Part shown: in pieces, positions 1 through 35,390 of the stretch | Layout: every line of letters starts with the position of its first letter | Position numbering within the stretch: the first letter of the stretch is position 1 | Translations under genes and position numbers: made by a program | Notes under the pieces: generated by a model | Seen by the model: the letters and a program-made list of their open reading frames with translations, nothing else | Database searches by the model: none | What the model was told of the DNA's origin: nothing | Origin: Ignavibacteria bacterium RIFOXYC2_FULL_35_21 | GTDB taxonomy: Bacteria > Bacteroidota > Ignavibacteria > Kapaibacteriales > UBA2268 | Length of the DNA stretch: 35,390 bases | Assembly: GCA_001804705.1 (NCBI GenBank) | Contig: MHAY01000059.1 | Span: forward strand, 1-35,390 | Direction of reading: 5' to 3'

Positions 1-235
1 ACTTTGCAATTGTCTGTATTAGGATTTGTAGGATTTGAGGATTGTAGGATTTTATTTTTGGGTTCACTTTGCAATTGTCTGTATTAGGATTTGAGGATTG
101 TAGGATTTTATTTTTGGGTTCACTTTGCAATTTTCTGTATTAGGATTTGTAGGATTTGTAGGATTTGAGGATTGTAGGATTTTATTTTTGGGTTCACTTT
201 GCAATTGTCTGTATTAGGATTTGAGGATTGTAGGA
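1..235. repeat. nested minisatellite, four units
   Basis: Four direct units begin at 1, 66, 122 and 196, each opening with actttgcaattgtctgta or a one-base variant. The three complete units are 65, 56 and 74 bp long. The 9-bp differences come from the inner repeat aggatttgt, which is present once, absent or present twice beyond the core. The fourth unit breaks off near 235. The array is therefore a repeat within a repeat. No reading frame or hairpin explains it. It may continue to the left, outside the window. Confidence 0.9.
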
Positions 236-294
236 ATGGTTATTGTAAAATGTAAACAACCCCCTGAATTCCCCTTTGATAAGGGGGAAAGACC

Positions 295-316
295 CTTCGA
301 CTACGCTCAGGGTGAC
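295..316. repeat. dispersed cttcga..gctcag..gtgac motif, copy 1
   Basis: This is one of four copies of a short motif in the window. The others are at 433-456, 546-569 and, in reverse orientation, 9494-9520. Copies read (g)atgcttcgac[ag/ttc/tac]gctcag[ggt/cat]gac. Motifs of this sort are scattered through intergenic DNA in many Bacteroidota-type genomes; that comes from general knowledge and was not searched here. It lies beside a C-rich/G-rich pair (about 271-287) that could form a hairpin. Confidence 0.6.
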
Positions 317-346
317 AATCTTCGTGCTCTCCGTGCAAAACTTTGA

Positions 347-572
347 GTTTCTACTAATATGTAATCACTACGTGATAGAATTGTTGCATTGATTTAATAA
401 CACACCCCTACCCCTCTCAAGAGGGGAATTAGATGCTTCGACAGGCTCAGGGTGACAAAGTTTCTACTAATATGTAATCACTACGTGATAGAATTGTTGT
501 ATTGATTTAATAACACACCCCTACCCCTCTCGAGAGGGGAATTAGATGCTTCGACAGGCTCAGCATGACAAA
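347..572. repeat. 113-bp tandem duplication with internal palindromes
   Basis: Two adjacent copies, 347-459 and 460-572, differ at only a few positions. Each contains the interrupted palindrome ATCAC-TAC-GTGAT (364-376 and 477-489). Each also has a C-run/G-run hairpin: 411-426 with a TCAA loop, and 524-539 where CCCCTCTCGAGAGGGG is a perfect palindrome. Each copy ends in the dispersed cttcgacaggctcag motif. No coding capacity is seen. The second copy ends about 12 bases past the stop codon of the minus-strand porin gene, so its hairpin could help end that transcript. Confidence 0.88.
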
Positions 573-583
573 AAAATTGTGAA

Positions 584-2005
584 TTAATATCTATAGGTTA
601 ACTGCAAGCCGATGTCCATTGGTTTTTTTGTGTATGTATAGTTTGTCGTGCCGTAGTTGGTACGGAGTTCGGAGATGTTACGCCAGCGGACAAGTGCATC
701 TAACCTGACTTTTTCACCAATGTACAAACCACCGCCGACCGAGAAATATGTTAAATCGGCATTTGGTATGTTAACTATGTATGGTGATGTGGTGCTTGCA
801 TAACTTGCCCTGACGAATGCAGGAAATACAGGCAGTTGATACTCGGCACCGAAGCCATAAGTAACCTGACCGGTTAGAGTTTGAACAATATCAATATTCA
901 GTTCTTCCACTTTCTGAGTGGCATCGCTAAATTCAAGCTGTGTTACGTCTGTGTATTCAACACCTCCGGTTAATGTCAGCCCCTGGAAATTAAATGATAC
1001 TCCTGCACAATATACGAATGGAGTTGTTACATTATAAGAGGTTTGACCGTCATAGATGTAGGCTGAATCGGAAAATATGTTGTTATCAAATTCTGCAGAT
1101 GCGTTCCATGAAAAATCTTCGTGTATTTCGTACCATGTCGGAAGCTTGACTGAGACACCAAACCTGAGTGATTCAAGAACACGTGCCTGGAAACCAATGG
1201 AGCCACTCACACCTGATATGTCTGCGAATATTGTTTCCTTCATGGTTAACTGGTGGAAGTCAATGTCGGAAAAATTCGCTGTGTCCCAAACTTCGTATTT
1301 ATGCAGGACATCTGTTTCGGTGTAATCACGGATATATTTGTAAGCACCCCACTTCCCCACTATAGAAAAACCGACAGACATGTTTTCTGTTATATCAAAA
1401 GCCATGCCTCCGGTAATATTGTGGATACCACCTTTTTCCTGAATCATTGCGGTTTGCTGAAGGCTGTCCTGCAAAGGAGTATAAAAATTCCTGTCAGCAA
1501 GGGTTAAATATGTTGCTATATTATCATAAAATCTATCGGGACCATTCGCGGCTTCATCAGCGATAAAAGTGTTGTTCGGATTGAAAGCATCATATTTCAT
1601 ATTATTTTCGAAATCGCTTTCGAGGAAATAGCCGATGCCAATCGAGGCTTTGCCTTTTTTCATGTCTATAGGAGCAATCAAACCGATGTTGCTGATAATT
1701 TCATTATTAGTATTCATCAATTTTTTTGAACCAAGATAATCGGTTTCAGTGCTGTTGCGGGTAAAACCGAAGCCGATTGAAATTTCAGATGCTGCAGGCA
1801 AGGTCAGGCCTGCGGGATTATACATCAATGCACCAATGTCATCCGAAAGCCCGTGGTAAGATACATTGAATCCGGCAACGCGTGGAGTGAGCATCCCGTT
1901 GGGAATGGCATACCTGAGAGCATCCTCTATAAATTGGGCTCCGGCAGGTGCCGAAGCCGCAACCAAGACAAAACCAATAGCTATATAGATGAAAAACTTT
2001 TTCAT
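584..2005 (-). CDS. outer-membrane beta-barrel protein, FadL/OMPP1/PorV-like
   Basis: A 473-residue protein with a signal peptide (MKKFFIYIAIGF, cleavage likely after APAGA near residue 23). The mature N-terminus carries a DIGALMYNPAGL stretch near residues 56-67, the asparagine-proline-alanine-glycine signature of the FadL/TodX/OMPP1 and PorV families. The rest alternates in the way expected of amphipathic strands and ends in the aromatic TYRY typical of barrels. FadL relatives import hydrophobic compounds; PorV shuttles T9SS cargo, which is worth considering because this window encodes three T9SS cargos. The start codon lies two bases after the stop of the upstream lipoprotein gene. A GGAAG ribosome site falls inside the end of that gene, so translation is probably coupled. 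The choice between FadL and PorV roles is open. Confidence 0.78.
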   Translation of the reverse strand: MKKFFIYIAIGFVLVAASAPAGAQFIEDALRYAIPNGMLTPRVAGFNVSYHGLSDDIGALMYNPAGLTLPAASEISIGFGFTRNSTETDYLGSKKLMNTNNEIISNIGLIAPIDMKKGKASIGIGYFLESDFENNMKYDAFNPNNTFIADEAANGPDRFYDNIATYLTLADRNFYTPLQDSLQQTAMIQEKGGIHNITGGMAFDITENMSVGFSIVGKWGAYKYIRDYTETDVLHKYEVWDTANFSDIDFHQLTMKETIFADISGVSGSIGFQARVLESLRFGVSVKLPTWYEIHEDFSWNASAEFDNNIFSDSAYIYDGQTSYNVTTPFVYCAGVSFNFQGLTLTGGVEYTDVTQLEFSDATQKVEELNIDIVQTLTGQVTYGFGAEYQLPVFPAFVRASYASTTSPYIVNIPNADLTYFSVGGGLYIGEKVRLDALVRWRNISELRTNYGTTNYTYTKKPMDIGLQLTYRY

Positions 2006-2007
2006 TA

Positions 2008-3231
2008 TTATCTTCCGCGGCGGCCTGAACTACTGTTAGAGCCTGAACCGGAACCTGAAGAACGCGATGAACCGGAACCCGAGCCGGATGAACGCGAGGA
2101 ACCTGAGCTTGAGCGGCTTGGTGCAGAATAGCTTGGCGATGAAGAACGGCTCGGTGCAGAATAAGCCGGCGATGAAGAACGGTTCGATGAACCTGAATTT
2201 GATTTTGTAGAAGACTTATTCGAGCTACCCTCAGAAGACCTGTTGTATGTAGGTGTACTGTTTCCGGAGTTCGACCTTTCATAAGAACTGCGATTGGTTG
2301 AACCGGAATTTGATTTTCCATCGGTAGAGGAATTCCTGTTGTTGAGTACTCCCTTAACGGTTTCGATAGTTCTGTTCACAGATTCGGATGTTCTGTTCGG
2401 TGCAGAATAATTGTATTCGGAACCACTCTTATAGGTATCACGGCTTGTTGAACGGGTGTCGGTTCTGTTGTATCCGCTTCCGGTGCTTGTGTTGCTATTA
2501 CTTCTCTTGTATTCATCACCGGAATTTGATTTGACTGCAGAACTCCTGTTATAACCAGTACCAGAGGTTGTATTAATAGTTCTCACACCCGAAGAGTAAT
2601 CATTCGATGCTGTTGAAAAGCCCTGTCTGTTGACTCTGTAATCAGCATTATCGTTTCCTGAATTATAAGCATCTCTGCCATTTCTGTTAGGACCGAAGTC
2701 TCTGTTTCTCCTGGGTGCAGGGTCTGTGTTATAGGCATAATAAGGTTGATTGAACCAGCCATAATAGCCCCAACCATGGTGATTATAACCGGGCCAGTAG
2801 TAACCATAATAGGGGTGGTAGTCATACCAGGGGGAATACCAGTCCCAGTACCAGTCGTAATAAGGGTTATACCCGAAACCCATGTAAAAATGGGACCCTC
2901 CATAACGTGAATAGGGGTAAGACATCCAGCCGTAATAGCCGTACCACCAAGGTACTACAACAGGAACATACATTGGGCTGTAATCATAATATACGTGCCT
3001 GACTTCGACAGTTGAGTTGTCTTCGTTGTTAGCCAGGGGATTCTGCCAATCGCTTTGATTATCCTCTGCTTTTTGTTCGTCATCAAATAAGGTTTCCATT
3101 TCCTGAACGTTATTTTGCTTATGTGTTGGAGAGTAGCCGTAATACTCCTCGCCGGTGTAAACCGAGGTGCAGGCTGAAGACACAAGTGCTAAAGCCGCAA
3201 CCGAAGCAAGTAATGTTAACATCTTTTTCAT
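2008..3231 (-). CDS. Tyr/Trp-rich and Ser-rich surface lipoprotein
   Basis: A 407-residue protein of no recognised family. It has a lipoprotein signal peptide ending in VSSAC, so Cys21 is the likely lipidated residue. Residues about 80-175 are extremely rich in Tyr, Trp, Gly and Pro (WYGYYGW-type stretches). Residues about 200-400 are low-complexity Ser/Asn/Thr/Arg/Gly, including a repeated S-x-Y-S-A-P-S-R-S-S-S unit, and the protein ends in RRGR. The low-complexity tail suggests an unstructured, surface-exposed or wall-contacting segment (inference). It is the first gene of a two-gene unit with the porin. A strong AGGAGG at 3241-3246, nine bases before the ATG, supports the start. No catalytic motif is visible. 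Confidence 0.8.
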   Translation of the reverse strand: MKKMLTLLASVAALALVSSACTSVYTGEEYYGYSPTHKQNNVQEMETLFDDEQKAEDNQSDWQNPLANNEDNSTVEVRHVYYDYSPMYVPVVVPWWYGYYGWMSYPYSRYGGSHFYMGFGYNPYYDWYWDWYSPWYDYHPYYGYYWPGYNHHGWGYYGWFNQPYYAYNTDPAPRRNRDFGPNRNGRDAYNSGNDNADYRVNRQGFSTASNDYSSGVRTINTTSGTGYNRSSAVKSNSGDEYKRSNSNTSTGSGYNRTDTRSTSRDTYKSGSEYNYSAPNRTSESVNRTIETVKGVLNNRNSSTDGKSNSGSTNRSSYERSNSGNSTPTYNRSSEGSSNKSSTKSNSGSSNRSSSPAYSAPSRSSSPSYSAPSRSSSGSSRSSGSGSGSSRSSGSGSGSNSSSGRRGR

Positions 3232-3240
3232 TTTAAGGTC

Positions 3241-3246
3241 CCTCCT
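3241..3246 (-). promoter_or_regulatory. strong ribosome binding site of the lipoprotein gene
   Basis: AGGAGG on the minus strand, nine bases before the ATG at 3231. It is the strongest Shine-Dalgarno match in the window, suggesting high expression of the lipoprotein/porin pair. Confidence 0.8.
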
Positions 3247-3520
3247 GTTTAATATTTATTGAGAAACTTATTTTCAAATAACCGTGTTGTTCAACTACTT
3301 TCAACACCTTCTTTATATTGTTTGACGTAAAATTACAATAAAAGTTTAAGCGTTCATATTACTTTATCTATTACTATATCTATGTATTTACTTATTTTAT
3401 AATTAGTTCGGTATATTCACCATAAAATCATGATTCTTTCTAATGTTACTTTTTTACTAATTTAAACTATAATAATTTTCAATATTTCAGAAATTCTAAT
3501 ATTGAGCAAGAAATCTAAAC

Positions 3521-4531
3521 ATGAAACCTAAAGTCAAATATATTTTTTTCATTGTTTTGTTAATAGTCTTAACACAAAATATATTTTTTGACATATACAG
3601 AGGTTCGGCATTCAATGTCATACCTCACGATGATTATTCTCATTATTTGCTTTACCTGGTTGGAGAGGATGAAGGCTGGCTCGCTGAACCACCATACACA
3701 TACAGGGTATTATCTGTTGCAGTGGCAATACCCTTCTATTATGTTTTACCGGTTTACAGATTTACAAACCTCGAGGGAAAGAGCGATAATAATCTTCGTG
3801 CTTTGGAAGCGTTGGCTTTGGTCTTTTATATATCAATATTAGTAGGTTCGATATTTATTTACAAGATAACAAAAAACAGATTCGGTGGGAGCGAGACTGC
3901 ATCACTGATTGCCATGCTATCTTCATATTTACTTTTCCGGCAAACAGGAATTTACAGTATTGACCCGTTAGCCATAATGATAATTTGCATGGCTATTTAT
4001 TATTTGAGAAATACATTAGTATTTTCATTATTGATGATATTATCAATTGGATTCAATGAAAAGATTATAATTATACTTTTTCTATTGATGATATCGAGAT
4101 TAATTATTAGAAAAGAGAAACTGAATTTAATAAGCCTGATGCCCGCAATAAGTCTTTGTATTTATTTTATTATCAGGTTTATATTTTATGTTCCGGGGAA
4201 TGAAGCACAAATTCACCCTGACACATATATGTCAAGCCTGATAACAAATGTTGGATATACATTTTCATTGAAAGGAATCTTTCTGAATATTTTACCAACG
4301 TTATTAACTTTAGTAATATACTATATGGCTTTGAAAGAAATAAATAAAAGTAAAGATGAATTCAATACATATTTTACAAAAGCAGATATAATACCGTTAA
4401 TAGGAATTTTCATTATCTCTCATCTTATTAATGTAGATTATAATATTGGGCGGGTATCATTGCATTGTTTCCCTCTGTATTTGCCACTTGCTTCAATATA
4501 TTTAGTGAGATTATTAAAACATGACAATTGA
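3521..4531 (+). CDS. polytopic inner-membrane protein, possibly GT-C-like
   Basis: A 336-residue, very hydrophobic protein with roughly eight predicted membrane spans. The first runs from about residue 7 to 25, with others from about residue 100 onward. The first external loop has an acidic and aromatic stretch (IPHDDYSHYLLYLVGEDEGW) followed by PPYTYRVL. Lipid-linked sugar transferases of the GT-C fold often carry acidic residues in that loop, so a glycan-related enzyme is possible, but I do not recognise the family. It is separated from its neighbours by AT-rich gaps of about 290 and 90 bp and appears to be transcribed alone. The ribosome site is weak. Confidence 0.65.
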   Translation: MKPKVKYIFFIVLLIVLTQNIFFDIYRGSAFNVIPHDDYSHYLLYLVGEDEGWLAEPPYTYRVLSVAVAIPFYYVLPVYRFTNLEGKSDNNLRALEALALVFYISILVGSIFIYKITKNRFGGSETASLIAMLSSYLLFRQTGIYSIDPLAIMIICMAIYYLRNTLVFSLLMILSIGFNEKIIIILFLLMISRLIIRKEKLNLISLMPAISLCIYFIIRFIFYVPGNEAQIHPDTYMSSLITNVGYTFSLKGIFLNILPTLLTLVIYYMALKEINKSKDEFNTYFTKADIIPLIGIFIISHLINVDYNIGRVSLHCFPLYLPLASIYLVRLLKHDN

Positions 4532-4624
4532 AATATTTTATAAAATTAATTTAATGAACTGTACTAATTATTTTAATTGTAAATAACTACTTTTTTAGCT
4601 AAATTTGACTAAATTTATTTTAGA

Positions 4625-4924
4625 ATGAAAATGCTTAAGATACAAGAACTGAAGAATATAATTAATGCTCAAAAATCTAATTTAATTAGAAATTATGGAA
4701 TTAAAGAAATAGCAATATTCGGCTCATATATTAGAAACGAAAATACAGAAATTAGTGATTTAGATATCCTCGTTGATTTCAAACAACAACCAAGCCTTTT
4801 AAAATTTATTAATATGAAGAATTACCTTACGGATTTGCTAGGTATTAAAGTTGACCTTGTTATGAAAAGTGCAATAAAACCTGCTTTGAAAAATGATATT
4901 GTTTCTTCTTCCATTCAGTTATGA
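4625..4924 (+). CDS. mntA: MntA-type minimal nucleotidyltransferase antitoxin
   Basis: A 99-residue minimal nucleotidyltransferase. It has the exact GSx10DxD signature (Gly33-Ser34, then Asp45 and Asp47) and a third acidic residue, Asp77, in the following strand. In HepT/MntA systems this enzyme transfers AMP to a tyrosine of the HEPN toxin and so neutralises it. Its last four bases, ATGA, overlap the start of the HepT gene, the tight pairing normal for this family. A second ATG at 4631 is an alternative start; neither has a clear ribosome site. All catalytic residues are present, so the antitoxin looks functional. Confidence 0.9.
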   Translation: MKMLKIQELKNIINAQKSNLIRNYGIKEIAIFGSYIRNENTEISDLDILVDFKQQPSLLKFINMKNYLTDLLGIKVDLVMKSAIKPALKNDIVSSSIQL

Positions 4925-5280
4925 AAAGAAAATCAGAACATTATGTTGAAGATGTTCTCACATCTATTGTTAAAATTAAATCATTTGTTAAAGGAATATC
5001 AATTGAGGAATTCTTATTGGATGAAAAAACCCAATATGCAGTAGTCAGAGCTTTTGAAATAATTGGCGAAGCTACAAAGAAAATATCAGATGACGTTAAA
5101 ATCAAACATCCTGAAATACCATGGCGGGATATAACCGGAATGAGGGATATCTTAGCTCATGAATATATTGATGTTGACTTAAGAACTATTTGGGAAACAA
5201 TTCAAAATGATTTACCATATATCGAAAAAATATTTAATGAATTATTAAAGGAAACAAATAAGAGTGATACAATTTTTTAA
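4921..5280 (+). CDS. hepT: HepT-type HEPN ribonuclease toxin (DUF86)
   Basis: A 119-residue HEPN protein of the DUF86 group. The RNase motif Rx4HxY is intact: Arg75, His80 and Tyr82 in MRDILAHEY. In the family, Arg and His cut RNA in a dimer, and the tyrosine is the residue AMPylated by MntA. The gene starts inside the stop region of mntA (4921-4924), so the two are co-translated. Such pairs act as toxin-antitoxin or phage-defence modules; which role applies here cannot be read from sequence. They lie just upstream of a tRNA gene, but no integrase or attachment site is visible. Confidence 0.9.
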   Translation: MKRKSEHYVEDVLTSIVKIKSFVKGISIEEFLLDEKTQYAVVRAFEIIGEATKKISDDVKIKHPEIPWRDITGMRDILAHEYIDVDLRTIWETIQNDLPYIEKIFNELLKETNKSDTIF

Positions 5281-5366
5281 TTAATAAATTTTAAAGATGT
5301 TTGAATAAAAAAGTACTTTATCTTCAAAGTTAAATTCAAAAAATTTTTTCCCTAAAAAAATAATCG

Positions 5367-5374
5367 TAATTTTG
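5367..5374 (+). promoter_or_regulatory. Bacteroidota-type -7 element of tRNA-Leu
   Basis: TAATTTTG fits the TAnnTTTG -7 consensus of the Bacteroidota primary sigma factor. It ends seven bases before the tRNA begins, the spacing expected for a start at or just before the mature 5' end. A clear -33 TTTG is not seen; only a T-run occurs at the right distance. Confidence 0.6.
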
Positions 5375-5380
5375 TGTAAT

Positions 5381-5466
5381 GCTCGGATGGCGGAATTGGT
5401 AGACGCACAGGACTTAAAATCCTGTGAGCTTCAAGGCTCGTGTGGGTTCAAGTCCCACTCCGAGTA
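5381..5466 (+). tRNA. tRNA-Leu (anticodon UAA)
   Basis: The acceptor arm pairs GCTCGGA (5381-5387) with TCCGAGT (5459-5465), with a G-U at the first pair; A5466 is the discriminator. The anticodon arm is CAGGA-CTTAAAA-TCCTG (5408-5424), giving anticodon TAA at 5415-5417, which reads UUA. A long variable arm (GAGC paired with GCTC) marks a class II leucine tRNA. The T arm is GTGGG-TTCAAGT-CCCAC. CCA is not encoded. Confidence 0.96.
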
Positions 5467-5504
5467 CGGATGACTTCAATCGCCCTCTTTGAAATTAGAC
5501 TCTT

Positions 5505-5529
5505 AATCCTTCAATATAATTGAGGGATT
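5505..5529. other. hairpin downstream of tRNA-Leu
   Basis: AATCCTTCAA and TTGAGGGATT pair over ten positions (one G-U) around the loop TATAA. Neither strand has a T-run after it, so it is at best a weak terminator or a processing signal between the tRNA and the convergent gene. Confidence 0.4.
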
Positions 5530-5577
5530 TAACAACGAATATAACTCTTAAATTAAATTATTTAAAACACAAGAAAT

Positions 5578-6279
5578 TTACTTCACAACAAAATTAAACT
5601 CTCCGCCTGATATAGCAACATTGATATAACCTTCGGCCGGATTAAAAGTCCATGTGCCTGCACCTTCACTATAGCTCCATGAACCGCCACCCTTGTTACC
5701 TTTAATTTGGACATAAAATTGTAATTGAATATGATATGTGCCGGGTTTTAAAAGGCATACTTCAGGAAATGGATATTCGATACCATCAGGATAGGATTTA
5801 CCCGGTACCTTATAAATATCATACTCCTGAGTCTTGTCATACACCCAGCAAAGCATTTGGTCGCTTTCGAGGTCCATATCTTCAAGCTTGGAACCTGCAT
5901 AAGAAAGCTGTTCCCCAACTTTATCCCCTTTCATTTCATCAATCCATAGTTCCCAGCCCTGACTGCTAATGTATGGTGCAGTCAAGAATCCTTTGCTTAC
6001 TACTTCATCTTTTAGATTTTTACATACCTGCCCAAAAAGACAGGGGAAATATGCCCTTGCTTCGAGATGCTCGAATTCACCCCATGTGAAAACATTTGAA
6101 ATACCTTTAAACTCATTTTCATTTTGGTATGGCAGGCTGGTTCCGAAAATTATATTACCAATTTTCTTGTCCTTACCCCTGTACTTGCTGGGATTCAGGA
6201 TAGTGCATTGTGCGTTAAGCTCGACTGCAATTGCAATCATAATAACAGAAGTCAAAATCAAATAGATTTTCGGTTTCAT
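5578..6279 (-). CDS. secreted protein of unknown function
   Basis: A longer frame opens at 6309, but the start is better placed at 6279. GGAGG at 6285-6289 lies five bases upstream, and the sequence from MKPKIYL is a clean signal peptide ending LNA before Gln. The resulting protein has about 233 residues. It has several cysteines, is rich in Tyr, Gly and Trp, and has a C-terminal half that looks like beta sandwich strands. I do not recognise a family. It lacks a T9SS sorting domain, so a periplasmic or outer-membrane-associated location is more likely (inference). It is transcribed alone, convergent with the tRNA. Confidence 0.75.
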   Translation of the reverse strand: MKPKIYLILTSVIMIAIAVELNAQCTILNPSKYRGKDKKIGNIIFGTSLPYQNENEFKGISNVFTWGEFEHLEARAYFPCLFGQVCKNLKDEVVSKGFLTAPYISSQGWELWIDEMKGDKVGEQLSYAGSKLEDMDLESDQMLCWVYDKTQEYDIYKVPGKSYPDGIEYPFPEVCLLKPGTYHIQLQFYVQIKGNKGGGSWSYSEGAGTWTFNPAEGYINVAISGGEFNFVVK

Positions 6280-6476
6280 GTGAACCTCCGTAATTATTAG
6301 AAAGAACAATTAATAAGAATGATTAAATGATGTTCTTAAAAAAGAAAAATAATATAAATCATATCTATTTCCAAATTAAATGTAACCTTGTTCTAAAAAA
6401 TTCGTAAAACAACTAACACCGGATTGCTTAGAGAAGAAATTATAATAATGTTTTACAAATTTTTCGGGAGATATAG

Positions 6477-6812
6477 ATGAAAACAGGATTTATTGGAAAA
6501 GCATTTGCATTAATGCTTTCTTTTGCAGTCTTATTCAGCGTTGCTTTAGCACAGGACAGCGGCAGTCTGAAGGAAGTCAAAATCAAAACTATGATAACCA
6601 AGCAGGACAGCAAAGATAAAATCGAAACAATCGTTGATTTACTTAAAGGAGTAAAGGAATCGAGTCTCAAACTCGAGGATAAAACTCTTACCGTAAAATT
6701 CGACCCAAAAGAAATCTCATCTTCGATGATTGTTTATACAATCAACACACTTGGCTTTGGTGCCGAAGTTATCGAAGAGAAAGACTGCGCCGACACAAGC
6801 TCGACAAAATGA
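6477..6812 (+). CDS. exported HMA-like domain protein lacking the CxxC metal site
   Basis: A 111-residue protein with a signal peptide (cleavage after VALA, residue 25). The remainder follows the beta-alpha-beta-beta-alpha-beta pattern of heavy-metal-associated domains: VKIKTMITKQDSKDKIETIV, then KGVKESSLKLEDKTLTVKFD, then MIVYTINTLGFGAEVI. Where copper chaperones have GMxCxxC, this protein has TMITKQDSK, so both ligand cysteines are missing. The only mature cysteine is in EKDCAD near the end. It may bind metal differently, or may keep the fold for protein contact. GGGAG at 6466-6470 supports the start. The TonB-dependent receptor follows about 200 bp downstream on the same strand, so a shared transport role is plausible. 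Confidence 0.75.
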   Translation: MKTGFIGKAFALMLSFAVLFSVALAQDSGSLKEVKIKTMITKQDSKDKIETIVDLLKGVKESSLKLEDKTLTVKFDPKEISSSMIVYTINTLGFGAEVIEEKDCADTSSTK

Positions 6813-6821
6813 ATTATGAAC

Positions 6822-6916
6822 AGGCTGTCCACTAATAGCAGTAACGATTTCTTTCAAGGCAAAATCTTTTCCTGTCAGCCGTATAAGATACGGCAATAAA
6901 TATAGATGGACAGCCT
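6822..6916 (+). ncRNA. candidate three-way-junction RNA between HMA-like gene and TonB receptor
   Basis: A perfect 10-bp outer stem pairs AGGCTGTCCA (6822-6831) with TGGACAGCCT (6907-6916). Inside are two further hairpins: GATTT/AAATC (6846-6850, 6862-6866) and GCCGTAT-AAG-ATACGGC (6878-6894). CTGTC at 6872-6876 could compete with 6825-6829 for GACAG at 6909-6913, so two folds are possible. The element begins ten bases after the upstream stop and ends about 98 bases before the receptor start. It matches no riboswitch class I know. It could instead be a long-looped terminator, since TTTTAAAATATTTTT follows it. Confidence 0.45.
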
Positions 6917-7014
6917 TTTAAAATATTTTTAAACCTAAATATATATTCAAGCGTCTAATGTTAAATTAATTTTTAAGTGGAATATACAATTTCGATTAGT
7001 TATGGGATATATAG

Positions 7015-9453
7015 ATGAGATTGATAAGAATTTTAGGTATAGCGGTAATACTATTAAGTACAATAGAAAATATAAAATCACAAGATAAATCAGAAGAAAA
7101 AAGTTTTAGGGGAAAAATAACGGGCAATGTGGTTGACAGGAATTCACTTTTTGCGCTGCCGGGTGCTACACTGAGCCTTTATAAATATAGCGATTCAACA
7201 ATTCAAACCGGTGCTATTGCCGACAGAAAAGGGAATTTTGAAATAAAAGAAATACCTAATGGAAAGTATTCTTTGAAGGCTACATATATAGGTTATGCAC
7301 AAAAGTTTGTTAAGAATATAGAGTTATCCAGAACAAATTCAACAATCAATCTTGGTCAAATCGGACTTAGCCTTTCATTATCAGAAACCGATGAAGTTAA
7401 CGTAACGGCAGAAAAGCCCCATGTTGAATTTTCAGCAGGTAAGAAAATATTCAATATTGAGAAAGATATTGTTGCTTCGGGTGGAAATGCTATTGATGTT
7501 CTCAAAAACATACCGTCTGTCGAGGTTGATATTGATAATAACGTTTCATTGAGAGGAAGCGGCAGCGTTCAATTTTTAATTAATGGGAAACCTTCGACAA
7601 TGCTTTCATCAGGCACTTCGGCGCTGGAGCAAATACCTGCAAGCATGATAGAAAATATCGAAATCATAACAAATCCTACTGCAAAGTTCGATGCAGAAGG
7701 GACCGCAGGGATAATCAATATCAACATGAAAAAGGAAGGAAATAACGGAATCAATGGAATAGCAATGATAAATGCAGGAACATATGATAGGTATAATGCA
7801 TCGCTTAACGTTAATTATAAACTCGATGGGTTGAATATCAATGCCGGTTATGATTTTTACGGAAGCCTCTGGGGTATGGACGGTTCTTCATTCCGAAGAA
7901 CGATTCTCGAAGATTCCACAACCGAAATGAATCAGGATTTCTTTCATAGGAGGAGAAATATTTCTCATAGTGTCAAAGGGGGAATTGAATATAATATCAA
8001 TAAAAATAATCAGCTAATAATAAATGCTTCATACAGGGGCAGTAATGCTGACAGAAGCGGCGAGTCAATTAATATTTCAAATAATATATTACAGGAAAAT
8101 ACAGACAAAAGCAATTCAAAAAATGGAGAAATCAGTACATCACCAAACATTGATTTATCACTTAATTACAGGCTGACATTAAATAAGAAATTTCATGAGT
8201 TAACTTTTGATGCCTTTTATTCCACTGACAATGATGATGAAAGTACAACCAACCATCAGTATTTTACTTTTCCAATTGAATCATATTACGGGCAAAATTC
8301 AATAGGATTAGGAAAAGACAAATCCATAATTTTACAATCGGATTATGTTTTGCCGTTCAGGGACAGCACAAGGCTTGAAGCAGGAATTAAAGCAATACAC
8401 AAAATAATGGATTCGGATTACCAAAATTTCACAAAAGCTGATACTATTCCCGATTGGGTACTTGACCAAAGTAAATCGAACCATTACATTTATGACGAGA
8501 ATGTCTATTCTGCATATTTAATATTTTCAAATAAAGTAGGTGAATTTTCCTACTCAGCAGGTGTTCGTGCAGAACAGACAATAACAAAAGGAGAACAAAA
8601 AACCACTAATAATATTAATGAAAGAAACTATCTTGACTTTTTTCCCAACATAAGTTTTGGATACAAATTAGATATTAACCATGAATTACAATTAAGCTAC
8701 AGCAGGCGAATAGAAAGGCCGAGGTCAAGGTTTCTTAATCCATTTGTTGAATACATGGATTATTACAATGTGAGATATGGTAATCCCAATCTCAAGCCTC
8801 AATACACCAATTCTTTCGAGTTGGGAATTCTACAAAATTATTCTAAATTCTCAATTACACCCTCTATTTTTTATAACAACACTAAAGATGTATTTGACAG
8901 ATTTACCGTTCTTTTACCTGATGGCAAAATAGGAATGACATGGGAAAATATGTCTTCTAAATATTCTTATGGACTCGAAATTAATTTTTCCGGCGACCCG
9001 TTTGCTTGGCTCAGGCTAAGCCTCGACGGTTCCTACTACAAATATGTTGTTGAAGGCATCCAAAGTTATGAAGGCCAGAAAAGAGAGGACTTTAGCTGGA
9101 AAACAAGACTTAACGCAACAATTACTCCAATGAAAGAACTAAATTTTCAAATTACGGGGTACTACACTGCTCCCAGCGAAAACATACAGGGTAAGAGATT
9201 TTCATCTTACGGAGTGGACTTCGGGGCAAGATATGATTTGCATGAAAATTTAACATTGACTTTCAGGGCATCCGACATTTTTCATACACGTACCTGGCAT
9301 AGTATTTCGACAGGTACAGGATTTTACTACGATAACGATATACACCCTCTTTCTCAATATATATCACTTGGTTTCCAGTACAAGATAAACCAGGGCATAA
9401 AGCAAAAGCAACGAAATGGGGAAGACAGCATTGAGGATGAAGGAATGTTTTAA
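7015..9453 (+). CDS. TonB-dependent outer-membrane receptor with CarboxypepD_reg-like domain
   Basis: An 812-residue outer-membrane protein. After a signal peptide (to about residue 22) comes a carboxypeptidase-regulatory-like beta sandwich at about 32-110 (GNVVDRNSLFALPGATLSLY). A plug domain follows at about 130-240 (NAIDVLKNIPSVEVDIDNN, then NPTAKFDAEGTAGIINI), then a beta barrel of the outer-membrane-barrel family 3 type. Such receptors take up metal chelates, vitamins or peptides using TonB; the substrate is not evident. The upstream HMA-like gene hints at a metal compound (inference). A GGGA at 7004-7007 precedes the ATG. The C-terminus is not the usual aromatic residue of a barrel but a charged extension (NGEDSIEDEGMF). 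Confidence 0.9.
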   Translation: MRLIRILGIAVILLSTIENIKSQDKSEEKSFRGKITGNVVDRNSLFALPGATLSLYKYSDSTIQTGAIADRKGNFEIKEIPNGKYSLKATYIGYAQKFVKNIELSRTNSTINLGQIGLSLSLSETDEVNVTAEKPHVEFSAGKKIFNIEKDIVASGGNAIDVLKNIPSVEVDIDNNVSLRGSGSVQFLINGKPSTMLSSGTSALEQIPASMIENIEIITNPTAKFDAEGTAGIININMKKEGNNGINGIAMINAGTYDRYNASLNVNYKLDGLNINAGYDFYGSLWGMDGSSFRRTILEDSTTEMNQDFFHRRRNISHSVKGGIEYNINKNNQLIINASYRGSNADRSGESINISNNILQENTDKSNSKNGEISTSPNIDLSLNYRLTLNKKFHELTFDAFYSTDNDDESTTNHQYFTFPIESYYGQNSIGLGKDKSIILQSDYVLPFRDSTRLEAGIKAIHKIMDSDYQNFTKADTIPDWVLDQSKSNHYIYDENVYSAYLIFSNKVGEFSYSAGVRAEQTITKGEQKTTNNINERNYLDFFPNISFGYKLDINHELQLSYSRRIERPRSRFLNPFVEYMDYYNVRYGNPNLKPQYTNSFELGILQNYSKFSITPSIFYNNTKDVFDRFTVLLPDGKIGMTWENMSSKYSYGLEINFSGDPFAWLRLSLDGSYYKYVVEGIQSYEGQKREDFSWKTRLNATITPMKELNFQITGYYTAPSENIQGKRFSSYGVDFGARYDLHENLTLTFRASDIFHTRTWHSISTGTGFYYDNDIHPLSQYISLGFQYKINQGIKQKQRNGEDSIEDEGMF

Positions 9454-9618
9454 CCCAAATTATTCATTAGAAATGCAAGAAAATCTTAATAATGTCATGC
9501 TGAGCGAAGTCGAAGCATCTCATCATTGTATAAGATTCTTCACAAATACACACCTCAAAATGACAGTCCAACACTTGCTTATAAGACTTAAACAATTTTC
9601 TATTGAATAATTTGGGTT
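9452..9618. mobile_element. MITE-like element with 22-bp terminal inverted repeats
   Basis: Positions 9452-9473 and 9597-9618 are inverted copies of each other over 22 bases with one mismatch, starting AACCCAAATTATTCA. The 123-bp interior has no plausible gene and carries the dispersed gtcatgctgagcgaag motif at 9494-9520. Size and layout resemble a non-autonomous miniature element, but no clear target-site duplication flanks it. The left end overlaps the receptor stop codon and the right end overlaps the first codons of a TonB gene remnant. As RNA, the repeats would form a long hairpin that could end receptor transcription. Confidence 0.6.
9494..9520. repeat. dispersed gctcag/cttcga motif, copy 4 (reverse)
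   Basis: gtcatgctgagcgaagtcga followed by agcatct is the reverse complement of the motif seen at 295-316, 433-456 and 546-569. It sits in the interior of the inverted-repeat element. Confidence 0.7.
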
Positions 9619-9730
9619 TAATGATGCTGCTATTAATGCAGTTAAAAATGTGAAATTCACACCTGCTGTCCAGGATGGTAAGAACATAGATATTTGGGTT
9701 TCAATACCAATCAATTTTAAATTAAAGTAG
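9611..9730 (+). pseudogene. remnant of a TonB energy-transducer C-terminal domain
   Basis: The frame from 9611 to the TAG at 9728-9730 reads FGFNDAAINAVKNVKFTPAV, then QDGKNIDIWVSIPINFKLK. This closely matches the end of TonB C-terminal domains: the D-x-AA-x-x-AV helix, KFTPAxQDGK, and W-x-S/T-I-P-I-x-F. Only 39 codons remain. An in-frame TAA at 9608-9610 and the inverted-repeat element sit where the rest of the gene should be. No start codon or signal anchor is present, so this is a decayed 3' end. It lies directly behind a TonB-dependent receptor, suggesting the two once formed a receptor/TonB pair. Confidence 0.75.
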
Positions 9731-9770
9731 TTAATAATTACACTTTAATTTTCAATTCAAATACATTGGT

Positions 9771-9778
9771 TATTTTTG
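9771..9778 (+). promoter_or_regulatory. putative -7 element of the methyltransferase gene
   Basis: TATTTTTG matches TAnnTTTG and lies 22 bases before the ATG at 9801. The -33 TTTG is not evident. In AT-rich DNA such a match can occur by chance. Confidence 0.35.
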
Positions 9779-9800
9779 AATAAAAAATAATTAATGAATT

Positions 9801-10631
9801 ATGAAAGATTATTTGATAAAAAATTACGATGTCAATTCAATTATACCTATCATTGACGAACTGCCACTATGGTCAGCACACTTTGGAATAAAACTACTTG
9901 AAGTTATCAAAATGAAGCCGGGGATGAATGTGCTGGATATTGCCTCAGGACTTGGTTTTCCGGCTATTGAGATTGCGATGCGACTAGGTGATTCATGTAA
10001 GGTTTGGGGTGTTGAGCCTTGGAAGGAAGCAAGGGAAAGAGCCAATGAGAAAATAATTTCGCTTGGATTGAAGAATATTGAGATTATTGATGGAGTTGCT
10101 GAGAAACTGCTTTTTGAAAATGATTTATTCGATTTAGTCGTTTCGAATAATGGAATAAATAATGTCCAGGATATTCCCAAGAGTTTCAGTGAAATTCACA
10201 GGGCTTCAAAGACAGGTTGTCAATTTGTTTTTACGATGAATCTCGATGGGTCAATGCATGAGTTCTATTCGGTTTTTCATGATGTACTATTGAAACGTGG
10301 AATGGATAATGAAATTCAGAAAATGAAAGAACAAATTTATGAAAAGAGAAAACCTATAATTGAAATTGAGAAATGGCTGAATGAGACAGGTTTTTATATA
10401 AACAATATTATAACCGACAACTTCAAAATGAGATACCTGAATGGAACTGCAATGTTAAACCATTTTCTGATTCAAATCGGATTCATCGAGAGCTGGCTCA
10501 AAATTTTACCTGAAGACAAAGTCAATGCAATTTTTAGCGAGATTGAAGAAAGATTGAATATAATAGCTGAGGAAGAAGGTGAGATTGTAATGACAATCCC
10601 CTACTCGACTTTTGATTGTTTTAAAATCTAA
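9801..10631 (+). CDS. class I SAM-dependent methyltransferase
   Basis: A 276-residue soluble protein of the UbiE/Methyltransf_11 type. The S-adenosylmethionine-binding motif I is VLDIASGLGF (44-53). An acidic residue ends the second strand (VEPW, Glu72), and the motif IV region is FDLVVSNNGINNV (110-122). The C-terminal part (150-276) is more variable and probably forms the substrate lid. The acceptor cannot be named. It is followed eight bases later by the YdeI-like gene, so the two are likely co-transcribed; they share no obvious pathway. Confidence 0.85.
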   Translation: MKDYLIKNYDVNSIIPIIDELPLWSAHFGIKLLEVIKMKPGMNVLDIASGLGFPAIEIAMRLGDSCKVWGVEPWKEARERANEKIISLGLKNIEIIDGVAEKLLFENDLFDLVVSNNGINNVQDIPKSFSEIHRASKTGCQFVFTMNLDGSMHEFYSVFHDVLLKRGMDNEIQKMKEQIYEKRKPIIEIEKWLNETGFYINNIITDNFKMRYLNGTAMLNHFLIQIGFIESWLKILPEDKVNAIFSEIEERLNIIAEEEGEIVMTIPYSTFDCFKI

Positions 10632-10639
10632 ATTAAATT

Positions 10640-11209
10640 ATGGAAATAACAAAAACAATATATGCGAAAAATCGCATTGAATGGAGAAAATGGCTCGAAA
10701 AGAACTACGATGAACAAAAAGAAATCTGGCTGATTTATTATAAAAAACATACCGGAAAACCAAGAATACCATACAATGATGCTGTCGAGGAGGCTTTGTG
10801 CTTTGGATGGATTGACAGCACTATAAAAAGAATAGACGATGAAAAATACTGCCAGAAATTTACACCGAGGAATCACAAAAGCGGCTGGTCCGAATCGAAT
10901 ATATTGAGGATGAAAAAACTCATTAAAGATGGAAAAATGACAGATGCAGGAATGGCGAAATTCAAGCCTGAAAATAAATTATATCCAACAAGGTTAATAA
11001 ACACTGATGAAAAAGATATTCCATCCTTTATTCTAGATGCTCTTAAGGAAAATTCTTCTGCACTTGAAAAATTCAGAAAACTGGCACCTTCGCATAAACG
11101 AAATTACCTGAGGTGGATTACCGAACCCAAAAGAGAGGAAACTCGTGAAAAAAGATTAGCTAAAACTGTGGAACTCCTTTCCAAAGGAAAGACATTAGGA
11201 ATGGTGTGA
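10640..11209 (+). CDS. YdeI/OmpD-associated family protein (OmdA-like)
   Basis: A 189-residue protein typical in length and sequence of the YdeI/OmdA family, sometimes annotated as bacteriocin-protection protein. It shows the N-terminal RIEWRKWLEKNY segment, the conserved DAVEEALCFGWIDSTIKRID block (about 49-68), FTPRNHKSGWSESN, and a C-terminal helix with LAPSHKRNYLRWI before an Arg/Lys-rich tail (EETREKRLAKTVELLSKGK). The biochemical function of the family is poorly defined; roles in stress or peptide resistance are reported for relatives. It has no signal peptide and should be cytoplasmic. It follows the methyltransferase gene with an eight-base gap. Confidence 0.85.
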   Translation: MEITKTIYAKNRIEWRKWLEKNYDEQKEIWLIYYKKHTGKPRIPYNDAVEEALCFGWIDSTIKRIDDEKYCQKFTPRNHKSGWSESNILRMKKLIKDGKMTDAGMAKFKPENKLYPTRLINTDEKDIPSFILDALKENSSALEKFRKLAPSHKRNYLRWITEPKREETREKRLAKTVELLSKGKTLGMV

Positions 11210-11216
11210 TTTTTAA

Positions 11217-11239
11217 GTGTCAGGAGTAACTCCCGACAC
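11217..11239. terminator. hairpin between convergent genes
   Basis: GTGTCAGGAG and CTCCCGACAC pair over ten positions with one mismatch around TAA. It lies in the 38-bp gap between two convergent genes. Neither strand has a good T-run after it, so termination is inferred mainly from position. Confidence 0.5.
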
Positions 11240-11247
11240 CGTTTACA

Positions 11248-12690
11248 TTATAACTTAATGATTTTCTTAACAAAATATTTTTTCTGATTTTCAATTTTTA
11301 CAAAATATAATCCTTGAGTTAACCCGCTAATGTCAATTCCGGTTTGATTTGAATTTATCTTTGTAGGAACTATCATTTGAATACCAAGAACATTAATAAT
11401 TTCTACAGACAAAATCTCATTATTTGGTGATGAAATTGAAATAAAATCATTATCCGAACTAAAGTTGATTTCAGGTTCCGTAACTATTTTAACGTCGGTA
11501 TTTAGTAATTCCGAAATCTCGAGTTTCCAGATTGAGCCTTTATCACCACGTTCAGCAAGGATAATTGATTTTTCATAATCCCAATATGCTATCGATAAAA
11601 AGTTTCTGCCTGTTGCAGGAATAAGTTCATTCCAATTCACTAAGTCATAAGTTGAATAAACAGAGCCATCAGCAAAATAAGTGATGAGATACTTATCATC
11701 CACATTAGCAAAAACATTGAAAGAGTAGTTCAAAGCTCCAGGCATTTTAACCGTATCAATATTTCCATTCTCAAAGATGACATAGATAGTTCTTGCTATA
11801 TTTGCTGCAACAATAAGTTTATGATTAAAAACACACATTCTGAAAAGTGCATTAGGAACTACATCAGGAATTACATCCCAGCTGGCACCATAATCCGTAC
11901 TTTTTTTCAGGAAGTAATAATAGTGGTTAACATTGTTTTCAAATATCGTATAATAAGTATGAACATATAAATCATTATTAAATTTTATTATATCCATTGT
12001 TCTAAATTGACTGACTTCGGAACCATTTCTTCCGGAGACAAGCTCCCAGGAGTACCCAAAATCAATTGATTTCCAGACCTGTCCATAACATGCATTGCTG
12101 CTATCAAGCGGATTACCGCAATTACCCCCGTTTTTTGAATATTGTGCAGGATTGTATGCACTTGTCGCGAGAAATAAATAACTTGAATCTTTGTCAAAAT
12201 ACAAGCCCCATGAGTGTAATACATCCGGTAATATTGGTTTTTTATTAATATCATATCTTAATTTTATAAATTGTTGTGTATTAGGATAATACTTATAAAA
12301 ATTTCCGCCTTCCCATCCATCAGCTCCTGAAGGGTCACTGCCAATACCGTATAATGTATCATTTACCCATTTTATACAATGTACACCCTGTTCGCTGAAT
12401 TGTCCAAGAGGAAGCAGAGACTCACCTGTCCATCCAGCTAATAAAGTACCATCCGAGTCTGCAGGTTGTGATTTGGCAAATCCAAAATATAATTCATCCA
12501 TTCTTGGTGCAATAACCCAAGTACCAAACCACTGCTTATTTGGAGTGTATCCTGTTTCATTCTTAAACCATTCAGCATAATTAAAACCGGGATTTAGTTC
12601 TTCTAAATTATAAACGGCATAAGAAGAGGATAAACCGATAATGACAAGTAAAAAAAAACAGAAAATACAGTTTAACATTTTACTATACAT
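11248..12690 (-). CDS. T9SS-secreted Asp-box beta-propeller protein
   Basis: A 480-residue secreted protein. It has a signal peptide (about 1-25). Two Asp-box motifs of the S-x-D-x-G-x-x-W type are visible at about 208-217 (SIDFGYSWEL) and 264-273 (STDYGASWDV). These boxes mark the blade turns of sialidase-like and photosystem-assembly-like propellers. The last 75 residues form a T9SS type A sorting domain: VEIINVLGIQM, TGIDISGLTQGLYFVKIENQ and the basic end YFVKKIIKL. The protein is therefore expected to be exported by T9SS and attached to or released from the cell surface. Catalytic sialidase residues were not identified, so a binding role is as likely as an enzyme. Confidence 0.85.
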   Translation of the reverse strand: MYSKMLNCIFCFFLLVIIGLSSSYAVYNLEELNPGFNYAEWFKNETGYTPNKQWFGTWVIAPRMDELYFGFAKSQPADSDGTLLAGWTGESLLPLGQFSEQGVHCIKWVNDTLYGIGSDPSGADGWEGGNFYKYYPNTQQFIKLRYDINKKPILPDVLHSWGLYFDKDSSYLFLATSAYNPAQYSKNGGNCGNPLDSSNACYGQVWKSIDFGYSWELVSGRNGSEVSQFRTMDIIKFNNDLYVHTYYTIFENNVNHYYYFLKKSTDYGASWDVIPDVVPNALFRMCVFNHKLIVAANIARTIYVIFENGNIDTVKMPGALNYSFNVFANVDDKYLITYFADGSVYSTYDLVNWNELIPATGRNFLSIAYWDYEKSIILAERGDKGSIWKLEISELLNTDVKIVTEPEINFSSDNDFISISSPNNEILSVEIINVLGIQMIVPTKINSNQTGIDISGLTQGLYFVKIENQKKYFVKKIIKL

Positions 12691-12901
12691 AATTCACCAA
12701 TAAAGAATTTAATATCAAATTAGTAAATGTATGATTTCATATATTATTTAGTCTTTATTAAGATTTATTTAAATATCGGCTAACACAACTTATTGTATTT
12801 CAACTATTTATAAACACACATATTTTATTATGAGATAAAATTTTCTTAATTTTGAAAGATATTTTTTGAAAATTAAACATTATTAATCTGTAAATGAATT
12901 A

Positions 12902-12909
12902 TATTTTTG
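12902..12909 (+). promoter_or_regulatory. putative -7 element of the cytochrome cluster
   Basis: TATTTTTG matches TAnnTTTG, 53 bases before the first possible ATG (12962). It lies in the 271-bp AT-rich region between the divergent T9SS cargo and the cytochromes. No -33 TTTG is seen at the ideal distance. Confidence 0.3.
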
Positions 12910-12961
12910 AAATTAAATATCTTTATTGAATAATCACAAATATATAATATAATTTGATTAA

Positions 12962-14503
12962 ATGGTTGAGAAAATAATGATTAAAAATTTAGAATCAAAA
13001 ATGAAAATCGAAAACAGAATCAGTTCGGTTATTTTTGCAGCAATTATCTGCATTATAAGTTATGGTGTATCATTAGCCCAAAAAAGTGAAGTATGTCTCG
13101 AATGTCATTCTGACCCTGATATTTCTACGGAAAGAAACGGAAAAACAGTATCATTGACAGTAAAGAAGTATTTGCTTGCAAAATCAGTACACGGAAAACT
13201 TGAATGTGTCAACTGCCACGTAGGTTTCGATGCAGAGGCTGTTCCTCACAAAGAACCAATGACACAGGTAAATTGCATGAACTGCCATAAAGAAGCACCC
13301 AGCAAACATATATTTCATCATGCGATGGGTAAGCCAAAACCCGGAACAAATAAGGCTTATTTTAACTGCAAGGGCTGTCATGGTAATCACGAAGTTTCAT
13401 CATATAAGTCGGCTTTTTCGAAAACGCATTTTACCAATTCAACGAGCTTTTGCGGTACCTGTCATAAAGATGAAAAGGAAGCACATGTTCAGTCGCAGCA
13501 TTATGTCGAATTGAATAAAAATAATCCCAATGCACCTACATGTATATACTGCCATTCAAAACCGGTTACCAAAGCAGGTGAACAGGACCTGGCAAAATTA
13601 AAATATAACCAGGAACAATTATGTTTGTCTTGTCACATCAATAATCCTAACATACAAAGCAAGTATGCGAAGAGCCTGGTAAATTACGGTTCGAGTGTTC
13701 ATGGTGCAGCAATAGCAAGAGGCAATAAAAATGCTGCTGTTTGCATAGATTGCCACAGTGCTCATAATTTACAGAAAGCAAATTCACCGAACTCCACTAT
13801 CAGTCAATTTCATATTCCACATGTTTGCGGAAAGTGCCATATCTCGATAAACCAGGAATACGAGAGCAGTACACATGGAGTAGCACTAAAAAAAGGTATC
13901 AGGGATGCTCCGGGTTGTACTTTCTGTCATGGCGAACATAATATACGGCCCCTGCCCGATGTTCCTGCACGTGTGTTTGAAGATACACATATCAAGCATA
14001 CAACTATAGTACGCAATAAAATGGTTTATTGTATAGCTTGTCATGCCGATGAAAAAATGATGAGCAAATACGGTATAAGCACGGTGGCTAAAGCCCATGA
14101 TTGGCTGCCTAACCAAACAAAACACTGGGAGACAGTCAGATGTGTTGACTGCCATTCGTCTTATGACCCTCCGAATTTATCGCATAATATTTTACCTCCC
14201 GACAAAACTATAAAAAAGTGTGAGGAGTGCCATAATCAAAATTCTTTGCTGATGTCAAAGCTATATAAGCACGAGAAAATAAAATCCCGTGAAAAATTCG
14301 GTTTCATAAATGGTACTATTCTTAGCGATGCTTATGTGATTGGTACGACAAGAAATGTTTTATTGGATGTGTTAAGCATTAGTGTTTTCGGATTAACGAT
14401 TATGGGCGTAGGAATTCATGGGCTTTTACGATGGTATTTCAGAAAAAGGCCGGCTCAAATACCCGACCAGGCTAAAATAGATAGTAAAGATAAAAATGAA
14501 TAG
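12962..14503 (+). CDS. tridecahaem membrane-anchored cytochrome c
   Basis: A 513-residue protein with 13 CxxCH haem-binding motifs, from CLECH at residue 45 to CEECH near residue 420. Many extra histidines, often in SVHG or STHG contexts, are likely distal ligands. The motifs are paired as in the doubled-CxxCH and cytochrome c3-like families. An N-terminal export signal ends SLAQ near residue 40. A single membrane helix at about 467-490 followed by a basic tail anchors it with the haems in the periplasm. It starts a three-gene cytochrome cluster, 39 bases before the next gene. ATGs at 12962, 12977 and 13001 are all possible starts; the last leaves the neatest signal peptide. Confidence 0.92.
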   Translation: MVEKIMIKNLESKMKIENRISSVIFAAIICIISYGVSLAQKSEVCLECHSDPDISTERNGKTVSLTVKKYLLAKSVHGKLECVNCHVGFDAEAVPHKEPMTQVNCMNCHKEAPSKHIFHHAMGKPKPGTNKAYFNCKGCHGNHEVSSYKSAFSKTHFTNSTSFCGTCHKDEKEAHVQSQHYVELNKNNPNAPTCIYCHSKPVTKAGEQDLAKLKYNQEQLCLSCHINNPNIQSKYAKSLVNYGSSVHGAAIARGNKNAAVCIDCHSAHNLQKANSPNSTISQFHIPHVCGKCHISINQEYESSTHGVALKKGIRDAPGCTFCHGEHNIRPLPDVPARVFEDTHIKHTTIVRNKMVYCIACHADEKMMSKYGISTVAKAHDWLPNQTKHWETVRCVDCHSSYDPPNLSHNILPPDKTIKKCEECHNQNSLLMSKLYKHEKIKSREKFGFINGTILSDAYVIGTTRNVLLDVLSISVFGLTIMGVGIHGLLRWYFRKRPAQIPDQAKIDSKDKNE

Positions 14504-14542
14504 TGTAGTACGGATTAATCGAAGGTATTTAATTAGGGAATA

Positions 14543-16738
14543 ATGATGAAAAAAATTTTTTTATATCCATTTTGGCTTAGATTTTGGCATTTGTTTAACG
14601 CTTTACTTTTCTTTGCACTCATAGTTTCAGGACTGAGCCTGCATTATACAGACCCAAAATCTTTCTTCATTCCATTTCGAATATCAATTTTAACACATAA
14701 TATATCAGGGATACTCTTAACATTAAATTATATTTTCTTTTTTATTTTCAACTTTACAAGCGGTAATTATAAATTCTATATACCCAAGGTAAAAGGTTTT
14801 GGCCAAAGAACTTTTACACAATTAAAATACTATATTATTGGAATACTAATCGGAGAGAAACATCCATTTTCAGTAAATGAGAAAAGAAAATTCAATCCGT
14901 TACAGCAAATATCATACATAGTAATAATGTTTGTTTTCCTTCCATTGATTATAGTAACAGGCTGGCTTTTAATGTTTCCCGAGTTAGCACCTGACGAATT
15001 CTTTGGAATGGGAGGCGTATGGCCCATGGCATTGGCTCACGCAATAACAGGATTTATTTTAAGCGTGTTCATGTTTGTCCATATATATTTAGGTACTACA
15101 GGTGATACAATATCAGAGCTTTTCAGGTCAATATTAACCGGCTGGCATTTGCTACATGAAGAAGAACTCAAAGCAGAAAGAGAAGCCGAAAGCAAACCTC
15201 CCATAGAAAAAAAGAATTTGTTTCCTGTGATTTTCTATAATCCTACGACTCTGACCGGCTCACTAATATCAATACTTAGCTCTGTCATTATATTATTTTT
15301 TATCGTAATCGAATTCTTCAGTGAATTTCAAAATCCTTATTTAGGAATTATAACTTATATTGTATTACCAACATTTCTGATTTTAGGTTTATTACTAATT
15401 GCCTTCGGAGCTATAAAGGAAAACAGAAGAATACTATCGCTCGACCTGAAGCAGCGAAAACTACCTGTTATAGACTTAAATAATCCTAAACACCAGGTAG
15501 CAGTATTTGTATTTTCGACAGGAACAATTTTATTAACAGTATTTTCAATATTTGGTGCATTTAAAGCATACGAGTACACTGATTCGGATGAATTTTGCGG
15601 TAAGGTATGCCATGCCGTTATGCAGCCTGAATATACGGCTTATCATGATTCTCCTCACTCGAGGGTAGGCTGTGTAAAATGTCATATAGGGCCCGGAACC
15701 GGATGGTTTGTCAGGTCAAAACTGTCGGGTTCTTATCAGGTATATTCTGTATTATTCAAAAAATATTCAAAACCCATACCTACACCTGTTCACAACTTAC
15801 GCCCTGCACAGCAAACATGCGAACAGTGTCATTGGCCCAAGCATTTTTATAATGAGATGAAAAGGAACTTCGATTTTTTCACCTCGGATGAAAATAATAC
15901 CGAATATAAACTTACAATGTTATTAAGGGTTGGCGGCGGCAGTGTGGAATTCGGCAACCATAGCGGTATCCATTGGGTCATGAATCTGGCAAACGAAATT
16001 ACATACTTGCCTCTGGATGATTCACGAACGGTTATCCCATGGATTAAAGTAAAATCAAAATACACAGGTAAAGAGATAATTTACAGAGATACAAGTTATA
16101 AAGTAACAGGAGAAATGCTCAAACAAGACAAATTGAGAGTAATGGATTGTATTGACTGTCATAACAGGCCCTCGCATGTTTTCTATCAACCTAACAGAAT
16201 GATTAATGCTTATATATCTAACAACCAGATTGACAGAACCATTCCCTACATAAAAAATGTAGGCGTACAGGTGCTGGAAACTTATACCAGGAGCAGGGAA
16301 ACAGCACTTGAGGATATAAGCAAATTTATATGGAACTTTTATAAAAGTAATTATCCTGATATTGCCGTATCTAAAAAAGAACAGCTTGGTAAGCTTATTA
16401 ATTTTCTTCACAAAATTTATATGAGGAATTATTTCCCCTCTATGAAGACAAGCTGGAAAAGCAATCCAAATAATATCGGGCATATGTACAGCCCGGGATG
16501 TTTCAGATGCCATGATGGCAAACATGTATCGGACGAAGGCAGGGTAATAACGAATGACTGCAACGCATGCCATATAATTGCAACACAGCAGCCACCGGGC
16601 CAGGATATGCAGGAATCAAGCACAGGTTTGAAATTCTATCATCCGGGTGGAGAGGAGAAATTAATTAGCGGCCAGCTTTGTTCAAATTGCCATGGTGTCC
16701 GGAAAAAATCGCAGGTGTTTCAGGTAGAGGCAAGATAA
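14543..16738 (+). CDS. cytochrome b fused to NapC/NirT-like multihaem cytochrome c
   Basis: A 731-residue membrane fusion. Residues about 5-200 form a four-helix cytochrome b of the formate dehydrogenase gamma / hydrogenase b type, with likely haem ligands His16, His52, His166 and His180. Further helices lie at about 235-260, 266-290 and 318-340. The C-terminal periplasmic part carries seven c-haem sites. The first is the atypical CGKVCH (Cys352, Cys356, His357; Cx3CH) followed by AVM as in NapC/NirT proteins. Six CxxCH follow: CVKCH, CEQCH, CIDCH, CFRCH, CNACH and CSNCH. Quinol oxidation with transfer to periplasmic cytochromes is the expected role. An AGGGA ribosome site precedes the ATG. 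It is very probably co-transcribed with the gene before it. Confidence 0.9.
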   Translation: MMKKIFLYPFWLRFWHLFNALLFFALIVSGLSLHYTDPKSFFIPFRISILTHNISGILLTLNYIFFFIFNFTSGNYKFYIPKVKGFGQRTFTQLKYYIIGILIGEKHPFSVNEKRKFNPLQQISYIVIMFVFLPLIIVTGWLLMFPELAPDEFFGMGGVWPMALAHAITGFILSVFMFVHIYLGTTGDTISELFRSILTGWHLLHEEELKAEREAESKPPIEKKNLFPVIFYNPTTLTGSLISILSSVIILFFIVIEFFSEFQNPYLGIITYIVLPTFLILGLLLIAFGAIKENRRILSLDLKQRKLPVIDLNNPKHQVAVFVFSTGTILLTVFSIFGAFKAYEYTDSDEFCGKVCHAVMQPEYTAYHDSPHSRVGCVKCHIGPGTGWFVRSKLSGSYQVYSVLFKKYSKPIPTPVHNLRPAQQTCEQCHWPKHFYNEMKRNFDFFTSDENNTEYKLTMLLRVGGGSVEFGNHSGIHWVMNLANEITYLPLDDSRTVIPWIKVKSKYTGKEIIYRDTSYKVTGEMLKQDKLRVMDCIDCHNRPSHVFYQPNRMINAYISNNQIDRTIPYIKNVGVQVLETYTRSRETALEDISKFIWNFYKSNYPDIAVSKKEQLGKLINFLHKIYMRNYFPSMKTSWKSNPNNIGHMYSPGCFRCHDGKHVSDEGRVITNDCNACHIIATQQPPGQDMQESSTGLKFYHPGGEEKLISGQLCSNCHGVRKKSQVFQVEAR

Positions 16739-16969
16739 AATAATTACTAATTAATAATGACCAATTATTGAAATAAATAAAATCTAAATTGCAGGGACAG
16801 AATATTTTCTGCACATTTACAAGAAGTTGATAATGTAGAATGAAAAATGCAAAATGTAAGGGTAAATTATTTCTGCCCAAAAATATATTGAAATAGTTTT
16901 TATAAAATAAATACAATCTCATTAATCTTCCATTAATAAGGAAGAATTCATAGTTAGAATGGAGTAACG

Positions 16970-19804
16970 ATGAGTTTAAAAAGAATTTTGAAGGAAAGTA
17001 AGTTCAATAAAAGAAATTCGCTAATAATTGTAACATCAATAATTTTTGTCTTAACATTATATTTATCCCTGCCATTGACAAGCCAGGAGCAGAATCCGGC
17101 AAATGATGACTGCCTCATGTGTCATAATGACAAGACATTAAAAGTTAAACGGGGTGGAAAAATGATTTCCGCTTTTATAGATGAGAAAACCTATTCAAAA
17201 ACAGTACATGCCAAAGTTCAATGTATCGGATGCCATTCGGATTTAGCTAATAAGGATTTGCCGCATGAGAAGCCAGAGAAAGCTCAATGCGGTTCCTGTC
17301 ACAAAGAAGAGCAAGGTTTATATAATGAATGTTTGCATGGAAAAGCTTATAACAAAGGAGACCACTTAGCTCCCACATGCAATACATGCCATGGTAAACA
17401 TGATATTGTTTCAATCAAAGACAGAAAGTCGCCGGTTTATCCGATGAATGTTCCTAAGCTTTGTGGCAGGTGCCATCGCGAAGGTTCACCTGTTCAGTTG
17501 CAAAGGAATATTCCTGAAAGCCACATATTGGAAAATTATACCGAGTCCATACATGGTGAGGGTTTAATCAAAAAAGGATTGGTAGTCAGTGCAACTTGTG
17601 CCTCCTGCCATTCACCTCACAGGATATTACCACATACTGATCCAAGGTCAACAATAAACCGAAAGAATATTGCTGCTACGTGTACGAAATGCCATGCTGC
17701 AATCGAATATGTACATAAGAAGGTAATCAATGGCAGACTTTGGGAACAAGAAGCGAGAGTTCTACCTGCATGCATAGATTGTCATCAGCCTCATAAGGTA
17801 AGGAAGGTGTTTTATCCCCAGAATCTAGCGGATGAGGGTTGTAAAAAATGCCACGATGAGCGTTCATTAAAAAACGATAAGGGACATTCTATGTTTGTTG
17901 ATGTTCAGGAAATTGGTGAATCCAAACATAATAAAATCGCATGTGCCCAATGTCATGTTGAAGTGAACCCCAATCATTCACGGCCATGTGATGCTATCAC
18001 ACAAAATGTTGACTGTTCATCCTGCCATACGCAGGTCGGCGATGATTATATGAAGAGTTATCATGGACAATTGAATGTAAGAAATAATAAAGATGCTCCA
18101 AACTGCCGTGACTGTCATGGCACTCATAAAGTTTTAGGTAAAAGAGACGAGAAATCACCGATTTTCCCATTGAATATTCCAACATTGTGTTCGAGGTGCC
18201 ATCAGGAAGGAAAGTCAGCAACAAGGTTTTATAAAGGTACAGAACATAAAGTAATTGACCACTATGCTGAAAGCATTCATGGTCAGGGTTTAATTAAAAG
18301 CGGTTTAGTTGTTACTGCGACTTGTACAGACTGTCACACAGCCCATAAAGGATTGCCTTATAAAAATCCTGAGTCGAGCATACATCCCAACAACATTGCA
18401 AAAACATGCGGGACCTGCCATTATGGTGTTCAGGAAGAGTTTAATAAGAGCATACACTCGCCATTCGTATCGAGTGTTGATAAGAAGAAGTTACCTGTTT
18501 GTAATGATTGCCATACAGCTCACACAATCAAGAGGACAGACAAGAATCAATTCAGAATGGAAATTTTAAACACATGTGGAAAATGCCATAAGAAAATATC
18601 TGAAACGTATTTTGATACTTATCATGGCAAAGTTTCAAGATTAGGTTCTACGAAGGCAGCAAAATGCAGTGATTGTCACGGCTCGCACAGCATCTTACCC
18701 GTATCCAATTATAAATCTTCCCTGCACAGGGATAACATAGTTACTACTTGTCAGAAGTGCCATCAGAACGCAAATAAGGGATTCACTAAGTATTTCACCC
18801 ATGCGACTCATCATGACCCAACTAAGTATCCATGGCTGTTCTGGACTTTCTGGGGAATGACATTATTATTACTTGGTACATTTTCACTTTCGTTCCTCCA
18901 TACCCTGATTTGGCTGCCAAGGTCATTCCAGATGAGAAGAGAAATGAAAAAATTTATGCTCGCTCATCCTCATGATGAAACAACGAAACGGTATTCAAGA
19001 TTTTCTCCTCTTGAACGGGCATTGCATGTTACAATGATTGTGAGTTTTCTTAGCCTTGCAGTTACGGGATTAACAGTAAAATTTTCTTATACCGGCTTAG
19101 CAAAGGTTATTGCTTTTATTTTCGGGGGGGTAGAAAATGCAGGAACAGTTCACAGGTTTGCGGCTACAATCCTTTTTGGAATATTTATAATTCATGTGAT
19201 TGATTTATTCAAAAAGAAAAAGAATGAGTTCAAATCATGGAAAGATATGTTGTTTGGACCCTTTACTATGATACCAACAAAAAAGGATTTCAAAGATGTG
19301 ATTGCCTCATTTAAGTGGTATTTGGGCAAAGGCCCACGTCCTCAATATGGACGATGGACATATTGGGAGAAATTCGACTATTTTGCAGTATTTTGGGGAA
19401 TATTTATAATAGGTTCGACCGGTTTGTTCTTATGGTTTCCGGAAATATTTTCTTATGTATTTCCGGGCTGGCTTTTGAATGTAGCAACAATAGTACACAG
19501 TGACGAAGCATTGCTTGCGGCTGGATTTATTTTCACAGTGCATTTCTTTAACACACATTTCAGGCCCGAAAAATTCCCGATGGATACAGTTATATTTTCA
19601 GGACAGATAACAGTTGATGAATTGAAAATGGAAAGGCCTGATGAATATCAGAGAATGAAAATGAGTGGTGAGATTGAAAAAAGACTCTCGACACCATTTT
19701 CACCGAACATACTCAGACTCCTGAAAACATTTGGCTGGGTAGCATTAACCCTTGGTCTGTGTGTTGTTTTATGGATAATCTATTCTATGATATTTGCTTA
19801 TTGA
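16970..19804 (+). CDS. 19-haem cytochrome c fused to C-terminal cytochrome b
   Basis: A 944-residue fusion. A signal anchor (about 17-38) precedes a periplasmic domain with 19 CxxCH motifs, from CLMCH (residue 48) to CQKCH (594). The haem region contains an internal duplication, about residues 134-280 and 375-522. It is recognisable from KSP-x-(Y/F)-P and L-C-x-R-C-H-x-E-G, then (Y/A)ESIHG-x-GLIK-x-GLVV and NIA-x-TC. After residue 620 come membrane helices with conserved histidines (His686, His728, His742, His858) typical of a dihaem cytochrome b. The layout recalls CbcL of Geobacter, a c/b fusion used in Fe(III) respiration, but with more haems. GGAG at 16961-16964 supports the start. A strong terminator follows the gene. 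Confidence 0.92.
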   Translation: MSLKRILKESKFNKRNSLIIVTSIIFVLTLYLSLPLTSQEQNPANDDCLMCHNDKTLKVKRGGKMISAFIDEKTYSKTVHAKVQCIGCHSDLANKDLPHEKPEKAQCGSCHKEEQGLYNECLHGKAYNKGDHLAPTCNTCHGKHDIVSIKDRKSPVYPMNVPKLCGRCHREGSPVQLQRNIPESHILENYTESIHGEGLIKKGLVVSATCASCHSPHRILPHTDPRSTINRKNIAATCTKCHAAIEYVHKKVINGRLWEQEARVLPACIDCHQPHKVRKVFYPQNLADEGCKKCHDERSLKNDKGHSMFVDVQEIGESKHNKIACAQCHVEVNPNHSRPCDAITQNVDCSSCHTQVGDDYMKSYHGQLNVRNNKDAPNCRDCHGTHKVLGKRDEKSPIFPLNIPTLCSRCHQEGKSATRFYKGTEHKVIDHYAESIHGQGLIKSGLVVTATCTDCHTAHKGLPYKNPESSIHPNNIAKTCGTCHYGVQEEFNKSIHSPFVSSVDKKKLPVCNDCHTAHTIKRTDKNQFRMEILNTCGKCHKKISETYFDTYHGKVSRLGSTKAAKCSDCHGSHSILPVSNYKSSLHRDNIVTTCQKCHQNANKGFTKYFTHATHHDPTKYPWLFWTFWGMTLLLLGTFSLSFLHTLIWLPRSFQMRREMKKFMLAHPHDETTKRYSRFSPLERALHVTMIVSFLSLAVTGLTVKFSYTGLAKVIAFIFGGVENAGTVHRFAATILFGIFIIHVIDLFKKKKNEFKSWKDMLFGPFTMIPTKKDFKDVIASFKWYLGKGPRPQYGRWTYWEKFDYFAVFWGIFIIGSTGLFLWFPEIFSYVFPGWLLNVATIVHSDEALLAAGFIFTVHFFNTHFRPEKFPMDTVIFSGQITVDELKMERPDEYQRMKMSGEIEKRLSTPFSPNILRLLKTFGWVALTLGLCVVLWIIYSMIFAY

Positions 19805-19831
19805 TAATTAAAATATTATCTAATAATAAAC

Positions 19832-19870
19832 AAAAAAAACGGCGGTAACCACCGCTTGTTTTTTTTATTT
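19832..19870 (+). terminator. Rho-independent terminator of the cytochrome cluster
   Basis: GCGGT-AACC-ACCGC (19842-19855) is preceded by an A-run (19832-19839) and followed by TTGTTTTTTTT. With A-run and T-run on opposite sides it could also work in the other direction. Confidence 0.88.
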
Positions 19871-19909
19871 ACTGCCGATGGATTTTTTCTTTGTAAGAAA
19901 TTTTTATGC

Positions 19910-19944
19910 AAAAAAAACTCAATGAATCAGTTCAATTCATTGAG
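19910..19944 (-). terminator. Rho-independent terminator of the minus-strand T9SS cargo gene
   Basis: CTCAATGAAT (19918-19927) and ATTCATTGAG (19935-19944) form a perfect 10-bp stem with a 7-base loop. On the minus strand it is followed by eight Ts (19917-19910). It lies 57 bases past the stop codon of the gene at 20001-20840. Confidence 0.85.
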
Positions 19945-20000
19945 TTCGAAATTTTAAAATCAGCTACCAATAAGTTGTAAGAGAAAGAAAAAATAAATAT

Positions 20001-20840
20001 CTAATTTATCTTAATTATTTGTTTTGAAAACACATTTTTTCCGGCAAGTATTACAAGATTATATGCTCCATTATTTAGATTACTTATATTAATGTTAGCA
20101 ATATTATCCATATTCATTGATGAAGAACTAACAATATTACCCAGATTGTTATAAATAAAATAATTTGCATTTCCTGAGTATGGGAGCTCAAAACTAATTA
20201 TATCTGATGCAGGATTGGGGAAAACATCAAAATTCATAAATTCCATATCCTCTACTCCGGAAACTGAGGAACAAAGTATTAAAGCGAGTGTTTTATAATC
20301 CCAATAGCAGGCTAACTTATCAGATTGATTGACTTTAATCAAAGATGCAGACCAAACCATTTGGTTGATATCACCAAAACCAAAGCCGAGACTAAAAGTA
20401 ATAAAAGCTAAAGAATCCTTATTACTATTATAAAATGTTTGAAATTCCTGTGAATTTTTTATTTGAATTGCCAAAGCATCGGAATCCGCAAAATCTTCAT
20501 TAACAACTGGAAAACCGCTGAAATCCCCTGGTATTTCCTGACGTAAGTTAGAAAATTGACTGGCAACTTTATAAATCGTCAATGAAAGACGCATAGTTGT
20601 TGAACCATCTTTTGGTTTACCCGATAGAGTCCATATAGTTGCAGTTCCATTGTCAATATTTAATGTTGTTTGGTCCCCGCCTGTACCCATGGCAGAAGCC
20701 CCGGTAAAATCATAGGTATCAAATTCCCCACTGCTTAAAGCATAATCATAAGCTTCACTTAACTTCATAAATTCAAACTCTTGTGCATAAGAACTCAAGA
20801 ATGAAAGCAAAAAGAACATAGTAATTAATAAATATTTCAT
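20001..20840 (-). CDS. small T9SS-secreted protein
   Basis: A 279-residue protein with a signal peptide ending SYAQ (residue 20). It has a central domain of about 170 residues that I do not recognise. It ends in a T9SS type A sorting domain from about residue 200: FDVFPNPASDIISFELP, then NNGAYNLVILAGKNVFSKQI and a basic end. The central region is rich in Thr, Ser, Asp and Gly and probably all-beta. It should be exported through T9SS. It follows the sigma/anti-sigma/CHAT operon on the same strand, but a 394-bp gap makes it probably a separate unit. AGGGGA lies just before the ATG. Confidence 0.82.
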   Translation of the reverse strand: MKYLLITMFFLLSFLSSYAQEFEFMKLSEAYDYALSSGEFDTYDFTGASAMGTGGDQTTLNIDNGTATIWTLSGKPKDGSTTMRLSLTIYKVASQFSNLRQEIPGDFSGFPVVNEDFADSDALAIQIKNSQEFQTFYNSNKDSLAFITFSLGFGFGDINQMVWSASLIKVNQSDKLACYWDYKTLALILCSSVSGVEDMEFMNFDVFPNPASDIISFELPYSGNANYFIYNNLGNIVSSSSMNMDNIANINISNLNNGAYNLVILAGKNVFSKQIIKIN

Positions 20841-21234
20841 AAATATCCCCTGAAAAAATTGATAAAAAAATTACAAATAATAAATAATCATCAAATAGAA
20901 AGCCTTTTTCTAAAAGACTCAACCTTCAAAAAAAATTTCCAATAAAAGTGTAATAAAGAGACATTTATTGAATTGTCATCAATTTTTTCCTTCAGAAAAA
21001 AAATAAGACAAGAATGACAAGCAATTGATTAATAAAAATATATTAAATAAATAATCAGTACACCAGTAGGGTGTTAATATACTATCAAAATCACTTGATT
21101 AGTCCTTGCTTCCCGTTAAGTTATACATAATTTACGGACACTATAACGGACACTTTTTCAAAATATTAATAAATCACATTTATATTATATAAATATACTA
21201 AAAAAGATTAACTTACAAAATATGGAACTTATGA
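20841..21234. other. AT-rich intergenic region with two spaced 9-mers
   Basis: 394 bp between the CHAT gene and the small T9SS cargo gene. It contains two direct copies of ACGGACACT (21134-21142 and 21146-21154, 12-bp period). A small hairpin, ACACC-AGTAG-GGTGT (21060-21074), is also present. The direct repeat has the size of a regulator-binding site, but its distance from the nearest start is about 300 bases. No gene, TAnnTTTG box or strong terminator was found. Confidence 0.4.
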
Positions 21235-24192
21235 TTAATCCTTCCCTAAAACCACAAAACCACCCCAAAATCTTGGATGACTGTACTTAGGGTCCTTTTT
21301 CATTTTCTTTTGAGCTACTTTCAGAGATGTTTGTGCATTTCCGGTTTTCAGCCAATGAACATAAAATAAGGTCATCAATTTCTGTGTTGCTTCATCATCT
21401 ACTTCCCAAAGACTCATTACAATATTTTTTACACCTGCAACTAGGAATGCCCTTTGCAATCCGAAAACACCTTCGCCATTCATTACATCTCCTAAACCGG
21501 TTTCACAGGCAGAAAGAACAACTAAATCAGTATTATTGAGATTCATATTCATAATTTCATAAGCAGTCAATAAACCATCATCCGTAAATTGGAGTAAGTC
21601 GGGATTTGAGTTATTTTCAAATGATTTTATTATATCATTAGCTCCAGCCATAACCAAACCTGAGCGAAGCAAAGGGTTATTCAGAATTGAATAATCATCT
21701 TCTTTTGCATTCAAATCTTCATCAAAATATCCGTGTGTTGCAATATGCAATACCTTTGGACTTTCTATTTCTTTAATTGTATGTTCAACAGATGAATCTT
21801 TTATAAAAGTTTTCACTTGCCATCCATTAGAAGTAAATTTATTCTCAATTGATTTTACTTCGTTTTCTGTTGCAGGTAATGGATTCCAAAGGTATCCATC
21901 TTTTGTGCGTTTAAGAGAAACACAACTTTTATCATCTTTTTTTTCATTATTTAATACTAATTGATTTTGGCCATCCATTCTAAAATTATAATTTGGATTA
22001 CCGAATAAAATTGCTGTTTTATTTTTCGAATTGTTTTGATTTACTGATTCAGCTAAATCTTTGGTTGATGAAAGAAGATAAATATCCGGTAAATTTTCTT
22101 TATTATTATTTGAATTAAGTGTATTTAGATTGATTTTATTATATATGCCATCAGCAGACAGATAAACTTGATTTATCCCAAAAAATTTTTCTTGAATTTT
22201 ACTCCAATACACATCTCTCAATTCATTTAAAATCCCTGGCTGTTTTTTCAAATATTTTTTATACTCAATGTAATTATTAATTATCGAATCCTGAGGATTC
22301 ATCGCATAAATATATTTTTTATATGAAGCAGATTCAAGTTCATTACCATTCTCAATTAATACATAATCAGGTGATTTCAACCCTTTTTTTATAATCAAAA
22401 CTGCATAGCTTACTGAATCGGTAAATCCCGGTTCCATCACATCCGGTTTGTATTTATTCGGAACTTTTCCAAAATGCCTGAATCTGATTATTTCAACTGC
22501 TGCCTCATTATCTTTAAGTGTGAATTGAATATCTTTCCATGATAAATTTTTACTTTGATTATATTGAAACATCAAAGGACAGCTCAATGATAATTCTCTT
22601 TCTGAATTATTTATACTTTGTTCTAATGTATCAGTATTAATTCTTGAATTGGGATTTTGTGAAGCATGATAAATTTTAGATAATAAATTTGTTTTACGCT
22701 CAAGTTCAATATATTTTCTTTTTGTTTCTTCATCATCTGTACTGCAAATAAAATCGTGAAGATTCTTTGATTTATATAGCAATAATCCTTTGAATGTCAA
22801 GTTATAATTGTATAATTCCTGTAATAATACAGGATTTGTTTTATATCGTATTGATAAAACATACCAGCTAAAGTAATCATAGTCTTTTTTCAAATCTTTA
22901 AGGAATGCAATTCTCTCACTGCTGCTAAGATTAGAAAAAGCATACTGAATCCTCATTAAATCATTTTTAATCACTTTCAGTAACAGGGAATCAGCTTCAT
23001 CAAATCTGTTGAGAGCAATGTAAGATTTTGCTAAATTGAAAGTATATCTGTAATAGAAATAGCTGTTTCTTCCATAAGCTTTTTTTATTAATTCAATTGC
23101 ATTAATGAATAAATTTACAGCTTCATTACAATTCCCAATAATATAACAGAGATTAGCATTGTTAAAATATATAGATGATAATATATAATTCAAATAAGCT
23201 TGATAGCCCTCTTTTACAAACGTAGTCGAATCCCCTTCCTTTGTCAATATTACTTGTTCCATAATCCGATAAGCATTTTGAAATTTATTTTTGGCTTTTT
23301 CATATTCACCTAATCCTGTATAAATTATTCCATATCTTCTTAAATGATTTGCATTTTCTGTATATATACCATAATTCATATTATGAGAAGCAGAGTCGTT
23401 AAATTTTAATGCTTCTTTATAATCCCCTATATCAATGTAAAGTTCAGTAAGAAAATTAAGAGGAGTATATGCTTCTGTTTTCGTTTCATTTTTCAAAAAT
23501 AATTTAAGAAATGCTTTTAAAACTTCAATAGCTTCATTGTAGCGATGATTATAATGATAATATTTACCAAGCCATCTATGTGACCATCCATAACCCCAGT
23601 TGTTTTCACCAAATTTATTTTTAATTAATTCAATGCTTAATTTTAAAACTCGTTCATCGAAAAATACACCATCCACTCTTTCTGCATCAGGTCCCAGCAT
23701 TGGAAGTAAATAAATTAATCTATCAGATATTCCACGAATAGTTGTTTTATTAGAATCTCTCAGTACAAATCCGCTTAATTTATCAAAACCAATTCTTATC
23801 AGTTTATCAACATCTGTATAATTATTTTTCTTTAACTGAATTGCAGCAATCTTAAAGATGCTGTTTGCATATTCTTTGCTGTTTGTAGAATAGATTTTGT
23901 TTTTTAATGAACTGTCAAGAGTTGCATATTGAAGTGCAGTATCATAATTATCGAGTTTTAAATTTATATCAGCTAATATTGCAATTGTTTTTGAATAATT
24001 TGAATCTAAAGTCCCAAATTCAATGTCAGCTTGTTCCAGTGCATTCTCAGCTATTGGAAGGGCAGTAAGATAATCTTCGTTTTGTATATAAGAACCGGCA
24101 CTGTCATATAACGCTTGCCATGTCTGGATGATTGCACCCAGATTTGATAGATTAAATACAAATACAATTGTAATAATAATTACAATTCGCAT
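21235..24192 (-). CDS. exported TPR-CHAT caspase-like protease
   Basis: A 985-residue protein. The first 20 residues (MRIVIIITIVFVFNLSNLG) form a signal peptide or anchor, so the protein should act in the periplasm or on a membrane. Residues about 25-450 are helical TPR-type repeats, for example GDYKEALKFNDSA and GEYEKAKNKFQNAYRI. The C-terminal CHAT domain (about 680-985) has both catalytic residues of the caspase-like clan: His820 in HIATHGYF and Cys896 in LSACETGLG. It ends with the family's HPRFWGGFVVLG. It is the third gene of an operon behind an ECF sigma factor and an anti-sigma candidate, 26 bases after the latter. GAGG precedes the ATG. Type III-E CRISPR Csx29 is a TPR-CHAT protease whose substrate Csx30 restrains a sigma factor, a relevant precedent. 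Confidence 0.92.
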   Translation of the reverse strand: MRIVIIITIVFVFNLSNLGAIIQTWQALYDSAGSYIQNEDYLTALPIAENALEQADIEFGTLDSNYSKTIAILADINLKLDNYDTALQYATLDSSLKNKIYSTNSKEYANSIFKIAAIQLKKNNYTDVDKLIRIGFDKLSGFVLRDSNKTTIRGISDRLIYLLPMLGPDAERVDGVFFDERVLKLSIELIKNKFGENNWGYGWSHRWLGKYYHYNHRYNEAIEVLKAFLKLFLKNETKTEAYTPLNFLTELYIDIGDYKEALKFNDSASHNMNYGIYTENANHLRRYGIIYTGLGEYEKAKNKFQNAYRIMEQVILTKEGDSTTFVKEGYQAYLNYILSSIYFNNANLCYIIGNCNEAVNLFINAIELIKKAYGRNSYFYYRYTFNLAKSYIALNRFDEADSLLLKVIKNDLMRIQYAFSNLSSSERIAFLKDLKKDYDYFSWYVLSIRYKTNPVLLQELYNYNLTFKGLLLYKSKNLHDFICSTDDEETKRKYIELERKTNLLSKIYHASQNPNSRINTDTLEQSINNSERELSLSCPLMFQYNQSKNLSWKDIQFTLKDNEAAVEIIRFRHFGKVPNKYKPDVMEPGFTDSVSYAVLIIKKGLKSPDYVLIENGNELESASYKKYIYAMNPQDSIINNYIEYKKYLKKQPGILNELRDVYWSKIQEKFFGINQVYLSADGIYNKINLNTLNSNNNKENLPDIYLLSSTKDLAESVNQNNSKNKTAILFGNPNYNFRMDGQNQLVLNNEKKDDKSCVSLKRTKDGYLWNPLPATENEVKSIENKFTSNGWQVKTFIKDSSVEHTIKEIESPKVLHIATHGYFDEDLNAKEDDYSILNNPLLRSGLVMAGANDIIKSFENNSNPDLLQFTDDGLLTAYEIMNMNLNNTDLVVLSACETGLGDVMNGEGVFGLQRAFLVAGVKNIVMSLWEVDDEATQKLMTLFYVHWLKTGNAQTSLKVAQKKMKKDPKYSHPRFWGGFVVLGKD

Positions 24193-24218
24193 TATTACCT
24201 CAATAATTATTTAAATGA

Positions 24219-25022
24219 CTAATTACTAAGTTTAATTATCTGAAATATTTCAGAATTTATATTCTTATAAATTTTCTCTAAGTTTTTCTTTTTGATAATA
24301 GCAACTTCTTTTGTTTTCTTCTGTATTTTTACATCAACATTTGTTGTGTTAGGATTGTATTGAAATACTAATCTTTGTTGTGTATTTGTATTTTTTGTAT
24401 TATGTACCCATTCACTTATTAAAAGAGAATCGTTTAATAGTTTTGTAATCTCAATTCCATTTTCTTGTAAAACTCCTACGATAACTGAAAATGCTGCTTT
24501 TCTTTTCTTATCAATCGTTGAATTATCCTGCGTCGAACCTCTATCAAAATATACAAGAGGGATTGATTCAAGTTTCGTTGATTGAATATGATTCTCATTG
24601 TCAAGAGTAGCTAAATCATGTTTGTTAATATCATTTGATTTGATTTGTTTTTGATTTCCATGATACGTTACTCTTTGTTTTTCTGTAATAATAATATCCT
24701 TTTTATTCTGTGTACCTGTATAAATCATTACCAAAAAAACTGATACGGCAATTATTAATAAAAGAGGTAAACCAAATTGTGGAGATAATACTTGAAATCT
24801 ACCAATTCTAAAATTATCATAAACATTTCGGGATAATTCTTTTGCTTGAATCCACGACATCGAAAAGATATTCTGCTTTGCACTTTTCTGATGTGTAGTT
24901 TTCAAAATAATATTTGAAATCATTTCCTTTTCATCATCATTTGACAATTCACGCTCAGGGACAGATTTCAAATGACTTTTCAGAAAAGAGTCCAAATTTT
25001 CATTGTTTATATTTCCAGGCAT
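24219..25022 (-). CDS. single-pass membrane anti-sigma factor candidate
   Basis: A 267-residue protein with a predicted single membrane helix at about 84-102 (FGLPLLLIIAVSVFLVMI). The N-terminal 83 residues would be cytoplasmic and helical, as expected of a sigma-binding domain, although the zinc-finger HxxxCxxC motif is absent. The C-terminal 160 residues would be periplasmic and have no family I recognise. The gene starts 14 bases after the sigma factor stop, and AAAGG precedes its ATG. Position and topology, rather than sequence similarity, support the anti-sigma role. The long outer segment is a candidate substrate or sensor for the downstream exported CHAT protease (inference). Confidence 0.65.
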   Translation of the reverse strand: MPGNINNENLDSFLKSHLKSVPERELSNDDEKEMISNIILKTTHQKSAKQNIFSMSWIQAKELSRNVYDNFRIGRFQVLSPQFGLPLLLIIAVSVFLVMIYTGTQNKKDIIITEKQRVTYHGNQKQIKSNDINKHDLATLDNENHIQSTKLESIPLVYFDRGSTQDNSTIDKKRKAAFSVIVGVLQENGIEITKLLNDSLLISEWVHNTKNTNTQQRLVFQYNPNTTNVDVKIQKKTKEVAIIKKKNLEKIYKNINSEIFQIIKLSN

Positions 25023-25036
25023 AATATTTACCTTTA

Positions 25037-25609
25037 TTAATTTGTTACATAATGTTTCAAATATTTTGAAAGTTTCTGCCTTCCTCTGTCAAGCCAGGTT
25101 TTCACCGTACCTTCAGGGATTGATAATTTCACTGCAATCTCACCTACACTCAAATCAGAGTAATAATACAAAAGAATGACATTTTGATAATCTACATCTA
25201 ACCTGCTAATAGCATATCTTATTGAATCACTCTTTTCATTTCTTACATGCATTAGCTCCGGATTATCATTATGGCTTTGACTGTTATCTTCATCACAATC
25301 CAAATCATACTTCCTATCTAACGATTTTTCTTTCCGCTTCCATTGCAATGCCTCATTCTTTGCAATAGTGAAAATCAAATTGTTTACGTTCCCTTTTGCA
25401 GGGTCAAATTTATTACCTGAGTTTATCAATTTTATCCAAGAATTCTGCATAATATCCTTTGCATCATCATAATCATTAACGATTTTATTAATAACCTTGA
25501 ACATCCAGGGTTTTACAAGTCTGAACAACTCTTCAAAGCTTTGTCTGTTCCCGTTATCTCTGAAATCAATAAATAATTGATTTTCAATATTTCTTTTTTC
25601 TATATCCAT
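25037..25609 (-). CDS. ECF (sigma-70 family group 4) sigma factor
   Basis: A 190-residue sigma factor. Region 2 spans about 23-93 (QSFEELFRLVKPWMFKVINK, then YDDAKDIMQNSWIKL). Region 4 spans about 128-184, with the helix-turn-helix LSVGEIAVKLSIPEGTVKTW and the basic end LDRGRQKLSKYL. The linker is acidic. It begins the operon that continues with the anti-sigma candidate and the TPR-CHAT protease. There is no Shine-Dalgarno sequence before the ATG, and a candidate -35 element lies only 20-28 bases upstream, so the transcript may be leaderless or nearly so. It probably controls its own operon and the divergent giant secreted protein (inference). Confidence 0.93.
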   Translation of the reverse strand: MDIEKRNIENQLFIDFRDNGNRQSFEELFRLVKPWMFKVINKIVNDYDDAKDIMQNSWIKLINSGNKFDPAKGNVNNLIFTIAKNEALQWKRKEKSLDRKYDLDCDEDNSQSHNDNPELMHVRNEKSDSIRYAISRLDVDYQNVILLYYYSDLSVGEIAVKLSIPEGTVKTWLDRGRQKLSKYLKHYVTN

Positions 25610-25628
25610 TTATTCAAAAACATGCCAC

Positions 25629-25637
25629 CCGGTTTCA
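25629..25637 (-). promoter_or_regulatory. TGAAACCGG, candidate ECF -35 element facing the sigma operon
   Basis: On the minus strand this reads TGAAACCGG and points at the sigma factor gene. TGAAAC-type -35 elements are common for ECF sigma factors. The start codon is only 20 bases after it, which would place the transcription start at or near the ATG. An exact copy on the other strand at 25726-25734 faces the giant gene. Confidence 0.45.
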
Positions 25638-25725
25638 AATATTTATCGGATAATTATTTAAAAAATAAACTAAGATGTTAAGATTATTAAACTTATGAAA
25701 ATTTTAGTTAAAAAAGAAAAAAAAA

Positions 25726-25734
25726 TGAAACCGG
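25726..25734 (+). promoter_or_regulatory. TGAAACCGG, candidate ECF -35 element facing the giant T9SS cargo gene
   Basis: The plus-strand copy of the 9-mer lies 62-70 bases before the ATG at 25796. An AT-rich -10-like stretch (ATATATAG, about 25750-25757) follows at plausible spacing. Two identical, oppositely oriented copies in a 186-bp divergent region suggest a shared regulator, either the ECF sigma itself or a dimeric repressor bound to an inverted repeat. Confidence 0.5.
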
Positions 25735-25795
25735 AAGGTGAGGGAAAGGATATATAGAGAAGGATAAAAGTAAATTAAAATTAAGGAGTTTTTTT

Positions 25796-28700
25796 ATGAA
25801 AATCAAAATACTATTAATAATACTTTTTCTGTTAACATTTACTACAAATTTAATATGTGGTTTAACAGATGGACTTGTTGCTTACCTTCCTTTCAATGGC
25901 AATGCTAATGATGAGAGTGGTAATGGTAATAATGCAATAAATTATGGTGCAACACTCATTCCTGACAGGTTTGGCAATCCTGATAAAGCATATCGGTTTT
26001 ATGGTGCTCATATGGAAGTACCAAATTCAGCTAGTATCTGCCCACAGAATTATTTAACAATTTCAATTTGGCTGAAACAAGATGATTATCAGGATTTTGA
26101 TTCGCCTTCGGCAATATCAAAAAGATATATCGAATTTAGTATTTGGAATTCGTATAATATAACCGGATATGCAAGAAATTCTACAGAAAAGGCTATTAGT
26201 TATCAACAATCAAATTCTACACAGCAGTATGGAATAGGAACAGTAATTAAAACTAATCAATGGACTCATATAGTAGCTATTTATGATGGTAGTTCAATCA
26301 AATTATATAATAATGGTATATTGAAAGATTCATTACCTTTCACTGGAAGTATAGCATATAACAATAATCCATTATTAATAGCAAAAACATCTCCATTTTA
26401 TCCTGGTGGTTACTGGCGAGGTTCAATTGATGAAATTCGTATTTATAATCGGGCAATAACGGAGTCAGAAATTCAGGAGCTATATCACGACGGTGAAGTA
26501 ACTATCGGAACTCAAACCTGGATGAAAAGAAATCTTGATGTGGCTTATTATCGAAATGGCGACCCAATACCACAGGTAACTGACCCTACTCAATGGGCAA
26601 ACCTTACGACTGGGGCATGGTGCTACTACAATAATGACCCTGCTTTGGGAGCAATATATGGCAAATTATACAATTGGTATGCAGTACACGACCCACGTGG
26701 TTTATCACCTGCTGGTTGGCATGTACCATTAGATAACGAATGGAAAACATTAGAAATGTATTTGGGTATGTCTCAAGCACAAGCAGATATTATAGGATGG
26801 CGAGGAACAAATGAAGGTGGAAAACTTAAAGAAACTGGGACTTCACACTGGAGTAGTCCCAACCTAGGTGCAACTAATGAAACTGGCTTTACGGCATTAG
26901 GTAGTGGCTGTCGAAATGAAGTATCAACATTCTACACTTTCGGAGACCTTGGTTACTGGTGGACTTCATCAGAAAACGGTACATCTTATGCTTGGTCAAG
27001 ATATCTTGCTTCTGGGAACGAAAAAATCCTTAGAACATATCATCTTAAGAATGCCGGATTTCCAGTTCGTTGTGTTAAGGATTCACCATTAAATAATGGT
27101 TTAGTCGCTTATTATCCTTTCAATGGAAATGCTAATGATGAGAGCGGGAATGGAAATCATGGTACCAATTATGGTGCTACAATAACTTCTGATAGATTTG
27201 GAAATACGAATAAAGCATATTATTTTGATGGTAATGCCGAAATTACTGTTCCTCATTCTACATATTTTAATATTGAAACTTGGTCTATATCTGTCTGGTA
27301 TCAAACAACAGCCAGTGATTTGCACCCGTATAGGATAACATCAAAATCAGGGTATTTCCCACAATCCAATTACCTTGCTATTCTCTTTGATCCGGCAAGT
27401 GTTTATGGTTCAGCTTGGAATGGTTCAACAGAGATACAAACAAGAGATAACCAAGCAACAAATGATGGGGATTGGCACCATGTTGTATATATTAGAGATA
27501 ATTCAAGTCATAAATATTATTTATATGTTGATAATATTTTAAAAGAAACTGATGATGATATTTTTGGTAATTTATCTAATACATCAATTTTATATATTGG
27601 AAGTATTTACGGACCTGCAAATCAAAAATGGGTAGGTGAAATAGATGATATAAGAATTTATAACCGTGCATTAACAGAGTCAGAAATTCAGCTTTTGTAT
27701 AATGAAGAAGGTGTACAGACAAGTGTTTCACTACTTACTCCAAACGGAGGAGAACCCTGGCAGGCAAATCTTTTCTATGATATAACATGGGAACAGACAA
27801 ATGTTTCTCAAGTAAATTTGTATTACAGAGAATCAAACACAAGTTCATGGAAGGAAATTGCAAATAATATTGATGCAAGCTTAGGAACTTATAAATGGGA
27901 ACTGCCAAACATCAATACAACAACAGCATCAGTAAAGATCTGTGATGCAGGCAATGAAAGCATTCAGGATATAAGTGATAATGTATTTAAAATCGAAAAG
28001 AAAGCTTATATCAAATTAAAAATAGTTACAAAAGGTAATTCCAATCCTAAACAAGTTGAATTGTTCGTTCCAAACAATCCAAAATTAAGTAATATTAATT
28101 CAAACATAAGTGATGGCTTTGCTGTGTTTGATTATGAAAAAATAAAAGACTTTTTTGATGAAGACGAACATCCTTTATTAGATTTCTACAATCATAATAT
28201 TAAAGAATTATACTTATTGGATGAAAATGATAATTATGTTGGAAAATTATACTTCCACTACCCCGAAAAAGATTATTTAGCAAATAGAGGGAAAGAAGCT
28301 ATAATTATATTACATGATGAAATAGTAAATTATTTATTCCATCCATTGGAGCAAATTAACTTTAAATGGGTGTTTCCTCACAAGTTTCATGGTGATAAGG
28401 AATTTATTAATACCTTGTATCAAACCTCAATGCTCATTCCACCTATGAATGAAAATCATGAATATTTAATATCAAACTCAAGAGCTGATAAAAAACCTGT
28501 TTTATTTGTGCATGGAATAAATGGGAAAGACCATTATTGGGGTGATGATTGGAGTGATAAACAAAAAGGAATAGTTGATCCTAACACTGATAATCTGAAT
28601 AATGATTTTAACTCTGTTATTGATTACAGATATACTTCCTATCCCGCAAGATTTCAATTTTCTTCATTTGAGAATGAAAATAATTTTAATAAATATGATG

Positions 28701-31700
28701 TTTGGGAATACTATTATCCGCCTGACCAATCCTGGATTGAGTCCGGTTATTTGTTAGGACAAGATAATAAACTAATAACTGAAAAATACAACTCACAAAA
28801 AGTTTCAGTTGTCGCTCATAGCATGGGAGGATTAGTTGCAAGAGCTTATATTGAAGGGAAAAGTGAATATTATTTAGGTCTTAACGAACCTCCAAATATT
28901 GGTGTATTTAACAATGATATTGACAAAGTTTTGTTTTTAGCTACCCCACACAATGGTTCTTTTGGAGCAACAAGAGCTTATTATGATATTAATTTTGGCT
29001 CTTTCTTTGCTGATTTCTTTACTGATATAGATCCATATTCTCCTGCTATCCGGGAGCTATCAGTTGGAAGTAATTCATATCTTAAACTTAATTATATTTC
29101 TACTTTTAATTATAATGGAGTAATTTATTATCAAGTATCAGGAGGAACTAAATTTGGATTATTTAAAGATCCTAAAGTAGTTGATATAAACTTACATATA
29201 AATTGTGAACCACCTATTCATGAAAGTGAGAATCATGAAGATGGAGCTGTTTCATTATCATCAAGTAGTCTATTATCATTTGGTATTCCTTTGAGTATCA
29301 AATCAAGTTTTTCACATACACATTTGAATTCACCTGACAATAGATGTTCAGATTTATCAAAATCAGAAAAAGAAATTGTTCCTATGGCAATATCTGATTA
29401 TTTTAAAAATGGAACATTAACAAGCACGAGAGATAAATTTAATGTTAATTTAAATAATACACCAGTCCAAGCTTCAAAGGACAATGTCCAACTTGATATA
29501 GGATTACCAATTGTTGGATTTTGGAATAGAAATAAATCAGAGTATTGGATACCTCCAGAACCAAATAGTAATAGAGTGCGGTTTATTGCTAATAGTTACA
29601 ATACTTCTGACAATGTTTTGAAATTAATAAAACAAAATTTTAGTAATTCAAACTTCTATAACAATAAAGGTTGTTATTTGTATTATTCTAATAACATTTT
29701 TTCAGGGGATTTTTACAAAAATTATTATATTAAAAGAGGAAATCCATATTTGTTTTACGGTTACGAAAAATATAATCAAGATTATAATGAAGGTAAAAAT
29801 ATTTTTAACGTGAAAGCAAATTCACAAGGTGTAGGTTGGCAGTTTAAACCGAATGAATTAAGTATGGATGTTGACTTACATATAACTTTTACAAATTGGG
29901 GATGGGGAGAATTTGAAGGGGAGGATTTCGAGAATCAGGCACTACTTGTTGGAAAAATACGAGACACAAAACTTAATTGTAAATGGACTACGTCAACTTA
30001 TTCTGATTTAATTATTACTGAAGATGAAGCTGCATTATTAAATTGTAATACCGTTGATGAATATAATAAACAAAAAAAACAGACAGTCAATAAAGGGTCT
30101 AAAGATGTAGTTCTCGAAGATAAAGGTCTTGTCTTTGATTTCGATTGTAATACAGATTATTCTGTATTTTATTTGAGGTATCAAGATTCTCTTTTACCAA
30201 ATTTGTCGGTTATAGCGCCCAATAAAGACACGTTGAATATTATGGTTTCCGATACTACAAAGTTTTTATCTCATGTTGATACCGAATCAAAATTTATGTA
30301 TATGGTGGTTGATAACCAACCAGGACAATGGAAAGTCTTAATAAACGGAAAAAATTATCTGCCTGATTCTACTTATGAATTATTTTTACCGGTTTACAAT
30401 TCAACAGTATTAAACTTAGCTTCAGAAACTGATACTTCGAACAAAGTAATCCTACAGGCATTCCTTTCAGATTCAGCAAAGAAGTTATTACCTTCAGAAA
30501 TAAATTCAATATATTATGATGAGGATAATATAGAACAGAGCCTGACTTTCAAAGATGATGGGATAGTACCGGATTCTATTGATGGAGATGGAATCTATTC
30601 AACATTTTTTGAAACCACAACTAAGTTAAGAGATACCATCTATGTTTCTTACACAGCCCATGACGAAGAATGTGATTTCACAAGAAATGAATCAATTGTA
30701 ATTACTAATTATAACATTGCTCTTGTAGAACAGAGTAAATCTCAAATGGTTTGTCACGGTGAAAATGTTATTCTTTTTGTGAATGTAGATGGTTTATCGG
30801 TTGAATACGGATTACCAATTGAGTTCCGATGGCAAAAGGACGGAGTTGACATTCCTAATTCAAACAGTTCTGAATTAGTATTTGATAATATCAATTATGA
30901 CAACTCAGGTATTTATAAATGTATTATAACAAATTCACCTTATAATGATACGATTGTTTCAAGTGATATATTAGTATATGTAAACTCCGAAGCCTCTTTC
31001 CTAAGTGAGCCGAAATCCAAATATGTTAAAATAGGTTCAACTGTTTCATTTGATTTTGACGCACATGTGAATCCGATAGCATATAACAATCCAAATGCTA
31101 TCAAGTGGTATAAAGGTAGTGAGATGTTGAAAGACAGTGGTAGAATATGGGGGACATCAACGAATTATTTAACTATAAAAAATGTACAGCATGAGGACAT
31201 ACGAAATGATTATCATGTAGAATTGTACGACCCATGCAAAATAGCTAACGATACTAATTCTAATTATCTCGTTTCAAATTCATTTGGAATTTATACAAGT
31301 GATATGATTCTTGAACAACCTCAAAATCAAAATATTTGTGATAATAGCTCTGCAACATTTACAATTTCATTACCGCAACCACAAAGTGGTCAGACTTATT
31401 ATTATCAATGGTTCAGAAACAAAGCAAAATTAAATATTGAAAGTAACATTATTGGAGCAAATGATTCAATTCTGATAATTAGTAATTCTACAATTTCAGA
31501 CACTGGGAAATATTATGTAGAGGTTACAGTTCAACCAGAAGATATAATCATACAATCAGATGTAGCTTATCTACAATTTATTACTCCTCCATCAATAATA
31601 GACTTTGAATCTGACAGTAGTTTATTTCTAAAAGACACGAGAATGAATATTGAATGTAATGTTAGTGGCACTGAACCTTTCATTTACAGATGGTTTAAGG

Positions 31701-32392
31701 ATGGGACCTTATTAACAAATCAGACTCAGAAATCATTGAATATTGATTCTGCAAAAATAAATGATGAAGGGAATTATTATTGTATCGTTGAAAATGACTG
31801 TGGTATTGACACTTCAAAAATTATCCATGTTATCATTGCTTATCCTGCAATAATTACAGTTCAGCCTGTTGCAAATGTTGCTTTTCGAGAAGGGAATGAA
31901 TTTCGACTGTCAGTTGAGGCAATTGGAACAAAGCCATTAAATTATCAATGGTACAAAGATTCAGAATACTTACCTGGCTTTACTGATAGCTTATTATTTA
32001 AACCTAATATATTTATTGAGGATGAAGGCAGTTATAATTGTGTTGTAACAAATCTTTATGGTTCGGATACATCAGAGACATCGGAAGTCTCAGTAATAAC
32101 ATCAACAACAGATGGTATGGTTTATAATTTTAAATTATCCGATAATTTTCCAAATCCATTCGATAACTCAACAATAATAAAATTTGAAATACCTCAAGCA
32201 GATAGAGTTGTACTTACTATAAAGGATGTTCTTGGAATTACAATTGTTGAATTAGTAAATAAGCAATTAGATGCAGGTCAACATGAATTTACATTTAAAC
32301 CTGCGGATAATGGCTTGGGCAGTGGTGTTTACTACTATTCATTATCAACATCAAAATATTTGGAAACAAAAAAGATGGTGATAGTGAAATAA
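25796..32392 (+). CDS. giant modular T9SS cargo with lipase-like alpha/beta hydrolase core
   Basis: A 2198-residue secreted protein. Order of parts: signal peptide (1-22); LamG-like domain 1 (about 25-230); FISUMP domain (about 232-430); LamG-like domain 2 (about 432-640, a clear duplicate of the first); a beta-sandwich segment (about 644-735). An alpha/beta hydrolase follows (about 900-1180) with VLFVHGING at His906 and nucleophile Ser1009 in AHSMGG, the Ala-x-Ser-x-Gly variant known from Bacillus lipase A. His near 1174-1176 is a triad candidate. About five immunoglobulin-like domains (1640-2105) and a T9SS type A sorting domain (about 2113-2198) close the protein. It is probably a surface esterase or lipase with carbohydrate- or surface-binding modules. 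AAGGAG precedes the ATG. It is divergent from the sigma/CHAT operon. Confidence 0.9.
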   Translation: MKIKILLIILFLLTFTTNLICGLTDGLVAYLPFNGNANDESGNGNNAINYGATLIPDRFGNPDKAYRFYGAHMEVPNSASICPQNYLTISIWLKQDDYQDFDSPSAISKRYIEFSIWNSYNITGYARNSTEKAISYQQSNSTQQYGIGTVIKTNQWTHIVAIYDGSSIKLYNNGILKDSLPFTGSIAYNNNPLLIAKTSPFYPGGYWRGSIDEIRIYNRAITESEIQELYHDGEVTIGTQTWMKRNLDVAYYRNGDPIPQVTDPTQWANLTTGAWCYYNNDPALGAIYGKLYNWYAVHDPRGLSPAGWHVPLDNEWKTLEMYLGMSQAQADIIGWRGTNEGGKLKETGTSHWSSPNLGATNETGFTALGSGCRNEVSTFYTFGDLGYWWTSSENGTSYAWSRYLASGNEKILRTYHLKNAGFPVRCVKDSPLNNGLVAYYPFNGNANDESGNGNHGTNYGATITSDRFGNTNKAYYFDGNAEITVPHSTYFNIETWSISVWYQTTASDLHPYRITSKSGYFPQSNYLAILFDPASVYGSAWNGSTEIQTRDNQATNDGDWHHVVYIRDNSSHKYYLYVDNILKETDDDIFGNLSNTSILYIGSIYGPANQKWVGEIDDIRIYNRALTESEIQLLYNEEGVQTSVSLLTPNGGEPWQANLFYDITWEQTNVSQVNLYYRESNTSSWKEIANNIDASLGTYKWELPNINTTTASVKICDAGNESIQDISDNVFKIEKKAYIKLKIVTKGNSNPKQVELFVPNNPKLSNINSNISDGFAVFDYEKIKDFFDEDEHPLLDFYNHNIKELYLLDENDNYVGKLYFHYPEKDYLANRGKEAIIILHDEIVNYLFHPLEQINFKWVFPHKFHGDKEFINTLYQTSMLIPPMNENHEYLISNSRADKKPVLFVHGINGKDHYWGDDWSDKQKGIVDPNTDNLNNDFNSVIDYRYTSYPARFQFSSFENENNFNKYDVWEYYYPPDQSWIESGYLLGQDNKLITEKYNSQKVSVVAHSMGGLVARAYIEGKSEYYLGLNEPPNIGVFNNDIDKVLFLATPHNGSFGATRAYYDINFGSFFADFFTDIDPYSPAIRELSVGSNSYLKLNYISTFNYNGVIYYQVSGGTKFGLFKDPKVVDINLHINCEPPIHESENHEDGAVSLSSSSLLSFGIPLSIKSSFSHTHLNSPDNRCSDLSKSEKEIVPMAISDYFKNGTLTSTRDKFNVNLNNTPVQASKDNVQLDIGLPIVGFWNRNKSEYWIPPEPNSNRVRFIANSYNTSDNVLKLIKQNFSNSNFYNNKGCYLYYSNNIFSGDFYKNYYIKRGNPYLFYGYEKYNQDYNEGKNIFNVKANSQGVGWQFKPNELSMDVDLHITFTNWGWGEFEGEDFENQALLVGKIRDTKLNCKWTTSTYSDLIITEDEAALLNCNTVDEYNKQKKQTVNKGSKDVVLEDKGLVFDFDCNTDYSVFYLRYQDSLLPNLSVIAPNKDTLNIMVSDTTKFLSHVDTESKFMYMVVDNQPGQWKVLINGKNYLPDSTYELFLPVYNSTVLNLASETDTSNKVILQAFLSDSAKKLLPSEINSIYYDEDNIEQSLTFKDDGIVPDSIDGDGIYSTFFETTTKLRDTIYVSYTAHDEECDFTRNESIVITNYNIALVEQSKSQMVCHGENVILFVNVDGLSVEYGLPIEFRWQKDGVDIPNSNSSELVFDNINYDNSGIYKCIITNSPYNDTIVSSDILVYVNSEASFLSEPKSKYVKIGSTVSFDFDAHVNPIAYNNPNAIKWYKGSEMLKDSGRIWGTSTNYLTIKNVQHEDIRNDYHVELYDPCKIANDTNSNYLVSNSFGIYTSDMILEQPQNQNICDNSSATFTISLPQPQSGQTYYYQWFRNKAKLNIESNIIGANDSILIISNSTISDTGKYYVEVTVQPEDIIIQSDVAYLQFITPPSIIDFESDSSLFLKDTRMNIECNVSGTEPFIYRWFKDGTLLTNQTQKSLNIDSAKINDEGNYYCIVENDCGIDTSKIIHVIIAYPAIITVQPVANVAFREGNEFRLSVEAIGTKPLNYQWYKDSEYLPGFTDSLLFKPNIFIEDEGSYNCVVTNLYGSDTSETSEVSVITSTTDGMVYNFKLSDNFPNPFDNSTIIKFEIPQADRVVLTIKDVLGITIVELVNKQLDAGQHEFTFKPADNGLGSGVYYYSLSTSKYLETKKMVIVK

Positions 32393-32422
32393 ACATTTTG
32401 AATAAAATTCAAGATATAGAAA

Positions 32423-32475
32423 AGTTGAATTATTGATTTATCATATTATCAATATTTCAACTCTTCTGTTTTTTT
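32423..32475. terminator. bidirectional hairpin between convergent genes
   Basis: AGTTGAATTATTGAT (32423-32437) and ATCAATATTTCAACT (32448-32462) form a 15-bp stem with one mismatch and a 10-base loop. On the plus strand CTTCTG and seven Ts follow. The right arm lies inside the last codons of the convergent lipoprotein gene, so that gene's coding end doubles as terminator. Confidence 0.75.
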
Positions 32476-35257
32476 GTCTGTTATCTTCTGAATCATTTGG
32501 TGCAACAGGTTTTGTTGGACCATATCCTTTGGCAATTACCTTTGACTTGCTGATACCTTTTGAGACGAGGTAATTTACGACAGACTTAGCACGGGCATCG
32601 GATAATTTCATATTAACTGCATCAGTGCCAATGTTGTCAGTATGACCTGATACTTCCAATTTGATATTAGGATTATCTTTCAGAATTTGAACAAGCCTGT
32701 TCAGTTCAGGAAATGGTTCCTTTCTTAGTTTTGATTTTCCAAAATCGAAAAATAAATTATTAATGCGAGCTTTTTGACCCTTTTCAATTGGCACAAGTTG
32801 TAAATCAGAGACAGATTTTTTATATACTTTTAAATTCATCAAATCAACATTATCGTTAACAGAGATAAAGTCAGGTGCTTCCGCTCTAAAACCATATTTT
32901 TTCCCGGCAGGTAAAATGATTTTATAAATGCCTGTTGAAGGATTAGTATGTGCTATTCCCAGTTCTTCCCCTGTAATTAAATCCTCATAATGAATTTCTG
33001 CCTCAACAGGTTCATTCGTCTTTGCATTAATGACTTTCCCTTCAATAAGAATTACAGGATTGGGTCTCTTATCCATTGGTAAACCGATTCTGTAAATATC
33101 TTGACCCCCGTATGAATCCTTTGATGAAGCAAAATAAGCAAAATCTCCACTTGCTGGTATTACATAAAAGCCTTCGTCACCATAAGAATTAATTGTTGGA
33201 CCTAGATTTTCCGGTGTTGACCACTTTTTCCATGATTTATCTAATCTTCTTGTTAGAAATAAATCTGAACCACCAAAACCGCTATGTCCCTTACTGCTGA
33301 AGTAAAGTGTAACATTATCTGATGCTAAAAATGGACTTGATTCTTCATCCCATGTATTTATAGTTGTTCCAAGATTTCTTGGCTCAGACCATGAATCATC
33401 CTTATTTTTAAAACTAATATATATATCATTTCCTCCGTAGCTATCATACCTTTTTGCTGAAATAATAATTACTTTTCCATCATTTGACATTGTGGAGTTG
33501 TGGTAAGTACTGAGTGATATAAAATTTTTCATATCAATATCATTCGGGTAACTCCATCCTTCACTTAATCTATATGAAATCGAGTTTCCATTGCCTGTAT
33601 ACAAATCGTTATAAAGGTTATGCAATATCATTAAATTACCGTCAGGACTAATTGATGAAACTGCATTATGACCTTCATTATTTAAAGGAGAACCTATATT
33701 TTGTGCTTCACCCCAATCACCATTTGCATCTAATTCAGAATAGTAAATATCTTCGCCACCAAATCCACCGGGGTTGTCCCTTCTAACAAAATACAAAGTT
33801 TCGCCATCAGGGGCTATAACCGGGGCATATTCACTATATAATGAATTTACTTTGTTACCCAAATTTTCAGGTGCTTTTGTAATTTCCTCATTATATTTCA
33901 TTCTTATATCTATAGCAGCATCGGTTTCTCCAAATGTATTTAAAAATCGTCTTTGACTTTCAATATCTGTACAATATTGTTTCGCTTTTTCTCCTGCTTC
34001 ATTAATGTATTCAGGATATAATTCTGCTGCTTCAATCCAATCGTTTAAATCCTCACTTTCATTTATATATTTTAGCTTGAGTTTTTTTATTGAATTTGAT
34101 AAGGCAAATGTGTTTACTACTCGTGGGAGGTCATACCTCTTAATATTTGGTAGTGCCTTTTCAATTGCCTCGTCTGCTCTTGATGAATTTGGAAATAGTA
34201 TTGAATAGCTCAGTAAATCTTGGGTTGTATTTATATAATAAATTGCTTTATTTTCTAATGAAGCAATGTCATTAGGATTAGGAAACATATCGAAATAAGA
34301 TTCAACGTCTTTATAACTACTAATGTACGATAAGGAATTTTTTTGAATGTTATTTTTATATTCACTTTCAGGAAAAAGATTAATGAATTCTTTTGCTTCT
34401 GACAGATTATTTACATTATACAATTTATTTTCGATTTGTTTTTTTAACTCATCGTCAAAAGGTACTTTTAAAAACAGTTTTTTTGCGTCATATATGTCTT
34501 TAGTGAACATTATAGCTTTATAATTATATTCTTTCTGGAGTGATGGATAAAGCTCAACAGCTTTTAACCATTCATCAAGGTTTCCAGTTCGTTTGTAATA
34601 ATCTCTTATCACATCATTTCCAGCTTCTGAATATGGGAATAAGCCAACAATAACAGGAAGCTCAGAACTATTAAGATTAGAAATTGACCTTCTGATTACA
34701 TCTGAAGTATATTTGCTATTTGGAAAAAAAGTTTTGAATAAACTGGCATCATCGGCTGTATAAAAATTAAAATCCTCATCTGCATCATCTGGAATTGCTT
34801 TTATGTAAGAATTTACATAAGATTTTAAATAAGAATTTATCAGGATTAAATCATCGTCATATCTTTTTAACCAATTTTGAGCATCACTATCGAAAAAAAT
34901 CTCATGTTTATTGCCATCACTGCTAAATTCATAAATAAGAAAACCAGTTAATAATCCGGCTAATACAGACTGCCCTATTCTTATTTCATTTTTACTTAAA
35001 TTCCCAACCTTATAGTCATAAGGAGCATATTGATAAACTGCATATCCGACTCCTGCAGAAAAGCCTAAGTTTAATGTCCAGCCTAATATATTCAGTCTTT
35101 CGACACAATAAGGATTATTATAGGTAACAATCTGATTTTTTGCTTCATAAGGCTCACCTTTGTATTTGGGTCTTAAACTTGTGCAGTTTGTAAAGATTAA
35201 TCCACTTAATATAAAAATACAGATTATTCTCAAATTAAAATTGATTACCCTTTTCAT
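32441..35257 (-). CDS. PorE-like OmpA-family lipoprotein with PD40 propeller
   Basis: A 938-residue protein. The signal peptide ends FTNC, so Cys25 is probably lipidated. Residues about 45-115 are partly hydrophobic; about 120-470 are helical repeats. A PD40/WD40-like propeller spans about 475-720, with blades such as YAPVIAPDGETLYFV, FGGEDIYYSEL and YGGQDIYRIGL. A carboxypeptidase-regulatory-like domain lies at about 727-815. An OmpA-type peptidoglycan-binding domain closes the protein (about 830-938: EVSGHTDNIG, LSDARAKSVVNYL, NRRVEI). This is the architecture of PorE, the T9SS protein linking the secretion complex to peptidoglycan, but similar OmpA/PD40 proteins occur in many copies, so orthology is uncertain. 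AAGGAA precedes the ATG. Confidence 0.85.
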   Translation of the reverse strand: MKRVINFNLRIICIFILSGLIFTNCTSLRPKYKGEPYEAKNQIVTYNNPYCVERLNILGWTLNLGFSAGVGYAVYQYAPYDYKVGNLSKNEIRIGQSVLAGLLTGFLIYEFSSDGNKHEIFFDSDAQNWLKRYDDDLILINSYLKSYVNSYIKAIPDDADEDFNFYTADDASLFKTFFPNSKYTSDVIRRSISNLNSSELPVIVGLFPYSEAGNDVIRDYYKRTGNLDEWLKAVELYPSLQKEYNYKAIMFTKDIYDAKKLFLKVPFDDELKKQIENKLYNVNNLSEAKEFINLFPESEYKNNIQKNSLSYISSYKDVESYFDMFPNPNDIASLENKAIYYINTTQDLLSYSILFPNSSRADEAIEKALPNIKRYDLPRVVNTFALSNSIKKLKLKYINESEDLNDWIEAAELYPEYINEAGEKAKQYCTDIESQRRFLNTFGETDAAIDIRMKYNEEITKAPENLGNKVNSLYSEYAPVIAPDGETLYFVRRDNPGGFGGEDIYYSELDANGDWGEAQNIGSPLNNEGHNAVSSISPDGNLMILHNLYNDLYTGNGNSISYRLSEGWSYPNDIDMKNFISLSTYHNSTMSNDGKVIIISAKRYDSYGGNDIYISFKNKDDSWSEPRNLGTTINTWDEESSPFLASDNVTLYFSSKGHSGFGGSDLFLTRRLDKSWKKWSTPENLGPTINSYGDEGFYVIPASGDFAYFASSKDSYGGQDIYRIGLPMDKRPNPVILIEGKVINAKTNEPVEAEIHYEDLITGEELGIAHTNPSTGIYKIILPAGKKYGFRAEAPDFISVNDNVDLMNLKVYKKSVSDLQLVPIEKGQKARINNLFFDFGKSKLRKEPFPELNRLVQILKDNPNIKLEVSGHTDNIGTDAVNMKLSDARAKSVVNYLVSKGISKSKVIAKGYGPTKPVAPNDSEDNRQKNRRVEILII

Positions 35258-35347
35258 AATGATTCCTTAATAGTTTTATTCCATTTCTAATATTTTCATT
35301 AGTAATTCGTAATTCCTATTTGTGCCATTTGGCTCATACCTTGATAG

Positions 35348-35355
35348 CAAAAGTA
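35348..35355 (-). promoter_or_regulatory. putative -7 element of the PorE-like gene
   Basis: On the minus strand this reads TACTTTTG, matching TAnnTTTG, about 90 bases before the ATG at 35257. A -33 TTTG is not visible. A chance match is possible. Confidence 0.25.
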
Positions 35356-35390
35356 AAAATTTTTACTATTTAAAGTACGTAGCCATGATA

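Follow-up and report, generated by a model that had tools for sequence, protein, structure and literature searches.

On the minus strand of a contig from Ignavibacteria bacterium RIFOXYC2_FULL_35_21, genes for an ECF sigma factor, a one-pass membrane protein and an exported-looking TPR-CHAT protein stand in series, an arrangement that is real and conserved and, because it is found again in other genomes, beyond chance. It is proposed that the three genes form an envelope switch in which the exported CHAT protein would cut the one-pass protein, a putative anti-sigma factor, and so free the sigma factor to activate the operon and a divergent gene for a giant secreted protein; we give this reading an even chance. 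In its support stand the gene order and its recurrence, the conserved catalytic dyad, the replacement of CHAT by an M48 protease in a homologous operon, a conserved Arg in the one-pass protein and a shared promoter.

Organization of the operon

The window, meaning the whole stretch of 35,390 nt that was analysed, is positions 1-35,390 of the forward strand of contig MHAY01000059.1 (GCA_001804705.1; GTDB lineage Bacteria; Bacteroidota; Ignavibacteria; Kapaibacteriales; UBA2268), and its ends are the ends of the contig. The minus-strand genes run in the order sigma factor, one-pass protein, CHAT protein, with 14 and 26 bases, in that order, in the two gaps between them. An earlier note on this DNA had described a tight series with an intact His820/Cys896 pair, and all four of its open reading frames were found in place. 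The features discussed below are as follows.

21235..24192, minus strand: CHAT protein, exported TPR-CHAT protease-like, 985 aa (PF12770 match, TPRs, export-like N-terminus)
21244..22230, minus strand: CHAT domain (profile match)
21505..21507, minus strand: codon of predicted catalytic Cys896, in LSACET (column invariant in the alignment of sigma-linked CHATs)
21733..21735, minus strand: codon of predicted catalytic His820, in HIATHG (column invariant in the same alignment)
24133..24192, minus strand: first 20 residues of the CHAT protein, resembling a signal peptide (hydropathy only)
24219..25022, minus strand: one-pass membrane protein, proposed anti-sigma factor, 267 aa (hydrophobic segment, AF2, homologues in the same position)
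24540..24542, minus strand: codon of Arg161, in the outer domain; candidate site of cutting by CHAT (alignment and AF2)
24720..24776, minus strand: residues 83-101 of the one-pass protein, predicted transmembrane segment (hydropathy)
25037..25609, minus strand: ECF sigma factor, 190 aa (Pfam/NCBIfam)
25630..25637, minus strand: TGAAACCG, conserved element, 28 bp upstream of the start codon of sigma (comparison of upstream regions)
25726..25757, plus strand: ECF-type promoter pattern TGAAACC-N17-ATATATAG of the giant gene, whose start codon lies 40 nt after it
25796..32392, plus strand: giant gene, a probable target; its secreted lipase-like product has LamG, FISUMP and Ig domains (domain matches)

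The sigma ORF exceeds the Pfam cut-offs for both of its regions (Sigma70_r2, 45.5 bits; r4_2, 53.2 bits) and matches the sigma70-ECF model of NCBIfam, TIGR02937, with 97 bits. The CHAT protein matches PF12770 with 197 bits against a cut-off of 24, and its TPRs are matched as well. Both residues of its His/Cys pair are the same in all 11 sigma-linked CHATs of alignment A6 and throughout alignment A5; by these residues the protein is protease-like, with a putative His/Cys catalytic dyad. The confidence of its structure model is modest (pLDDT 70). The export claimed in the earlier note is borne out as judged by hydropathy, by which rule 38 of 44 full-length CHATs at loci of the family would be exported too; among 112 CHAT ORF rows scanned, some of them N-terminally cut, a hydrophobic segment at residues 45-300 occurs in L192_4 only. 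Its export-like N-terminus would put the CHAT protein in one compartment with the outer domain of its one-pass neighbour. CHAT proteins occur in 148 of the 296 genomes sampled in the phylum.

The one-pass protein has a single hydrophobic segment by hydropathy and is encoded directly behind the ECF sigma gene, a position found in 11 loci of the window's family. It has zero Pfam or padloc family matches and one sub-threshold NCBIfam line, and 'anti-sigma' is therefore read from its position and its relatives; a PDB search with its sequence gave nothing useful. The AF2 model places three helices at the N-terminus (low confidence; block pLDDT 46-73), followed by the transmembrane helix, a disordered linker (103-143) and a folded C-terminal domain (147-266). 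Comparison of the N-terminus with the genome's other anti-sigma candidates reached a weak HHalign probability of 50% over 32 columns, and the positive-inside balance is equivocal. Foldseek returned weak BamC-domain matches for the outer domain (E 3e-4), and VIA-align of the structure gave Z of at most 8.7 with common alpha/beta folds; a known anti-sigma fold was sought in both and neither lists one, which excludes nothing. A model of the one-pass type built from 6 rows matches in 7 of 54 family genomes, and one built from 11 rows in 13 of 391 class genomes, namely 7 of the window's family and six others (7e-5 to 9e-4). We regard the protein as the putative inhibitor of the sigma factor.

Within its outer domain, Arg161 lies in the modelled loop between a strand (147-155) and a helix (167-187). 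This residue is present in 7 of the 8 CHAT-linked one-pass proteins aligned and invariant in all seven CHAT-linked homologues of the main type; over the whole column, 8 of 11 rows have R, and both M48-linked rows have Y. By this alignment, which left out partners of other types (L073, and those outside the family), L010 lacks the Arg despite its CHAT linkage, and L150 has it with no CHAT alongside.

Recurrence in related genomes

As a check, the earlier note had proposed to look for a conserved sigma/one-pass/TPR-CHAT order in related genomes, and this order was found both inside and outside the window's family. Inside the family (46 stretches, short or fragmentary matches left out), 8 of 51 distinct CHAT ORFs are preceded on their own strand by a sigma and a one-pass gene; for 6 of them these are immediate neighbours, and for 2 three genes intervene. 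Followed from the sigma side, the same neighbours are kept by six of 36 sigma relatives from named genomes, those at 39-70% identity, and the stretches of the remaining 30 contain no CHAT. The CHAT gene is visible in four of the six; in L115 it lies past three inserted genes, outside the stretch (seen in L086), and in L118 the gene breaks off ahead of the CHAT domain.

Outside the family, 60 loci from 58 genomes were hand-picked among the matches listed, mostly one per genus (L191 yielded no CHAT ORF, L192 two). A sigma/one-pass pair whose one-pass gene adjoins the CHAT gene is present at 17 of them, 8 in the same operon order and 9 convergent, tail to tail with CHAT. The sigma proteins of L225 and L230 are identical, and their CHAT and one-pass proteins differ. 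The 584 kb of the outside CHAT loci contain 22 sigma ORFs where the density in the window's own genome predicts 2.7, a control to be read with the proviso that other genomes may carry more sigma genes. Sigma-linked CHATs fall at three places on the CHAT tree, which needs 4 label changes and does not distinguish gains from losses. One of the places is L073, whose sigma is below the Pfam cut-off (20.1 vs 21.1) and whose protein at the one-pass position has a zinc-type zf-HC2 domain; as the L010 partner is weakly similar to that of L049 (BLAST, 5e-4), only the L073 partner is clearly of another type. In L247, the protein at the one-pass position shows an HxxxCxxC-like stretch by eye.

Most CHAT genes have no sigma neighbour, indicating that CHAT has other jobs too. 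In the family, 43 of the 51 ORFs have no same-strand upstream sigma, several being cut at contig ends and two being pieces of one broken gene divergent from the C92 sigma; outside it, 39 of the 60 loci have no sigma within three genes.

In the window genome, a third sigma/one-pass pair carries an exported M48 metalloprotease in place of CHAT. Pairs with M48 are found at G000:C32 and G001:C146, and C92 has both CHAT and M48. An HExxH plus ExxxAD-type third-ligand motif is present in all four close relatives, and PF01435 matches the partners at C92 (51.8 bits) and C32 (38.1 bits) over a cut-off of 20.3, in a scan that left out L161 and L162. At the genome's 16 remaining sigma genes, neither CHAT nor HExxH appears among the same-strand genes that follow (up to five per locus).

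The divergent gene and its putative promoter

Our analysis of the giant protein shows a DUF676 match (26.4 bits, cut-off 20.3) and an AHSMGG motif (28814-28831). It has a hydrophobic N-terminus (5-23) and a T9SS type A tail that scores 31.1 bits with TIGR04183 (NCBIfam; cut-off 23), 37.1 in the genome-wide scan, and 24.6 with PF18962 in Pfam, under the cut-off of 27. With this C-terminal sorting domain and an export-like N-terminus, it has the features of a predicted T9SS type A cargo protein. Such tails are so common in the genome, with at least 150 matches (150 scored of 291 candidates) and 3 in the window, that their adjacency to the module means little, and in the two closest relatives, L067 and L052, the divergent position is taken by an unrelated TPR/coiled-coil protein (56% identical between the two) with no real match to the giant. 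A T9SS link by adjacency was rejected on these grounds.

The promoter pattern before the giant gene has one match, and 5 of 100 shuffles have at least one. TGAAAC occurs in 7 of 10 sigma upstream regions compared; the window holds six copies of TGAAACCG itself, four at other places, and the sigma-ward TGAAACC leaves so little room before the annotated start that its -10 would run into the start codon. Putative TGAAACC-N17-TATA promoters link two sigma loci to neighbouring secreted proteins, the giant included. Over the whole genome TGAAACCN{13,19}ATATA gave 19 matches, and its reversed control 13. ORFs contain 14 of the 19; the remaining 5 stand within 50 nt before a start codon, 4 of them at the C59 and C32 sigma loci and 1 before a GTPase-like gene (by eye). 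These matches do not support a large regulon. Of the suggestion that the giant hydrolase is the target of the sigma factor, the ECF-type promoter shared with relatives stands and makes it plausible; the accompanying idea of a conserved T9SS cargo beside the module does not.

Proposed mechanism and alternatives

Since the set recurs in related bacteria, the CHAT protein probably relays envelope signals by acting on the putative inhibitor. In this scheme the one-pass protein would grip the sigma factor through its cytoplasmic N-terminus and meet, with its outer domain, the TPR-CHAT protein, which is predicted to be exported. Ligand sensing by the TPR superhelix may activate the His820/Cys896 protease, which, as a site-1 protease, would open proteolysis of the outer domain, with the Arg161 loop as the likeliest site. 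By analogy with RseA and RsiW, an M50 site-2-type protease and cytoplasmic proteases would complete the degradation; an M50 protease is encoded in the genome. The freed sigma factor could then act on its own operon and on the divergent secreted protein through the TGAAACC-N17-TATA promoters seen in the sequence.

CHAT and M48 may instead be outputs of the sigma factor, as envelope proteases or surface-protein processors for secreted or T9SS proteins that leave the anti-sigma factor alone. The many CHAT genes without sigma favor this, as do those adjoining OmpA genes (L012, L013, L015) and the WD40 and OmpA genes between anti-sigma and CHAT in L086, and co-expression in an operon is compatible with either role. 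However, at the 9 convergent loci outside the family the pair lies outside the CHAT operon, the single chain of DdvA (see below) indicates a regulatory tie, and the conserved loop Arg would be left unexplained; we consider this reading unlikely. We also doubt that CHAT acts purely as a sensor, cutting nothing or at most itself, and alters the grip of the anti-sigma factor on sigma by binding to the outer domain, as the CHAT part of DdvA may. TPRs are binding modules, and binding in cis would be natural where anti-sigma and CHAT share a chain; the invariant His and Cys, and the M48 enzymes, a different protease class with its own motif in the same slot of related operons, speak against it. That the one-pass protein is an envelope protein of another role is very improbable: its lack of family and PDB matches would allow it, but its place behind ECF sigma genes, the zf-HC2 domain and the HxxxCxxC-like stretch at that place in L073 and L247, the three modelled helices ahead of the membrane and the weak profile similarity argue against it.

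Relation to known systems

The proposed switch has its closest known counterpart in DdvA, a solved transmembrane anti-sigma factor (PDB 8rot, 8rw5) and the only PDB match of a CHAT profile (E 2.4e-6). VIA-align of the CHAT protein with it gave Z 14.7 over 344 residues, but an rmsd of 19.4. DdvA likewise ties a transmembrane anti-sigma factor to a TPR-CHAT part, its chain is named CHAT domain-containing protein, and the CHAT His and Cys are kept. The anti-sigma, transmembrane and TPR-CHAT parts of DdvA are on one polypeptide, whereas here they are separate ORFs, the CHAT protein has its own predicted export signal, and M48 can substitute. DdvS/DdvA belongs to Myxococcus xanthus. No paper on the DdvA structure was found in a literature search with most subscription papers outside its scope.

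In regulated intramembrane proteolysis, as in RseA/DegS and RsiW/PrsW, an ECF sigma factor is likewise combined with a one-pass anti-sigma factor and an envelope protease. The present genome also encodes an M50 protease; the site-1 protease would here be a caspase-like CHAT encoded in the operon. The Csx30-type inhibitor of type III-E CRISPR systems is soluble. In Csx29/Csx30/CASP-sigma, as described in PMC10028731, which also names RseA/DegS and RsiW, a TPR-CHAT protease is likewise joined with an ECF sigma and an inhibitor that restrains the sigma and whose C-terminal domain is cut in a flexible loop. Csx29 is RNA-triggered and Cas7-11-bound; here the protease is predicted to be exported and the proposed inhibitor is a membrane protein. 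The CRISPR independence suggested earlier fits, since padloc matched no Cas model in the 20 proteins of the window that were scanned and the window shows no CRISPR-like array. ECF54 sigma factors have also been noted with CHAT, subtilase or carboxypeptidase genes in their context; they differ in being proposed, under a heading on a mechanism mainly in Actinobacteria, to act without an anti-sigma factor (PMC8999054). ECF (sigma) and CHAT domain terms occurred together only in PMC10028731 in the same literature search. A CHAT-ECF sigma tie is thus already in print (Csx29/Csx30/CASP-sigma, ECF54), and with DdvA the novelty of the switch is less than the earlier note held; the parts as separate genes are what differs from DdvA.

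On a broader and more tentative view, for which we would put the chance somewhat short of even, exported TPR-CHATs may be a widespread, unrecognised class of site-1 proteases for Bacteroidota ECF anti-sigma factors, cutting an outer-domain loop (here after Arg161) from a slot that M48 can also fill, with DdvA and Csx29/Csx30/CASP-sigma as relatives in one caspase-to-sigma scheme. The role of the exported CHAT is testable because the recurring pair of genes points to a candidate substrate (the adjacent putative anti-sigma factor), a position (Arg161) and a read-out (TGAAACC-N17-TATA). If true, the sigma-releasing logic of a CRISPR-associated caspase would be at work outside CRISPR, in the cell envelope, and the protease slot of the switch could also be filled by a metalloprotease.

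Genes of the window operon

It is proposed that the sigma, one-pass and CHAT genes of the window (contig C59 of a 4.15 Mb genome, G000, in 105 contigs) form one functional set, which we regard as very likely. The set and the divergent gene comprise:

21235-24192, minus strand: TPR-CHAT protein, 985 aa (P0001)
24219-25022, minus strand: one-pass protein, 267 aa (P0002)
25037-25609, minus strand: ECF sigma factor
25796-32392, plus strand: secreted giant protein, 2,198 aa

The CHAT residues His820 and Cys896 are present where the earlier note had placed them; the anti-sigma role of P0002 is one that we infer. Convergent with the giant gene lies a gene for a 938-aa PD40/OmpA protein (32441-35257) resembling PorE-type T9SS proteins, under their cut-off. 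Elsewhere in the window, a 731-aa and a 944-aa protein (14543-19804) fuse cytochrome b561-like with multiheme c-type cytochrome domains, a 99-aa protein (4625-4924; a 119-aa gene adjoins) is hit by the padloc candidate-defence models PDC-S09 (4e-27), and a 276-aa protein (9801-10631) partially matches padloc model mad2 (1.3e-19). The contig end (1-572) consists of tandem repeats whose units measure about 56-74 and 113 bases.

Recurrence of the gene set

P0001 was used as a query in 60 genomes, and 46 stretches around CHAT matches were examined. In the family, a sigma and a one-pass gene lie upstream on the same strand for eight of the 51 distinct CHAT ORFs (52 rows including a duplicate), several others being cut at a contig end and not judgeable; the pair is directly upstream in the window, L010, L049, L052, L059 and L067, and three genes intervene in L086 and L073. 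A sigma-alignment scan over named genomes gave 36 loci. Six of these (L113-L118; 39-70% sigma identity), from metagenome bins labelled Bacteroidetes, Candidatus Kapaibacterium and Ignavibacteria, all have sigma followed by a one-pass gene, and in four the CHAT gene comes next; L115 in genome G009 has three inserted genes, its CHAT gene lying beyond the stretch and visible in L086, and the contig of L118 ends inside a TPR-CHAT gene ahead of the CHAT domain. The other 30 loci (22 to 42% identity in the best segment, some of these segments being short) hold no CHAT inside the stretch.

Two of the genes intervening in L086 (G009:C194, 4772-13362) encode exported WD40-repeat proteins, 868 and 1,255 aa long, and the third encodes an OmpA-type protein. 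CHAT genes lacking a sigma gene adjoin OmpA proteins in L012, where the latter carries PD40, L013 and L015; a protein near the L013 CHAT gene has a T9SS tail slightly under the Pfam cut-off. A second CHAT gene beside the operon of L010 (G000:C92, 11321-14271) is split by internal stops into 716-aa and 246-aa pieces.

Among 60 hand-picked CHAT loci from 58 genomes outside the family, the exact order sigma, one-pass, CHAT occurs in eight (families f18, f19, f25, f28, f45 and f48). Nine more (L206, L210, L212, L213, L223, L229, L232, L233 and L237) have a convergent sigma/one-pass pair tail to tail with CHAT, the one-pass gene adjoining it; four have a divergent sigma gene, and 39 have no sigma within three genes. 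These stretches (584 kb) hold 22 sigma ORFs, where the frequency of sigma genes in the genome of the window would predict 2.7.

On a tree of 46 CHAT domains, the eight sigma-linked rows need four label changes, a number not reached in any of 500 shuffles. The window, L067, L052 and L086 form a sigma-linked clade, with L049 and L059 in a neighboring group with L051; L010 and L066_10340 (= L073) are two separate rows. L051 corresponds to P0001 661-982 and the L118 piece to 186-633; both come from genome G013, so the two pieces complement each other. The CHAT His and Cys are invariant in 11/11 aligned sigma-linked domains, and in seven from outside the family.

Export and location of the CHAT proteins

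By a hydropathy rule rather than a trained predictor, an export-like N-terminus is present in 38 of the 44 full-length CHAT ORFs in the family's loci, compared with 98/194 of the remaining ORFs in those loci with 250 aa or more and 0/11 sigma ORFs; outside the family the figures are 49/59 CHATs versus 48/148 other ORFs. A C-terminal transmembrane segment is found in 23 of the 59 outside CHATs, including 6/8 of those in an operon with sigma, and in 0/44 family CHATs. With both an export signal and a C-terminal anchor, a CHAT domain would be held in the periplasm next to the inner membrane. CHAT very probably lies outside that membrane.

An M48 metalloprotease in place of CHAT

A third sigma in G000 (contig C32; 11781-12353 of L149) is accompanied by a different protease:

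L149 (G000:C32), 9098-12353: sigma/one-pass/M48 set, M48 in CHAT's place

The C32 one-pass protein is matched over the first 65 positions by a six-row profile of one-pass proteins in which it is absent (6.4e-5); the next gene encodes a 624-aa exported M48 metalloprotease, and there is no CHAT. The same arrangement occurs in G001:C146 (L162), whose M48 is 82% identical to that of C32. C92 has the order sigma, one-pass, CHAT, M48, and in G022 (L161) M48 is two small genes from CHAT; the 16 kb seen there contain no sigma gene. Searches returned these four relatives, all with HExxH and an ExxxAD-type motif, plus two weak ones (6e-4 and 9e-4). Behind the other 16 sigma genes of G000, neither CHAT nor HExxH was seen among as many as five successive genes on the same strand.

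Putative promoters

TGAAAC is a -35 element of ECF sigmas. TGAAACC lies 27-33 bp ahead of the sigma start codon in the window, L067, L052, L086, L149 and L162, with the variants TGAAACT in L059 (34 bp) and CGAAACC in L049; L118 (62 bp seen) and L010 have no such element ahead of sigma. So little space separates this copy from the annotated start that its -10 would overlap the start codon. A second copy, TGAAACC-N17-ATATATAG, faces the divergent gene in the window, L067 and L052. The window has a single exact match to this pattern, and 5/100 shuffles have one or more; the 8-mer TGAAACCG by itself is present six times in the window, four of them elsewhere. The corresponding L149 copy is TGAAACC-N17-TATATA, and C32 has a third copy ahead of a protein with a T9SS tail (55.4 bits):

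C32:15356-15385, 15417-15446 and 19601-19630: TGAAACC-N17-TATATA copies

The protein encoded behind the divergent promoter in L067 and L052 differs from the window's, suggesting that the giant gene came to stand behind a kept promoter. It probably belongs to the sigma regulon.

The one-pass protein as a candidate substrate

In L073, the partner protein has a zf-HC2 domain (25.6 bits, cut-off 22.2), so at least one CHAT operon has a partner of a recognised anti-sigma type; the L073 sigma, however, falls below the Pfam cut-off (20.1 vs 21.1). Across the seven main-type CHAT-linked one-pass proteins, invariance is limited to four of 331 columns (M1, I38, R161 and L185). In an 11-row alignment leaving out L073's zinc-type partner and partners from outside the family, eight rows have Arg in the R161 column with Gly or Ser next to it: the seven and L150, which has no CHAT beside it within its short contig. 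Both M48-linked rows carry Tyr in this column, and L010, which aligns poorly, lacks the Arg.

Cleavage after Arg is within the range of clan CD proteases. AF2 places R161 in an outer-domain loop that follows strand 147-155 and precedes helix 167-187 (block confidence 64-77). The case that CHAT cuts the one-pass protein is evenly balanced; R161 is a candidate site, and a cut there is a tentative proposal. The conserved Arg could instead be structural.

Relation to known systems

A profile of seven outside sigma-linked CHATs matched a single sequence in the PDB, 8rot/8rw5 (2.4e-6, His and Cys kept), titled transmembrane anti-sigma factor DdvA with the chain name CHAT domain-containing protein. 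The CHAT model (mean pLDDT 70) matched separase (2e-10), Csx29 (1e-8) and DdvA (2e-7); with an rmsd of 19.4 (Z 14.7), the DdvA superposition is not a rigid match. In M. xanthus, an antiphage island is under the control of DdvS (PMC12288465). Csx30 inhibits CASP-sigma, and Csx29 cuts it within its C-terminal domain, at a flexible loop (PMC10028731). The window set pairs a CHAT-family member with an ECF sigma, but its CHAT protein is not Csx29 and the set is not a DdvA-type fusion; it would work like a split, envelope version of DdvS/DdvA and Csx29/Csx30/CASP-sigma.
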